Source: Bacillota bacterium (lineage in GTDB: Bacteria; Bacillota; Dethiobacteria; DTU022). Taken from it: a stretch of DNA of 55,520 nt. The stretch covers positions 1 through 55,520 of the forward strand of contig JAHYJM010000008.1 of assembly GCA_019428945.1 (NCBI GenBank), written 5' to 3'. The notes under the pieces are model-generated. The model made no database searches, was not told the origin of the DNA, and was given only the letters and a program-made list of their open reading frames with translations. This document shows positions 1 to 55,520 of this stretch, one piece after another; the first letter of the stretch is position 1; each line of letters begins with the position of its first letter. The translations under genes were made by a program, and so were the position numbers.

Positions 1-63
1 AAAAAACACTTTAAGTTCTCAGGATTAAAAAGAGAGGGCAGGCTGATTCATTTTGAAGTGTAG
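1..63 (+). CDS. possible C-terminal tail of an upstream gene (partial)
   Basis: Frame 1 is open from the window edge for 20 codons and stops at TAG 61-63. The tail is basic and ends IHFEV. Genes just upstream of selC are often selB or selA, so this may be the end of one of them, but 20 residues are too few to recognise. It could also be a chance open frame. Confidence 0.25.
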   Translation, partial: KKHFKFSGLKREGRLIHFEV

Positions 64-289
64 CTTATTGATACGCGATCACTTGGACTCTCACAATACT
101 GATAAGCAGTAAACTGCACTAAGCGGCGCCTAGGGGATGGTTCGAACTTCAAGTAGCGTAGCAAAGGCTGAAGGGAAGATTTTGAAGCTGTCCCCTTGGT
201 ATATTGATGAATGTTTCAGTCTTGTTTTTTACCAGGTCTATTGATACAATAAGCCGTGGAGCCTTAAGTGGTGGGCTTCAGAGATACAT

Positions 290-383
290 GGGAGTAGTTA
301 GCGGCCTGGTGGCGCTCCTGGTCTTCAAAACCAGTGGCAGGGCAACCCTCTGCGGTGGGTTCGATTCCCATCTGCTCCCGCCA
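290..383 (+). tRNA. selC: tRNA-Sec (anticodon TCA), selC
   Basis: This is a 94-nt tRNA with encoded CCA at 381-383. The acceptor stem is 8 bp (290-297 with 372-379), longer than the usual 7 and diagnostic of selenocysteine tRNA. The anticodon arm reads CTGGT, CTTCAAA, ACCAG, giving anticodon TCA, which decodes UGA. A long variable arm and a GGTTCGATTCC T-arm follow. It implies UGA recoding in this genome, and a candidate selenoprotein lies at 7177-7491. selA, selB and selD are not in the window, although selB could end just upstream. Confidence 0.96.
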
Positions 384-473
384 ATATATCCCTAAAAATA
401 AGGATCTGTTAAATAACCCACATTAATAACTTCTTAAAAGTAATGTTCCCTTAAAAACGTCAGGTTGGAAGGC

Positions 474-929
474 TCACTTGCTAAGTTCTTCTATGATCTC
501 TTCAATATCCGGTAATTCCGAGATGGGATAAACTTTTACAAAGGCCACTTTCTGATTTTCATCGATAATGATATTAGCTCTTTCGGAGGTGCCTTTCTCT
601 TCAATAAAAATGCCGTATAACTTTGCAACCTTTCCATGCTCCCAAAAATCACAAAGCAACTGGGTATGCACAATATTTAAACTCTTTGCCCAGGCTTTTT
701 TACAGGGAACTGAATCGACACTGAGACCGAAGGCGATTGTGTTTAGTTTAAGAAATTCCACTCTTTTTGCTTCTAGCGACTCCATCTGTTTTGCACAGAC
801 ATTTGTCCAAGCCAAAGGGTGAAAAGAGAGCAGGACTTTCTTCCCCGAGAAGTCTTTTAAATCAATTTCTTTACCGTGTTGATCCTTTAAGGAAAAAAGC
901 TTGGCTGAATCCTCCACTTTGATTCTCAT
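474..929 (-). CDS. peroxiredoxin (AhpC/TSA family, AhpE/BCP-like)
   Basis: This 151-residue thioredoxin-fold peroxidase is expected to reduce peroxides with a peroxidatic cysteine in the cytoplasm. The family motif appears as HPLAWTNVC with Cys45 as the peroxidatic residue, preceded by Pro38 and Thr42. Another Cys near residue 77 (VPCKKAW) is a possible resolving residue. The length is normal for BCP/AhpE-type enzymes. The ATG is preceded by GGGAGG at about 8 nt. Peroxiredoxins of this class are sometimes selenoproteins, but here the catalytic codon is Cys. It is a single gene convergent with selC. Confidence 0.88.
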   Translation of the reverse strand: MRIKVEDSAKLFSLKDQHGKEIDLKDFSGKKVLLSFHPLAWTNVCAKQMESLEAKRVEFLKLNTIAFGLSVDSVPCKKAWAKSLNIVHTQLLCDFWEHGKVAKLYGIFIEEKGTSERANIIIDENQKVAFVKVYPISELPDIEEIIEELSK

Positions 930-1238
930 ATCCTTAAGCCTCCCTGTGTTGAATAAATTTAGTTGACAGACTTTGTTTATATTTCTCTATCAAGGTTTTA
1001 TAAACCTTTACGTAACTTTCTTGATAATCTATACTTTCAGCAATTAAAAATGGTTTTATCCAGAGCAGACGAGAGAAACAGCATGATGGCTCTAAAGTAA
1101 CCTGCTTGCAGGTAAGGTGCTCATACCGCCAATAGGCTTTCTATAATACCATAAGATTGTAGCATTGCATTATTCAATTTAAACTGCTATGCTCAAGCTC
1201 ACAGATATATGCTATCCGGTTGAAAGAAAGGGACAGAT
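930..1238. other. intergenic region, divergent promoters presumed
   Basis: About 300 bases separate the peroxiredoxin from the next rightward gene. There is a 7-bp inverted repeat AAGGTTT/AAACCTT at 992-1008 and a TTGACA at 963-968 on the plus strand without a well-placed -10. I see no open frame, tRNA or known riboswitch core. It presumably holds the peroxiredoxin promoter. Confidence 0.4.
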
Positions 1239-1298
1239 CTGAAAAGCCAAAAATTTAATTTAAAGATATTTAGTCTTCTGCTGTTATGTTGGATTATT

Positions 1299-1868
1299 TT
1301 GGTTTTGTATCCGCAGCCAGGACTTTTTGCTGTTTCTCTGTACCGTCTGCATAAGCCACCTCTGGAACCAGCACTTGTATCAGATCTAGCTTCTGAACTA
1401 TGGGGTGCTGCTCCAGATGAAATTCAAGAAACAGTCTATATTTGGTTGCCTTATAGCTACGACTGGCAGACTTATAATATGCCCTGGTACTTTCCAACTT
1501 TGGAAGAGGCGCTTGAAACCGGCAGAGGCGATTGTAAGGCCCGGTACTTACTTTTTGCTTCGCTTCTTGAAGAACTTGAGATCCCCTATCAAAAAAATCT
1601 ATCCTTAAGTCATATTTGGGTCAGCTACGAAGGTAAAATCGATAATAGAATTGAAAATGAAGGTGAATCGTTTGTGACTTTCGATGAAACAGGGCGAGCC
1701 AGCTTCAGTTTTCCTCGAACCAGCCTGAGCCGTTTTGTTGACACATTTAAGCACAGTTTCTGGGAAATAATGCCCCCGGTTAAAAAGATACTTCTGGCTT
1801 TAGGTTTCCCTGTTGCCTTTATTTTAACACCTCAAAGCATGCAAAATAAGAAGTTTATCGGTATTTAA
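1299..1868 (+). CDS. transglutaminase-like cysteine protease-fold protein, membrane-anchored
   Basis: The core has the transglutaminase-like signature GDCKARYLLFASLLEEL, where Cys would be the nucleophile, followed by SHIWVSYEGK with the catalytic His and FVTFDE with a candidate Asp. The start is uncertain. TTG 1299 opens a 189-residue product, but the frame is open upstream to 1224 and the added stretch encodes a Lys-rich end plus a hydrophobic segment (IFSLLLLCWIILVL), a good signal anchor. A GAAAGGGA ribosome site at about 1226-1233 favours a non-canonical start such as CTG 1239. The catalytic domain would then lie outside the membrane. Substrate unknown. A hydrophobic stretch near the C-terminus (ILLALGFPVAFIL) could be a second membrane segment. 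The gene stands alone, with a terminator downstream. Confidence 0.7.
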   Translation: MVLYPQPGLFAVSLYRLHKPPLEPALVSDLASELWGAAPDEIQETVYIWLPYSYDWQTYNMPWYFPTLEEALETGRGDCKARYLLFASLLEELEIPYQKNLSLSHIWVSYEGKIDNRIENEGESFVTFDETGRASFSFPRTSLSRFVDTFKHSFWEIMPPVKKILLALGFPVAFILTPQSMQNKKFIGI

Positions 1869-1920
1869 GCAGATTAAGCTTGGGTTATGACAACTGCATC
1901 TGCTTATTTCCTGTGTGGAG

Positions 1921-1950
1921 CCTCTTACCCTTTTGGTAAGGGGTTTTTTT
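1921..1950 (+). terminator. intrinsic terminator
   Basis: A 9-bp stem (CCTCTTACC with GGTAAGGGG, one G-T pair), a 5-nt loop, then seven T. It ends the transglutaminase-like gene. Confidence 0.9.
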
Positions 1951-2093
1951 GCGTTAAATATTCAGCAGATTTTATTTATATAAATAAACTATAGATGCAA
2001 GTTGAAGCATTAGCTATATCTATTTGCCTGTATAGATAATTATCCATAATATATATCTATTACCAAAAATATTGATCAGGTGGTGGTTAATCT

Positions 2094-3179
2094 GTGAAAA
2101 ATTTTCTAGCAACGCGGTGGGGTATTATTGCAGTCGGTGGTTTTATTGGTATTTTAGCTTCTTTACTACAGTATTGGGGCAACCCGGCCAACATGGGTAT
2201 TTGTGTTGCCTGCATGGAGCGAGATATTGCTGGAGCCCTCGGATTGCACCGGGCAGCGGTTGTCCAGTACATGCGTCCCGAAATTATCGGTTTTGTCCTC
2301 GGTTCTTTTGCGGCAGCCTATTTATTTAAAGAATTCAGATCAAGGCTTGGTTCTGCTCCCATAGTCAGGTTTGTACTAGGTGTTTTTGCCATGATCGGCG
2401 CCCTGATTTTTCTTGGTTGTCCATGGCGAGCGCTATTGCGTTTGGCCGGTGGTGACTTGAATGCAATTTTGGGTTTAGCCGGTTTAGCTGTGGGAATTTG
2501 GATAGGTACCTTATTCTTAAGAAATGGCTATAATTTAGGGCGCACTCATAAAACCCATACATCAGCCGGTTGGATTATGCCATTAATTATGCTTGGTTTT
2601 CTGGTGATTATGCTTTTTAATCCCCAGATCAGCGGCGAGAATCAGAGTGGCCTACTATTTTATAGCGTTGAAGGGCCGGGCTCTATGCATGCGCCATTGA
2701 TTGTTTCACTGGTTGCCGGCCTTTTAGTTGGATTTCTGGCTCAAAAAAGTCGGTTTTGCACCATGGGCGCTATCCGCGACCTAATTTTGTTTAAGCAAAC
2801 TCACCTTTTCGGTGGACTGGTTGCTCTTGTAATTACAGCATTTCTTGCAAACCTGGTGCTTGGCCAGTTTAATGCAGGTTTTGTTGGCCAACCAGTGGCC
2901 CACAACATGCATTTCTGGAACTTTGCCGGGATGGGGCTGGCCGGGCTTGCTTTTGCTCTCGCCGGTGGGTGCCCCGGAAGACAGCTATTCCTCTCTGGTG
3001 AAGGTGACGGTGATGCCTCAGTATTTGTGATAGGGATGATTGTCGGGGCCGCTATTGCCCATAATTTTGGTTTGGCCAGTTCTCCGGCAGGCGTTACGAC
3101 CGCCGGTATTGGCGCTTTAATTGTAGGGGTGATAGTTTGTATTACGATCGGTTTAACTATGAAAGATAAAGCAGCATAA
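2094..3179 (+). CDS. yedE: YedE/YeeE-family membrane transporter, probably selenium-linked
   Basis: This is a 361-residue polytopic membrane protein with about 9-10 hydrophobic segments. It has the two hallmark YeeE/YedE half-motifs: KSRFCTMGAIRD in the middle and GGCPGRQLFLSGEGDGDA in the C-terminal half, both with conserved Cys. Family members move thiosulfate or related sulfur or selenium compounds, and the YedE type next to a TusA-like gene is a recognised selenium-metabolism pair. Proximity to selC supports a selenium role here, though the substrate is inferred. The start is GTG 2094 behind AGGTGGT. It forms an operon with the TusA-like gene 25 bp downstream. Confidence 0.85.
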   Translation: MKNFLATRWGIIAVGGFIGILASLLQYWGNPANMGICVACMERDIAGALGLHRAAVVQYMRPEIIGFVLGSFAAAYLFKEFRSRLGSAPIVRFVLGVFAMIGALIFLGCPWRALLRLAGGDLNAILGLAGLAVGIWIGTLFLRNGYNLGRTHKTHTSAGWIMPLIMLGFLVIMLFNPQISGENQSGLLFYSVEGPGSMHAPLIVSLVAGLLVGFLAQKSRFCTMGAIRDLILFKQTHLFGGLVALVITAFLANLVLGQFNAGFVGQPVAHNMHFWNFAGMGLAGLAFALAGGCPGRQLFLSGEGDGDASVFVIGMIVGAAIAHNFGLASSPAGVTTAGIGALIVGVIVCITIGLTMKDKAA

Positions 3180-3204
3180 AGCTTCTCAAGGAGGAATATA
3201 TAGT

Positions 3205-3420
3205 ATGTCTAATGTTGTTGATGCCAGAGGGCTATCCTGCCCCCAACCGGTTATTATGACTGTGGATGAAATCAAAAAAATGGAACAGGGCGAAATTACT
3301 GTCCTGGTTGATACAGATACGGCAAAAGAGAATGTAAGCCGTGCTGCAAAGTCGAAGGGTTGGTCGGTATTAGAAATTAATCCTGACGAGGAAGGTTACA
3401 AAATCAGGATCGGAAAGTGA
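3205..3420 (+). CDS. TusA/SirA-like sulfur (selenium) carrier protein, YedF N-terminal type
   Basis: This 71-residue protein is a complete TusA-fold domain with the LSCPQP motif, in which Cys carries a persulfide or perselenide. ATG 3205 follows a CAAGGAGGA ribosome site. Selenium-associated YedF proteins are about 190-200 residues with a second DsrE-like domain; this one stops after the first domain, so it is either a stand-alone TusA-like partner of YedE or a shortened YedF. Co-transcription with yedE is expected, and a strong hairpin follows directly. Confidence 0.85.
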   Translation: MSNVVDARGLSCPQPVIMTVDEIKKMEQGEITVLVDTDTAKENVSRAAKSKGWSVLEINPDEEGYKIRIGK

Positions 3421-3427
3421 TGCCTAT

Positions 3428-3492
3428 GAAGGCTAAGGGCACTGGCTGGATGATCATGAAATACCCAGTGATGCCATAGCCTTCTTTCTTTC
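3428..3492 (+). terminator. terminator of yedE-tusA operon
   Basis: A long hairpin: outer 8-bp stem GAAGGCTA/TAGCCTTC (3428-3484), inner stem CACTGG/CCAGTG, then TTTCTTTC. Confidence 0.75.
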
Positions 3493-3707
3493 TGCGGATG
3501 AATAAATTGACAATTATATTAGGAAATTGTTATGATTGCGTAAACACGCAATAGATGCTGAACCAGTTTCTCCAATCCCGAATCTTTTTGAACCCCATGA
3601 ATTTCTCCTAATTATACCTCCAAATGATGCAGCAGAGGATCGCATCCAAACTCTTGTATCTTTTACAAGAGAGAGGGTAATACTTCTAATGATATAGAGG
3701 TAGGCTT
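3493..3707 (+). other. intergenic stretch with a short gene-like open frame
   Basis: After the terminator, one frame reads as plausible protein for about 54 codons (about 3536 to the TAG at 3695-3697, containing PVSPIPNLFEPHEF and FLLIIPPNDAAED) but has no good start and an in-frame TGA at its beginning. Another frame starts with ATG at 3499 and runs 18 codons. This could be a decayed gene. No family recognised. The MBL gene's promoter must also lie here. Confidence 0.3.
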
Positions 3708-4598
3708 ATGTACGAAAAAGTTGCCGATAATATCTACTTCATTGAAGGTGAGAACAGGGGGCGGGATCCCTATTCAAATTCTCTGTTAATTGATGATCAG
3801 GTAAAAGTATTAATCGATACCGGTATCGGACCTGATAGGATTAAACGGGTGAGTGAAGATTTTGACATAGATCTTATTTTCTTATCGCATGGGCATGAAG
3901 ATCATATAGCTGGTAACCCATCTTTCCCGGCGACAAGTATTGGAGTCCACGTAAATGATGTAATGGCTGTAAAAGAGGTCAGCCACCAGCTTAAACTTTT
4001 TGGAGTTACTGGAACTGATTTGGAAGAGGTTACAAATTGGGTCCTTAGAGACATGTTTCAGCTTAAGGATTCCAGAGTAGATTTTGAATTCGATCATGGA
4101 GATTGTTTTTCATTTGGAGCTTATGAAATGAATGTTATCCATACTCCTGGGCATTGTGCCGGTCATTGCTGTTTTTTGATTCCATCTGCCAGGCTTTTAT
4201 TTCTTGCTGACATAAGTCTATCTTCCTTTGGGCCGCTTTACAACAAGGTTGATTCAAATCTTGAGCAGTTTATCAGCTCCATTGAATTGCTAAAAACTAC
4301 AGATTTTGAAGTTGCTATATCAAGTCACAAGGGAATATTTTCTGATCGAAATAAGGTCTTAATAAATTTAGAGTTATTCCGGGAGAAAATATTTCAGAGA
4401 GATGAAGCGCTGTTTCGATTTCTTCAAAGAGAACGAACCCTTGATGAAATTGCTGATGAGGCAATTGTATACGGAGTAATTCCCGAGCCCAGGGCAATGT
4501 ATACCTTTCTGGAGAAAACAATGATTTCCAAGCATTTGAAACGTTTAATGGCTAAAGGTCTCGTTAAAGAAACTGACAGGGGATATATCATTTTCTGA
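3708..4598 (+). CDS. MBL-fold metallo-hydrolase with C-terminal winged-helix-like tail
   Basis: This 296-residue protein has the metallo-beta-lactamase motif SHGHEDHIAG (HxHxDH), then HTPGHCAGHCC, then the metal-bridging Asp in LFLADISL and a final His in ISSHKG, so the dinuclear metal site looks complete. Roughly the last 70 residues resemble a helical winged-helix domain (ISKHLKRLMAKGLVKETDRGY), as in beta-lactamase-like hydrolases of the LACTB2 type. The exact substrate is unknown: thioester, glyoxalase II-like and nucleic-acid roles are all possible. Monocistronic; ATG 3708 follows TAGAGGTAGG. Confidence 0.85.
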   Translation: MYEKVADNIYFIEGENRGRDPYSNSLLIDDQVKVLIDTGIGPDRIKRVSEDFDIDLIFLSHGHEDHIAGNPSFPATSIGVHVNDVMAVKEVSHQLKLFGVTGTDLEEVTNWVLRDMFQLKDSRVDFEFDHGDCFSFGAYEMNVIHTPGHCAGHCCFLIPSARLLFLADISLSSFGPLYNKVDSNLEQFISSIELLKTTDFEVAISSHKGIFSDRNKVLINLELFREKIFQRDEALFRFLQRERTLDEIADEAIVYGVIPEPRAMYTFLEKTMISKHLKRLMAKGLVKETDRGYIIF

Positions 4599-4760
4599 AA
4601 TATTTTGATGGCAAGCTGTGACGGCCAGGCAAAAGTATTGATTTAAGATATTCTAACGGTAGTTACTTTTAGTTAATAAGTATAAAAAGTTTTGACAAAA
4701 AGGGATCAGATCTTGTAAGCTATACTAGGTTGCATTTATATCAATAAATGTTTTAAACGG

Positions 4761-4795
4761 CGAGAAGGAAGTAGAGCATTTATATTTCCTTCTCG
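4761..4795 (+). promoter_or_regulatory. leader hairpin ahead of the MATE gene
   Basis: A perfect 10-bp inverted repeat, CGAGAAGGAA (4761-4770) and TTCCTTCTCG (4786-4795), with a 15-nt loop and no T-run. It would sequester the GAAGGAAG purine stretch that could serve TTG 4798, which argues for ATG 4849 as the MATE start or for translational control. Confidence 0.45.
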
Positions 4796-4797
4796 AT

Positions 4798-6261
4798 TTG
4801 TGTGTTAAAGAACAGGTTAGTCATTATATTACGGATGTGAACAGCATGACGGAAAGTAAACAGCAGACTATAAGCGAACCTGCCCTGGTCGGGGGCGATG
4901 GCAAATACAGACCGGTGCTCAGTATTCTGGTTTTGGCCTGGCCGATTGTCATAGAAATGGGTTTGCATACATTTGTGTGGATTTTCGACACCGCCATGGT
5001 AATGAGGCTTGGCGCCCATGAGGCAACAGCCGTTGAATATGGTGCAATTGTGCTGTTCAACTCACTGATGATTCTTGGCGCTCTCGGTATCGGCGCCAAT
5101 TCACTGGTTGCCCGTTACACCGGAGCTAAAGATATGCAGCGGGCTGCATTAACCGGTGGGCAGGCTATCTCAATCAGTTTTTTAATTACTGCTCTTTTTA
5201 CAGGGCTTAGCTTGCTCGCTTACCAATCATTTTTTAACTGGATTATTAAGGATACAATTACCGTTGCCCTGACAGAGGATTATTTCTATTATGCCCTGGT
5301 AAGCGGTGGTTTTGCCCTGCTGCCCCTGGTCGTTGCCAGTGGTGTTATCCGTGGTATAGGTAATACCAGGGTGCCAATGATCATAGCTTTGATTGCCAAC
5401 ACTTATAATGTTATTGGTGATTATCTGCTCATTTTCGGTAACTTCGGTTTTCCTGCGCTTGGTGTCAAGGGCGCTGCACTTGCTACCGGTTCGGCCCAGT
5501 TAATAGCACTTGTGCTTTCGATCGGTTATCTTTTATGGCATAAGGGAATACTTCCTTTCAGCCTTAAATCTCTATTTCCATTCGATAAGGAAGTTATCAG
5601 GCAGGTTTTAAAATTGAGTATCCCTGCCGGTGCGGAAGAGCTTACACATAGCGGCAGCCGTATGATTACAGCAAGCTGGATAACTGTATTGGGTCCGGTG
5701 GCCTTTGCAGCCAATGCTGCAGCCATAGCGGCAGAAGCATTTTCTTTCATGCCCGGCCAGGCTTTTGCGATAGCAGCTACCACACTGGTCGGACAGCGGC
5801 TGGGTGCAGGTTACATTAGGCAGGCCCGGGATACCGGTTATTGGGCTGTTGCTATCGGCACAGCGCTGATGAGCGCATTTGGCCTGGTTTTCTTCTTTTT
5901 CCCATACCTGGTAATGAGTTTATTTGATCCGCCTGATCCTGAGGTTCTGAGGTTGGGTATTTTATGCCTGCAAATAGCTGCAGTTGAACAGCCTTTTATC
6001 GCCCTGACAATGATATTTTCAGGCGCCCTCAAAGGTACCGGAGATACAAAGGGGCCTTTTAGAATTGGTCTATACAGCAATCTTTTTGTGCGTCTGCCTT
6101 TAATTTACCTGGTGATCTATGTATTACATCTTGAAGTTTATTACATCTGGTGGGTTACGGCAATTCAGTATGCGGTGAGCGCTTTACTGCTTTATATCCG
6201 CTATCGCCGTAAAGACTGGAGCAGCCTTGAACCTCTGCCCACAACTGAAAATGTGGGTTAA
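4798..6261 (+). CDS. MATE-family multidrug/toxin efflux transporter
   Basis: This is a 12-segment membrane protein of the MATE family (NorM/DinF superfamily), an Na+- or H+-driven exporter of organic cations or metabolites. Two homologous six-helix halves are visible, the first starting LSILVLAWPIVIEMGLHTF and the second LKLSIPAGAEELTHSGSR. RGIGNTRVPMI and LKGTGDTKGP are the matching family motifs in each half. The TTG at 4798 opens 487 residues; ATG 4849 would give 470 and starts closer to the usual family N-terminus. Substrate unknown. The next gene starts 20 bp downstream and is probably co-transcribed. Confidence 0.9.
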   Translation: MCVKEQVSHYITDVNSMTESKQQTISEPALVGGDGKYRPVLSILVLAWPIVIEMGLHTFVWIFDTAMVMRLGAHEATAVEYGAIVLFNSLMILGALGIGANSLVARYTGAKDMQRAALTGGQAISISFLITALFTGLSLLAYQSFFNWIIKDTITVALTEDYFYYALVSGGFALLPLVVASGVIRGIGNTRVPMIIALIANTYNVIGDYLLIFGNFGFPALGVKGAALATGSAQLIALVLSIGYLLWHKGILPFSLKSLFPFDKEVIRQVLKLSIPAGAEELTHSGSRMITASWITVLGPVAFAANAAAIAAEAFSFMPGQAFAIAATTLVGQRLGAGYIRQARDTGYWAVAIGTALMSAFGLVFFFFPYLVMSLFDPPDPEVLRLGILCLQIAAVEQPFIALTMIFSGALKGTGDTKGPFRIGLYSNLFVRLPLIYLVIYVLHLEVYYIWWVTAIQYAVSALLLYIRYRRKDWSSLEPLPTTENVG

Positions 6262-6281
6262 TATTCGAGGAAGGTGTGGTG

Positions 6282-6785
6282 ATGGAAGTGGATCAGCTCA
6301 GTCGTGAACAACTATTGGACCTGCTTAACGATTTTGCCAAACGCTGGCTGGCGCATGATGGCCTCTGGTTTCAAGAGGTTGAAAAAGCATATGGTATGGA
6401 TGAAGCGATCAGGCTTGACGCCGGGGCCTGGGAGCACTTTACGGTTATTGAAGCTCAACGGATCATGAAAATTTTAAACCTTGAACCTGGAGGAGGACTT
6501 CCTGCCCTGAAAAAAGCGCTTGAATATCGCCTTTATGCTTTCATCAACAAACAGGAAATTATTCAGCCGGATCAAAATAGATTAATATTTCGGATGAAAG
6601 ACTGTCGGGTGCAATCAGCGCGAAGGCGAAAAGAAATGCCGGAATTTCCCTGCAAGCCGGTAGGCCAGGTGGAATACAGCGGTTTTGCCGGCACGATTGA
6701 TTCACGGATAAAAACAAAATGTCTTTGCTGCCCTCCTGATGAACATCCTGAAAATTATTATTGCGCCTGGGAATTTACGATATGA
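6282..6785 (+). CDS. DUF6125-type Cys-containing protein of unknown function
   Basis: This 167-residue soluble protein has an N-terminal helical part (LSREQLLDLLNDFAKRWLAHDGLWF) and a C-terminal part with a Cys cluster (CRVQSAR, FPCKPV, KCLCCPPDEH, YYCAWEF). The spacing suggests metal or Fe-S binding. I recognise the pattern of the DUF6125 family, common in anaerobes, whose role is not known to me. ATG 6282 has GAGGAAGG at about 7 nt; GTG 6276 is an alternative. It lies 20 bp behind the MATE gene. Confidence 0.7.
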   Translation: MEVDQLSREQLLDLLNDFAKRWLAHDGLWFQEVEKAYGMDEAIRLDAGAWEHFTVIEAQRIMKILNLEPGGGLPALKKALEYRLYAFINKQEIIQPDQNRLIFRMKDCRVQSARRRKEMPEFPCKPVGQVEYSGFAGTIDSRIKTKCLCCPPDEHPENYYCAWEFTI

Positions 6786-6788
6786 TGC

Positions 6789-6816
6789 TTGCAAGATTAT
6801 AATATTATGATATAAT
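6789..6816 (+). promoter_or_regulatory. sigma-A promoter of the arsR-hesB(Sec)-desulforedoxin operon
   Basis: TTGCAA (6789-6794), 16-bp spacer, TATAAT (6811-6816). The spacer and flanks are AT-rich with dyad symmetry (ATAATATTAT), as in ArsR/SmtB operators, so autoregulation is likely. Confidence 0.65.
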
Positions 6817-6840
6817 AATATACGAGGAGGGGAGCCCGTT

Positions 6841-7122
6841 ATGGATGTAGCCAGTGAAATGAACCTGATCAAAGATAAAGCATCGCTGCTTAAAGCTTTG
6901 TCAAATCCTGTAAGGTTATGCATTGTAAGAGAGCTGCTGCAAAGAGAATGCTGTAATGTTTCGTCCATGCAAAATTGCCTTCAGCTGTCACAATCAACAG
7001 TGTCACAACACCTCGGGCGTTTGAGAGATATGGGTATTATCAGTGGTGAGCGAAAGGGAACTGAGGTTCATTACAGGGTATCCAGTGATGAGGCTGCCAA
7101 GATAATAAGGGTTCTCTTCTAA
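6841..7122 (+). CDS. ArsR/SmtB-family transcriptional regulator
   Basis: This 93-residue winged-helix repressor has the family core KALSNPVRLCIVRELL, the recognition helix LSQSTVSQHLGRLRDMGII and the wing ERKGTEVHYRV. A Cys pair (RECCNVSSM) and Cys29 in RLCIV lie in or near the alpha-3 effector region, suggesting metal, metalloid or thiol sensing, although the pattern is not an exact ELCVCDL site. It probably represses its own operon from the AT-rich dyad at the promoter and releases on oxidative or metal(loid) signals. The selenoprotein gene begins 54 bp downstream. Confidence 0.9.
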   Translation: MDVASEMNLIKDKASLLKALSNPVRLCIVRELLQRECCNVSSMQNCLQLSQSTVSQHLGRLRDMGIISGERKGTEVHYRVSSDEAAKIIRVLF

Positions 7123-7176
7123 AATAAACTCAAAACGGAGATTTTGGTTGCTCCGAAAATTGTGGGAGGGATAATT

Positions 7177-7491
7177 GTGCTTAAATTAAGCGATACAGCT
7201 AAAGAAAAGTTTATCGAATTTTTAGCTGAGGAAAAGAAAGAAAATGCGCATGTAAGGATCTATGTCAGCGGTGTTGGCTGAGGTGGACCAAGGTACGGCC
7301 TGACTCTGGAAGAGTCGGTTCAGGAAGAAAAAGATGTTGTAGAAGAAGCAGAAGGCATAAAATTCATATTTGACAAAGATATAGCTTATTTCCTCGATGG
7401 AAAGTCAATTGATTATCATGACGGCCCCCGGGGCGGTTTTTCCATTAATGATGCTAACCCATCAAAAAGCTGTGGAGATTGCAGCTGTTAA
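7177..7491 (+). CDS. HesB/IscA-like selenoprotein (TGA at codon 35 read as Sec)
   Basis: GTG 7177 (GGGAGGG at 6 nt) opens a 104-residue frame interrupted only by TGA 7279-7281. The context VSGVG-U-GGPRYGLTLEES is the HesB/IscA-type loop, with Sec at residue 35, where IscA has its first cluster-binding Cys. The C-terminus CGDCSC places Cys at 99, 102 and 104, near the IscA C-terminal pair. Translation either side of the TGA stays family-like, selC lies 7 kb upstream, and a hairpin sits 18 nt after the TGA. HesB-like selenoproteins are a known bacterial family of uncertain function; Fe-S carriage or redox chemistry is plausible. Ordinary gene callers will miss it or split it. It sits between ArsR and a desulforedoxin. 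Confidence 0.88.
7279..7318 (+). promoter_or_regulatory. bacterial SECIS element (UGA plus downstream hairpin)
   Basis: A 7-bp stem, CTGACTC (7300-7306) with GAGTCGG (7312-7318, one T-G pair), closes a 5-nt loop TGGAA. Loop G residues lie about 26 nt after the UGA, within the usual bacterial SECIS distance, and G in the apical loop is the main SelB contact. The element is inside the coding region, as expected in bacteria. Confidence 0.7.
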
Positions 7492-7531
7492 ATTAGATAT
7501 ACCGGCCACGGTTGTTGAAAGGAGATATTCT

Positions 7532-7657
7532 ATGGCGACCAGGAAAGAGCAGGAATATAAGTGCCAGGTTTGCACCAACGTAGTTCAGGTTAAAGAAGAA
7601 GGCGTAGGTACGTTGGTATGCTGCAACAAACCGATGGAACTGCAGAGTAAAAAGTGA
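7532..7657 (+). CDS. desulforedoxin (desulfoferrodoxin N-terminal-type FeCys4 protein)
   Basis: This 41-residue protein matches the desulforedoxin domain: YKCQVCTNVVQV gives Cys-x2-Cys and TLVCCNKPMEL gives the adjacent Cys pair, together one rubredoxin-like Fe(Cys)4 site. It lacks the superoxide reductase domain found in full desulfoferrodoxin, so it is a small electron carrier. The frame is open upstream to 7397, but ATG 7532 with AAAGGAGA at about 8 nt is the clear start. It closes the ArsR-selenoprotein operon, 40 bp behind the selenoprotein. A redox link between the two is likely. Confidence 0.9.
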   Translation: MATRKEQEYKCQVCTNVVQVKEEGVGTLVCCNKPMELQSKK

Positions 7658-7695
7658 AGACAGAAGTAAAGATTTATTATTAAATGATAAATTAT

Positions 7696-7730
7696 AGCCG
7701 GAATGCATTATTAGGGCACTCCGGCTTATT
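7696..7730. terminator. bidirectional terminator between convergent genes
   Basis: An 11-bp stem with one mismatch (AGCCGGAATGC with GCACTCCGGCT, 7696-7726), then TATTTTATT. It serves the desulforedoxin operon and the leftward saccharopine-dehydrogenase-like gene. Confidence 0.85.
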
Positions 7731-7733
7731 TTA

Positions 7734-9002
7734 TTAAGATTCAAGAAGTTTCCTGGTGTTCAGCATTTCGGCATATTCGGAATCTTTCTCCTGCAGGCCT
7801 CCGGGAAACTCATACTTCGCCATTCTTTCAATGAATGGATCAGGATCAAAAGATTCAGGCCCGTGCACTCCTTTGAGATTCCAAATCCCTTTGGCAAACA
7901 GTTCAAGCATAATTACAGGGCTGAAAGCTGTTTGGGCAACCACAGAGTTGGTTCCATATTTCTTATAACATTCCTGGTTGTCGGCAACCTGGTATAGGTA
8001 AACAGAACGTTTTAAGCCATCCTTGGTTCCGGTAACCCAGGTGCCTGCACATCCTTTTCCGACCATTTTCGGGGCAAGCTCAAGGGGATCGGGAACCACT
8101 TTAACCAGAAAATCGCGGGGGGCTATTTCGCTCTCGCCAACCTTGATCTTTCTTTTTGCATCATCCATACCGCACTGCTGAAGATTTAGCAGTAAAGCTC
8201 TCATTTCTCTCGGCACGCCAAATTTAAAGGTAACCCTGTTGCAATCAATTACCCTTGGTACGAGTAAGACTTCTTCATGTTCAACATTTATCACTTCAAC
8301 ATCACCAATGCCGCCGGGGAAAGAAAAAATTTCCGGTTCGGAAAAAGGTTCAGTACAGTACCAACCACGATCTTTTTCCCAGATAACCGGAGGGTTCAGG
8401 CATTCTTCAATTGTGGTCCAGACTGAAAAGCCAAAAGCCACACCTTCATGACCCGGTATATCATAATTATCACCATCACGAACATTAACCTCGTCAATGC
8501 TGTCGAATAAATGTTTTGCAGCGTAGCGTGCGAAAACATCAGCCATACCCGGTTCAACACCTGAGCCTACAATAGCTGTTAAACCTGCTTTTTCCCATTC
8601 TTCTTTTTTGGCGAACTGGTAATCACCCAGCTTTATATGGGCCAGTTCAAAAGGTTTTTCAGGGTGACGTTTTGAAAGGGTCATGGCACAATCAAGGTAA
8701 CAAACTCCGCTTTCAAAACAAGTGTCAAAAATATTTTCATTAAATGATGGTTCAACTGCATTCATCACAAAATCAATCTCATGCTTCTTAATTAAAGCTT
8801 TAATCTGTTCTGACTTGCCGGCATCAATATGTTCGGGTACAAAGCGGGGATCATTGCAAAGTGCCGCAACCTCTTTTGCCCTGTCCAGGTTATAATCAGA
8901 TAAAATAACCTTTTCAGCCCACTCAGCTTCTTTTCCGGCGCGCTTGATAATCATCGCTGCAGACTGTCCGACTCCACCTGATCCGATAATTAACAGTTTC
9001 AA
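7734..9002 (-). CDS. saccharopine dehydrogenase-like NAD(P)-dependent oxidoreductase (copy 1)
   Basis: This 422-residue LYS1/saccharopine dehydrogenase-family protein has an N-terminal Rossmann motif LLIIGSGGVGQSAA, an NAVEPSFN segment after the first domain and a long C-terminal substrate domain. The family covers saccharopine dehydrogenase and carboxy(nor)spermidine dehydrogenase, which reductively join or oxidatively cleave secondary amines between amino acids or polyamines; the sequence alone does not say which. TTG 9002 follows a GGAGGGA site. A paralogue lies at 17656-18840. A terminator stands between this gene and the upstream symporter gene, so it needs read-through or its own promoter. 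Confidence 0.85.
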   Translation of the reverse strand: MKLLIIGSGGVGQSAAMIIKRAGKEAEWAEKVILSDYNLDRAKEVAALCNDPRFVPEHIDAGKSEQIKALIKKHEIDFVMNAVEPSFNENIFDTCFESGVCYLDCAMTLSKRHPEKPFELAHIKLGDYQFAKKEEWEKAGLTAIVGSGVEPGMADVFARYAAKHLFDSIDEVNVRDGDNYDIPGHEGVAFGFSVWTTIEECLNPPVIWEKDRGWYCTEPFSEPEIFSFPGGIGDVEVINVEHEEVLLVPRVIDCNRVTFKFGVPREMRALLLNLQQCGMDDAKRKIKVGESEIAPRDFLVKVVPDPLELAPKMVGKGCAGTWVTGTKDGLKRSVYLYQVADNQECYKKYGTNSVVAQTAFSPVIMLELFAKGIWNLKGVHGPESFDPDPFIERMAKYEFPGGLQEKDSEYAEMLNTRKLLES

Positions 9003-9043
9003 CTTTATCCCTCCTGTATTAAATGATAATCTCTCTTTAAAAA

Positions 9044-9066
9044 GGCTCCCGGATGATCCGGGAGCC
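9044..9066 (-). terminator. terminator downstream of the AOR-operon symporter gene
   Basis: A perfect 10-bp stem GGCTCCCGGA/TCCGGGAGCC with a 3-nt loop, followed on the minus strand by TTTTTAAA. It separates the SSS gene from the saccharopine-dehydrogenase-like gene and may be partial. Confidence 0.88.
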
Positions 9067-9088
9067 GCTATTAATCCTCAGTCTATAT

Positions 9089-10663
9089 TTATGAAGATTT
9101 CTGCCAGAAGAATTTTGGCATGCTGGTCATGTCCTCGCCGTCGAGGGTTCGCATTGGTTTCGGCGGGTCATTTTTCTGGGTGGCCAGAGAAACTAGATAC
9201 AGAGTCAGGAAGCTGATCACTGCAGCGGGAACCATGGCTATAAAGATAGCGTCCTCTTCGAAAAAGTCAGTTGCAGGCATTGCCCAGAACCAGAACAGTA
9301 GAGCCCAGGAAATAAGGCCGGTGAAGAAAGAGGTTACTGCTCCTGTGGTGTTGGCCTTTTTCCAGAACATACCGATTATGTATGCGCCGGAAATAGTAGC
9401 AAGCTGTATACCTCCGGATAACACAATCAGCTTATATACCGTTTCAAAATAGAGAGCAATTGACATGGCCAGAAGTGCGGTAATCGGGATAAATATCCGC
9501 ACTACCCTTAAGACATCAACATTGGTTGCATCGGGTTTGATGTTCCTGTAGATATTGTGACCGATCAGAGTTGATACAATAAGCACGTTATCACCGGATG
9601 TACTTACAATTGCAGCTGCCAGGGAAACAATAAAGAGAATGCTGGCCCAGGGTGGCAGGAAGTTATAGGCTGCCCAGGGCAAAACATTTTCAGCCTGTGC
9701 TTCCATTTCGACGACACCATCCATGTAGCCTGAGGTGAAAACTGCAATACCAATCAATACAGGCATCATACCGATGGTCAGATAGAGCACGCCGCTGGTT
9801 AAAAAGCCGGCTACTGCTGTTTTTTCATCTTTGGCTGCCAGGGCGCGCTGCATTAGCACCTGACTTGGAACATCACCCAGTGAAAGAGTAACCCAGGCTG
9901 AGATATAAAGTAAAACAGCCAGCAGGCCGACATAACCAAGATAGCCGCCATCAGCTTCACTCTCGATTTTCATCGACCAGGTGGGAAGTTCGGCCCAGTT
10001 AACACCGTTTTCGATCAGGGAAGCAAAACCGCCAACTTCGCCTATCGCTGCCGGCAAGAGGATAACAAGGCCCACAATTATAAGGATGAATCCGATCATA
10101 TCAATACGCGACAGTGCCCATAATCCACCGAAAGCGGTTACAAGTATAATTGCCAGGGTAGCTATTATAACTGCTGTGCTCATGCTGAAACCGGTAGTCA
10201 GATAAACAATGATACCAAGGGCTACCAGCTGACCGCCGAGCCATGCAATGGCTGATAAGATCTGAATAATTGTATAGAGCATACCGCTTAAGTAGCCATA
10301 ACGGTGATTGAAGAAATCGGTAACAGTTGTATATTTTGCTTTACGCATGCGATAAGCAAAGAAAACACCGATAATGACCATGCAAAGCGCTGGAGCCCAG
10401 GGGTCAAAAATAATTCCCTGCATGCCGTAGAGCAAAGCATAACCAGCTGCCCCCATCATTGCTCCGGCGCAGATCCAGGTGGCAATGATCGACGGCACCA
10501 TAAATATGAAGCTCATCTGGCGGCCGGCGACACAAAGGTCATCTGCTTCATGAACCCTGCGGCTGTAGAAAACACCCAATCCAATGATGACAACCATATA
10601 AATACCCAAGAAGAGCAAAATCCATGGTGCTGTTGAAAATACTTCTAAGATACTGTCTTCCAT
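9089..10663 (-). CDS. sodium:solute symporter (SSS family), copy 1
   Basis: This is a LeuT-fold Na+/solute symporter of about 524 residues with some 13 membrane segments, for example ILLFLGIYMVVIIGLGVFY and VGLLAVLLYISAWVTLSLG. The family motif region AGRQMSFIFMVPSIIATWICAGAMMG is in place. It ends in a DPPKP tail with the residues FFW close to the end, also found in the two SSS proteins at 20-23.4 kb, so the three form a local subfamily. A longer frame starts at 10699, but ATG 10663 with GGGAGGA at about 10 nt is preferred. Its place behind aminotransferase, ferredoxin, AOR and MoaD suggests uptake of the operon's substrate, perhaps an amine or amino acid. Confidence 0.88.
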   Translation of the reverse strand: MEDSILEVFSTAPWILLFLGIYMVVIIGLGVFYSRRVHEADDLCVAGRQMSFIFMVPSIIATWICAGAMMGAAGYALLYGMQGIIFDPWAPALCMVIIGVFFAYRMRKAKYTTVTDFFNHRYGYLSGMLYTIIQILSAIAWLGGQLVALGIIVYLTTGFSMSTAVIIATLAIILVTAFGGLWALSRIDMIGFILIIVGLVILLPAAIGEVGGFASLIENGVNWAELPTWSMKIESEADGGYLGYVGLLAVLLYISAWVTLSLGDVPSQVLMQRALAAKDEKTAVAGFLTSGVLYLTIGMMPVLIGIAVFTSGYMDGVVEMEAQAENVLPWAAYNFLPPWASILFIVSLAAAIVSTSGDNVLIVSTLIGHNIYRNIKPDATNVDVLRVVRIFIPITALLAMSIALYFETVYKLIVLSGGIQLATISGAYIIGMFWKKANTTGAVTSFFTGLISWALLFWFWAMPATDFFEEDAIFIAMVPAAVISFLTLYLVSLATQKNDPPKPMRTLDGEDMTSMPKFFWQKSS

Positions 10664-10726
10664 TTGGTTAGTCCTCCCAGTATTAATGTGATGAAGCAAC
10701 CGGCTTAATCTGGCCTGTGGTTTGAT

Positions 10727-10960
10727 TTACCCACCGGCAACCCGGGGGTTAACCACAACTACCTCACCTCCTGTTAACACTGTGTCAGGATCTGATTTTT
10801 CACCATTAATCTGGATAAAAGAAATCGAGGAAGCGGGTATCTCAAGTTGCTCAATTATTTCCCGCAATTTTACCTGAGTATGTTCGAGTTCAATCGTTAA
10901 GGGTTCGATATTGTCTCCATACTTTTTAAGAGGGCCTTTCAAGTGCAGTGTGATTTGCAT
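10727..10960 (-). CDS. MoaD/ThiS-family ubiquitin-like protein
   Basis: This protein of about 77 residues has a beta-grasp fold pattern and the C-terminal Gly-Gly (NPRVAGG) that is activated and thiocarboxylated in MoaD and ThiS. Next to an AOR gene it most likely supplies sulfur for the tungsten or molybdenum pterin, as in other AOR operons. ATG 10960 has GGGGAGG at 8 nt; an in-frame GTG lies 9 bp upstream. No MoaE or MoeB partner is visible nearby. Confidence 0.85.
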   Translation of the reverse strand: MQITLHLKGPLKKYGDNIEPLTIELEHTQVKLREIIEQLEIPASSISFIQINGEKSDPDTVLTGGEVVVVNPRVAGG

Positions 10961-10987
10961 TATACCCACCTCCCCGATTGCTGGATT

Positions 10988-12745
10988 TTAAAGATTTAAC
11001 TCTTTTTTCTTCATATCGGTTATAATGCCGTTCTCATCCCAGCCGCGCAGCTGGTAATATTCGGCAAGCATCTTGTCATATTCTTCTCTTGGCAGTAATT
11101 TTCCTTCAGTAGCTCCGGTTGTCAGTTTGTCTGAGTATATCCGTTCAGGCAGATAATCATCTTTTCTTTCAAAACCTTCCCTCTCATTGAAGAGACGGGC
11201 AAGGTTATATACACGTTCACCGATTTTGGTTAGCTCAGCGGCTGTAACCTCACGGTCGAGAAGCATACTTAAAATCTCTGCCATTCGTTCGGTACTCAAA
11301 GCCCAAAAGTCGCAGAAGATTGCTGAAAACTTTACAGCATTATCATCCTGCATACCTATGACAAGCTCGGCTTTTCCTTCACTTGTAAAGGGATCAATGT
11401 CACCAAATGCTTCTACTGCGGCAGGCCATGCTCTCATGTGGCAGGCTCCGCGGTCGGCAGTGCCATAAGCAAGACCCATAGACCATGATCCACGCGGTTC
11501 ATAACCGGGAATTTCAAGTCCCTTAACCTGCATTGCGAAATCGTTTCCGCCATATTTTTTAGCTATGGCTCTAACTCCTTCGGCCAGGTCGGCCCCTGTC
11601 CCTTCCCTGGTGGAGATCAGGCCGGGCATTTTCAGGAAATTATCAACATCTCCGAAACGGATCCCAAAATCGTGGATTCCTTTTTCCGTCAATTCCATGG
11701 CAAAGGCGACAACGTTTCCGGCTGATATAGTGTCGAGACAATAATCATCACAGAGACGGTTAAACTCGATTACTGCTTCGAGATCACCGATACCGCAGTT
11801 AGATCCGCACAGTGCAAGGGTTTCGTATTCCGGCCCTTCAACCTCTGTTTTACCTTTCTTAACATAGTTACTGCAGGCCAGGGGGCAGGCGTAACAGGCT
11901 TTTTTTGCCTTCAGAGTGCCTTTTACCGCATCCGAATTTATATTTTTGTATTGATCAAATGTACCTTCCTGAAAGTTACGGGTAGGAAGGATTCCGGTAG
12001 ACTGGCTTAAATCTACGATCATAGGGGTTCCATCGCTGTAAGCCCACATGTTGTCGTCGGTCATTGTATCTTCGCGTTTAATTTTATTTAACGCTGCTGA
12101 AACCTTACGAATATTTGGAATTTCAATACCGCCGCTGCCCCAGACAGCAACTGCCTTCAGGTTTTTACTGCCCATTACAGCTCCGATTCCGCCACGACCG
12201 GCCTGACGGTACAGTTCGGAGCTGATACAGGCCATTGGCAGCAGGTTTTCTCCGGCCTGTCCGATAGCCAGGGTAATTACGTCACCTAAGGCATCGGCGA
12301 TGAGATGTTCGGTTTCGTGAGCGCCTTTGCCCCATAAGTCTGCAGCGCTGCGCATTTCAACAATATCATCATCTATGAACAGGTAAACGGGAGCTTTTGC
12401 TTTTCCTTCGATTATTACGGCATCGTAACCGGCATATTTTAATTCATTTGCAAAGTGGCCACCGATGGAGCAGTCCAGGATGGTGCCTGTAGCGGGAGAT
12501 TTTGCTGCTATGGCCAGCTTGCCCGAGTTGGGAACAATTGTGCCTGTCATGGGGCCGGTCATCAGGATTAATTTGTTATCGGCTGATAGCGGATCCACAC
12601 CCGGTTTTAGTTCTTCATATAGATATTTAATGCTTAAACCTTTTCCACCTAAATATTCTTTTGCCCATTCTTTATTTAGCGGTTCAGTTGATGCTTTTCC
12701 TGTGGTTAAGTCAATCCTAAGTACTTTTCCGGTGTAAGCCATCAT
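10988..12745 (-). CDS. aor: aldehyde:ferredoxin oxidoreductase (tungsten/AOR family)
   Basis: This 585-residue enzyme oxidises aldehydes to carboxylic acids with ferredoxin as acceptor, using a bis-pterin tungsten (or Mo) centre and one [4Fe-4S] cluster. The AOR N-terminus (YTGKVLRIDLTTG, EYLGGKGL) is clear, as are GRGGIGAVMGSKNLKAVAV and the cluster ligands CYACPLAC with a fourth Cys around NCGIGD. The start overlaps the ferredoxin gene by 4 bp (ATGA), so the two are translationally coupled. Its place behind a class III aminotransferase suggests the aldehyde comes from a transaminated amine (inference). Confidence 0.93.
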   Translation of the reverse strand: MMAYTGKVLRIDLTTGKASTEPLNKEWAKEYLGGKGLSIKYLYEELKPGVDPLSADNKLILMTGPMTGTIVPNSGKLAIAAKSPATGTILDCSIGGHFANELKYAGYDAVIIEGKAKAPVYLFIDDDIVEMRSAADLWGKGAHETEHLIADALGDVITLAIGQAGENLLPMACISSELYRQAGRGGIGAVMGSKNLKAVAVWGSGGIEIPNIRKVSAALNKIKREDTMTDDNMWAYSDGTPMIVDLSQSTGILPTRNFQEGTFDQYKNINSDAVKGTLKAKKACYACPLACSNYVKKGKTEVEGPEYETLALCGSNCGIGDLEAVIEFNRLCDDYCLDTISAGNVVAFAMELTEKGIHDFGIRFGDVDNFLKMPGLISTREGTGADLAEGVRAIAKKYGGNDFAMQVKGLEIPGYEPRGSWSMGLAYGTADRGACHMRAWPAAVEAFGDIDPFTSEGKAELVIGMQDDNAVKFSAIFCDFWALSTERMAEILSMLLDREVTAAELTKIGERVYNLARLFNEREGFERKDDYLPERIYSDKLTTGATEGKLLPREEYDKMLAEYYQLRGWDENGIITDMKKKELNL

Positions 12746-13134
12746 TTATTCACCTCCTCGAAGGTCAGCGCTTCAGTCGGACACCAGTTTGCACAGCTGC
12801 GGCACTGAACACATACCCCGATTCCCCTGTCTTTTTTAACTATTACCTGGTTGGGGCATACATCAACACAGAGGCCACAGTCGGTGCAGAGGTCTTCCAA
12901 AAAGGATAAACGCCCGTTTTTCTCAATAATTGCATCAACCGGGCATGCCTCAACACAGCTCATGCAGAGATCACACACCTGTCCCTCCACGATCAGGCCG
13001 TCGCGATCATAACAGGAAGTTATAACCAGGCGGGCCAGGCGGGGATTAAAAATTTCTTCATTCTGGGCGCTGCAGGCCAGGTGACATAGCTTACAGCCGA
13101 TACATTTTTTTTCATGAAATACTAATGCTTTCAA
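12742..13134 (-). CDS. polyferredoxin with four [4Fe-4S] motifs (AOR electron-transfer subunit)
   Basis: This small protein has four CxxCxxCxxxC sets: CIGCKLCHLAC, CDLCMSCVEAC, CTDCGLCVDVC and CVQCRSCANWC, so it should carry four [4Fe-4S] clusters. Proteins of this type accompany AOR as the immediate acceptor (AorB/HycB-like). An upstream ATG at 13155 lies on the Shine-Dalgarno itself, so TTG 13134 (about 10 nt after AAGGAG) is the better start, giving 130 residues. It overlaps the AOR gene by 4 bp. Confidence 0.9.
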   Translation of the reverse strand: MKALVFHEKKCIGCKLCHLACSAQNEEIFNPRLARLVITSCYDRDGLIVEGQVCDLCMSCVEACPVDAIIEKNGRLSFLEDLCTDCGLCVDVCPNQVIVKKDRGIGVCVQCRSCANWCPTEALTFEEVNK

Positions 13135-13158
13135 ATACAATCCTCTCCTTTCCAAATT

Positions 13159-14508
13159 TTAATCATTATAATGCTCTGAAATTCTTTTAATAACCTTTTC
13201 CAGAACTTCGATAACATGATCGATTTCTTCGATAGCGATAGTCAGGGGCGGTTCGATTCTTATTGCAGCAGCATTATTAAGCGCCCCTGCAACAAGAATT
13301 CCGTTTTCAAAAAGTCCTTTTGCTATCCTGTAGCCAGTGTGATCATCTACAAATTCCAGGCCGATTAGCAATCCCTTTCCCCTGGCTTCTCTCAGAGCCG
13401 GATACTTACGGGCAATTCTCTGTAACTTGGGCAGAATATAATTACCTTTTTCGGCAGCCTGCTCAATTAATCCTTCGTCAAAAATAACTTTAATTCCGGC
13501 AATGGCAGCAGCGCAGGCAAGGGGGTTGCCGCCAAAAGTTGTAGAATGCAGGAATGGGTTGGGGATCATCTTTTTCCAGATCGCTTCAGTTGATACAAAA
13601 GCTCCAATTGGCATTACGCCACCACCAAAAGCTTTCCCCAGGCACATAATGTCAGGCGTTACCCCAAAATGTTCTACAGCAAAGAGCATACCAGTCCGGC
13701 CCATTCCGGTCTGTACTTCATCAATAATCAGAAGTGTGCCAAAGCTATCGCAGATATCGCGTACCTGCATGAGGTAATCGTCAGGCGGCACGACTACACC
13801 GCCTTCTCCCTGGATCGGTTCAAGTATAACTGCAGCAACTTGATGGCCAACAGCATGGGAACTTGCAATTGTTTTTCTGAGCATTTCGGCATCACCATAA
13901 GGAACGTGCTGAAAGAAAGGCATCAGGGGCAAAAATGGAAGGCGGTATGCTTCTTTGCCGGTTGCGCTCAGCGAGCCAAGAGATTTGCCATGATAACCGC
14001 CCACAGCAGCAATTATTCCCGGTCGCCCGGTATGTAAACGGGCCAGCTTGATTGCGCCTTCCACAGATTCAGTGCCGCTGTTGGTCAAAAAGCTGTACTT
14101 TAGGTTGCCTGGAGCAATCATAGCTACAAGCCTGGATAGCATTGCTCTTAAGGGGTCTAAGAGTTCCTGGCTGTGAAGAGCCTGACGCTCAAGTTGATTT
14201 CTAACTGCTTCGACAACCAGGGGATGACGATGGCCAAGGTTATAAACACCATAGCCACCGAGGCAGTCAATATATTTGCGCCCCTGCAAATCTGTAAAAC
14301 CGGTTCCGGAATCTTCCCATTCTACGGCTGCGTAGTTATTCGATACCGCTTTGCGGTATTCCAGAAAACCGGGATTGCAATTCTCTTTAAACCCTTCCAG
14401 CGTTTCACTGGTTACCCAGTCTTTATCCTGATCGGAAAGCTCCTTTTTCGATATGAAATTAAGAACTTTACTTGAATAGGATATGACCGTTTCAGGGTTA
14501 AAATTCAC
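13159..14508 (-). CDS. class III PLP aminotransferase (putrescine/ornithine-type)
   Basis: This 449-residue fold-type I aminotransferase has LTNSGTESVEGAIKLAR for PLP phosphate binding, IIDEVQTGMGRTG with the pyridine-N Asp, and LGKAFGGGVMPIGA with the Schiff-base Lys. The N-terminal extension before the catalytic core resembles putrescine aminotransferase (PatA/YgjG) more than ArgD. Likely reaction: diamine or omega-amino acid plus 2-oxoglutarate to aminoaldehyde plus glutamate. The GTG at 14508 with AGGAGG at 8 nt is the start; the open frame extends to 14604 but runs over the promoter. First gene of the AOR operon, transcribed from the sigma-54 promoter at 14587-14604. Confidence 0.88.
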   Translation of the reverse strand: MNFNPETVISYSSKVLNFISKKELSDQDKDWVTSETLEGFKENCNPGFLEYRKAVSNNYAAVEWEDSGTGFTDLQGRKYIDCLGGYGVYNLGHRHPLVVEAVRNQLERQALHSQELLDPLRAMLSRLVAMIAPGNLKYSFLTNSGTESVEGAIKLARLHTGRPGIIAAVGGYHGKSLGSLSATGKEAYRLPFLPLMPFFQHVPYGDAEMLRKTIASSHAVGHQVAAVILEPIQGEGGVVVPPDDYLMQVRDICDSFGTLLIIDEVQTGMGRTGMLFAVEHFGVTPDIMCLGKAFGGGVMPIGAFVSTEAIWKKMIPNPFLHSTTFGGNPLACAAAIAGIKVIFDEGLIEQAAEKGNYILPKLQRIARKYPALREARGKGLLIGLEFVDDHTGYRIAKGLFENGILVAGALNNAAAIRIEPPLTIAIEEIDHVIEVLEKVIKRISEHYND

Positions 14509-14586
14509 CAGGTTTTTCCTCCTGTAATAAACTGGATGAGATATATGACAGTACGTTTTACCTGCAACCTTATATTCTTGATTATA

Positions 14587-14604
14587 TTGCAAAAACAATG
14601 CCAA
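14587..14604 (-). promoter_or_regulatory. sigma-54 promoter of the aminotransferase-AOR operon
   Basis: On the minus strand it reads TTGGCATTGTTTTTGCAA: GG of the -24 box (14602-14601) and GC of the -12 box (14590-14589) with exactly 10 bp between. This matches TGGCAC-N5-TTGC closely. The divergent neighbour is a sigma-54 activator. The GTG start lies about 80 bp downstream. Confidence 0.85.
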
Positions 14605-14719
14605 ATAAGCTTATAATAAATATACCGGGCTGAAAGCATTTAGAAGCTAATAAAATAGCACTTTGTTTTCCATTGAATGTTTAAAAGCCAAATATAAATA
14701 ATAATCTGGTCCCTTTAAT

Positions 14720-14780
14720 TCTCGATATTGAGATTTTTCCAGAAAAACAGGCGCATAGCAGAAGGTTATTAACCTGTTTT
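14720..14780. promoter_or_regulatory. candidate enhancer sites (UAS) for the sigma-54 activator
   Basis: The near-palindrome TCTCGATATTGAGA (14720-14733) and an 8-bp inverted repeat AAAACAGG/CCTGTTTT (14744-14780) lie about 130-190 bp upstream of the sigma-54 promoter, the usual enhancer distance, and just upstream of the activator gene. Either could be its binding site. Confidence 0.45.
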
Positions 14781-14835
14781 GAAGAACTATTCATAATCAC
14801 TGGATAAGTAAGTCGCAAAGAGTGAAGGAGAAGAA

Positions 14836-16653
14836 ATGCCCGGATTAATGCATATACAGATGATGGTTCAGGATTTGGCAGAAGCGATAGCAGCAGCTTT
14901 GTCGGTTGAAGTGGAAATTGTTGATCACGAATTGACAGTGGTTGCCGGAAGCGGATTATACAGAAAAAGAATCGGCCAGAAAGAAGAATTGGGCCAACTT
15001 GATAGTGATTATCTTTATGCCCGGACCCTGCGCAGCGGGAAGTCATTTGTGGTTACTGATCCGGTTAGCGATCCCGAATATGATCCTTCTTCACTTGAAG
15101 GCACCACCCCTGAGTTGGCTGAGATATGTTCTCCTATTATCATGGACAATAATGTCATCGGTGTGATCGGCCTTGTGGCTTTCACCCCTGAACAGAAAAA
15201 AATTCTTTTATCAAAAACTGAGGCTGTCCTCTCATTTTTACAGCATTTGAGCCGCTTTCTGGCGGCTAAAGTATCGGAAAGCGAAGCGGTTGAACGACTG
15301 ACAATTCTTTCAAATGAACTGACTGCAATAATTGAAACTATACACGAAGGAGCTCTTGCCATAAATGCGGAGGGTTTTGTTACTCATTGCAACACTACGG
15401 CAGAAAAACTGCTGAAGTTAAACAGGGAGGAGATTATTGGCAGTAATTTAGAAGATCTCCTTCCCGGAGCTCCTGCGCTGGAAGTTCTTGAAACGGGTAC
15501 TGAATATATTGAGAAAGAAGAGATTTACCAGGCCCGGGGCAGACGCAGCATGCACTTTATAGTTTCAGTGCGTCCAATTGCAGGCAGAGAAAAACCTGAA
15601 GGAGCTGTTGTTTCATTCCGGGATATTTCTGAAGCACGGCGCCTTATTTATGATTTGAGTTCAACCGCAATGGATTATACTTTTGATGACATCATTGGCG
15701 AAAGCCTGGCGATCGGGAATGTAAAAGAACAGGCCTTAAAGGTAGCCGGTGGCAACTCAACTGTATTAATTACAGGTGAAAGCGGAACCGGCAAAGAGAT
15801 ATTTGCCAGGGCTATACATAAGGCCAGCCCCAGGGAAGAAGGACCATTTATCAGTGTTAACTGCGGAGCCATACCTGAAACTCTTTTAGAAAGTGAACTT
15901 TTCGGGTATGAGGGAGGCGCATTTACCGGAGCCAGGAAAGAAGGAAAAGCCGGAAAATTTGAACTGGCCAGTGATGGTACTATCTTTCTTGATGAAATAG
16001 GTGAAATGCCCCTGCATCTGCAGGTAAAACTGCTTCACGTGCTCCAAAACAGGGAAGTAGAAAGAGTTGGCGGGTCGAAAAAAATACCTGTCGATGTGAG
16101 AATTATCGCCGCCTCGAACCGTGATCTGGAAAAGATGATGCAGGAAGGTAACTTCAGAAAAGATCTTTATTTCCGCTTAAGTGTTATTCCCCTGCACATT
16201 CCCCCGTTGAAAGATAGAAGGGAAGATATCCCTGCTCTTGTCAAACGCTGCCTGGCCAAGTACGGTCCCATGCTGAATAAGCATTTCAGTGACATAGAGC
16301 CTGAGGCGATGGAGTGCCTGCTTCGCTATAACTGGCCGGGCAATGTAAGAGAACTTGAAAATGCTCTTGAATATGCTGTTAACATGGCTGGTGGAGATTT
16401 AATAACATACAGCAGCCTACCGCCGAGAGTAAAAAATATAGAAAAAGAAACTATCGCCAGAGTGGATGCCTCCCTGAAGGAGAAAGTTCGGGATTATGAA
16501 AGAATGATTCTGCAGGATTACCTGGATCGTTTCGGTGATACATATGAAGGTAAAAGCGATATTGCTGATAAACTTGAAATAAGCAGGGCAACTCTATACC
16601 GGAAGTTATCCGAGTTGGGGCTTGCCGGCAGACTAAAGGAGGATGATCAATGA
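14836..16653 (+). CDS. sigma-54-dependent enhancer-binding regulator (GAF-like, PAS, AAA+, HTH)
   Basis: This 605-residue bacterial enhancer-binding protein has an N-terminal GAF-like sensor (about 1-145), a PAS domain (about 155-275), the AAA+ domain with Walker A GESGTGKE (314-321) and the sigma-54 contact loop GAFTGA (361-366), Walker [10 protein letters not shown] near 385, and a C-terminal Fis-type HTH ([18 protein letters not shown]). There is no receiver domain, so it senses a ligand rather than a phosphorelay. Both metabolic arms around it have sigma-54 promoters, so it is their likely activator. It overlaps the aminopropyltransferase gene by 4 bp. Confidence 0.95.
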
Positions 16654-17558
16654 CCCCGTTGGAATGGAACTGGTATATTGAGTATTCAAGCGATTATCAT
16701 GGTTATCTTTATGCAATCAGAAAGTATTTATTCAGTGATGAAACACCTTTTCAGAAAGTTGACATAGTCGATACATTTACATATGGCCGATTATTGATAC
16801 TTGACGGGAAAACACAGTCAGCCGAATTTGATGAACACATCTATCACGAAGCTCTTGTGCACCCGGCAGCTGTTATGCATCCCGGTCCGGCAAAGGTTAT
16901 GGTTATGGGCGGCGGAGAAGGAGCTGTTCTTCGTGAACTTTGTCGCTACGATAACATAGAAGAAGTTGTCATGGTTGATATCGACAGCAAAGTTGTTGAA
17001 ATGTGCATAAAGCATCTGCCTGAATGGCATCAGGGCAGTTTTGATGACAGCAGGGTTGAACTGTTGCATATGGATGCCAGGCGCTACCTGGAGGAGACAG
17101 ATAAGAAGTTTGACATTATCTACAGCGACCTTACTGAACCGGCTGAAGAAGGTCCGTCAAAAATGCTTTTTACGCGTGAGTTTTATAATATGATTAAAAC
17201 TAAACTTAATCCGGGCGGTATACTGGCTGTTCAATCCGGTGGATTCAGCCTGGACTACCTCAGTATCCACTCTGCAATCAGGAATACAATGGAGATGAAC
17301 TTCGATAATGTTCGCTCCTATCATACTTTTATCCCTTCTTTTGATTGTTCATGGGGATATATTATTGCCAGCGCAGATAGTGAACTGTTAAATATAAGCC
17401 GGGCTGAAGTTGACAGGCGTTTAAGCCCAATCGCTGATCAGCTCAGGTTTTATGATGGTGAAACCCATGAGGGGATGTTTTGCATTCCCAAAGATATCCG
17501 CAAAGCTCTGCATGATGATCAGACTATAATCGAGGATGACAAACCGGTAAATTTTTAG
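16650..17558 (+). CDS. speE: polyamine aminopropyltransferase, ACL5/thermospermine-synthase-like
   Basis: This 302-residue enzyme of the spermidine synthase fold transfers aminopropyl from decarboxylated SAM to a di- or polyamine. The SAM-binding motif is [11 protein letters not shown], with GGGEG rather than the GGGDG of typical SpeE, and the catalytic region reads [18 protein letters not shown], similar to the DLADPxEGGP segment of ACL5-type thermospermine synthases. That points to a larger acceptor than putrescine, but specificity is unproven. The start overlaps the regulator by ATGA, so expression is coupled. No SAM decarboxylase is in the window. A terminator follows. Confidence 0.85.
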
Positions 17559-17605
17559 AAGCGGTTAATTGTTCAGCTCGGGAGAGCATATCGAATTAAT
17601 AAGAA

Positions 17606-17635
17606 AGAGGCTATCTTAATCGATAGCCTCTAATG
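17606..17635. terminator. bidirectional terminator
   Basis: A 10-bp stem AGAGGCTATC/GATAGCCTCT (17606-17631) with a 6-nt loop between convergent genes, followed by AATGTTTTA on the plus strand and by TTTCTT on the minus strand. Confidence 0.85.
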
Positions 17636-17655
17636 TTTTAAAAACTGACCAGTAA

Positions 17656-18840
17656 TCAGGAACGATCTTCAATCGCCACCATCATGCCATAATCAGGCAG
17701 CTTTTCTACAAAAGGTTCCGGGTCGAGCGCTTCGGGCGGTACTGCTCCCCTGGTTTTTAGAAATCCTTCTGCAAGAAGATCTGCTGCCAGAGCGGCCGGT
17801 ATCCCTGTCTGGAACGAAGTACCCTGTTCCTGCAGGTTCCGGTAAGCCTCTTCATGGTTAACAGTGTTATACATAAATTTGGCGACTTTCTTACCATCTT
17901 TGTAACCCCTGACCAGGGTGCCCACACATACATTGCCTTTTATCTTACCGGCAAGATCTGCCGGACGGGGCAGTAAAGCAGTTACAACATCGCGCGGAAC
18001 TACCTGAACATCGTTAACGTCAATCGGTTTATCACTGTCAAGGCCGATCATTCTCAGTACATCCATCATTGTTACAAGCTCATCGGCAAGGCCATAGCCA
18101 AAGTTGCAGTTTTGCAGACCTTCTTTGTTAATATAGCGGGGTAGTGTCCAGGCCTCTTCATGAGATACTCCATATACCTTAACCCTGCCTACCGGATCGG
18201 GAAATACAAATTCTTCAATTACCTGAAGAGGATCTTTCGTCAGGAAACTTCCCTTCTCAAAATAGAGAGGTGGTTCCGAGACACATTCATCTATAAATGT
18301 GTCGGGAGAAAAATATAGGGCAAGTTCGTACCCCTCCACGTACGACACATCGGCATCACGAACAAGGATTTCTTCAACGCTATCCATCCGGTCGGCAAGG
18401 TACCTGGCAAAAATATTGCTGCAGCCGGGGTCGATACCAATACCGCAGAGAGCCAGCAGATCGGCGTTCTTATAACGTTCATCAAGCGCCAGCTGTTCTG
18501 ATATATCGATCTTTCCCGGGAGCTTAAGCAGGGTTTCACAGGCCAGATCCATATAGTGGCATTTGCCAGCCAGGCAGGCTTCCATAACAATCAAGTTGAA
18601 ACGGGGCACAGTCGCATTAATCAGAATGTCCACCTCTGAAGCCAGCTTGGTAACTTCGCTGAGATCAGATGCATCTACTATAATCCCTTTAAAAATATTG
18701 CTCTCGATATCACTTATGACGGTTTCTACCACTTCAGACTCTCGGTCGGCACAGATAACCTCGGCAAATTTTCCGGTGCGGGCAGCCGATTTTGCAATTA
18801 CTCTTCCAACGCCACCGAGGCCTAATATTGCCAGTTTCAT
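17656..18840 (-). CDS. saccharopine dehydrogenase-like oxidoreductase (copy 2)
   Basis: This 394-residue paralogue of the protein at 7734-9002 has a Rossmann motif LAILGLGGVGRVIAKSA, INATVPRFN after the first domain, GIGIDPGCSNIFARYLA aligned with GSGVEPGMADVFARYAA of copy 1, and a similar DPEPFVEKLPDYG end. LYS1 family: saccharopine or carboxy(nor)spermidine-type dehydrogenase chemistry. ATG with GGAGTG upstream. It faces the sigma-54 regulator and aminopropyltransferase genes, so a polyamine-like secondary amine is an attractive but untested substrate. Confidence 0.85.
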   Translation of the reverse strand: MKLAILGLGGVGRVIAKSAARTGKFAEVICADRESEVVETVISDIESNIFKGIIVDASDLSEVTKLASEVDILINATVPRFNLIVMEACLAGKCHYMDLACETLLKLPGKIDISEQLALDERYKNADLLALCGIGIDPGCSNIFARYLADRMDSVEEILVRDADVSYVEGYELALYFSPDTFIDECVSEPPLYFEKGSFLTKDPLQVIEEFVFPDPVGRVKVYGVSHEEAWTLPRYINKEGLQNCNFGYGLADELVTMMDVLRMIGLDSDKPIDVNDVQVVPRDVVTALLPRPADLAGKIKGNVCVGTLVRGYKDGKKVAKFMYNTVNHEEAYRNLQEQGTSFQTGIPAALAADLLAEGFLKTRGAVPPEALDPEPFVEKLPDYGMMVAIEDRS

Positions 18841-18895
18841 TGTATCACTCCATTATGTATAAAATTGTACTTCGACAAATCAGAATAGGAGATAT

Positions 18896-18911
18896 TTCTT
18901 AAAATTAAGAA
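18896..18911. promoter_or_regulatory. inverted repeat in the divergent intergenic region
   Basis: TTCTTA (18896-18901) and TAAGAA (18906-18911) with a 4-bp spacer, about 200 bp upstream of the sigma-54 promoter at 19105. Possible regulator site for the lipoprotein-symporter operon or for the leftward saccharopine-dehydrogenase-like gene. The 425-bp intergenic region (18841-19265) holds no convincing gene. Confidence 0.35.
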
Positions 18912-19104
18912 ATAAGATGCGTTGATTCTTAATAATTGGATTAATATCGGGTAATAATCTGGGATAGAGCGCTAAGTGAATTGATATTTTTTTGCATATA
19001 TCATTTTCGAATAAGTCTCCATGGCTTTTTATATACACTATCTACTTATACACGCAATAATTGTGCCAAACTCTGGATTGAAATTAATCAGTCAAACAAA
19101 GATG

Positions 19105-19122
19105 TTGGCATAAAAGTTGCGT
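19105..19122 (+). promoter_or_regulatory. sigma-54 promoter of the lipoprotein-symporter operon
   Basis: TTGGCATAAAAGTTGCGT: -24 GG at 19107-19108 and -12 GC at 19119-19120 with the required 10-bp interval. It is the second such site within 5 kb of the sigma-54 activator. About 145 bp of leader separates it from the lipoprotein start. Confidence 0.78.
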
Positions 19123-19265
19123 TATTTAAATTATATGATATTAAACGATATCTAAGTTTCTTTCCTGGGGGAGGGGATGTCGGTTAAATAATAAAATCAA
19201 ATTTATCTGTCAGTATTATTCGTTGTAACGATCATCATGAGATATTAATAAAGGGGGATAATGTA

Positions 19266-19901
19266 ATGAAAAAAGCTTTACTATTTATTGTTTTTCTTCT
19301 TGTTTTAGGAATGACTCTGGGTCTTACCGCAGGCTGCGGTCAGGATCAGGCAGTGGAGGACACTACGCCTCCGGCAGATGACGCAGCAGAAGATGATGTA
19401 GATATTTACGATTTTCCTGAAAACAATGAGGCTATGGCTCAAATACTGGCTATAGTAACTGAACTGGGTGATCGGTTGAATGAAAGAGATGGTTACTACG
19501 GCGATCTGCATGATGTGGTTGTTGCAAACGGCAACAGGCAGGGCCCGGAGCATGCTGAACTATATGCTTTATTTAATGAGTGGATCTACGAGGTCGAAGC
19601 AACATATCTTTACAGCTTTATAGATGATGGAGGCGACAATAATCTGATCATCGTTGATGGAGCAGAGCCTGAAGATATGGATCCGTACGGCTATGAATAT
19701 CCGAAGGAACCCTGGACAGTTGATGCTTTCGCCACAGGTGAGCCGCAGGTTGCCAAAACCACATGGATGGATGACTATGGCTATGGCCTGCAGAAATCGG
19801 CATTTGCTCCTGTTTATAACAGCGATGGCGAGATCTCATTCCTGCTGGGGATCGACTACCCTGTGCCCCAGTTGGAAGATTACACGGAAATCATGGACTA
19901 A
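19266..19901 (+). CDS. Cache-like extracytoplasmic lipoprotein
   Basis: This 211-residue protein has a lipoprotein signal (KKALLFIVFLLVLGMTLG, lipobox LTAGC, Cys24 or so as the lipidated residue), a short acidic linker, and a folded domain whose second half (KSAFAPVYNSDGEISFLLGIDYP) looks like the core of a Cache/PAS-type ligand-binding domain. It has no kinase, methyl-accepting or cyclase part, so it is a free-standing surface-bound binding protein. It directly precedes two SSS symporters and follows a sigma-54 promoter; it may bind the transported substrate. No named family recognised. Confidence 0.75.
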   Translation: MKKALLFIVFLLVLGMTLGLTAGCGQDQAVEDTTPPADDAAEDDVDIYDFPENNEAMAQILAIVTELGDRLNERDGYYGDLHDVVVANGNRQGPEHAELYALFNEWIYEVEATYLYSFIDDGGDNNLIIVDGAEPEDMDPYGYEYPKEPWTVDAFATGEPQVAKTTWMDDYGYGLQKSAFAPVYNSDGEISFLLGIDYPVPQLEDYTEIMD

Positions 19902-19935
19902 AAAGTGTCAGAGTAGTTTTGGGTTAGCTATCTGA

Positions 19936-19968
19936 ATAAACGGAGGGTTATAGATGCCCTCCGTTTAT
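19936..19968 (+). terminator. intra-operon hairpin / weak terminator
   Basis: A 12-bp stem ATAAACGGAGGG/CCCTCCGTTTAT with an 8-9-nt loop lies between the lipoprotein and the first SSS gene. It has only a short T-run inside the stem, so it may process or attenuate the message rather than end it. Confidence 0.55.
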
Positions 19969-20003
19969 CATAAGACACCTGAGCTGTAAAAGGAGGTTCA
20001 TTT

Positions 20004-21605
20004 ATGCAAGACGGAGCTATGTTTGCCCATATCTCAAACTGGATTTATCTTGGTCTGGCTGTATACATAGTGATTGTGATCGCAATAGGTCTCTATTTCT
20101 CCCGAGGCATAAAAGAGTGCGATGATCATGTTGTAGGGGGGCGAGATATCTCTTTTGTCTACCTGGTTGGCTCTACCGCTGCAACCTGGCTCTGCGCCGG
20201 AGCAATTCTCGGCGCTGCAGGCTACGCTTACATGTTTGGTTTCCAGGGAACAATTTATGACCCCTGGGCACCTGCCCTGACCCTTTTATTAAGCGGATTA
20301 TTTCTTGTTTACCGTTTACGTCAGGCCGGCTATACTTCGGTCGTTGATTTTTATGATAACCGTTATGGTAAGAAGATGAGTATTCTATATATGATTATTC
20401 AGATCATCGGGACCATGTCCTGGCTGGCCGGTCAGATGGTCGCAGCAGGCGTTCTTGTCCAGGTTACCACCGGTTTCAGTTTTGCCATTTCAGTTGTTAT
20501 CGGTACGGCAGCTATTATCTTTGTTACTTATAGCGGTGGCCTTAAAGCTCTTTCAAGACTCGATACCATGAACACGGTATTGATTATAGTTGCGCTCTTA
20601 ATCCTCTTCCCTGCAGTTATCAGGGGTATCGGGGGTTGGGACTTTTTCGTTAACAATGCCCGGGTTTGGGATGGTTTGCCGCCCTTTGCCATGATACCTC
20701 TCCCTGATGCCCGTGGTTTCCTATATTATGTCGGTTTATTTGGTTTTATATCTTATCTTGCTGCCTGGCTCGGCGTCGGCCTGGGAGACTTAAGCTGTGC
20801 GATCCTGATGCAGCGCGCCCTGGCTGCCAGAACGGCTAAAACGGCTTCCGGAGCCTTTGTTACAGCCGGTTTGCTTTATCTTGCCATTGCGATGATTCCG
20901 GTTATGATAGGCATTGCAGTTTTTACCTATGGTTTCAGATTAGCAAGTCCCATTGATAACGAACAGGTCTTGATTTGGGCTGCCCAGAATTTTATGCCCG
21001 ACTGGTTTGCGGTCTTTTTCATCGTCATGATTGCCGGAGCGATTATTTCGACTGCCGGGGACAGTGTTCTGATCAACGCCACCCTGCTTGGGCATAACCT
21101 CTATCGTTATTTCAGGCCAAAGGCGACTACAGTTGATACTTTGAAAGCTGTGCGTATTGCCATACCGGTAACTGCGATTATCTGTATGATTATCGCCATA
21201 GTTTTCCCATCACTTTATAAATTAATTGTATTTGCCGGCTGTATCGGTTTGCCAACGGTTGTGCCGGCCTTCATTGCCGGCCTTTTCTGGAGCAAGGCGA
21301 ATCTAAAAGGAGCAGTTGCTTCTTTTTTTGCCGGGGTTGTGACTTGGGTGATCGGTTTCGTGTGGGCTCTGCCCTTTACGATCGAATCCAACTGGTACAT
21401 GGTTGATTTTGAAGTATGGTACTGGGTAGATGAGGGAATCTGGGATGCCCTTTTCTTTGCAACCATACCGGCAGCGATTGTCTGTGTTATTACACTTATT
21501 GTGGTATCGCTGAGAACGCAGAAATCTGATCCGCCTAAACCAATGCTCACAGCAAAAGGTGAGAGCATGTTAGGAAAGCCGATGTTCTTCTGGTCGAAAA
21601 AGTAA
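20004..21605 (+). CDS. sodium:solute symporter (SSS family), copy 2
   Basis: This 533-residue SSS symporter with about 13 membrane segments starts at ATG with an AAAGGAGG site. It shares the motif GGRDISFVYLVGSTAATWLCAGAILG and the DPPKP-to-FFW tail with copy 1, and is nearly identical along its length to copy 3 directly downstream. It probably imports, with Na+, the same class of compound as copy 1. It lies behind the Cache-like lipoprotein and likely shares its sigma-54 promoter. A strong terminator follows, so copy 3 is separately transcribed. Confidence 0.9.
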   Translation: MQDGAMFAHISNWIYLGLAVYIVIVIAIGLYFSRGIKECDDHVVGGRDISFVYLVGSTAATWLCAGAILGAAGYAYMFGFQGTIYDPWAPALTLLLSGLFLVYRLRQAGYTSVVDFYDNRYGKKMSILYMIIQIIGTMSWLAGQMVAAGVLVQVTTGFSFAISVVIGTAAIIFVTYSGGLKALSRLDTMNTVLIIVALLILFPAVIRGIGGWDFFVNNARVWDGLPPFAMIPLPDARGFLYYVGLFGFISYLAAWLGVGLGDLSCAILMQRALAARTAKTASGAFVTAGLLYLAIAMIPVMIGIAVFTYGFRLASPIDNEQVLIWAAQNFMPDWFAVFFIVMIAGAIISTAGDSVLINATLLGHNLYRYFRPKATTVDTLKAVRIAIPVTAIICMIIAIVFPSLYKLIVFAGCIGLPTVVPAFIAGLFWSKANLKGAVASFFAGVVTWVIGFVWALPFTIESNWYMVDFEVWYWVDEGIWDALFFATIPAAIVCVITLIVVSLRTQKSDPPKPMLTAKGESMLGKPMFFWSKK

Positions 21606-21637
21606 AAGATCACAAACGGATCTTTAAATTGCTGAAA

Positions 21638-21669
21638 CTGGCGCCCGCAACGACGCGGGCGCCAGTTTT
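21638..21669 (+). terminator. terminator after SSS copy 2
   Basis: An 11-bp GC-rich stem CTGGCGCCCGC/GCGGGCGCCAG (21638-21665) with a 6-nt loop, followed by TTTTA. Confidence 0.93.
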
Positions 21670-21739
21670 AATAAGCTGACTGTTTTGATTAAACATGCTG
21701 GTTTCCGGGGGCATTCCGGGCAGGGGGGGTGATGAAATA

Positions 21740-21768
21740 TTGATAACAGCAGAGCTGAAGATTATAGT
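21740..21768 (+). promoter_or_regulatory. sigma-A promoter of SSS copy 3
   Basis: TTGATA (21740-21745), 17-bp spacer, TATAGT (21763-21768), about 40 bp before the start. No sigma-54 motif is visible here, so the duplicate appears differently regulated. Confidence 0.6.
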
Positions 21769-21809
21769 ATGATAAGAATTGGGCTAATATTAAAAAAATA
21801 AGGAGGCGC

Positions 21810-23420
21810 ATGAAGGTGGATGGAGTAGCAATCTTCGGCCATATTTCATCCTGGATTTATCTTGGCTTGGCTGTCTACCTTGTAGTTGTAATTGCGATTG
21901 GACTCTACTTTTCCCGCGGTATCAAGGAGTGTGACGACCATGTTGTCGGTGGCCGGGACATCTCATTCGTTTACCTCGTTGGTTCGACTGCTGCCACCTG
22001 GCTCTGTGCCGGGGCAATTCTCGGCGCTGCAGGCTACGCTTACATGTTTGGTTTCCAGGGAATTATTTATGACCCATGGGCACCGGCCCTGACCCTTATA
22101 CTAAGCGGAGTATTCCTGGTTTACCGCTTACGTCAGGCCGGTTATACTTCAATTGTCGATTTTTATGATAATCGTTACGGCCGCCAGATGAGTGTATTAT
22201 TTATGATTATTCAGATTATCGGAACTGTGTCCTGGCTGGCAGGCCAGATGGTGGCAGCAGGTGTTCTTGTTCAGGTTACCACCGGTTTCAGTTATTCAAT
22301 ATCTGTAATTATCGGCACAATTGTTATTATTGCCATCACATATAGTGGTGGCCTGAAAGCCCTCTCCAGGCTTGATACCATGAATACAGTGTTAATCATT
22401 GTCGCACTTCTAATACTGTTTCCAGCAGTAATCAAGGGTGTCGGCGGTTGGGACTATTTCGTCAGCAATGCCAGGGTTTGGGATAAGTTGCCGCCCTTTA
22501 CATTGTGGCCCGTTTCAGATGCGCGTGGTTTCCTCTACTATGTTGGCCTGTTTGGATGGATTGCCTATATTGCCGCCTGGCTTGGTGTGGGGCTTGGTGA
22601 TTTGAGCTGTGCAATCCTGATGCAACGCGCCCTGGCTGCGAGAACTGCAAAAACAGCTTCCGGTGGCTTTATTACTGCCGGAATCCTCTACCTGATAATC
22701 GCCATGATTCCGGTCATGATTGGAATAGCCGTTTTCACCTATGGTTTCAGGCTGGCCAGCCCAGTGGAAAATGAACAGGTTTTAATCTGGGCGGCAAAGA
22801 ATTTTATGCCTGATTGGTATGCCGTCTTTTTCATTGTAATGGTTGCCGGGGCGATTATATCAACCGCAGGCGACAGTGTTTTAATCAATTCCACCCTGCT
22901 GGGTCATAACGTTTATCGATACTTCAGGCCACAGGCAACAACTGTCGATACCCTGAAGGCTGTGCGCGTTGCTATACCGTTAACAGCGATTATCTGTATG
23001 ATTATAGCTATCGCTTTGCCTTCATTGTATAAACTAATTGTATTTGCCGGCTGTATCGGTTTGCCCACGGTAGTGCCGGCTTTCATTGCCGGTCTCTTCT
23101 GGAGTAAGGCGAATCTTAAAGGCGCAGTTGCTTCTTTCATTGCCGGGGTTGTGACGTGGGCAATTGGTTTCGTGTGGGCCTTGCCTTTTACGATTGAATC
23201 TAACTGGTACATGGTAAATTATGAAAAGTGGTATTGGGTAGATGAGGGAATCTGGGATGCCCTTTTCTTCGCCACCATACCGGCAGTAGTTGTCTGTGTC
23301 ATTACACTGATTGTGGTATCGCTGAGAACGCAGAAATCTGATCCGCCTAAACCAATGCTCACAGCAAAAGGTGAGAGTATGTTAGGAAAACCGATGTTCT
23401 TCTGGTCAAAGAAAAATTAG
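21810..23420 (+). CDS. sodium:solute symporter (SSS family), copy 3
   Basis: This 536-residue duplicate of copy 2 differs mainly in conservative positions inside membrane segments and by a slightly different N-terminus (MKVDGVAIFGHIS). The start is ATG 21810 with AAGGAGGCGC upstream. Its promoter is of the sigma-A type, unlike the lipoprotein-copy 2 unit, which suggests basal versus induced expression of near-identical carriers. A hairpin with a short T-rich tail follows. Confidence 0.9.
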   Translation: MKVDGVAIFGHISSWIYLGLAVYLVVVIAIGLYFSRGIKECDDHVVGGRDISFVYLVGSTAATWLCAGAILGAAGYAYMFGFQGIIYDPWAPALTLILSGVFLVYRLRQAGYTSIVDFYDNRYGRQMSVLFMIIQIIGTVSWLAGQMVAAGVLVQVTTGFSYSISVIIGTIVIIAITYSGGLKALSRLDTMNTVLIIVALLILFPAVIKGVGGWDYFVSNARVWDKLPPFTLWPVSDARGFLYYVGLFGWIAYIAAWLGVGLGDLSCAILMQRALAARTAKTASGGFITAGILYLIIAMIPVMIGIAVFTYGFRLASPVENEQVLIWAAKNFMPDWYAVFFIVMVAGAIISTAGDSVLINSTLLGHNVYRYFRPQATTVDTLKAVRVAIPLTAIICMIIAIALPSLYKLIVFAGCIGLPTVVPAFIAGLFWSKANLKGAVASFIAGVVTWAIGFVWALPFTIESNWYMVNYEKWYWVDEGIWDALFFATIPAVVVCVITLIVVSLRTQKSDPPKPMLTAKGESMLGKPMFFWSKKN

Positions 23421-23479
23421 GCTTAATTAATAGATGACTATACGTTAAGGTTGTCGGTACAATTGTTATAGCTGCAATT

Positions 23480-23525
23480 AAGCGCCCGGGTGCAATCCAT
23501 TACATGTCCCGGGTGCTTATTTTAT
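23480..23525. terminator. terminator between convergent genes
   Basis: An 11-bp stem AAGCGCCCGGG/CCCGGGTGCTT (one G-T pair; 23480-23518), then ATTTTATA. It ends SSS copy 3 and possibly the leftward prenyltransferase. Confidence 0.82.
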
Positions 23526-23557
23526 AGACAAGCGGGTTAGAAAAACTATGTTTGAAG

Positions 23558-24490
23558 TTAAAATAGAAGGGTTAATAAAGCTGCCGCAATCATCGTTACT
23601 CCGGTTAACTGGTAGACCTGAATAGTTTTGGCGTTAGCTTCTATCAGGAGCGGAATATTATCATAATGTTCTCGCGCAACTTTAACAGCTTTAACAGCCG
23701 GTGGCAGACTGATGAATGGAAGCAGCCAGAGAATACTCTTGCTGAACACGGCTAAAATGAGCAGGAAAAGATAAGCAAGGCCGAAAAGCAGAGCATAGAC
23801 ACTTACACCTTTTTTCTTACCCAGGCGGACCACTCCGTTCATTTTGCCGCCTTTGAGATCTGCTTCATAATCCGGGAATTGGTTGATCCACAAAACATTG
23901 GCAATAATAAAGCCCAGGGGCATTGAGGCTATAACAACCAGCATGCTGATTGTTCCTGTCTGGACCAGGTATGTTCCGATGGTAATCAGGGGGCCGAAGG
24001 TGAAGCCGACTGCAAGTTCTCCAAAGCCACGATAGGCAAATTGAAAAGGAGGAAGGCTGTAGAAGAGGGCGAAGAATACACCTGCCAAACCGAACCAAAG
24101 TACGGAAAACTCTCGGGCAGCAACTATGTAAAGGCCAAGCAGGCAGCCAAGAGAAATTGTAACAATGCCTATGACCAGATTTTCTTTAAGGGTAAGTTTG
24201 CCGTCAATAATCGTTTTTTTGCCACCACTGAAAGGAGTTCGCTTATCGGGTGTGACAAAGCGGTCAACACCGCTTAAATAATCTACGTATTCATTGATGG
24301 CATTTTTACCGATTTCCAGGAGATAAACAGCAAATAGACCAATTATAAACCAGTACCAGTTAAAACTTCCCGATTGAGCATAAGCCAGTGCACCGCCAAC
24401 AGCCATCGGGATAGTAGAAGCGATCCATATCTTTGGATCGGCAATCTGCCAGAAACCGTTCCAAAGGTTTCTTACATCACTGTTACTCAT
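23558..24490 (-). CDS. UbiA-family prenyltransferase (MenA-like)
   Basis: This 310-residue membrane protein has about 8-9 segments and both Asp-rich motifs of UbiA enzymes: NEYVDYLSGVD (NxxxDxxxxxD) and NQFPDYEADLKGGK. It transfers a prenyl chain to an aromatic acceptor such as 1,4-dihydroxy-2-naphthoate in menaquinone synthesis. No other menaquinone gene is nearby, so the acceptor is uncertain. ATG 24490 overlaps the end of the aspartate kinase gene by 8 bp, so the two are co-transcribed. Confidence 0.85.
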   Translation of the reverse strand: MSNSDVRNLWNGFWQIADPKIWIASTIPMAVGGALAYAQSGSFNWYWFIIGLFAVYLLEIGKNAINEYVDYLSGVDRFVTPDKRTPFSGGKKTIIDGKLTLKENLVIGIVTISLGCLLGLYIVAAREFSVLWFGLAGVFFALFYSLPPFQFAYRGFGELAVGFTFGPLITIGTYLVQTGTISMLVVIASMPLGFIIANVLWINQFPDYEADLKGGKMNGVVRLGKKKGVSVYALLFGLAYLFLLILAVFSKSILWLLPFISLPPAVKAVKVAREHYDNIPLLIEANAKTIQVYQLTGVTMIAAALLTLLF

Positions 24491-25733
24491 GCTTGTGTTC
24501 TCCGTCTTTAGTATGATTTAAATCGTCCAGGCCAAATACCTTGTGTACAGCCCTCACAGCAAGTTCACCATATTTTTCTTCAATTATACAGGAAATCCTG
24601 TATTCAGATGTACTGATCATCTCAATATTAATATTTTCTTCGGATAGCGACTTAAACATTCTGGCAGCAACACCTGGATTGGTTTTAATGCCAATCCCTA
24701 CAGCCGATACTTTGACAATATTATTTTCGGCAAGCATTTCCAGAGCGCCGATTTCTTCGGCAATTTTGGATACCAGTTCCTGAGCTTTTTCCAGGTCAGT
24801 AGTTGGAATGGTGAAGGTAAAGTCTGCAAAGCCGTCAGTGCTGGCATTTTGAATGATCATGTCAACATTAATAGATGTTTCTGCCAGCGGTGATAATATT
24901 TTGTAAGCTATTCCGGGACGGTCCGGAACACGTATCAGAGAGATTTTGGAAACATTTCTTTCCAGGGTGACTCCCTTAATAACCGAGTTTTCCATAACAT
25001 CCTCCTCATTAACTATCCAGGTATGTTTTTCTCCGCCAAATGATGATTTAACCACCAACGGCACCTGATATTTCTGGGCAAGTTCGACAGAGCGGGCGTG
25101 CAGTACTTTAGCACCCAATCCGGCAAGTTCCAGCATTTCCTGGTAAGATATTTTTTTTAAATGGCGCGCTTTCGGGCAGATGTTGGGATCGGCTGTATAA
25201 ACACCGTCAACATCGGTATAAATCTCGCAGCAATCAGCTTTCAGTGAAGCGGCAAGCGCTACCGCTGTCGTATCGGATCCTCCGCGTCCCAGGGTGGTAA
25301 TACTTCCGTTATCACAGACCCCCTGGAATCCGGCAATTACCGGGATTATGCCATCATTCATATCATCATGCAAAATGTCGGACTGCAGTTCGACTATGCG
25401 GGCTTTGGTATGAACCTGGTCGGTAATTAAAGGCAGCTGCAGCCCGAGGTACGATTTTGCCCTGTGTCCCAGGCTTTCGAGAGTTATAGCCATCAGGGCG
25501 GCGCAGGCCTGCTCTCCGGTTGAAACAAGGGCATCCTGTTCACGTCCCGGCGGATTTGACATAACCTGTCCGGCCAGACCAAGCAGCTTATCTGTTTCAC
25601 CGCTCATGGCTGAAACAACCACTGTTACTTTATTACCCTTGCTTTTTGTAGTGACAATACCCATGGCCACTCTTCTGATGTGATCAAGAGATGCAACCGA
25701 TGATCCGCCATACTTCTGAACAATTAATGCCAA
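24483..25733 (-). CDS. lysC: aspartate kinase
   Basis: This enzyme of about 416 residues phosphorylates aspartate, the first step to lysine, threonine and methionine. It has the N-terminal kinase motif VQKYGGSSVAS, the GRGGSDTTAVALA substrate loop, and two C-terminal ACT domains from about residue 270 (SLIRVPDRPGIAYKILSPLAE, VSAVGIGIKTNPGVAARMF), so feedback inhibition by lysine or threonine is expected. TTG 25733, about 10 nt after AAAGGTG, is preferred; GTG 25742 lies on the ribosome site. No lysine riboswitch features are seen upstream. Confidence 0.94.
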   Translation of the reverse strand: MALIVQKYGGSSVASLDHIRRVAMGIVTTKSKGNKVTVVVSAMSGETDKLLGLAGQVMSNPPGREQDALVSTGEQACAALMAITLESLGHRAKSYLGLQLPLITDQVHTKARIVELQSDILHDDMNDGIIPVIAGFQGVCDNGSITTLGRGGSDTTAVALAASLKADCCEIYTDVDGVYTADPNICPKARHLKKISYQEMLELAGLGAKVLHARSVELAQKYQVPLVVKSSFGGEKHTWIVNEEDVMENSVIKGVTLERNVSKISLIRVPDRPGIAYKILSPLAETSINVDMIIQNASTDGFADFTFTIPTTDLEKAQELVSKIAEEIGALEMLAENNIVKVSAVGIGIKTNPGVAARMFKSLSEENINIEMISTSEYRISCIIEEKYGELAVRAVHKVFGLDDLNHTKDGEHKHE

Positions 25734-25864
25734 TGTAATCACTCACCTTTGCTGTGACGCAATACTGCCAGTAGAAAATTAATGTTATCATTTTCTCATA
25801 TTAATCAGGTCCCGGCAAGTAATTTTATGCTAATTTATATTATTGGTAAGTTTCATCTTTAATC

Positions 25865-25897
25865 GCATCCATATTATGGCAGTTATAATATGGATGC
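25865..25897. repeat. perfect 13-bp inverted repeat
   Basis: GCATCCATATTAT (25865-25877) and ATAATATGGATGC (25885-25897) around a 7-nt spacer. It lies between the end of the leftward dehydratase pair and lysC. No T-run on either side, so a classic terminator is unlikely. It could be an operator, an mRNA 3'-end stabiliser or a small mobile palindrome. Confidence 0.8.
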
Positions 25898-25967
25898 AGC
25901 GGCCATCTCAATAGCAGACCTATAGCCGTGTAATTTCCCTGGATAACTGTTGATCCGGTTCCTGATC

Positions 25968-27098
25968 CTAAAGCATCTCCAGAAAAGCCTGCAGCCTGGT
26001 TTTGATTGCCTCTGCCGGTTCAAAACTGTAGTTATCGTCAATCAGCAGCAGGGGCAGCCCTTCCTTCTTCAGGTAATCGCGCAGATCCGGATAGTCAAAC
26101 TTGTGAGGATCGCAGAAAGAGATACAGTATCCTACGACCCCGTCGACGCTGTATTCACGGGCTCTTTCAAGCAGATAGTTGAAACGTTTCACCCCTGGAC
26201 CCCGATCTGTGCGGGGGCACTGGAAATTAACGAAATAATGCTCAGTTAACCCATCATAGGGATCGGCAGTTTCAGGGACATCTTTTTCCCATACCCTGAA
26301 ACCTATGCAGGTATCATCGGCGACTATTGTTCCACCTGCTTCTTCGATTATCTCAAAAAGCGCGGGATCATCCATGATGCTTCCCCAGATCATAATCCGC
26401 GGTTTCTTTCCGCTCCCCGGTTTTCTGGCAGCGTAAAATGCTTCTTTTTCATGTAATAACCGGTTGAAACTGCCGGATGGCTGCGTTCCCCCTGCCATCA
26501 GCAGTTTAAGCATTTCACTGCCCTCCAGGCGGGGTGGGCTTTCTTTACGCAGATCATATAAAGCTCTTATAATTGCCCGGTTTTTATTCTGCAAAACAAT
26601 TTCGTTCCGGAGTTTTTCATCCGATACGCTTCGCCCGGTGAATTTTTCCAGACTTTCTCTGAAAAAACCGAGCTCTCGTTTGTAAAAACGCTGGGCCCAG
26701 GGAGTAACCTGGTGAGGAACATTGAAGAGATATGAGTAAGGGAGTGGATGGTAATAGGTCCAGATACCGTAGAGCCTTTGGACCATATCGCAGCTGTGTG
26801 AAATAATCAGCCCGTCAAGAAAATCAAGCTTGCCATCAATAGCCCTTGCCAGGATATTACGCACATAAGTACAGCCATAAGGTTCTGTATAGGCATCGGC
26901 AGATGAAGTGTCGCCGCCGGGTTCTCCTGTAATGCGGTAGGGGATCGCACCGGCAGCACTGATTATTTCCGGTGGCGCAAAGCAGCAGAGGTAACCGATC
27001 ACCGGTTTGCCAGATTCAGTCTTGATTCGGCGTATTTCCTCTTCGTTGATTCCAGTCGGTTTTATTAAGGCCTCGGCAGGCTTATCGTTAAAGATCAT
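25968..27098 (-). CDS. 2-hydroxyacyl-CoA dehydratase family protein (HgdB/BcrB-like)
   Basis: This 376-residue protein shows the family layout: an early Cys motif (GYLCCFAPPEIISAAGAIPYR), a second (ISHSCDMVQRLYG), and GYCISFCDPHKFDYP near the end followed by the terminal helix TRLQAFLEML. Family enzymes hold a [4Fe-4S] cluster and dehydrate 2-hydroxyacyl-CoA or reduce aromatic acyl-CoA after ATP-driven one-electron activation. The three Cys regions suggest the cluster site is retained. It overlaps the upstream partner by 11 bp. The activator is not adjacent, and the substrate is unknown. Confidence 0.85.
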   Translation of the reverse strand: MIFNDKPAEALIKPTGINEEEIRRIKTESGKPVIGYLCCFAPPEIISAAGAIPYRITGEPGGDTSSADAYTEPYGCTYVRNILARAIDGKLDFLDGLIISHSCDMVQRLYGIWTYYHPLPYSYLFNVPHQVTPWAQRFYKRELGFFRESLEKFTGRSVSDEKLRNEIVLQNKNRAIIRALYDLRKESPPRLEGSEMLKLLMAGGTQPSGSFNRLLHEKEAFYAARKPGSGKKPRIMIWGSIMDDPALFEIIEEAGGTIVADDTCIGFRVWEKDVPETADPYDGLTEHYFVNFQCPRTDRGPGVKRFNYLLERAREYSVDGVVGYCISFCDPHKFDYPDLRDYLKKEGLPLLLIDDNYSFEPAEAIKTRLQAFLEML

Positions 27099-28434
27099 TG
27101 ATTTTACCTCCTTCTTTGGCCCTGTCTATAGTTTCAAGTAATGCATGCAGTCTGGTTTTTATCTGAGCATCCGACCATAGCCTTGGATCTGCCATATCGC
27201 TTTCAAATATCAGTGAAGGGATCCCGGCTTTGGCAAGGCGGTTCTTGGTATGAACCTCACCAAATGAAACAGCACGGCATGATCTGGTTAAATGCATAAC
27301 AGCGCCATTCAGGTTGAAATCGTCAACAAGCTCTTCGAGAAGGCTGCTGCCTACAAAACCGCCAAACACGGCCGGATTGCAGAGTTCGGGCATAGCTTCA
27401 GCGCCGTAATCATGCATTTTAACGGCTCTCTGCCAGGTTCGCCTGACAATAGCTTCAAGCGGATCTGTTAAATCAACTTCAAAGTGATCTCCCACATTGT
27501 AAGTAGATTCATATGCAAAAACCGCCCCAAATGATTCAAGATAATTAAATATGCCCATATTAAACCATGGTGGCAGCCCGAACCAGATCAGCCTGTATTT
27601 TTCCTCATCAACAATACCTACTCCGCGTTCAACCCTGTCTTTAACCTCTTCATACATTTCCCGGTAAAAATCGACTGCTTCCTGGTCGCCTACCAGGTAC
27701 ATCTGGGGTATTATTGCATGAAAGTAATCGGTTGATCCCATCGGTGTCGGTACCGCTTTTCGCAGAGCAAGGGTATCGCGCCAGTAGCCGAGCGCTTTGT
27801 GTGAAAGGGCCAGTATTTCCCTCAGCAGATTCAGATCCAGTTTTTTCCCTGTCTCTTTTTCAAGAAATTCAATCTGGCCTGCCAGATCTTCGCGCAGCAG
27901 GGTCAGGTAATGTTCTTCTATACGGGGATCATGCGGGTCAATGTCCCAGGGAGGGGCCAGGGGATCGCTGCTGTAAACGGGAACGTCAAAAAACCTTGTT
28001 GCCACCGATTGAAACCATTTCCAGCGGGGTTCGCAGATAAAGCCTGAGCCAAGCAGCATTGCCGGTGTTCCCATCCCTCCGGGCAGGGGGGACTCTTCAG
28101 GCGCTTCCCCGGTTTCTTTGAAAAGTTTGCAGTAACCCATTGTATTCGTAACATAAGAGCATAACTCCGGAGAATAACCATCACCTTCTGCGACTTCTAT
28201 AAACCTTGGGGCAACCAGCCTGCTGGCGCACATTGTTCCAAAGTTTTCCGGCCACTCAAATAGCAGGTCGAAAGCTTTCAGCAGCTCGGGCGGAACCCCG
28301 ACCATGCACCAGGCCAGCGGTTCATTGCTGAAACGCCTTTCCATCATGCGCATAAAAAAACGCGGCAGCATGTCTTTCATCTTGCGGGTAGTTTCCAGGT
28401 GGCGTTTTGCCCGGCTCATTTCGCTGTGGGACAT
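27088..28434 (-). CDS. 2-hydroxyacyl-CoA dehydratase family protein (second subunit)
   Basis: This 448-residue protein of the same superfamily as its overlapping neighbour has GSGFICEPRWKWFQ and SCRAVSFGEVHTKNRLAKAGIPSLIFE with the typical closing RLHALLETI helix. Fewer obvious Cys motifs than the smaller protein suggest it is the other half of a heterodimer. ATG 28434 has AAGGAGG at about 8 nt. The two genes look like a complete dehydratase or reductase core without an archerase-type activator in the same operon. Substrate unknown. Confidence 0.82.
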   Translation of the reverse strand: MSHSEMSRAKRHLETTRKMKDMLPRFFMRMMERRFSNEPLAWCMVGVPPELLKAFDLLFEWPENFGTMCASRLVAPRFIEVAEGDGYSPELCSYVTNTMGYCKLFKETGEAPEESPLPGGMGTPAMLLGSGFICEPRWKWFQSVATRFFDVPVYSSDPLAPPWDIDPHDPRIEEHYLTLLREDLAGQIEFLEKETGKKLDLNLLREILALSHKALGYWRDTLALRKAVPTPMGSTDYFHAIIPQMYLVGDQEAVDFYREMYEEVKDRVERGVGIVDEEKYRLIWFGLPPWFNMGIFNYLESFGAVFAYESTYNVGDHFEVDLTDPLEAIVRRTWQRAVKMHDYGAEAMPELCNPAVFGGFVGSSLLEELVDDFNLNGAVMHLTRSCRAVSFGEVHTKNRLAKAGIPSLIFESDMADPRLWSDAQIKTRLHALLETIDRAKEGGKINDL

Positions 28435-28562
28435 TCCTCAACCTCCTTGGGAATAAGGATAATGCTCTCAATAGTTCTTGAAAGCTTACCTTATATCCTG
28501 CCGGAGCTCTAAAATTGCATAGTTGATTAGTAGTTGCAAGGATGATATAAGCCTTCCATCCG

Positions 28563-28591
28563 TTGACAGGCTTCACTCTACGTGCTACCTT
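28563..28591 (+). promoter_or_regulatory. probable hisG promoter
   Basis: TTGACA (28563-28568), 17-bp spacer, TACCTT (28586-28591), 33 bp before the hisG start. The -10 box is weak. Confidence 0.4.
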
Positions 28592-28624
28592 AATACTACT
28601 TGAAAAAATTAAGGAGCGAGTGAA

Positions 28625-29497
28625 ATGAATAAGTTAAAGCTGGGCCTGCCTGCCGGCAGCCTGCAGAACACCACACTTGAAATGTTCAGGAAAGCAGGCT
28701 ACAACATCCATATCGGGGAGCGCTCATACTATCCTTATATAGATGATGAAGAAATAGAATGTGTTTTGATGCGGGCCCAGGAAATACCTAAATATGTTGA
28801 AGATAATGTTTTGGATGTTGGTCTTACCGGTAAGGACTGGATTACTGAAACTGCGGTAGATGTAATTGAAATGGCAGATCTGAATTATTCAAAGCGTGGT
28901 CTGAGGCCGGTCCGCCTTGTTCTGGCCGTTCCCCAGGATTCATCCTTTGAAAAAGCTGAAGACTTAGCAGGTAAAAGAATAGCCACGGAGCTGGTTGAAA
29001 CTACAAAAAGATATTTTGAGGAAAAAGGAATTAAAGCCACCATATCATTTTCATGGGGGGCTACTGAAGTAAAACCACCGCTGCTGGCAGATGCAATCGC
29101 CGAGCTCACTGAAACCGGGCGTTCTCTTAAGGCTAACCAGCTTAAGGTGATAGAAACTATCCTGGTCTCTACTCCCAGGGTGATCATGAACAATCAGAGT
29201 TTCAGGGATGCGTGGAAGAAAAAGAAGGTTGACAACATGATAACCCTGCTTAAAGGAGCGCTTCTTGCCGAGCAGAAAGTAATGTTGAAGATGAATGTAC
29301 ACAGTGACAATCTGGCCAAAATAGTAGATCTATTGCCAGCCCTGCGTAAACCGACTATATCAAATCTATGTGCTGACAATTGGGTAGCAGTGGAAACTGT
29401 TGTTGATGAGCAAAAAGTGCGTACTTTAATTTGTGAGCTGCAGGAGGCGGGAGCAGAGGGTATTCTTGAATTCCCGATGAACAAAATAATTCCATAG
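28625..29497 (+). CDS. hisG: ATP phosphoribosyltransferase, long form
   Basis: This 290-residue enzyme catalyses the first step of histidine synthesis, ATP plus PRPP to phosphoribosyl-ATP. It has the N-terminal LKLGLPAGSLQNTT, DVGLTGKDWI and the PRPP-loop region around ADAIAELTETGRSL. The extra C-terminal domain of about 75 residues (LLKMNVHSDNLAKIVDLLPAL onward) is the ACT-like regulatory domain of the long form, which does not need HisZ and is inhibited by histidine. The gene is isolated from other his genes. AAGGAGCG precedes the ATG. Confidence 0.94.
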   Translation: MNKLKLGLPAGSLQNTTLEMFRKAGYNIHIGERSYYPYIDDEEIECVLMRAQEIPKYVEDNVLDVGLTGKDWITETAVDVIEMADLNYSKRGLRPVRLVLAVPQDSSFEKAEDLAGKRIATELVETTKRYFEEKGIKATISFSWGATEVKPPLLADAIAELTETGRSLKANQLKVIETILVSTPRVIMNNQSFRDAWKKKKVDNMITLLKGALLAEQKVMLKMNVHSDNLAKIVDLLPALRKPTISNLCADNWVAVETVVDEQKVRTLICELQEAGAEGILEFPMNKIIP

Positions 29498-29550
29498 ACT
29501 GGTGGCATAATTAATAATGCTGCCTATTCCTAAAAAAGAGGGTGTAAATA

Positions 29551-30501
29551 ATGAGTAATGAAACAAAAGATGAAGCAATAAATGTAATGGATCGAATTAA
29601 AACAGTAAAACCTGTGCCGCTGCTTGCAATAATAGCGGTTCTGCTTGTTGCAGTGGTTGTCCTGTCTGTAATGTTAGTTCAACAGGATGGCCGTCAGACA
29701 GCAGTAACTGGTGAAGCAGTCGCAATTGTAAATGGCGAGCCTGTTTTAAAAGACGAACTTTTTGAAATAATGTATGCCCAGGGCGGTTCTGAGGCACTTG
29801 AACAGTTGATTGCCAGAAAACTGATTGCCCAGGAAGCAGAGAGAGCCGGTATATCAGTTACAGAAGAAGAGCTTGATCAAGAGGTTGATTCAATAGTTGC
29901 AGAAAGTTTCGAGGGTTCCAGGGATGATTTTCTTAATGTTCTTGAGTTTTACGGGATTAGCGAAGAGTCTTTCCGTGAAGACGCAAAATTAAACCTGTTG
30001 GTCAGGAAACTTGCACTATCTGAAATTGAACCGACAGAAGAAGATTTGATCGGGTTTTTTGAAGGTAACTTATTTCTTTTTGAGGAACAGGAAACTGTAG
30101 AAGCCAGGCACATTCTGGTTGAAACTGAAGACGAGGCAGTAGAAATATTAACCCTGCTGAGTGAGGGTGAAGATTTTGCCGAAATGGCAGCTGAGTATTC
30201 TCTTGACCAATCCAATAAAGATGATGCCGGCTATCTTGGTTTTTTCGGCCGGGGAGACATGGTTCCAGAGTTTGAAGAAGCGGCGTTTAACATGGAAATA
30301 GGTGATATCAGTGAACCCGTCCAAACCAGTTTCGGTTTTCACATCATCGAGTTACTAGATCGTACTGAAAAAGTTGAAGTTAAATATGATGATGTAAGTG
30401 ATGATGTTATGGAAGCTTTAATCGAACAGCGCGTTCCGCAGGTAATAAACGAACTGGTGCAGGTTCTTTACGAAGAAGCAGAGATTGAATATCTCCTTTA
30501 A
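29551..30501 (+). CDS. membrane-anchored PpiC-type peptidyl-prolyl isomerase (SurA/PrsA-like)
   Basis: This 316-residue protein has one N-terminal membrane anchor (LLAIIAVLLVAVVVLSVMLV), a SurA-N-like helical region with the AIVNGEPVLKDE motif, and a parvulin domain near 190-285 (ARHILVETEDEA, GYLGFFGRGDMVPEFEEAAF, SFGFHIIELLDR). It helps fold exported proteins outside the membrane. There is no lipobox, so it is anchored by its transmembrane segment rather than as a lipoprotein like PrsA. A terminator follows. Confidence 0.9.
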   Translation: MSNETKDEAINVMDRIKTVKPVPLLAIIAVLLVAVVVLSVMLVQQDGRQTAVTGEAVAIVNGEPVLKDELFEIMYAQGGSEALEQLIARKLIAQEAERAGISVTEEELDQEVDSIVAESFEGSRDDFLNVLEFYGISEESFREDAKLNLLVRKLALSEIEPTEEDLIGFFEGNLFLFEEQETVEARHILVETEDEAVEILTLLSEGEDFAEMAAEYSLDQSNKDDAGYLGFFGRGDMVPEFEEAAFNMEIGDISEPVQTSFGFHIIELLDRTEKVEVKYDDVSDDVMEALIEQRVPQVINELVQVLYEEAEIEYLL

Positions 30502-30526
30502 ATTAAGGTTAAGTAATTTCATAAAC

Positions 30527-30562
30527 AAGCGCCTTTTTCTTAAGAGAGAAGGGCGCTTTTTA
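30527..30562 (+). terminator. terminator after the PpiC gene
   Basis: A 10-bp stem AAGCGCCTTT/AAGGGCGCTT (one G-T pair; 30527-30558) followed by TTTAT. Confidence 0.85.
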
Positions 30563-30603
30563 TTTGAAACGGCTAACCGTTAAATTGAGGCAATATATTT
30601 TAA

Positions 30604-31365
30604 CTACGCCCGGGTTGAGTTTCTTTTATGTTTTTTCGATTTTGTCAGTTCAATTGCTGCTCTGTGCGCCTGCTCTTCCATGTAGTCGTTAAGCGGAGAT
30701 AATCGGATATCCTGATTTCTGTAAGCCAGCGCTTTTTGCAGCAAGTAGTCGGTGAGCCAGGGGTTTTTCGGCAGGAGAGAACCGTGTAAGTAAGTACCGA
30801 TCACATTTTTATAAACGACTCCTTCCTTTTGATCAAGCCCATTGTTTCCGAATCCGGATAATACTTTTCCCAGTGGTTTTAACGATGGGCCAAGGTGAGT
30901 TCTGCCGGCATGGTTTTCAAATCCGACGAGAGTTTTCTCAGGCTCCCAGAGAGAGCAGCTGATCACGGCGTTTCCGGTCAGTCTGTTATTACCCGCTTCT
31001 GTGTGCATATCCAATATTTCAAGACCGCCAATTTTTTCGCCGTCAGCTGTTGTATAATAACTGCCAAGCAGCTGGTAGGAACCACAAACAGCAAAAATGG
31101 TCATGCCTTCATCTACGGCTCTTTGCAGGTTTTTACTGTGCCCTTTAAGGTCTTTCGCGACAAGCTTCTGATCACTGTCCTGACCACCGCCCATAAAAAG
31201 CAGATCACTATTGGCAAAATTTATATTTCCGCCAGGTTCAACCGGAATAATGTTAAGCTTTATGCCGCGCCATTCGGCTCTGCGTAAAAGTGACAACATG
31301 TTGCCCCTGTCACCGTATAAATTTAACTGTCCCGGGTAGAGGTGGTATATATTTATTGCAGCCAT
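30604..31365 (-). CDS. gatD: lipid II isoglutaminyl synthase, glutaminase subunit GatD
   Basis: This 253-residue class I (CobQ-like) glutamine amidotransferase has nucleophile Cys in IFAVCGSYQLLG and the catalytic His in IGTYLHGSLLP. It supplies ammonia to MurT for amidation of the stem-peptide D-Glu in lipid II. It shares one base with murT (31365), the standard MurT-GatD arrangement in Gram-positive bacteria. The C-terminus is unusually basic (KSKKHKRNSTR). Confidence 0.92.
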   Translation of the reverse strand: MAAINIYHLYPGQLNLYGDRGNMLSLLRRAEWRGIKLNIIPVEPGGNINFANSDLLFMGGGQDSDQKLVAKDLKGHSKNLQRAVDEGMTIFAVCGSYQLLGSYYTTADGEKIGGLEILDMHTEAGNNRLTGNAVISCSLWEPEKTLVGFENHAGRTHLGPSLKPLGKVLSGFGNNGLDQKEGVVYKNVIGTYLHGSLLPKNPWLTDYLLQKALAYRNQDIRLSPLNDYMEEQAHRAAIELTKSKKHKRNSTRA

Positions 31366-32816
31366 TATCTGTCCTCCCAGTAAGGTTTGCCAAGCCCCAT
31401 CCTGTTCAGATGACGCCTTAGTTCAAGCATAGCTGTATAAGAGGGAAGAATAAAGAGGCTGTTGCCGCTATCAGTAGCGGCCAGGGCAGAGTGCAGAGCT
31501 TCTGCAGTATTCTCAGTAACTGTGATCTCATCCGTACTTATACCGGCATACTTGAAGCGTACTCCCATATCCCAGGCGCGAAGACCTGATGCAGTTACTA
31601 CGGATAACTGATTGCTGATTGAGGCCAGTTGTTCGAAATCTACATCCCATAACCATGAAACATCTGTCCCGTCTGCAATTTTATCATTTATTGCAACCAT
31701 TAAAGAAATCTTGCCTTCCTCGTTCAGGACTGTTCGCATTACTTCATTGGCGCCAACAGGATTCTTGATCAGAGCCATCACTATTCTCTTATCTCTGTAA
31801 GTGAACTGCTCCATCCGGCCAAAGGCAGGGGTCGATTTTTCAAGGGCAGTAGATATGATAAGGGGATCAAGTTGAAGAGAAAGTGCGCAGGCTGCAGCAG
31901 CCAGAACATTGTAAAGGTTGTAGATGCCAAGCAGGGGGAAATTAAAATTCATGAGGCCGCCGGGATATTGAATCTCCAGCCTGGCGCTTCCCGATCGATT
32001 TTTACTGTAACCGGTAAGCTTAATATCTGGTTCAGGTCTGCTGTAACCGCAATTGGGGCAGTAAAAGTGGCCGAGATGGGCATAATAGATTCTTTCATAA
32101 GCAAGTTCTTTACCGCAATGCCGGCATGTCTTGAGATCTTTTACTGAATCCCTTCCATAATCTGTATTCAGCTCTATATCGAGCCCATAGGTTAACCGGC
32201 GTGAATTATCACCGCCTGCAAGCGCAACCAAAGATGGGTCATCAGCATTGATCACCTGATAGCCTTCTGCAGGCTGTGCCTTAAGCCCCTGCCTGATGGC
32301 ATCCTGGATGCGATCAATTTCACCGTATCGATCGAGCTGATCGCGAAAAATGTTGGTCACCACTATCACCCGGGGTTTAAGGTTTAATGTAACACCGGGA
32401 AATGCTCCTTCATCAACTTCCATCACGGCGTAATCCGCCCTGATTTTACCTGTGATGGAGGCTGCTCCCACTAAAGCTGTAGTTACCCCCCAGGACATGT
32501 TTGAGCCGGACTGATTGTGTATATATGAAAAACCGGATTCTTTTAATATTCCTGTTATCAGGGCAGCTGTAGTAGTTTTACCGTTGGTGCCGGTTATTAC
32601 CAGGCTGCCATCTCTTGTTTGGGCAGCTAAACCTGATACTATGGAGGGCTCGATATTTTGCGCAATCCGTCCCGGTAAAGTGGTCCCACCCCTGCCGAGA
32701 ACTCTTGTTGCAGCAATCAGGGTTTTGCCGATCAGGATTGCAGCAGCAGATTTAACTTTAAAAAGGCGGTTAATAAAACCGCCTTTATCTTTTAACTGTT
32801 TCTCTTTATAGTTCAC
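31365..32816 (-). CDS. murT: lipid II isoglutaminyl synthase, Mur-ligase subunit MurT
   Basis: This 483-residue Mur-ligase-like enzyme has the P-loop GTNGKTTTAALITGIL, the zinc-ribbon insertion CRHCG...CPNCG typical of MurT, and a C-terminal MurT-specific domain. It amidates lipid II D-Glu with ammonia from GatD. GTG 32816 gives about 20 more residues than usual before LIGKTLIAATRVLGRGG, and a terminator-like hairpin falls inside those first codons. No alternative ATG, GTG or TTG is well placed downstream, so the start remains somewhat uncertain. Confidence 0.9.
   Translation of the reverse strand: MNYKEKQLKDKGGFINRLFKVKSAAAILIGKTLIAATRVLGRGGTTLPGRIAQNIEPSIVSGLAAQTRDGSLVITGTNGKTTTAALITGILKESGFSYIHNQSGSNMSWGVTTALVGAASITGKIRADYAVMEVDEGAFPGVTLNLKPRVIVVTNIFRDQLDRYGEIDRIQDAIRQGLKAQPAEGYQVINADDPSLVALAGGDNSRRLTYGLDIELNTDYGRDSVKDLKTCRHCGKELAYERIYYAHLGHFYCPNCGYSRPEPDIKLTGYSKNRSGSARLEIQYPGGLMNFNFPLLGIYNLYNVLAAAACALSLQLDPLIISTALEKSTPAFGRMEQFTYRDKRIVMALIKNPVGANEVMRTVLNEEGKISLMVAINDKIADGTDVSWLWDVDFEQLASISNQLSVVTASGLRAWDMGVRFKYAGISTDEITVTENTAEALHSALAATDSGNSLFILPSYTAMLELRRHLNRMGLGKPYWEDR
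32755..32786 (-). terminator. terminator-like hairpin inside the 5' end of murT
   Basis: On the minus strand, AAAGGCGGTT, loop TTATT, AACCGCCTTT, then TTAAAG. The 10-bp stem lies at codons 11-19 of murT. It may terminate the CBS gene just upstream or attenuate murT. Confidence 0.6.
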
Positions 32817-32837
32817 TTGTTTGAATTCACGTCCCGG

Positions 32838-33302
32838 TTACAGGTTGGCCAGGCACTGGACCATATCAGACCTGGTAATAATCCCAACCAATTTGCCATC
32901 ACTATCAACTACAGGAACCCGGTTAATTTTTCGGCGGTTCATCAACAAGGCCACCTCTTTTGCCTGTGCATCTTCATTGATGGTGTAGACTTTTTTGGTC
33001 ATAATCTGCCCAACCCTGGTAGTATGAAGCATATCAAAGCCTTTGCGCATGCTGGCAAGGTCGGATATATCTGCGTAGGGAGAAATCCATCCTGAAAGGT
33101 TGGAAAGAGGAATTACATTTATAGTGTGAGAATAGCGTATGATATCGGTATCGGAAATAATACCGATAACTTTGTTTTCTTGATCGACTACTGGAAAACC
33201 GCTGAATCGTTTTTCAGCCAGTAGTTCAAGGACTTCTTTAACAGTCTGATTCTCGGTAACACTTAGCGATGGTGAAGTCATAATATCTTTCGCAGTCTGC
33301 AT
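32838..33302 (-). CDS. tandem CBS-domain protein
   Basis: This 154-residue protein is two CBS domains: TAKDIMTSPSLSVTENQTVKEVLELL and VGQIMTKKVYTINEDAQAKEVALLM, each ending in a VGIITRSD- or IGIISDTD-type strand. Such Bateman modules bind adenosyl nucleotides and regulate partners. No enzyme domain is attached. ATG has AGGGAGG upstream. It lies 21 bp before murT on the same strand; the functional connection is unknown. Confidence 0.9.
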   Translation of the reverse strand: MQTAKDIMTSPSLSVTENQTVKEVLELLAEKRFSGFPVVDQENKVIGIISDTDIIRYSHTINVIPLSNLSGWISPYADISDLASMRKGFDMLHTTRVGQIMTKKVYTINEDAQAKEVALLMNRRKINRVPVVDSDGKLVGIITRSDMVQCLANL

Positions 33303-33403
33303 TTTTTACCTCCCTGGTTAAAGATCATTATATTCCATAAACCTATTATTTCTACAATGAATCAATGTTTCCTGCATTAAAATTACAGGCAGGATTATAA
33401 AAG

Positions 33404-35245
33404 TTATTGCATTTTCCTGAAAGGCAGGGCATCTACAAAAAACTCCTGAAAATCGGGACGTGTAGAGAGCTCCATGTGCTTTACTGTTTTAGATAACTCA
33501 AACGCTCTCTTGCGCATGGTCAGGGATGCAAGAGCCATTCTGGCTCCATCACCGGCTGCATTCCCTATGGCGATTATTTTTTCTGCCGGTATCTGGGGCA
33601 ACAGCCCTATACCGAGAGCGCTTTCCCTGCGGACATAGTTTCCGAAAGCTCCGGCCAGTAAAACCCTGTCGAGATCGTTTTCGCTTATATCTGCTTCCTT
33701 TAAAAGGATCATCAGACCGGCGTTTATCGCCCCTTTGGCCAACTGCAGCTCACGCAGATCCCCCTGTGAAATTACGATATCTTCGCCGGTATCTGACTCT
33801 TTACCGGAGACCAGTACAAATTCATAGCCTCCGTTTCCTCTACGCAGTCTGTCTTTAAATTGCGCCGGTATTTTGTCCGGATTTTCCTCGGGGTTCACAA
33901 AACGACCACTCGGTTCTACCAGCCCTGCATCAAGGAGGGCGGAGGCGGCATCAATGAGCCCTGAACCACAAATTCCGCAGGCTGGAGCGTCGTCAATCAT
34001 TTTCAATTCTATCCCGTCGTTAATGTAACTGACCGTTTCAATTGCACCAGCTGCTGCACGCATTCCCTGTTTAATCTGGGCTCCTTCGAATGCAGGACCG
34101 GCTGCCGTGGAACATGCCATCAGTTTGTCATTGGCCCTGAGAACAAGTTCGCCATTGGTGCCGATATCTATTGCTGCACAGTTGTCGCCGGGCAGATCAA
34201 GTTCTGCGGCAAGGATCACTCCCACAGTATCTGAGCCAACATAGCCGGCAATATTGGGCAGAAAAATTACCCTGCCTGCCGGATTAATCCTGATCCCCAG
34301 CTCAGCAGCTTCAACTTCAAGCGCTTTGCTGTAAGCAGGGATAAAGGGAGCAGGAGCCAGGTAAGTGGGGTCAATCCCCATGAACAAGTGGCTCATCGTT
34401 GTATTGCCTACAGCAATAATTTCGTAAATCCTGTCCCGGGCTATTTTTGTTTGCCTCAGTAGATCGTGTATTATTTTGTTGACAGCTTCAATTACTTTAT
34501 CCTGTAGCTGCTTCAAGCCGTCTTCAGCCTGGGACGCATGAGTGATTCTTGAAATAACATCGGCGCCGTAAATGTTCTGGGGGTTGGTAACTGCTGCGAC
34601 TGCAATAACTGAGGCCGTTTTTAGATCAAGAAGGGAGCCGACTATGGTAGTAGTACCGATGTCAAAAGCTACCCCGTAAAGCTGTTCAGTAGTGTCACCC
34701 GGTTCGATGGAGAGGATGCGTTTACCACTGATAGCAGCAGTGACAGAATAGCTGTTTTTCCTCAGCATTGAAGGAAAACCGGCCAATTCACGGGGCTTTA
34801 CATGTAGTTCACCCTTTTCAAGCTCTGCTAACAGCCTTTCCAAATCAGCTGTCTGATCTTTTACCGCCGGGCGGTTTAGCTTCACGGCAATTTTTTCCAC
34901 TGCCGGCTCGACATCAAGGTTTTCCACACCTCCGGCAAGAGTTGTTTTGCGGGTGTGCGCATCCTTCTGAACAGGTACTTCAACAGTGCAATCTTTTTCA
35001 ATATTTCTCTGACAGGCTAAAACCCAGCCCGCTTTTAACTCGCTTTCTGAAAGAAGTTTGCTTTCAGCAGTTGTTGGAGGTTCATCAGCGCCGCCGATAA
35101 CCTTAACCCTGCACTTTCCGCAGGTGCCCTTCCCGGCACAATCACCCTCAATGTAGAGACCGGCATCATCCGCAGCTTTCAGCAAATTGGTTCCTGCAGC
35201 AACATCAATTTCTTTATTCTGGGGAACAAACTTAACAATTGGCAT
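33404..35245 (-). CDS. 2Fe-2S/ASKHA (DUF4445) protein, corrinoid-protein reductive activator-like
   Basis: This 613-residue protein has an N-terminal plant-type [2Fe-2S] domain with Cys36, Cys42, Cys45 and Cys78, a linker, and a large ASKHA ATPase-fold domain (VAFDIGTTTIVGSLLDL, NIAGYVGSDTVGVILAAEL, CAAIDIGTNGELVLR, LAGAFGNY). The family includes activators that reduce inactive Co(II) corrinoid proteins with ATP (RACE/RamA-like), used in methyl transfer and the Wood-Ljungdahl pathway. No methyltransferase or corrinoid protein is adjacent, so its client is elsewhere. ATG is 12 nt after GGAAGG. Confidence 0.88.
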   Translation of the reverse strand: MPIVKFVPQNKEIDVAAGTNLLKAADDAGLYIEGDCAGKGTCGKCRVKVIGGADEPPTTAESKLLSESELKAGWVLACQRNIEKDCTVEVPVQKDAHTRKTTLAGGVENLDVEPAVEKIAVKLNRPAVKDQTADLERLLAELEKGELHVKPRELAGFPSMLRKNSYSVTAAISGKRILSIEPGDTTEQLYGVAFDIGTTTIVGSLLDLKTASVIAVAAVTNPQNIYGADVISRITHASQAEDGLKQLQDKVIEAVNKIIHDLLRQTKIARDRIYEIIAVGNTTMSHLFMGIDPTYLAPAPFIPAYSKALEVEAAELGIRINPAGRVIFLPNIAGYVGSDTVGVILAAELDLPGDNCAAIDIGTNGELVLRANDKLMACSTAAGPAFEGAQIKQGMRAAAGAIETVSYINDGIELKMIDDAPACGICGSGLIDAASALLDAGLVEPSGRFVNPEENPDKIPAQFKDRLRRGNGGYEFVLVSGKESDTGEDIVISQGDLRELQLAKGAINAGLMILLKEADISENDLDRVLLAGAFGNYVRRESALGIGLLPQIPAEKIIAIGNAAGDGARMALASLTMRKRAFELSKTVKHMELSTRPDFQEFFVDALPFRKMQ

Positions 35246-35272
35246 GTATTAATATAACCTTCCTTTCCATAA

Positions 35273-35303
35273 TGGGACAAAGGGGACAGGTCCATTTGTC
35301 CCA
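35273..35303 (+). repeat. REP palindrome, copy 1
   Basis: An imperfect hairpin starting TGGGACAAAGGGGACAGG and ending TTTGTCCCA. It lies in the leader of the ASKHA gene and is almost identical to copy 2. Confidence 0.85.
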
Positions 35304-35386
35304 CAAAATTACCACTATACAGCTGTTCAGGCAATCTTAATCCAGGTAAATAAAAAGCAACCCTTAAGCAGGTTGCTCCTGACAAT

Positions 35387-35461
35387 TGGTGCGCCCGCAG
35401 GGATTCGAACCCCGACTTCAGGCTCCGGAGGCCTGCGTGATATCCCTTTCACCACGGGCGC
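35387..35461 (-). tRNA. tRNA-Arg (anticodon CCG)
   Basis: A 75-nt cloverleaf on the minus strand: acceptor GCGCCCG/CGGGCGC, anticodon stem CAGGC/GCCTG with loop CTCCGGA (anticodon CCG), T-arm GGGGTTCGAATCCC and encoded CCA. It reads CGG codons. It lies between two REP copies. Confidence 0.96.
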
Positions 35462-35531
35462 CTGACAATTATGCACAAAAACATAATACCACCTGCCCCA
35501 ATGCAAGTCAAACATATCAACAGGACCGGGA

Positions 35532-35564
35532 GTGGGACAAAGGGGACAGGTCCATTTGTCCCAC
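35532..35564 (+). repeat. REP palindrome, copy 2
   Basis: Same element as copy 1 with a longer terminal stem (GTGGGACA...TGTCCCAC). It lies 97 bp before the RAYT gene. Confidence 0.88.
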
Positions 35565-35660
35565 AAATATATACCGCCAAGTGCATTTATTATCACTATG
35601 GTAAATTTAAATTATTGTTCCGATCAAAATTATATTGTAAAATTATACAGAGGTGATGAT

Positions 35661-36422
35661 GTGCCAAGATATGCAAGGGAAAAGAGTCAGTCTGGAATAT
35701 ATCATGCAATAATCCGGGGGATCAATAAGCAAAAAATATTCTTTGATGTTGCAGATCGAAAATATCTACTCGATCTGCTTTTACGTTACAAACAAACCTG
35801 CAATATTCGAGTATATGGCTACTGTTTTATGGATAATCATATTCACTTGCTTGTTAGAGAAACAGACGAAACAATTTCAAATGCAATTAAGCGAATAAGT
35901 GGAAGTTATGTATTTCGTTTCAATAAAAAATATGAACGTTGCGGGCACTTATTCCAGGAGAGATACAGGAGCGAACCAGTTGAAGATGAGGCTTATTTTT
36001 TAACTGCCTTAAGATATATTCATCAGAATCCACTTAAAGCCGGCATGGTATCGGATCTGTCGAAATATAAATGGAGCAGCTATAACGAGTATATCAGTGC
36101 TCCTGCAATAGTGGATTGTGATTTTGTTTTAAATATGTTTTCGAGCAACAGAAGCTCAGCTTTGGAGCAATACATTAAATTTATGAATATGAAAAATAAT
36201 GATTGCTGTCTTGAGTATGAAAACCAGGATGGAATATCTGATGACATTATCATGGCTGAGCTGCAAGGAATGAATGTATCAGGAATAGAAGAGATGATAA
36301 ATTATGATACTAAAAAAAGAAATGCGATAATCAAACACTTAAAAGAAATCGACGGGGTTACTGTCAGACAGCTTTCCAATCTGACAGGTATATCAAAAAG
36401 TACTATCGGCAGGATTAAATAA
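35661..36422 (+). CDS. REP-associated tyrosine transposase (RAYT, Y1/IS200-like)
   Basis: This 253-residue HUH nuclease of the TnpA-REP family has the early RGINKQKIFFDVADR region, the HUH motif in YCFMDNHIHLLV, RISGSYVFRFNKKYERCGHLFQERYRS with the candidate catalytic Tyr, and LRYIHQNPLKAGMV. The C-terminal tail adds a helix-turn-helix (VRQLSNLTGISKSTIGRIK) seen in longer RAYTs. GTG 35661 with AGAGGTGATG upstream is the start; earlier in-frame codons lie in the REP. RAYTs act on flanking REP palindromes as single-strand nucleases and are usually domesticated single copies. It looks intact. Confidence 0.93.
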   Translation: MPRYAREKSQSGIYHAIIRGINKQKIFFDVADRKYLLDLLLRYKQTCNIRVYGYCFMDNHIHLLVRETDETISNAIKRISGSYVFRFNKKYERCGHLFQERYRSEPVEDEAYFLTALRYIHQNPLKAGMVSDLSKYKWSSYNEYISAPAIVDCDFVLNMFSSNRSSALEQYIKFMNMKNNDCCLEYENQDGISDDIIMAELQGMNVSGIEEMINYDTKKRNAIIKHLKEIDGVTVRQLSNLTGISKSTIGRIK

Positions 36423-36423
36423 A

Positions 36424-36510
36424 TGGGACAGAGGGGACAGGTCCTTTTGTCCCGGAACTGAGTTTAGCGGCAAAAAAGTGGGACAAAAGGACCTGTCCCC
36501 TCTGTCCCAC
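36424..36510. repeat. inverted pair of REP palindromes (copies 3 and 4, BIME-like)
   Basis: Copy 3 (36424-36453, starting TGGGACAGAGGGGACAGG) and copy 4 (36478-36510), its reverse complement, are separated by about 25 bp. The pair could fold into one long hairpin. Relative to copies 1-2 they have GA in place of AA and CTTTT in place of CATTT, so downstream and upstream REPs form two sub-variants. Confidence 0.85.
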
Positions 36511-36531
36511 ATGAATTTGGAGGTGGTTTAT

Positions 36532-37098
36532 GTGGTAAAAATGAGTGGAGGGCCAATTAAGTTTATTGATGGTATTGCTGATCGGCTTTTTGCCGCATTC
36601 GGGGCGGTTGCCCTGTCACAGTTCCCCCAGTTTTATGGTCAGTATATACAGCGCCTTGGCGGCCATCTTGATGAGGCCCGCCGCATGCTGCAGCAATATA
36701 TCGACGCTGCAGCATCCCTCGAGTTGACCCTTGAAGAATATATTATCGAACATCTTGAATCGGGAAGTTCGGTATTTATAACCTCAGGAGAGGTTATACA
36801 AGGCCTGCTTGAAAGATACGAGGCTCTGGAGAGAGCCTACACAGCCCTGCAGGATGCCAATATCTATACCAGGTGGTTTGTTTTCTTAAGAGAGGTTGAC
36901 TGGTCAATAGCTGCAGGCACCTGGCAGAATTTTATGCCCGGAGTACCCACCACCCTTGAAGGCCTTGTATATGCTTTAACCGGACTTTTGGTGGGCTGGG
37001 GGATATATAGTCTTTTTAAGTATATAGTATCTCTGCCATTTACCGGTAAGGTTAAAAGAAGAGGAAGAGATTTAAGCCAAAGAAGCAGGCAGCACTAA
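36532..37098 (+). CDS. DUF2937-family membrane-associated protein
   Basis: This 188-residue protein matches the DUF2937 pattern: VALSQFPQFYGQYIQRLGGHLDEARR near the N-terminus, a helical middle and one C-terminal membrane segment (LEGLVYALTGLLVGWGIYSLF) with a basic tail. Function unknown. GTG 36532 follows GGAGGTGG; the in-frame codons upstream lie in REP copy 4. It has no obvious link to its neighbours. Confidence 0.75.
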   Translation: MVKMSGGPIKFIDGIADRLFAAFGAVALSQFPQFYGQYIQRLGGHLDEARRMLQQYIDAAASLELTLEEYIIEHLESGSSVFITSGEVIQGLLERYEALERAYTALQDANIYTRWFVFLREVDWSIAAGTWQNFMPGVPTTLEGLVYALTGLLVGWGIYSLFKYIVSLPFTGKVKRRGRDLSQRSRQH

Positions 37099-37125
37099 GC
37101 ATTTCCAAGAAAAGAGGCGTTTTCA

Positions 37126-37902
37126 TTGGAGTTTTCAGATAAAGTTGTTCTCGTTACAGGTGCATCAAGCGGAATCGGATATGAAACTGCTAAAATATTT
37201 CTTGAAAAAGGGGCTGTTGTTTACTTAAATGGCCGCAATAAGTTAAAGCTTGAAGATGCATTAAACAGTTTGTCTGCTTACAAGGGAAAAGCTCATGCTC
37301 TGCCTGGAGATGTCTCAGAGGTAAAACAGTGTGAGGAGATGTTAAAGCAGTTTGAAATCAGGGGTAGTGGTCTGGATATTCTGGTCAATTCGGCAGGTAT
37401 ATGGATTGAAGGTAAAACTGATTCCATGACTGAGGAAGACTGGGACACAACTATGAATATTAATGCGAAAGGCACTTTTTTTATGTGTCGTTACGCAATC
37501 CCCCTTCTTGAGATAAGTAAAGGCGTGATCATTAACGTCAGTTCTGATTCTGGCCTGGTAGGCAATAACGAAGCTGCTGTATACTGTGCCTCCAAGGGGG
37601 CGGTTACACTTATGACCAGGGCAATGGCGGTTGAACTCGCCCCAAGAGGAATCCGGGTAAACGCCGTTTGTCCGGGTGATGTAGAAACGCCCATGCTTGA
37701 AAAGGCTTTTCTTGATTATGGTGGCAGCGATCGAGAAGCATATTATCGTTCATTGCTCAGTCATTACCCGCAGGGTGATGAAAGCCGTTTTACCCGGCCT
37801 CGTGAAGTAGCCGAAGCAATTGTTTTCCTCTCGTCTGCATCTGTACAGGCAATTACCGGAGCCTGTCTTTCCATCGATTTCGGCCTGACGGCCGGATATT
37901 AA
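37126..37902 (+). CDS. short-chain dehydrogenase/reductase (SDR)
   Basis: This 258-residue classical SDR has cofactor motif VTGASSGIGYET, NSAG, catalytic Ser in NVSSDSG and YCASKG (YxxxK), and the usual VCPGDVETPM and C-terminal GACLSIDFGL. NGRNK after beta-2 favours NADP(H). Substrate unknown. TTG 37126 is the likely start, 27 bp after the DUF2937 gene, so the two may share a transcript. Confidence 0.88.
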   Translation: MEFSDKVVLVTGASSGIGYETAKIFLEKGAVVYLNGRNKLKLEDALNSLSAYKGKAHALPGDVSEVKQCEEMLKQFEIRGSGLDILVNSAGIWIEGKTDSMTEEDWDTTMNINAKGTFFMCRYAIPLLEISKGVIINVSSDSGLVGNNEAAVYCASKGAVTLMTRAMAVELAPRGIRVNAVCPGDVETPMLEKAFLDYGGSDREAYYRSLLSHYPQGDESRFTRPREVAEAIVFLSSASVQAITGACLSIDFGLTAGY

Positions 37903-38076
37903 CCCGAATTAAATTATTTCAAAAAAATACCGGTGTGATATGATAAAAAAGATTATGATTTTAATCAAATCATTATTACTGTAAATTTTAATTTATTTCT
38001 CATGTTTAGATGCAGATGATATTTATTTTATATGGGTTTGGGTTATTGCCCTTAGCCCGTTAAAGGAGGTCTGGTT

Positions 38077-39378
38077 TTGTCTGAAGCTTACTCAGTTCAC
38101 TATTTGTCTAACGGAATAAGACTATTATTTCTGGCCACAAAAAAGTTTAAAACTATTTCACTGGGTCTGTTTATTCACCGGGATCTAAAACCGGAGACTG
38201 TCGCTTTAAATGCACTGCTGCCCTCGGTTTTGGAGCAGGGCTGTCGTCTTTACCCCGATTATCTCACCCTTCAGCGTCACTTGGAGAATCTGTACGGTTC
38301 GGAGCTTTCCACAGATATTATAAAAAGTGGTGAAAGACAGATAATTGCTTTCGGGTTGGAATCGGCTCACGATCGCTTTCTGGGAGAGAACGGCAGATTA
38401 TTGAAAGAATCCTTATCTCTTCTTGGATCAGTGGTGAGCGATCCGCTGTTGGAAAATGGGGTTTTTAGGGAAGATTATATCAGACAGGAAAAAAATCAAC
38501 TGGTTAAAGATATAAAAGCTTTGCTTAACGATAAGGCGGCTTATGCCATGGAGCGCTGCTTGTCAGAGATGTGCGCGGATGAAAAGTTTGGGGTTTATAA
38601 ACTGGGCCGAATCGAAGATTATAAAGATATCGATGCCAGGATGCTCTACAGTTATTACAGAGAGCTGCTCTCTGAAAGCCCGATCGATCTCTATATAATA
38701 GGCGATCTTGATGAAGCTGAAGTTATTGAGACCGCTGAAAAGGCATTCACTATTTCCCGCAGCAGCAATATAGCTGAACTCGCTCCGGCCAGTACAAACC
38801 GTTTTATAAGCGATATTCGCACCATCGAAGAAGAGATGACAGTAAACCAGGCCAAGATGGTGCTTGGTTATCGCACTTATACCGATTTTGATGATTCGTT
38901 GCACTGCCCGCTTCTTGTTTACAGCGGCGTTCTGGGTGGCTTTCCGCACTCAAAGCTCTTTATGAAGGTGCGTGAAGAAGCAAGCCTGGCCTATTATATC
39001 CATACCCGCCTAGAGAGACATAAAGGTCTGATGGTAATTGCAGCCGGTATTAATCCTGTTGACCATGATAATGCCAGAAAAATTATCGATGAGCAGTTAA
39101 ATGACATGGTTGAAGGTCGAATCAGCAAAACTGAGCTGGACAATACCAGGCGGGGTTTGATTAATAGTTTGCTGTCACGTCAGGACAGCCCCAGCCAGCT
39201 AATTTCATTTCATCTCGATGGCATGGTGGGAAATAAAGTTTATACCTTTGAAGAGCTGATTTCCGGGATAGAATCTGTGAGCATAGAAGATATACAGGAG
39301 ATAGCCGGGCGGATCAAGCTCGACACTGCTTACCTGCTCAAACCCAGGGAGGGAGAGGACGTTATTTATGAAGACTAA
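38077..39378 (+). CDS. M16-family peptidase-like protein without the zinc motif (YmfF-like)
   Basis: This 433-residue M16 (insulinase) fold protein lacks HxxEH at the expected place (LPSVLEQGCRLYPDY), so it should be inactive itself and act as partner of the next protein. TTG 38077 has AAAGGAGG at 8 nt. The following gene overlaps by 11 bp and carries the active site, the usual YmfF-YmfH arrangement of Firmicutes. In Bacillus this region is linked to EF-P modification and motility, but the biochemical role is not settled. Confidence 0.85.
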   Translation: MSEAYSVHYLSNGIRLLFLATKKFKTISLGLFIHRDLKPETVALNALLPSVLEQGCRLYPDYLTLQRHLENLYGSELSTDIIKSGERQIIAFGLESAHDRFLGENGRLLKESLSLLGSVVSDPLLENGVFREDYIRQEKNQLVKDIKALLNDKAAYAMERCLSEMCADEKFGVYKLGRIEDYKDIDARMLYSYYRELLSESPIDLYIIGDLDEAEVIETAEKAFTISRSSNIAELAPASTNRFISDIRTIEEEMTVNQAKMVLGYRTYTDFDDSLHCPLLVYSGVLGGFPHSKLFMKVREEASLAYYIHTRLERHKGLMVIAAGINPVDHDNARKIIDEQLNDMVEGRISKTELDNTRRGLINSLLSRQDSPSQLISFHLDGMVGNKVYTFEELISGIESVSIEDIQEIAGRIKLDTAYLLKPREGEDVIYED

Positions 39379-40675
39379 TTACAGGCTGATTGAAAACAAA
39401 GCCCTGCAGGAGTCAGTATATCATTACCGGATCAACCCGGGAATGGATCTCTATATACTGCCAAGGGCAGGTTATCAGAAAAAATATGCTATTTTTTCAA
39501 CTCGCTTTGGTTCGATAGACAACAGTTTCAGGGTTGAGCCCGAAAACGAAATAACAGCTTTACCGGACGGCGTAGCTCACTTTCTGGAACACAAGCTTTT
39601 TGAAGACGAACAGGGAAATGTATTTGATCGTTTTGCCGCGCTGGGTGCTTCAGCTAATGCCTTCACATCTTTTACCCAGACAACTTATCTGTTTTCCTGT
39701 ACTGCCAATTTTGAACAAAACCTTACTGAGCTGCTTAATTTTGTTCAAGATCCTTATTTTACAGAAGAAACTGTGAGTAAAGAGCAGGGAATCATCGGGC
39801 AGGAAATCAGAATGTATGAGGATCACCCGCACTGGAGGGTTTTCTTCAATCTCCTTGAATCTTTATACCGTGAGCACCCGGTTCGAAATGATATTGCCGG
39901 CACTGTCGAGAGCATATCAGGGATTACACCCGACCTCCTTTACCGCTGCTACAATACATTTTACCATCCCAGTAACATGGCTGTATTTCTCGTTGGTGAC
40001 CTCGAGCCTGACCGGGTTGCAGCCCTGGTCGAAGAGAATTTATCTGCCAGAAACTATAAGCAGATGGGAGCCATTGTCCGTTATTATCCCGAAGAGCCTG
40101 AAGCGATTATGAAAGAAAAAACATCCCAGGAGCTGGTCGTTTCAGAGCCAATTTTTTACCTGGGTTTTAAAGATAATGTAATTAATAAACTAACCGGACG
40201 GGATCTGATGCACCGGGAACTATTAATGGAGTTGATCCTTGATACTCTTTTCGGAACCAGTGAAATGCTTTACAACGATCTCTACAAGGCTGATTTAATT
40301 GATGAAGGTTTCGGTTTTGAGTATGCCGCTGAGAGTACATATGGTTACACGATGATCGGAGGGGAAACCAAAGACCCCGAACGGCTCCATGAGCAGATCA
40401 TAAAGGAAATTAAAAAAGCGCAGAAAAATGGTATCAGTGAAGAACAGTTTGAACGGCATCGCCGTAAAATTTTAGGCAGCTACATCAGGAAATTCGATTC
40501 GCTCGAATTTATAGCGAATAACTTTTTAGCTTATAAGTTCAGGGATACCGATCTCTTCGAACTCCCCGGCGTGCTAAATGAAGTGAAAAGAGAGGAAGCG
40601 CTGGCGCTGATCGGGGAGAATCTAAATCCTGACAGGCATGCTGTGTCGCTTATATTACCCCTGACAGATGGGTAA
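39368..40675 (+). CDS. M16-family zinc metallopeptidase (YmfH-like)
   Basis: This 435-residue M16 peptidase has the inverted zinc motif HFLEHKLFE (HxxEH) near residue 75 and a downstream Glu in the EQGIIGQEIRMYED region, so the Zn site is complete. It likely forms a heterodimer with the inactive partner encoded upstream (11-bp overlap). Substrate unknown; intracellular peptide or processing roles are possible. A terminator follows. Confidence 0.9.
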   Translation: MKTNYRLIENKALQESVYHYRINPGMDLYILPRAGYQKKYAIFSTRFGSIDNSFRVEPENEITALPDGVAHFLEHKLFEDEQGNVFDRFAALGASANAFTSFTQTTYLFSCTANFEQNLTELLNFVQDPYFTEETVSKEQGIIGQEIRMYEDHPHWRVFFNLLESLYREHPVRNDIAGTVESISGITPDLLYRCYNTFYHPSNMAVFLVGDLEPDRVAALVEENLSARNYKQMGAIVRYYPEEPEAIMKEKTSQELVVSEPIFYLGFKDNVINKLTGRDLMHRELLMELILDTLFGTSEMLYNDLYKADLIDEGFGFEYAAESTYGYTMIGGETKDPERLHEQIIKEIKKAQKNGISEEQFERHRRKILGSYIRKFDSLEFIANNFLAYKFRDTDLFELPGVLNEVKREEALALIGENLNPDRHAVSLILPLTDG

Positions 40676-40740
40676 GTAAGTTCGTGATCAGAACCGCAGC
40701 GAGTTTTTCACTTCTGCCCGGTAATGATGAAAGAAAATTA

Positions 40741-40766
40741 GGCCCGCGATTAATAGCGGGCCTTTT
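40741..40766. terminator. bidirectional terminator
   Basis: GGCCCGC/GCGGGCC (40741-40747, 40756-40762) with an 8-nt loop, TTTTAAA on the plus side and TAATTTTC on the minus side. It ends the M16 pair and the leftward CODH operon. Confidence 0.9.
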
Positions 40767-40771
40767 AAATG

Positions 40772-42013
40772 TTAGTATATGACCTTTCGTGATGGATCCA
40801 GGGCTGAATCGATTAAAAAGCCCATCCCAAAACGAGTATCCAGCAGCTCTTCTTTGAGTGAAGTAATATCAACAGATCTTCTCATCAGCGATAAGAAAAT
40901 CCCTGCGCTGTTTATATCACCCGCCAGGCGGAATCCTACCAACTTACCGTCTCTGATCCATATTTTACGCAAATTGTCGTTGGTGCGGATTCTTATTTCT
41001 TCACCTTCCATAATTCCTGCAGCCATAACCGGTATTCCGAGGTGTTTCAAACTGTTCATGCTGTCTGAGCCTGTATACTCCACGTTATGGCCGAGCATAT
41101 TAAGTGCTGCTATGCGGCCCTGGGCTACAGCATTGGGGTAATTGGCGTGGGCGTAACGCCTTCCGCTTAGCCGGTCGATTGTTTCTGCTATATCACCGGC
41201 GGCATAAATATCGGAAATATTGGTGCACAAGTAGTTGTCAACCAATATTCCCCAGTCATATTTAACTCCTGAGTCTTTTAATAATTCAAGGTTTGGTTTC
41301 AGGCCTGTTGCAGCTATGATCAGATCGGCTTTCAACTCTATCCCTGATCGCATTTTTACTGCTTCAACACTTTTTGATCCAACGAATTCTAAAGCATCGG
41401 CATCGTTACCTTCAATAATTTCAACGCCTCGCTCCAGAAGTGTTCCTTTAACGATGGCTGAAGTTTCAGGATCCAGCATTTCACGCATCACCCGCGAACG
41501 GACAAGCATTCTAACCTGCAACCCCAGTTCAATTAACAACAAAGCAATTTCTACACCGATAAAACCAGCTCCGACAATTAAAGATGTTTTCACCCTGCCC
41601 GCACGCACCTCATCAAGCATTTTTTCACCGGCGAGCAGAGATTTGAAATTATGGATACCTTTTTTATCAGATCCTTTTAGGGGGGAGTAGAGCCTTGCCC
41701 CGGCGGCCAGCAGAAGTTTGTCATAATTTATTGTTTCACCATTTGCGAGTTCCACCGCTTTCGTGGCAGGATTAATCTTCCTGACGCTGCTGTTGGAGCG
41801 ATAATCTATTCCCAGCTTTTCAGTAAAATTTTCTCCTTTCCAGAAGTGAACAGGTCTGCCGCTTAAAAAGTATTCTACCATTGCCGGGGGAGAATAGGGA
41901 GGGTAAGGTTCGCCGGTAAGCATAATTATTTCCAGGTTTTCTGCAAAAACTCTTAATGTTTCAGCTGCAGTAACTCCTGCCGGTCCTGCTCCTATGATCA
42001 CACATCTTTTCAC
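40772..42013 (-). CDS. FAD/NAD(P)-dependent oxidoreductase of the CODH operon (FNOR)
   Basis: This 413-residue pyridine nucleotide-disulfide-type oxidoreductase has FAD motif CVIIGAGPAGVTAAETL, NAD motif SLIVGAGFIGVEIALLL and second FAD motif DIYAAGDIAETI. It has no redox-active CxxxxC, so it resembles NADH oxidase or ferredoxin/rubredoxin reductases. Encoded after CooF and CooS, it most likely passes electrons from CO via ferredoxin to NAD(P)+ or an acceptor, possibly also in oxidative-stress defence. GTG 42013 has AAGGAGGT upstream. Confidence 0.88.
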   Translation of the reverse strand: MKRCVIIGAGPAGVTAAETLRVFAENLEIIMLTGEPYPPYSPPAMVEYFLSGRPVHFWKGENFTEKLGIDYRSNSSVRKINPATKAVELANGETINYDKLLLAAGARLYSPLKGSDKKGIHNFKSLLAGEKMLDEVRAGRVKTSLIVGAGFIGVEIALLLIELGLQVRMLVRSRVMREMLDPETSAIVKGTLLERGVEIIEGNDADALEFVGSKSVEAVKMRSGIELKADLIIAATGLKPNLELLKDSGVKYDWGILVDNYLCTNISDIYAAGDIAETIDRLSGRRYAHANYPNAVAQGRIAALNMLGHNVEYTGSDSMNSLKHLGIPVMAAGIMEGEEIRIRTNDNLRKIWIRDGKLVGFRLAGDINSAGIFLSLMRRSVDITSLKEELLDTRFGMGFLIDSALDPSRKVIY

Positions 42014-42064
42014 TGCCTCATTACCTCCTTCGGCTTATATTTCAACTTAAACAGACCATTGAGG

Positions 42065-43969
42065 TTAGGGCATTGGTATGCTTTCAGGTTCTGCAGCAGG
42101 TAAGCCGAGTCCTTTACGTTTTACCTCGATGTGACGGCGGATCAGAACGGCAGCTGCTTCGGGATCCGGTTCAACGGCGAAAGCTGCGCCTACAACGTTA
42201 TCAAGTCCTCCGGCGAGCAGTTTTACAACATTGGGGCTGCCAAAGATAGGCGGCTGCACGCCAAGTACGGTGTAGATTCCTGAAGCGACGACATAAGCGC
42301 CGATCGAAACTGCTTTTTCCGAGTACCACTCCGGTGCAGCACCAGCCAGGGGAAGCTTGTCAATATCGGTTCCGAGAAAGTCAGCCAGGGCAGCGGCAAG
42401 AACCAGAATACGGGTATTGTCGACACATGAGCCCATATGAAGGACAGGGGGAATGCCAAGAGCTCTGCAAATTTCTTTTAATCCTTTGCCGGCAAGATCG
42501 GCAGCACCCGGTACCATAAGACCTGCTTTACCATTTGCAACTGCGCTGCAGCCGGTTACTACAACCAGAATATCATTTTCAATCAGGCGGCGTGTCAAGG
42601 TAACATGGCCGTAATCATGCTTAATTTTCGGATTGTTGCATCCTACAACAGCGGCAGCGCCCCTTATTTTACCTGCTTTTATGGCATCAACTAAAGGTTC
42701 CGGAGTTCCACCGAGTGCGCCGACTATTGCTTCAACAGAGAAACCTGCCATCATTTCAGTCGGCGTGTCGGGAATAAAAATGCGTTCGGGAATGCGGTTG
42801 GCGAAATTTTCAATACTGAGTCGCACAATTTCTTTGCCGATTTCGAGGCCGCGTTTTGGATCAAAGGGTATATGTGTCGCACCGGTGAATTTTGCCTTAT
42901 CAAAAGTTGAAATTATTTTGGTGTGGAAACATTTTGCCACCTCGACTATAGCCGGCATGATACATTGATAATCCACCAGCATTGCGTCAAGAGCGCCAGT
43001 CATTATCACCAGCTCCTGGATAAGATGGTTACCGGCCATAGGCAGGCCTAATCTCATCTGTAGTTCATTACCTGTACAGCAGAGACCAACCAGGTTGATA
43101 CCCTTAGCGCCCATTTTTTCTGCAAGCTTTTGCATTTCAGTGTCCCTTGCAGCCTGGACAATCACATCAGAAAGAATCGGGTTGTGGCCATGAAGGGCAA
43201 TATTAACCATATCTGCTTTTAGAACTCCAAGGTTTGCTTTTGAGTTAACCGGTTTTGGTGTGCCGAAGAGCACATCAGAAACTTCCGTAGCTATCATCGA
43301 GCCTCCCCAGCCGTCTGACAGGCTGGTGCGCAGGCTATGCAGAAGTATATTTACATAATCGTTGTCAACGCCCATGTGAGTCCGGTGAAGCGTTTCCACA
43401 TTTTCACGATCAATTCCGCGTGGAGTGACACCGATTTTTTTCCATAATTCTCGTCTTGCGGGAGGGACGCGTTTCAGAAAGGTAAGTTCCTCTTTACGCG
43501 TTCCAAAATCTTCCATCATTTCCCAGGCCAGCTCCCTGGCGATGGTTTGAGTATCTTTGCCTCCGGTTTCTAAACCGTATTCTCCGGCTAAGCGTTTTAA
43601 TTTATCCTCATCGGTTATCGTGTATGAATCTGTATCTCCCGCGCCGACATGATAAAGCGCTTCCAGAATATCACGGCCGTGATCTGAGTGGGCTGATGCG
43701 CCGGCAGCAATAGTACGGGCCAGATTCCTGGCGACAATTACATCGGCATCAGCTCCGCAAACTCCTTTTTGTGGACCATCACCAAAAGGATCTATCCGGC
43801 ATGGCCCCATGGCACAGTTACGGCAGCTCAGACCCAGAGAGCAGTAACCACACTGTGGTTCCTGGGCTTTCAGGCGATCCCATACAGTTTCAATGTTATT
43901 TTCATAGGCGATACGCAGCATTTTTTGCGCATCACCTGCAATGCTTAAATCTTTATAATGACCAGACAT
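42065..43969 (-). CDS. cooS: anaerobic carbon-monoxide dehydrogenase, catalytic subunit
   Basis: This Ni-Fe CODH of about 634 residues oxidises CO to CO2 at the C-cluster. The N-terminal cluster motif CGYCSLGLSCRNCAMGPC (B and D clusters) is intact, and ALHGHNPILSD and GLCCTGNE are visible family regions. ATG 43969 with AAGGAGG at 9 nt is the start; the open frame extends to 44002. It is a monofunctional CooS rather than the ACS-bound form: no acetyl-CoA synthase genes are adjacent. Second gene of a CooF-CooS-FNOR operon. Confidence 0.96.
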   Translation of the reverse strand: MSGHYKDLSIAGDAQKMLRIAYENNIETVWDRLKAQEPQCGYCSLGLSCRNCAMGPCRIDPFGDGPQKGVCGADADVIVARNLARTIAAGASAHSDHGRDILEALYHVGAGDTDSYTITDEDKLKRLAGEYGLETGGKDTQTIARELAWEMMEDFGTRKEELTFLKRVPPARRELWKKIGVTPRGIDRENVETLHRTHMGVDNDYVNILLHSLRTSLSDGWGGSMIATEVSDVLFGTPKPVNSKANLGVLKADMVNIALHGHNPILSDVIVQAARDTEMQKLAEKMGAKGINLVGLCCTGNELQMRLGLPMAGNHLIQELVIMTGALDAMLVDYQCIMPAIVEVAKCFHTKIISTFDKAKFTGATHIPFDPKRGLEIGKEIVRLSIENFANRIPERIFIPDTPTEMMAGFSVEAIVGALGGTPEPLVDAIKAGKIRGAAAVVGCNNPKIKHDYGHVTLTRRLIENDILVVVTGCSAVANGKAGLMVPGAADLAGKGLKEICRALGIPPVLHMGSCVDNTRILVLAAALADFLGTDIDKLPLAGAAPEWYSEKAVSIGAYVVASGIYTVLGVQPPIFGSPNVVKLLAGGLDNVVGAAFAVEPDPEAAAVLIRRHIEVKRKGLGLPAAEPESIPMP

Positions 43970-44018
43970 CTTGATCCTCCTTATGAAATTATTTATACAC
44001 ACAGGGAGAAAAACCAGA

Positions 44019-44636
44019 TTACCGATCGTTTAATTCAGAAATTTTCCTGCCCCAGCTGCGCCAGGCTTCCAGATTTTCAGGCATCGCTGCGGTTTCTATT
44101 GAAGCTGATGCTGCAGCAACAGATACAACCCTGGCCAGCTTGGTGCTCGCCATCTTCGTTAACTGGTTGATCTCGCCAAAGAGCAGGGCGTCGACTTTAC
44201 ATACCTCGACACAGGCTGGCTCAAGACCTTTCTCCTGCCTTTCAACGCAGTGATCACATTTTAAAGCAACAACTTTGTCCTGTAACGCTTCTGTTGATTC
44301 GTAATAGCGAATAACATCGAATGGGCAAACCAATGCGCACATGGCACAGCTGATACACTTGTTACCGTCAATTAATACAATTTCCTGGTTTGATGTTCTG
44401 CTTATTGCAGCCGTGGGGCAGACAGCCATGCAAGGCGCCGGATCACAGTGCCTGCATTTGTTGGGGAAAGAAGAGTTTAGATAAACACCGGGGCCGACAT
44501 GAACTCGTGGTCTGGGTTTGGGTTTCTCAAAAACTGCCTGATAGAGGTTCTTACTTTGCGAATGTTCAACAGCACAGGCTATTTCACACTGCTTGCAACC
44601 AACACATCTTTCGGGTTGCACAAAGACCGTTTTCAT
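44019..44636 (-). CDS. cooF: CooF-like polyferredoxin
   Basis: This 205-residue ferredoxin has four cluster motifs: CVGCKQCEIAC, CRHCDPAPCMAVC, CISCAMCALVC and CDHC with a later CVEVC. It accepts electrons from CODH. ATG 44636 has AAAGGAGGT just upstream; the frame extends to 44693. First gene of the operon, 49 bp before cooS. The family also covers HycB/DmsB-type subunits, but the context makes CooF the best call. Confidence 0.9.
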   Translation of the reverse strand: MKTVFVQPERCVGCKQCEIACAVEHSQSKNLYQAVFEKPKPRPRVHVGPGVYLNSSFPNKCRHCDPAPCMAVCPTAAISRTSNQEIVLIDGNKCISCAMCALVCPFDVIRYYESTEALQDKVVALKCDHCVERQEKGLEPACVEVCKVDALLFGEINQLTKMASTKLARVVSVAAASASIETAAMPENLEAWRSWGRKISELNDR

Positions 44637-44652
44637 GCATCTACCTCCTTTA

Positions 44653-44696
44653 CTCAATATTGAGCCGCTGAATAAGGGTGATATTAATTTCACCCT
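44653..44696 (-). promoter_or_regulatory. palindrome and hairpin in the cooF leader
   Basis: The 12-bp perfect palindrome CTCAATATTGAG (44653-44664) abuts the cooF ribosome site, and a 7-bp hairpin AGGGTGA/TCACCCT (44675-44696) lies just upstream in the transcript. Either could control CODH expression. No CooA-type site was recognised. Confidence 0.5.
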
Positions 44697-44768
44697 GAAA
44701 GCCGGGTTGGTAGCTGCAATTATAACTGCAACGAAATACTATTTTCATTGCATGATTCACCTGGTTTG

Positions 44769-44797
44769 AAAATATCAAATATTGAAAAGAAAGTCAA
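44769..44797 (-). promoter_or_regulatory. sigma-A promoter of the CODH operon
   Basis: Minus strand TTGACT (44797-44792), 17-bp spacer, TATTTT (44774-44769). It gives a leader of about 125 nt before cooF. Confidence 0.6.
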
Positions 44798-44873
44798 GAA
44801 TAATGGGTATTAATTCTATAACATTACAATAAAAATCAGATTTATATGAATTCAGTAATCCACCCGGTAAATT

Positions 44874-44882
44874 TGTTATAAT
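44874..44882 (+). promoter_or_regulatory. extended -10 promoter of the VanZ gene
   Basis: TGTTATAAT (TGnTATAAT type) about 42 bp before the start; no clear -35 box. Confidence 0.5.
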
Positions 44883-44924
44883 ATCTACTTGTAAAAGAAA
44901 ATTAATCCGGTAACAACATGGTGA

Positions 44925-45332
44925 GTGAGGTTTTACATGATACCCGGAAACAGGTTAACAAAATTATGGCAGATCTTAAGCCTCTGGGGCCTGGTTGTAG
45001 CACAAATGAGCCTGATATTTTATTTTTCTTCCCGCCCGGCCGGCAGTATTGTTTTAGAGGAATTTCCTGTTTCAGCTCCTCTGGGCCACCTGTTCGGATA
45101 TTTTCTGCTCTCTGTTTTTCTTTACCGCGCTTTTAACAGGGGCAGCTTTGATTGGAATAGTAAAGCTGCCGGTTCTGCTCTGCTTGTCGGTTTCCTTTAT
45201 GCCTTAAGCGATGAAATTCACCAGCTTTTTGTTCCAGGCCGCCAGGCTGCAATCATTGATGTGGTTTTGGATACAGTCGGTTTACTCATTTTTTTAATTC
45301 TGATCAGAATACGGACCATAATAAAAAGGTGA
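44925..45332 (+). CDS. VanZ-family membrane protein
   Basis: This 135-residue membrane protein of the VanZ family has about four hydrophobic segments, the early SLIFYFSS motif and the signature LSDEIHQLFVPGRQAAIIDVVLDTVG. Family members affect glycopeptide (teicoplanin) susceptibility or cell-envelope processes, but most are uncharacterised. GTG 44925 or ATG 44937 may start. No van genes are nearby, so resistance should not be inferred. Confidence 0.88.
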   Translation: MRFYMIPGNRLTKLWQILSLWGLVVAQMSLIFYFSSRPAGSIVLEEFPVSAPLGHLFGYFLLSVFLYRAFNRGSFDWNSKAAGSALLVGFLYALSDEIHQLFVPGRQAAIIDVVLDTVGLLIFLILIRIRTIIKR

Positions 45333-45406
45333 ATACAGTATTTACAGCCAAAAATATTTGTAGGAGTTTGGATGGAAAAACTATATTTTTGCAGAAATCA
45401 GCAAGG

Positions 45407-45435
45407 TTGATTTTTTACAGCGGGTGCGATAAAAT
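45407..45435 (+). promoter_or_regulatory. promoter of the aminotransferase-reductase fusion gene
   Basis: TTGATT (45407-45412), 17-bp spacer, TAAAAT (45430-45435). Predicted transcription start near 45442, directly before the palindrome at 45447. Confidence 0.7.
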
Positions 45436-45446
45436 AGCCTCATTGG

Positions 45447-45466
45447 TGTGCACATTAATGTGCACA
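45447..45466. promoter_or_regulatory. perfect 20-bp palindromic operator
   Basis: TGTGCACATTAATGTGCACA is fully symmetric and sits 11 bp after the -10 box, covering the expected transcription start and early transcript, 19 bp before the ATG. This is a classic repressor position. The binding protein is unknown; the TetR gene at 50377 is one candidate in the window. Confidence 0.8.
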
Positions 45467-45485
45467 ATCTTCCGGGAGGCTGATT

Positions 45486-48113
45486 ATGAATAATTTTACC
45501 CGTTATGTGAACCCGCATCTGGGCGAGATGCTTGAAAGTATCAAGCTTGATCAAAAGTATGTGCGCGGAGAAGGCTGCTACCTTTATGATGACAGGGGCA
45601 ACCGCTACCTCGATTGTATCGCTGCCTATGGCGCCCTGCCATTTGGCCATAATCCATCTCAAATCTGGGAAGCGATCATTAATTTTCAAAACTCCATGGA
45701 GCCGAGCTTCATTCAACCCTCAGCTCTTGATGCTGCCGGCGAATTAGCGCGCCGGCTGGTTGAAATATCTCCTGAAGGCCTGGAGTTTGTAACATTTGCC
45801 AATAGCGGCACCGAGGCTGTGGAGGCAGCTATAAAATTGTGCCGTTCTTCTACCGGCCGACCGGGAATTCTTGCCACTGATAACAGTTTCCACGGAAAAA
45901 CCTTTGGTGCTTTATCAGCAACCGGCAATGCCGGTTACCAGAGCCCTTTTTATGCTCCGGCAGAACATTTCAGCCATATAGCATATGGTGATGCAGAGGC
46001 CCTCGAGAAAGAGCTGAAGGCAAAACCGAAGCATTACGCCGCATTTCTGGTAGAACCGATCCAGGGAGAGGGTGGCATTATAGAACCGCCTTCCGGTTAT
46101 CTGTCCCGGGCCAGGGAAATCTGCCACAATTATGGTGTGCTTCTTGTTTTTGATGAAGTTCAGACCGGTCTTGGCCGGACAGGAACACTCTTCGCCTGCG
46201 AGGAAGAAAATGTAGCACCCGATGTATTGGTGCTGGCCAAAGCGCTTGGTGGGGGCATAATGCCCATTGGAGCCTGTCTCAGCAACGAAACTGCCTATAA
46301 CGAAGATTTTGGTCTCAAACATTCATCTACATTTGCCGGCAATTCGCTTGCATGCCGTGTCGGTTTAAGGGTGCTTGATCTTCTTTCTGAAGATAATAAA
46401 AACATGTTAAAAAGTGTTCGGGAAAAAGGAAAAATATTGTCTAAGGGTTTAAAAGAACTGCAGAAAAAGTATCCCGGCTTAATCAGTAAAATTCGCGGCA
46501 GAGGCCTTATGCTCGGTATCGAATTCAATATGAAACGGGATAATTTTCCCGGATCTCTCCTGGGTATTATGGCAGAGCAGGAACTGCTAACCCCGGCTAT
46601 TTCATCCTATTTGCTCAACGTTGAAAAAGTACGGGTTGCCCCGACTCTGAACGGGAATGCTGTGATCAGAATTGAGCCACCGCTCATTATCAGCGAAGAG
46701 CAGTGCCGCCAGGCTCTGGCAGGAATTGAAGCCATGCTTGAGGTTTTAAAAGAAGGCAGCACTGCCCGTTTTTTGGCTTACCTTGTGCGGCCCGATGATT
46801 TGGTGAAAAATGGAAAATATATTCCTTTTGTTCCTTATCCGGCGCCAAATTATATTCCGGACGGTACTGCGGAAGAAGGCCGTTTTGCCTTTCTCGTCCA
46901 CGCTCTTGATCTTAAAAGTTATCCCCAGTTTGATAATAGCCTGCTCTCTTTCAGCCATGATGAGCTTGCCGATCTGACCGGTCGCTTTAACGGTATGATT
47001 GAACCATTCGTAGCTGGTAAGACTAAAATTAAATCAATATCAGGCCGTGAAGCATATGGCGAATTTATTGCTCTGTCACGCACTACTGATGATTTTATCG
47101 AACTGCCTCGCAGCCAGGCGTTAACTGAGCTTAAAGCGGCAGTTGCCATGGCCAGGGAGCGTGGTGCTAAAATTGTCGGATTAGGCGCATTTACTGCCGT
47201 AGCTTCAATGGGGGGGCTTTATCTCAAAAACGAAGGTGTGCCCATTACCACCGGTAACAGCTATACGGTTGTATCTGCTGTTGAAGCCGTTAATACCGCT
47301 ACCGACAGGCTGAAGATCGACCGCGCTGAAACCACTGCGGCAATCGTCGGCGCTGCCGGTTCAATCGGCAGGGGTATATCAATGCTGCTCTCAGAAACCG
47401 TGCCACGATTAATCCTGATCGGCAACCCGAATAACCAGACTTCCAGCGAAAGGCTGCATATGGTTGCCGCCGAGATCTACCGTTATCAATCGGCGCTGCT
47501 CAAACAGGGCCGCCCCCTGAAAGAAGGCAGCATGGCCCATCTTCTGGCCGGCTGCATTCAACTGCCGGATCCGGAAGCGCCCATGGATAAATTTGAAGAA
47601 TTTGTCGATAGTAAAGGCAGGGAGCTCGGTTTAATCGAGTTTTCAACAGACATAGACGCAGTTCTGGCCAGGGCTGATATTGTGATCAGCGCCACCAGCG
47701 CAACGGATAAAGTAATTCATGCCGGCAACCTGAAAACCGGCGCCATTGTTTGTGACATCTCGCGGCCGGCCAACGTCAGTGAAGAGGTTGATGCCGCCCG
47801 TCCCGACGTCCTGGTTATAGATGGCGGAGTGGTCGAGGTTCCCGGGCAGCCTTCGCTGGGCTGGGATTTCGGTTTCGAGGAAGGCCTGGCATACGCCTGT
47901 ATGGCCGAGACAATGTTGCTTGCCCTTGAGCAGCATTATAAACATTACAGCCTTGGATCATCGGGAGTTAACCTGGAGACGATCTTACAGACACGCTACT
48001 GGGCTGAAGAGCATGGTTTTAAATTGGCCAACTTCCGCAGTTTCAATCGCCCCTTAAGTGAAGAAAGCTGGCAGAGGCTTTTAAAAACCCGCCGGGAACT
48101 GGTCGCCCGCTGA
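45486..48113 (+). CDS. fusion: class III aminotransferase plus acyl-ACP-reductase-like (COG5322) dehydrogenase
   Basis: This 875-residue two-domain protein has at residues 1-420 a complete PLP aminotransferase of the ornithine/acetylornithine type (NSGTEAVEAAIKL, DEVQTGLGRTG with Asp223, LAKALGGG with Lys252). Residues 440-875 resemble the predicted dehydrogenase family that includes long-chain acyl-ACP reductase: VGLGAFTAVASMGG (from 564), PITTGNSYT (586-594), the Rossmann motif GAAGSIGRG (622-630) and VCDISRPANV with Cys756. Cys690 and Cys756 are candidate thioester residues. The two halves could turn an acyl thioester into aldehyde and then amine, or the reverse (inference). ATG has GGGAGG at 8 nt. 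A promoter with a 20-bp palindrome precedes it; proS follows. Confidence 0.82.
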   Translation: MNNFTRYVNPHLGEMLESIKLDQKYVRGEGCYLYDDRGNRYLDCIAAYGALPFGHNPSQIWEAIINFQNSMEPSFIQPSALDAAGELARRLVEISPEGLEFVTFANSGTEAVEAAIKLCRSSTGRPGILATDNSFHGKTFGALSATGNAGYQSPFYAPAEHFSHIAYGDAEALEKELKAKPKHYAAFLVEPIQGEGGIIEPPSGYLSRAREICHNYGVLLVFDEVQTGLGRTGTLFACEEENVAPDVLVLAKALGGGIMPIGACLSNETAYNEDFGLKHSSTFAGNSLACRVGLRVLDLLSEDNKNMLKSVREKGKILSKGLKELQKKYPGLISKIRGRGLMLGIEFNMKRDNFPGSLLGIMAEQELLTPAISSYLLNVEKVRVAPTLNGNAVIRIEPPLIISEEQCRQALAGIEAMLEVLKEGSTARFLAYLVRPDDLVKNGKYIPFVPYPAPNYIPDGTAEEGRFAFLVHALDLKSYPQFDNSLLSFSHDELADLTGRFNGMIEPFVAGKTKIKSISGREAYGEFIALSRTTDDFIELPRSQALTELKAAVAMARERGAKIVGLGAFTAVASMGGLYLKNEGVPITTGNSYTVVSAVEAVNTATDRLKIDRAETTAAIVGAAGSIGRGISMLLSETVPRLILIGNPNNQTSSERLHMVAAEIYRYQSALLKQGRPLKEGSMAHLLAGCIQLPDPEAPMDKFEEFVDSKGRELGLIEFSTDIDAVLARADIVISATSATDKVIHAGNLKTGAIVCDISRPANVSEEVDAARPDVLVIDGGVVEVPGQPSLGWDFGFEEGLAYACMAETMLLALEQHYKHYSLGSSGVNLETILQTRYWAEEHGFKLANFRSFNRPLSEESWQRLLKTRRELVAR

Positions 48114-48240
48114 AAATTATGTTAGAATGATCAGCAGTTAAAAGCACCTGGTGATCTGTGCTTACCTGACACAGCAGATCCGGGTTTGCTGATCTATAGT
48201 GGCAACACTAATACTAACAGGTTCAGAAAGGGTGGTCGGT

Positions 48241-49713
48241 GTGGAAGAAAAAAAGGGGCGCGAAAACAGGGGACAGAATAAAGAATTTGTCAAAGAGATA
48301 ACCCCGAAAGCGGTCGATTATTCGCAGTGGTATGTCGATGTAATCTTAAAGACAAAAATGATGGATTATTCACCGGTAAAGGGCTTTATGGCTATTCGCC
48401 CCGCCGGATATGCCATATGGGAAAAAATTCAGGAAAAGATGGATCGCCGTTTCAAAGAGACGGGACACCAGAATGCATATTTCCCGCTGCTTATTCCACA
48501 GAGCCTGCTCCAGAAAGAGGCAGAGCACGTTGAAGGATTTGCCCCTGAAGTGGCCTGGGTCACTAAGGGTGGTAATGAAGTGCTAGCCGAACCGCTCCTT
48601 GTGCGTCCCACTTCCGAATCTATCATATGTGATTTTTACTCTCGCTGGGTTCAGTCCTGGCGTGATCTGCCCATATTAATCAACCAATGGTGCAGTGTGG
48701 TCCGCTGGGAAAAATCAACCAAACCTTTTCTTCGCACATCCGAGTTTCTGTGGCAGGAAGGTCACACATGTCATCGCACAGAAGAGGAAGCTGAGGCAGA
48801 AACACTGCAAATGCTTAACGTATACAAAGATTGTATCGAGAAAGAGATGGCCATCCCGGTAATTGCCGGCAGAAAAACAGAAAGAGAGAAGTTTGCCGGA
48901 GCCCTGCGCACCTATTCAGTGGAAGCTCTGATGAGTGACGGTCGCGCCCTGCAGGCCGGTACTTCCCACAACCTGGGCCAGCATTTTGCAAAAGTTTTTG
49001 ACATCACATTCCTCGATCAGGATGACCAGTTGAAGCATGTATGGCAGACATCCTGGGGCGCCTCCACCCGCCTGATCGGTGCCCTGATCATGGTTCACGG
49101 CGACGATCGCGGCCTTGTTCTTCCACCGCGACTGGCACCGATTCAGATTGTCATTGTTCCCATCCTGACTAAAAAAGATCGCGAGCGTGTTCTTGAATCA
49201 GTCAGCGAACTTGAAAAGGAACTTAAAAAAGAGATCAGGGTTAAACTTGACGACCGTGAAGAATATTCCCCGGGCTGGAAGTTTAATGACTGGGAAATGC
49301 GCGGCATTCCACTCCGCATAGAAATTGGCCCCAAGGATCTCGATAAAGGCCACGTGGTGCTGGTCCGCCGTGACACAGGAGAGAAGCAGTTTGTTCCGCG
49401 TGAAGAACTGGCAGATAAACTGCCGCTGCTGCTTGAACAGATCCAGAATGACATGTACAAAAAAGCAGTTGATTTTCGTGAAGCTAATACCCGCAGCGGT
49501 TCGGATTATGAAGAATTTAAAAGAATCATGGATGGGGAACGCGGTTTCTTTGTTGCTTCATGGTGCGGCAATTCAGCCTGTGAAGAGAAAATCAAGAACG
49601 ATACCAAGGCTACTATCCGCTGCCTGCCTTTCGATATGAAACCTGAAGATGATCACTGTTTTGCCTGTGGAGAAAAGGCAGAGGCTGTCGCATATTTTGC
49701 CCGGGCGTATTAA
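48241..49713 (+). CDS. proS: prolyl-tRNA synthetase, archaeal/eukaryotic-type (type 3)
   Basis: This class II synthetase of about 490 residues charges tRNA-Pro. The compact architecture, without the editing insertion of bacterial-type ProRS, includes motif 2-like RTSEFLWQEGHT, TSHNLGQHFAKVF, motif 3-like MVHGDDRGLVLPPRLAP and the extra C-terminal zinc-type domain (SWCGNSACEEKI, DHCFACGEKAEAVAYFARAY) of the archaeal type. GTG 48241 behind AAAGGGTGG is preferred over TTG 48199... an upstream in-frame start that adds 14 atypical residues. No T-box sequence fits the short leader. Confidence 0.94.
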   Translation: MEEKKGRENRGQNKEFVKEITPKAVDYSQWYVDVILKTKMMDYSPVKGFMAIRPAGYAIWEKIQEKMDRRFKETGHQNAYFPLLIPQSLLQKEAEHVEGFAPEVAWVTKGGNEVLAEPLLVRPTSESIICDFYSRWVQSWRDLPILINQWCSVVRWEKSTKPFLRTSEFLWQEGHTCHRTEEEAEAETLQMLNVYKDCIEKEMAIPVIAGRKTEREKFAGALRTYSVEALMSDGRALQAGTSHNLGQHFAKVFDITFLDQDDQLKHVWQTSWGASTRLIGALIMVHGDDRGLVLPPRLAPIQIVIVPILTKKDRERVLESVSELEKELKKEIRVKLDDREEYSPGWKFNDWEMRGIPLRIEIGPKDLDKGHVVLVRRDTGEKQFVPREELADKLPLLLEQIQNDMYKKAVDFREANTRSGSDYEEFKRIMDGERGFFVASWCGNSACEEKIKNDTKATIRCLPFDMKPEDDHCFACGEKAEAVAYFARAY

Positions 49714-49770
49714 TACACTGCCGGGCAATAGTACATGATTTAATTGATCTCAAAGTACCGGGAGCGCGCT

Positions 49771-50346
49771 ATGGAAAAAAAGAAACTAAGACAAACAATT
49801 ATTGAACAAAGAGACAAACTTACATCGGAAGAGATTATCGATAAGAGTAATCTGATTGCAGAGAAACTCTACAGCCTCTCCGCTTATCAGAATGCCGGGG
49901 CAGTTATGTTCTTTATCTCCTTCGGCAGTGAAGTTGATACAAGATCTATGGTAGAAGAAACAATCAGAAGGGGCAAGCTGGCGCTTGCCCCGAAAGCCTT
50001 ACCAAAAACACGGGAATTAATTCCTTCGCGAATCCTTAACTGGGATGAAGATCTCGCTCCGGGCGCTTACGATATCCCCGAGCCGCGCGATGATACGCTG
50101 CGACCCTGCAAACCTGATCTTATCGACCTGTTGATTGTGCCCGGAGTTGCTTTTGATCTAAAAGGCAATCGCCTCGGTTACGGCGGAGGTTATTATGATC
50201 GTTTCTTTCCCCTTTTAAAGCCGGGTACACCAATGGTCGCCCTGGTATATGATCTCCAGATTCAACCTGTTATTCCTGTTGAAGAATGGGATCAACCCGT
50301 TGATATAGTAATAACGGAAAAAAGGATTATCAAAGCAAATCTTTAA
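49771..50346 (+). CDS. 5-formyltetrahydrofolate cyclo-ligase
   Basis: This 191-residue enzyme converts 5-formyl-THF to 5,10-methenyl-THF with ATP. It has the N-terminal KKKLRQTIIEQRDKL, FFISFGSEVDT and the signature DLKGNRLGYGGGYYDRFF. ATG 49771 is preferred; an in-frame TTG at 49744 lacks a good ribosome site. It is probably co-transcribed with proS (57-bp gap) and fits a folate-dependent C1 metabolism that includes formate dehydrogenase. Confidence 0.92.
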   Translation: MEKKKLRQTIIEQRDKLTSEEIIDKSNLIAEKLYSLSAYQNAGAVMFFISFGSEVDTRSMVEETIRRGKLALAPKALPKTRELIPSRILNWDEDLAPGAYDIPEPRDDTLRPCKPDLIDLLIVPGVAFDLKGNRLGYGGGYYDRFFPLLKPGTPMVALVYDLQIQPVIPVEEWDQPVDIVITEKRIIKANL

Positions 50347-50349
50347 ATA

Positions 50350-50376
50350 AAATCTGTTTACAGTGATTGCAGATTT
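50350..50376. terminator. weak hairpin between convergent genes
   Basis: A 7-bp stem AAATCTG/CAGATTT with a 13-nt loop between the cyclo-ligase and tetR stops, followed by CTACTTTTTC on the plus side. Confidence 0.4.
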
Positions 50377-51009
50377 CTACTTTTTCGATCCCCCGCCGGA
50401 ATCAAAGTAACCCTGGAAAAGCATATTAATTATAATACCTGTGATATGTTCCAGATCACTTTCATGCTCATTAACTACTTCCCAGATAAAACGATCTACA
50501 AGTAAAATGTAAGCCTTGGCAACGGTTTGAATATCAAATTCGTCCGCCAGGCTTTTTTCCTGCGAGTAGGCAAACGATTTAGCTGAGCTTTTGATAAACT
50601 GATCGATAATACTATGCCAGTGAGCGGCGATAGAGGATGATTGCCCGAGTGCTTCCTGGTAAACTTTCATTATCGGGCGGTGCTGTTCGGAGAGGCGGAA
50701 TGAGGTTAGAACAAGTTCAAAATAAGCGGAACGGGCTTCTTCGATTGTTTTAGGTGAGAAAGGCACTTCAAGGAGATTGTAGAACTCATCAAGGACGTTG
50801 TCGACTACTTTGTTCAGAATATCATCTTTGCCTTTGAAGTGGCTGTAAACGGTGCCGTAGCCTACTTTAGCCTGCTGGCTGATTTTAGCTATGGTTGTTT
50901 TCGCATAACCTTCTGCCAGAAAAACTTCGAGAGCGGTATCAAGGATTAATTTTCGTGTAATCCGGCTGCGCAGGTAACGGCGCGGCCGCCTTGAAGCATT
51001 TTTTTCCAC
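50377..51009 (-). CDS. TetR/AcrR-family transcriptional regulator
   Basis: This 210-residue repressor has the N-terminal HTH (TTIAKISQQAKVGYGTVYSHFKGKDDIL) and a helical ligand/dimer domain with a FabR/FadR-like sequence feel but no assignable ligand. The basic start (EKNASRRPRRYLRSR) is notable. GTG 51009 is 10 nt after AAAGGAGG; the open frame extends to 51066. An inverted repeat ATGAT/ATCAT just upstream could be its own operator. It may also bind the palindrome at 45447 (untested). Confidence 0.9.
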   Translation of the reverse strand: MEKNASRRPRRYLRSRITRKLILDTALEVFLAEGYAKTTIAKISQQAKVGYGTVYSHFKGKDDILNKVVDNVLDEFYNLLEVPFSPKTIEEARSAYFELVLTSFRLSEQHRPIMKVYQEALGQSSSIAAHWHSIIDQFIKSSAKSFAYSQEKSLADEFDIQTVAKAYILLVDRFIWEVVNEHESDLEHITGIIINMLFQGYFDSGGGSKK

Positions 51010-51202
51010 AGGTATGTATCCTCCTTTAGAAAATTCAATATATGCGATATGATGACATTTTATCATTTTATTAAAATATTTGCAAAGCTTAATTTTAAGT
51101 TGAAAAAGTTCTAATAAGCTGAAAAAAGCTCCTTTTGCATTCCGCCTGCAATTTTAGTAGGATAAGGGAAGGCAATATAATTAGTTATAACGGGGTTATT
51201 TG

Positions 51203-51895
51203 ATGAGTATATATGCGATAGGAGATCTGCACCTTTCCCATAAGCAGGATAAACCGATGGATGTGTTCGGTGAAGGTTGGGATAACCACATCGAAAAAAT
51301 AAAAAATAACTGGAACCAGTTTGTTAAAGATGATGATCTGGTTATAGTTGTCGGGGACATATCCTGGGCGATGCAGCTGCCTGAAGCTTTGCCAGATTTA
51401 ATGTGGCTTTCTGACCTTAAGGGTACCAAACTATTAATCAGGGGCAACCATGATTACTGGTGGTCATCTATCAGCAAGCTCAGGGCTGTCCTTCCGCCTA
51501 CCCTGAATGCCCTGCAAAATGATCATTTCACCTGGGAAGAATATTATATTTGTGGAACCAGGGGCTGGATCTGTCCGGGTGAAGAAGGGTTTGATAACGA
51601 GGGGGATGAAAGAATATATTTAAGAGAGGTTCACAGGCTTGGCCTTTCTCTGGAAAGCGCCGCCTCTTCAGGCGCAGGGAAAATTATTGCTGCTCTGCAC
51701 TTTCCGCCTTTTAACCGAAAGAATCAGCCAAGCGGTTTTACAGAATTGCTTGAGCAGTACAATGTTGAAATTTGTGTCTTCGGCCACATCCATGATCATG
51801 GCAGAGACTATATATTCCAGGGGGCAAGAAACGGGGTTAGATACCGTTTTGCTGCTGCAGACGGCATCGGATTTAACCCGCTCCGGCTGGTTTAA
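51203..51895 (+). CDS. calcineurin-like metallophosphoesterase
   Basis: This 230-residue enzyme has the complete dinuclear-metal motif set: YAIGDLHLSH, VVGDISWAM, IRGNHDYWW, ALHFPPF and FGHIHDHG. The family includes nucleotide and phosphodiester hydrolases; this YkuE/uncharacterised subgroup has no fixed substrate. ATG 51203 is preferred to TTG 51200. It stands alone between tetR (divergent) and the formate dehydrogenase genes. Confidence 0.9.
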   Translation: MSIYAIGDLHLSHKQDKPMDVFGEGWDNHIEKIKNNWNQFVKDDDLVIVVGDISWAMQLPEALPDLMWLSDLKGTKLLIRGNHDYWWSSISKLRAVLPPTLNALQNDHFTWEEYYICGTRGWICPGEEGFDNEGDERIYLREVHRLGLSLESAASSGAGKIIAALHFPPFNRKNQPSGFTELLEQYNVEICVFGHIHDHGRDYIFQGARNGVRYRFAAADGIGFNPLRLV

Positions 51896-52032
51896 ACTTT
51901 TTACTGCTGAAGCAGGATTGACGCTTAATAAAAGGGAAATATTACAACAGCTCTGGGATTGTAAAGGCAGAATTCAGGGCCTCGTTTTAATTTGTTTTTC
52001 TGAATTTTTATTTTTCATTGGAGGTTATATAT

Positions 52033-52521
52033 TTGAGCACAGAAACAGAAGCAGCAATTGCACCGGAAATTGATTTAAGCGCCATAGAAGAAATAATTGA
52101 ACCTTACCTGGGAAAGAAAGAAATGGTTATTCCCGTTCTTCAGAAGGTTCAGGAACATTTTGGCTTTCTGCCCCGGCCGGCGATGGAAGAGGTCTCCCGC
52201 CTGATGCGAATACCCTTAAGCCGTCTTTACGGTGTAGCCACATTTTATGCCCAGTTTAAAATGAAACCGCGCGGCCGTTATATTATAAGGGTATGCAAAG
52301 GAACGGCCTGTCACATCCAGGGCAGTCCTAAAATCGCTGACCGGATAGAAGAGACCCTTGGATTACAGAGTGGGGAAACTACAGATGATTTGCGTTTTAC
52401 CCTGGAAGAAGTTGCCTGTATCGGTGCCTGTGCGCTGGCTCCGGTTATCATGATCAACGACGAACCTCACGGTCGGCTTACCCCGGATAAAATAAAAGAT
52501 ATACTCGACAGCTACGAGTAA
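52033..52521 (+). CDS. NuoE-like [2Fe-2S] subunit of NAD-linked formate dehydrogenase (or hydrogenase)
   Basis: This 162-residue thioredoxin-like [2Fe-2S] protein of the NuoE/HndA/HymA type has cluster ligands CKGTAC and CIGAC in the usual order and the motif VATFYAQFKMKPRGRY. It links NADH-oxidising NuoF-like subunits to the Fe-S chain. TTG 52033 is 8 nt after GGAGGT; the upstream in-frame TTG at 52018 overlaps the ribosome site. First of four genes leading into a formate dehydrogenase alpha subunit. Confidence 0.92.
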   Translation: MSTETEAAIAPEIDLSAIEEIIEPYLGKKEMVIPVLQKVQEHFGFLPRPAMEEVSRLMRIPLSRLYGVATFYAQFKMKPRGRYIIRVCKGTACHIQGSPKIADRIEETLGLQSGETTDDLRFTLEEVACIGACALAPVIMINDEPHGRLTPDKIKDILDSYE

Positions 52522-52534
52522 AAGCAGGAGGAAA

Positions 52535-52717
52535 ATGATGGAAAAATTTATAGATCAATGTTGTGAAAAATGTACTCATACCAGGGAAACACCCTGCAAA
52601 GATTTTGTCCGCTGTTGTGTCGAAGGTCCGATCTGCCACGAAGATCCGGCCTGTGCTGCAAAACGCAGGGCAATTATTGATAAAGTAGCAATTAACGAGC
52701 ATTTTGTGATCTGCTGA
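52535..52717 (+). CDS. small Cys-rich protein inside the formate dehydrogenase operon
   Basis: This 60-residue protein has nine Cys (9, 10, 13, 21, 27, 28, 34, 40 and the last residue, 60), including two CC pairs and the C-terminal IC. The pattern suits a metal or Fe-S site. AGGAGG precedes the double ATG. It lies between the NuoE-like and NuoF-like genes, 13 bp after the first and 112 bp before the second. No named family recognised; possibly an assembly factor or extra Fe-S relay. The gene is preserved in a tight operon, so it is likely real. Confidence 0.75.
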   Translation: MMEKFIDQCCEKCTHTRETPCKDFVRCCVEGPICHEDPACAAKRRAIIDKVAINEHFVIC

Positions 52718-52829
52718 GAAAAGCTGTCTCTATGACTTATAAATACGGCATTCCCGGTCGGTCTTTCAGATCTGGTATGCCTGGTCTGTCTGTATAGTTT
52801 TAAAGGATGAAGAAGGAGGTCCGAACAAT

Positions 52830-54647
52830 TTGTATGAAAAACACTTGATGATCTGCGGGGCGACAGGATGCCTTTCATCAGGCTCACAATCGGTTGAACA
52901 GGCTTTAATTGAGGAACTGGAGAAGCGCGGTATACGGGATAATTACCGCCTGGTCATGGGTGGCTGCCCCGGTTTCTGCGAAGTGGGTCCGATTATAGTA
53001 ATCTATCCCGATGAAGTATTATACTGCCGCCTGAAACCAAAGCATATGGCCGAACTGGTGGAAAAACATCTGGTCGGCGGTGAAATAGTAGAAAAACTGT
53101 TGTACAAGGGGCCCGACGTAGATGTTCCTGCCCGTTTTTACGACACGATTCCTTTCTATGCAAAACAAAAATTTAATGTTCTGCGCAACAGCGGCATCAT
53201 AGATCCTGAAAGTATTGATGAATACATAATGCGCGGTGGGTACCGCGCTTTTACGCGCTCGCTTGAAATGGAACCGGCGGCAATCTGCGAAGAGGTAAAA
53301 TCAGCCGGTTTGCGCGGACGCGGCGGGGCTGGCTTTTCAACAGGCCTTAAATGGGAATTCACTTTAAATGCTGTCGGGCAGAAGAAATATGTAGTCTGCA
53401 ATGCCGATGAAGGCGACCCCGGGGCATTTATGGATCGTTCTATTCTTGAAGGTGATCCCCATGCAATTCTTGAGGGTATGTTGATCTGCGGCCGGGCAAT
53501 CGGAGCAAATGAAGGTTATGTATATTGCCGGGCAGAATACCCCCTGGCGATTAAGAGGCTTAAAATCGCGATCAGCAAAGCAGAGGAGTACGGTCTTCTC
53601 GGTGAAAATATACTTGGCTATAATTACAATTTCAAAATCAATATTAAAGAGGGTGCCGGCGCCTTTGTCTGCGGTGAGGAAACTGCCCTTCTTGCCTCAA
53701 TCGAGGGCAAACGGGGCATGCCCCGACCGCGCCCGCCTTTTCCGGCCCAGTCAGGCCTTTTTGGTAAACCGACAACTATTAATAACGTTGAAACGCTGGC
53801 CAATATTCCACTTATTGTTAAAGAAGGGGGCGCGGTTGAATTTGCTTCTGTCGGTACTGAAGGAAGCAAGGGAACCAAGGTATTTGCCCTGGCCGGAAAG
53901 ATTCGCAATACCGGGCTCTGCGAGGTGCCCATGGGTATAACAATCCGTGAAATTATTTATGATGTGGGCGGCGGGATCAAAGGTGGCCGGGATTTTAAAG
54001 CTGTCCAGGCCGGAGGTCCTTCAGGTGGCTGTATCCCGGCAGAACAGCTCGATCTGCCTATTGATTATGATTCCCTTAATAAAGCCGGAGCGATTATGGG
54101 TTCCGGGGGGCTGGTCGTTATGGATGAACGCACCTGCATGGTCGATCTTGCCCGCTATTTCTTAAGTTTCACCCAGAAAGAATCATGCGGCAAATGTACC
54201 CCCTGTAGAGAAGGAACCAAAAGGATGCTGGAAATACTGAACAGGATCACCGAGGGAGAAGGAAAGCCTGAAGATCTTGATATTCTCGACAGCATGGCTT
54301 ACAGCATCAAAGACAGTTCTTTGTGCGGCCTGGGCCAGACATGCCCGAATCCCGTCCTCAGCACTATTCGCTATTTCCGTCATGAATACGAAGAGCACAT
54401 CAATAATAAATTCTGCAGGGCGGGTGTGTGCAAGGCCTTATTTAATTACAAAATCGATCCGGAAACATGTACAGGATGTACCGTTTGCGCCAGGGCATGT
54501 CCTGTTGATGCAATCAGTGGTGAAAAGAAATTGCCGCATGAAATTAATCTTGACCTTTGCACCAATTGCGGCAGTTGTATTGAAAAGTGCCGTTTTGACG
54601 CAATAATCATAAAACCTGTGGGGAGGGAAGCAGATGTCAGCAATTAA
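52830..54647 (+). CDS. NuoF-like NADH-binding flavoprotein subunit
   Basis: This 605-residue subunit has an N-terminal [2Fe-2S] thioredoxin-like domain (CGATGC, GGCPGFC), the FMN/NADH core (GLRGRGGAGFSTGLKW, NADEGDPGAFMDRSI, GAGAFVCGEETALLASIEG), the [4Fe-4S] ligands ESCGKCTPCREG, and two C-terminal ferredoxin clusters (CTGCTVCARAC, CTNCGSCIEKC). This is the HylB/HymB/HndC layout that joins NAD(H) to formate dehydrogenase or [FeFe]-hydrogenase. TTG 52830 follows GAAGGAGG. It overlaps the next gene by 14 bp. Bifurcation with ferredoxin is possible. Confidence 0.93.
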   Translation: MYEKHLMICGATGCLSSGSQSVEQALIEELEKRGIRDNYRLVMGGCPGFCEVGPIIVIYPDEVLYCRLKPKHMAELVEKHLVGGEIVEKLLYKGPDVDVPARFYDTIPFYAKQKFNVLRNSGIIDPESIDEYIMRGGYRAFTRSLEMEPAAICEEVKSAGLRGRGGAGFSTGLKWEFTLNAVGQKKYVVCNADEGDPGAFMDRSILEGDPHAILEGMLICGRAIGANEGYVYCRAEYPLAIKRLKIAISKAEEYGLLGENILGYNYNFKINIKEGAGAFVCGEETALLASIEGKRGMPRPRPPFPAQSGLFGKPTTINNVETLANIPLIVKEGGAVEFASVGTEGSKGTKVFALAGKIRNTGLCEVPMGITIREIIYDVGGGIKGGRDFKAVQAGGPSGGCIPAEQLDLPIDYDSLNKAGAIMGSGGLVVMDERTCMVDLARYFLSFTQKESCGKCTPCREGTKRMLEILNRITEGEGKPEDLDILDSMAYSIKDSSLCGLGQTCPNPVLSTIRYFRHEYEEHINNKFCRAGVCKALFNYKIDPETCTGCTVCARACPVDAISGEKKLPHEINLDLCTNCGSCIEKCRFDAIIIKPVGREADVSN

Positions 54648-55520
54648 ATTGACTATTGATGGAACAGAAGTTGAAGTAGCGCCCGGAACAACTATACTCG
54701 AGGCAGCAGGACAGGCTGGTGCCGATATACCAACTTTCTGTTATGATCCCGAGCTTCCTCCAAATGGCGCCTGTCGTATATGTGTTGTTGAAGTTGAGAA
54801 GGCGCGTGCGCTTGTTGCTTCTTGTGTAACGCCGGTTGCGCCGGGCATGGTTGTTTATACTGAATCAGATCGTGTTGTCAGAGCCCGGAAAGATGTTTTA
54901 AGCCTCCTGGTGGCGAACCATCCCCTGGTTTGCATTACCTGTGAAAAAACAGGTGAATGTAAACTCCAGGATTACTGCTACCGCTATGGGGTATCCGACA
55001 GTGAGTATGTGGGGGAGGTTAAGAATTTACCCCTTGATGACAGCAATCAATTTTTCATCCGTGATATGAACAAATGTATACTCTGCGGAATTTGTGTCGG
55101 TAAATGCCAGGATGTAGTTGGCGCCGGCGCTATAGATTTCACAAAACGTGGTTTTATAAGCAATGTAGGACCGGCCTACGAAGATAAAATAGAAGATTCA
55201 ACCTGTGTTTTTTGTGGCCTCTGCATTGACAGCTGCCCTGTCGGAGCGCTGATTCCGAAAGGTGGCATAGGTAAAGGCCGCCCCTGGGAAATAGAAAAAA
55301 CAAGGGCAATCTGTCCCTATTGTTCTGTCGGCTGTGGAATCAACCTGCATGTCAGGGGGAGTGAAATTACAGGAGTTACACCGGATCATGACAGCCCGGT
55401 TAACCACGGTCAGCTTTGTGCCAGAGGCAAGTTCGGTTGGGATTACCAAAAAAACAGTGAACGGCTGACAGTGCCACTTGTTAAATCGAACGGGGTATTT
55501 GTTGAGGTCAGCTGGGAAGA
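54634..55520 (+). CDS. formate dehydrogenase alpha subunit, FdhA/FdhF-type (5' part only)
   Basis: ATG 54634 opens a frame that runs off the window after 295 codons. The visible part has a [2Fe-2S] domain (Cys36, 47, 50, 64), the His-Cys3 cluster ANHPLVCITC...GEC, two ferredoxin clusters (CILCGICVGKC, CVFCGLCIDSC) and the start of the molybdopterin oxidoreductase domain with CPYCSVGCGINL. This is the architecture of NAD-linked formate dehydrogenase. The active-site residue (Sec or Cys) should come roughly 100 residues later, outside the window; with selC present, Sec is plausible. An NADH-quinone-type subunit NuoG or another molybdoenzyme is a less likely alternative. Confidence 0.9.
   Translation, partial: MSAIKLTIDGTEVEVAPGTTILEAAGQAGADIPTFCYDPELPPNGACRICVVEVEKARALVASCVTPVAPGMVVYTESDRVVRARKDVLSLLVANHPLVCITCEKTGECKLQDYCYRYGVSDSEYVGEVKNLPLDDSNQFFIRDMNKCILCGICVGKCQDVVGAGAIDFTKRGFISNVGPAYEDKIEDSTCVFCGLCIDSCPVGALIPKGGIGKGRPWEIEKTRAICPYCSVGCGINLHVRGSEITGVTPDHDSPVNHGQLCARGKFGWDYQKNSERLTVPLVKSNGVFVEVSWE

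Follow-up and report, generated by a model that had tools for sequence, protein, structure and literature searches.

An aminotransferase–thioester-reductase fusion of Bacillota and its apparent place in an HTH-controlled regulon

On a stretch of 55,520 nucleotides from a Bacillota contig (JAHYJM010000008.1, positions 1 to 55,520; hereafter the window), a single chain of 875 residues joins an aminotransferase to a module resembling the acyl-ACP reductases, and is encoded immediately upstream of the gene for prolyl-tRNA synthetase. The locus raises the question of what kind of enzyme such a chain represents and what it does beside genes of ordinary housekeeping.

Domains and relatives of the fused protein

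The gene and its predicted functional parts are as follows.

45486-48113, + strand: AT-TR fusion gene, 875 aa from an ATG start, defined by domain matches and relatives
45486-46769, + strand: class III aminotransferase (AT) domain, N-terminal, residues 1-428 (Aminotran_3 on 24-417)
46152-46154, + strand: Asp223 (DEVQTG), invariant in 43 aligned full-length fusions
46239-46241, + strand: Lys252 (AKALGGG), predicted PLP Schiff-base lysine, invariant in the 43 fusions
46878-48095, + strand: acyl-ACP-reductase-like Rossmann (TR) domain, C-terminal, residues ~465-870, from profile and structure-sequence matches
47349-47369, + strand: GAAGSIG (622-628), NAD(P)H-binding GxxGxxG motif, glycines invariant in the 43 fusions
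47898-47900, + strand: Cys805 (YACMAET), predicted acyl-enzyme cysteine, invariant in the 43 fusions and aligned with SeAAR Cys294 and PigE Cys296

The translated frame has no internal stop, and the preliminary description of a complete class III aminotransferase and a COG5322-type module in one chain is borne out by matches to both families. Pfam Aminotran_3 matches residues 24-417 with an E-value of 4.3e-96, and the TR half, scanned alone, hits the reductase domain of PigE (E 5.5e-48) as well as the AcACP_reductase model TIGR04058 (E 2.1e-23), while phmmer comparison of the same half with solved structures returns 6jzq, 6jzu and the N-terminal part of PigE (4ppm) at E-values of 4e-15 to 5e-24. 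The AlphaFold2 model of the whole chain has a mean pLDDT of 90.6 and a pTM of 0.85, and a fold search of the PDB with this model places PigE and the YgjG aminotransferases at the top. Among solved single-domain enzymes, those nearest to the AT domain are putrescine aminotransferases. Invariance of the catalytic residues was read from an alignment of 43 full-length fusions; Asp223 is presumably the residue that binds the pyridine nitrogen of PLP in class III aminotransferases.

The preliminary description knew of no characterised enzyme with this architecture. That statement was mistaken, because fusions of the same domain order (PtTamH, KecF, PpKTFusion, TfFusion, TmFusion and TsFusion) have already been published. 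PtTamH, from the tambjamine YP1 pathway of Pseudoalteromonas tunicata, converts C12-ACP to the aldehyde and then to the amine with NADH and L-Glu, and does not use C12-CoA (PMC9594044); the rejection of acyl-CoA indicates a narrow substrate specificity, which is therefore not transferable to the window protein. Like the window protein, PtTamH consists of a class III aminotransferase followed by an AAR-like TR domain, with a PLP lysine, a GxxGxxG motif and a catalytic cysteine of matching types, but it is 941 aa long and belongs to an alkaloid cluster that includes an ACP partner, TamA, and no such partner lies near the window gene. KecF of the koreenceine pathway begins with an aminotransferase and ends with a COG5322 domain, and its gene is required for inhibitory activity linked to an amine-derived alkaloid (PMC6498172); it thus shares the order of the window protein, but is encoded in a type II PKS cluster. 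Prout et al. (2024) purified PpKTFusion from Pseudomonas putida and TfFusion, TmFusion and TsFusion from Thermincola and Thermaerobacter, measured their transamination and found that amines also serve as donors; the C-terminal activity was not determined, so that transamination is the measured activity of the Bacillota fusions (PMC10829540). These four proteins, three of them from Bacillota, have the architecture of the window protein, a likeness drawn from their description.

Two further comparisons place the window protein outside more narrowly defined enzymes. In PigE of the prodigiosin pathway (PDB 4ppm) the reductase comes first and the aminotransferase second, and both steps have been proposed to occur in one chain (PMC8341465); both domains are homologous to those of the window protein, but their order is reversed, PigE forms a separate clade in both domain trees, and the window protein scores 559.9 bits against the PigE model NF053554, below its cut-off of 850. 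The cyanobacterial acyl-ACP reductase SeAAR (PDB 6jzq/6jzu) agrees with the TR domain in fold, in the NAD(P)H motif and in the cysteine, but is a single domain; the window protein scores 83.2 bits against the long-chain acyl-ACP reductase model TIGR04058 (cut-off 449.7) and 337.7 bits against the putrescine aminotransferase model PatA/YgjG (NF008570; cut-off 612). The Rossmann domain of the fusions also carries a helical insertion of ~60 residues (residues ~650-715, window ~47433-47630) that is present neither in stand-alone reductases nor in SeAAR and that possibly contacts the aminotransferase domain.

In a tree of TR domains that took in no sequences of PtTamH, KecF or TfFusion, 30 AT-first fusions (25 from Bacillota and 5 that are plasmid-borne in proteobacteria) form one clade with support of 99/98, and PigE (100/99) and the stand-alone reductases (100/97) stand apart from it. 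Some of the plasmid relatives are richer in domains. A Paraburkholderia phymatum plasmid protein (L195 6450-9386), 45% identical across window residues 8-867, has the order ACP-AT-TR, with an AMP-binding gene and a P450 downstream, and a Leisingera plasmid protein of 1395 aa (L194 10768-14952) unites AT, TR and an acyl-adenylating AMP-binding domain in one chain. Such attached ACP and acyl-adenylating domains speak for an acyl substrate in this family that is activated by ATP and bound to ACP. With an N-terminal PLP-lysine aminotransferase, a C-terminal reductase bearing GxxGxxG and the cysteine, and a place in the common TR clade, the window enzyme belongs to the aminotransferase-thioester-reductase (TA-TR) family, of which other bacteria have furnished earlier examples, and this assignment of enzyme class is made with high confidence.

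Distribution of the fusion and the reductase slot

All 22 good-quality genomes of the window's family match the reductase half, most of them as a fused frame of 860-940 aa, and the fusion is single-copy in almost every genome of the family, where it lies beside housekeeping genes. A further scan yielded 80 loci, nearly all from Bacillota (two are titled as other phyla and are probably mislabelled bins), almost all of which contain both domains, many on truncated contigs. The fusion, which might have been peculiar to one assembly, is thus present in relatives; since it is read in one frame in most genomes of the family and in many Bacillota families, a frameshift or assembly artefact is ruled out as its source. 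One metagenome bin (L136 8756-11748) has the fusion as two frames, of 685 and 325 aa, a possible frameshift or assembly error of its own. A cultured representative with a fusion is the isolate Lutispora saccharofermentans (L114).

Across 399 evenly sampled genomes of the phylum, the reductase was found in 241 (~60%), and a hand count divides these into ~43 with the fusion only, ~9 with both the fusion and a stand-alone reductase, and ~190 with the stand-alone form only. In related families that are free of the fusion, the stand-alone reductase (~360 aa) is encoded within a conserved operon of the order dusB-HTH-c2-reductase-greA-lysS, where HTH is a helix-turn-helix regulator (for example L076 3702-4247) and c2, a name given here, denotes a protein of ~300 aa that matches nothing in Pfam or NCBIfam (for example L076 2789-3685). 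This operon recurs in the window's genome on another contig, C52, but lacks the reductase, leaving just ~300 bp between c2 and greA; an identical empty slot is seen in 10 further genomes that have only the fusion. In genomes with both forms the stand-alone reductase stays in the operon slot, and elsewhere the fusion itself fills the slot, as in dusB-HTH-c2-fusion-greA-lysS (L122), HTH-c2-fusion-greA (L128) or HTH-c2-fusion (L121, L132 and L154). The fusion therefore appears to take the place of the operon's stand-alone reductase. Functional equivalence of the two forms is held with good confidence, but as ~9 genomes keep both, they may not be fully equivalent.

The companion protein c2 occurs in 291 of the 399 genomes, in 236 of the 241 with a reductase and in 55 without one, counts that are not corrected for relatedness. 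A match to c2 is absent from three fairly complete fusion genomes, two of which (L095 and L101) keep the operator of the fusion described below. The top fold match of c2 is an acyl-ACP reductase (TM 0.48), but a dead reductase copy is not claimed, because profile comparison by hhalign gives a probability of 1.2%.

In the window the gene order is ymfF, ymfH, a hybrid-cluster block, VanZ, the fusion and proS, and the syntenic neighbours are located as follows.

38077-39378, + strand: ymfF, M16 peptidase family
39368-40675, + strand: ymfH, M16 peptidase family
48199-49713, + strand: proS, prolyl-tRNA synthetase, with a true start probably nearer 48241
49744-50346, + strand: 5-formyltetrahydrofolate cyclo-ligase

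Sister families have another aminotransferase at this locus. In 15 of 15 sampled sister-family genomes with the locus (L202-L212, L214 and L216-L218), a single-domain aminotransferase, which shares ~40-46% identity with the AT domain of the fusion, adjoins ymfF-ymfH or lies one gene on, and proS is downstream wherever the contig extends so far. Five genomes in which the fusion occupies the reductase slot, lies close to it or is placed elsewhere showed no aminotransferase beside ymfF-ymfH. Local birth of the fusion from the neighbouring aminotransferase is not supported, as the AT tree does not place the domains of the fusions inside the group of ymfFH-proS aminotransferases. It therefore seems more likely, to judge from this tree, that the fusion displaced the single-domain aminotransferase of this slot than that it arose on the spot.

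An operator shared with the HTH operon

The region directly upstream of the fusion contains three elements.

45407-45435, + strand: promoter-like TTGATT-17-TAAAAT directly upstream of the operator; the consensus is weak, and the -10 box recurs in relatives
45448-45465, no strand assigned: palindromic operator GTGCACATTAATGTGCAC, the only site in the window with two or fewer mismatches
45474-45479, + strand: GGGAGG ribosome-binding site

The operator is a perfect palindrome of the pattern GTGCACA-N4-TGTGCAC and lies between the -10-like box and the ribosome-binding site. When this pattern was sought with up to two mismatches within 300 bp upstream of genes, it was found upstream of 50 of 89 fusions (32 of them perfect, most with their first base 36-47 bp ahead of the start codon) and upstream of 27 of the 30 HTH genes of the operon, whether the reductase is present there or gone. 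None of 213 control regions upstream of dusB, c2, reductase, greA, lysS, ymfF, ymfH, proS and cyclo-ligase genes contained it. The remaining 39 fusions have no operator directly upstream, a few of these being inside the HTH operon. Of the 15 genomes whose ymfFH slot holds a stand-alone aminotransferase, one (L205) carries a site with two mismatches at position -41 of that gene. A wider scan of ~0.70 Mb, made up of the pieces of the window's genome and 400 kb of a relative, revealed plausible sites at the HTH and fusion promoters alone, with one further site that is intragenic and has two mismatches.

The common operator and the empty or filled reductase slot together suggest that the fusion belongs to a small dedicated regulon with the HTH operon, in which it replaces the operon's reductase. 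The simplest reading is that an autoregulated HTH repressor also controls the fusion, its binding being deduced here from the position of the sites. Literature searches returned nothing on the operator or the operon, although one of the searches was swamped by unrelated words; the operon and operator context, and the apparent role of the fusion as a stand-in for the reductase in many Bacillota, are as far as we found new.

Proposed function and competing explanations

The reading that best accommodates these observations, to which we assign a probability of about 0.75, is that the window protein is a TA-TR enzyme that replaces the stand-alone reductase of the operon and is controlled by HTH through GTGCACA-N4-TGTGCAC. 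In the proposed mechanism Cys805 of the TR domain would accept the acyl group of a carrier thioester, most likely acyl-ACP, and NAD(P)H would reduce it with release of the aldehyde; the AT domain, with PLP on Lys252, would then convert the aldehyde to a primary amine at the expense of an amino donor, for instance glutamate. Within the lineage of the window the fusion would thus do the job done elsewhere by the reductase of the HTH-c2-reductase operon, under the control of that operon's HTH regulator. The conversion of acyl thioester to aldehyde to amine within one chain, put forward in the preliminary description, gains support from homology, conserved active sites and published relatives: transamination has been measured for PtTamH (PMC9594044) and for TfFusion and others (PMC10829540), and acyl-ACP reduction for PtTamH. 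That the window protein performs both reactions, with acyl-ACP as substrate, and that HTH binds the operator, we infer from these relatives and from the genomic context.

The product is a separate matter, and any specific compound, including the fatty amine, amino-alcohol or modified amino acid suggested in the preliminary description, could be named with low confidence only. Among the annotated window ORFs we found neither a biosynthetic cluster nor a gene for an ACP or an acyl ligase, and a small conserved pathway of ordinary metabolism is favoured. A broader proposal, to which we would give even odds, is that a core Bacillota regulon consists of an autoregulated HTH repressor, c2 and an acyl-thioester reductase, that the TA-TR fusion has replaced the last of these in many lineages and kept the operator even at a distant locus, and that this apparently undescribed system serves ordinary metabolism by making the aldehyde or amine of a lipid or cofactor not yet recognised, as opposed to a natural product. 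A reductase, stand-alone or fused, is present in ~60% of the 399 sampled genomes of the phylum, and no role for it was found in the literature; the operator, the regulator, the exchangeable reductase and the constant partner c2 offer handles on a role in Bacillota outside natural-product clusters. The TA-TR family is useful for making amines from fatty acids, and the window enzyme enlarges it.

Among the alternatives, a secondary-metabolite enzyme making an alkaloid amine, as in the tambjamine, koreenceine and prodigiosin pathways, is unlikely. The closest characterised relatives do act in such pathways, the proteobacterial ones are located with ACP, adenylating or P450 genes, and the thermophiles that Prout et al. 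worked on reportedly contain NRPS/PKS clusters detected by antiSMASH (PMC10829540). However, location in a natural-product cluster is typical of the proteobacterial members and not of the fold, genes of this kind were not found among the annotated window ORFs, and a single copy beside housekeeping genes in nearly all genomes of the family is unlike the patchy occurrence of such clusters.

It is also improbable that the fusion serves the modification of the EF-P lysine by supplying or aminating an acyl-derived group in place of GsaB, YnbB and YmfI of B. subtilis. The location invites this explanation, in that ymfF-ymfH precede the fusion in most of its family with proS on the other side, and the neighbours exceed the NCBIfam cut-offs for 'EF-P 5-aminopentanol modification-associated' proteins. 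The organism has its own EF-P with a modifiable loop lysine, PGKGQAF (L157), and GsaB is itself a class III aminotransferase, with a fatty-acid intermediate as the proposed precursor (PMC5885033). The case is weakened because YnbB (PF06838), which B. subtilis strictly requires, is missing from all five family genomes tested, the window's own among them (G000, G014, G027, G028 and G036). Furthermore, the 25 best matches of the SDR before ymfF include no model of an EF-P reductase, the fusion is not beside ymfF-ymfH outside the window's family, and the operator links it to the HTH-c2 operon instead. The window's genome has kept ymfF and ymfH (38077-40675) although YnbB is missing from it.

A reversed flow, from amine through aldehyde to acyl thioester in salvage or detoxification, would suit the reversibility of class III aminotransferases, the nearness of the AT domain to putrescine aminotransferases among solved single-domain enzymes, the use of amines as donors by published fusions, and a small inducible regulon under an amine- or aldehyde-sensing repressor, but there is little chance of it, given that acyl-ACP reductases of the same fold run reductively, that PtTamH proceeds from acid to amine, and that relatives bear ACP or acyl-adenylating domains, which are suppliers of acyl chains.

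Two other features of the window lie apart from the fusion. The region 7737-18840 is likely a cluster for polyamine or amine catabolism, with genes for a putrescine-aminotransferase-like protein (13162-14604; 677.7 bits, above the NF008570 cut-off of 612), a ferredoxin, an aldehyde ferredoxin oxidoreductase, a sodium:solute symporter, a PrdR-like sigma-54 regulator, a spermidine-synthase-like protein and two saccharopine-dehydrogenase-like proteins. A selenocysteine tRNA is encoded at 290-379 on the + strand (Rfam RF01852, 71 bits), and the organism therefore probably makes selenoproteins.
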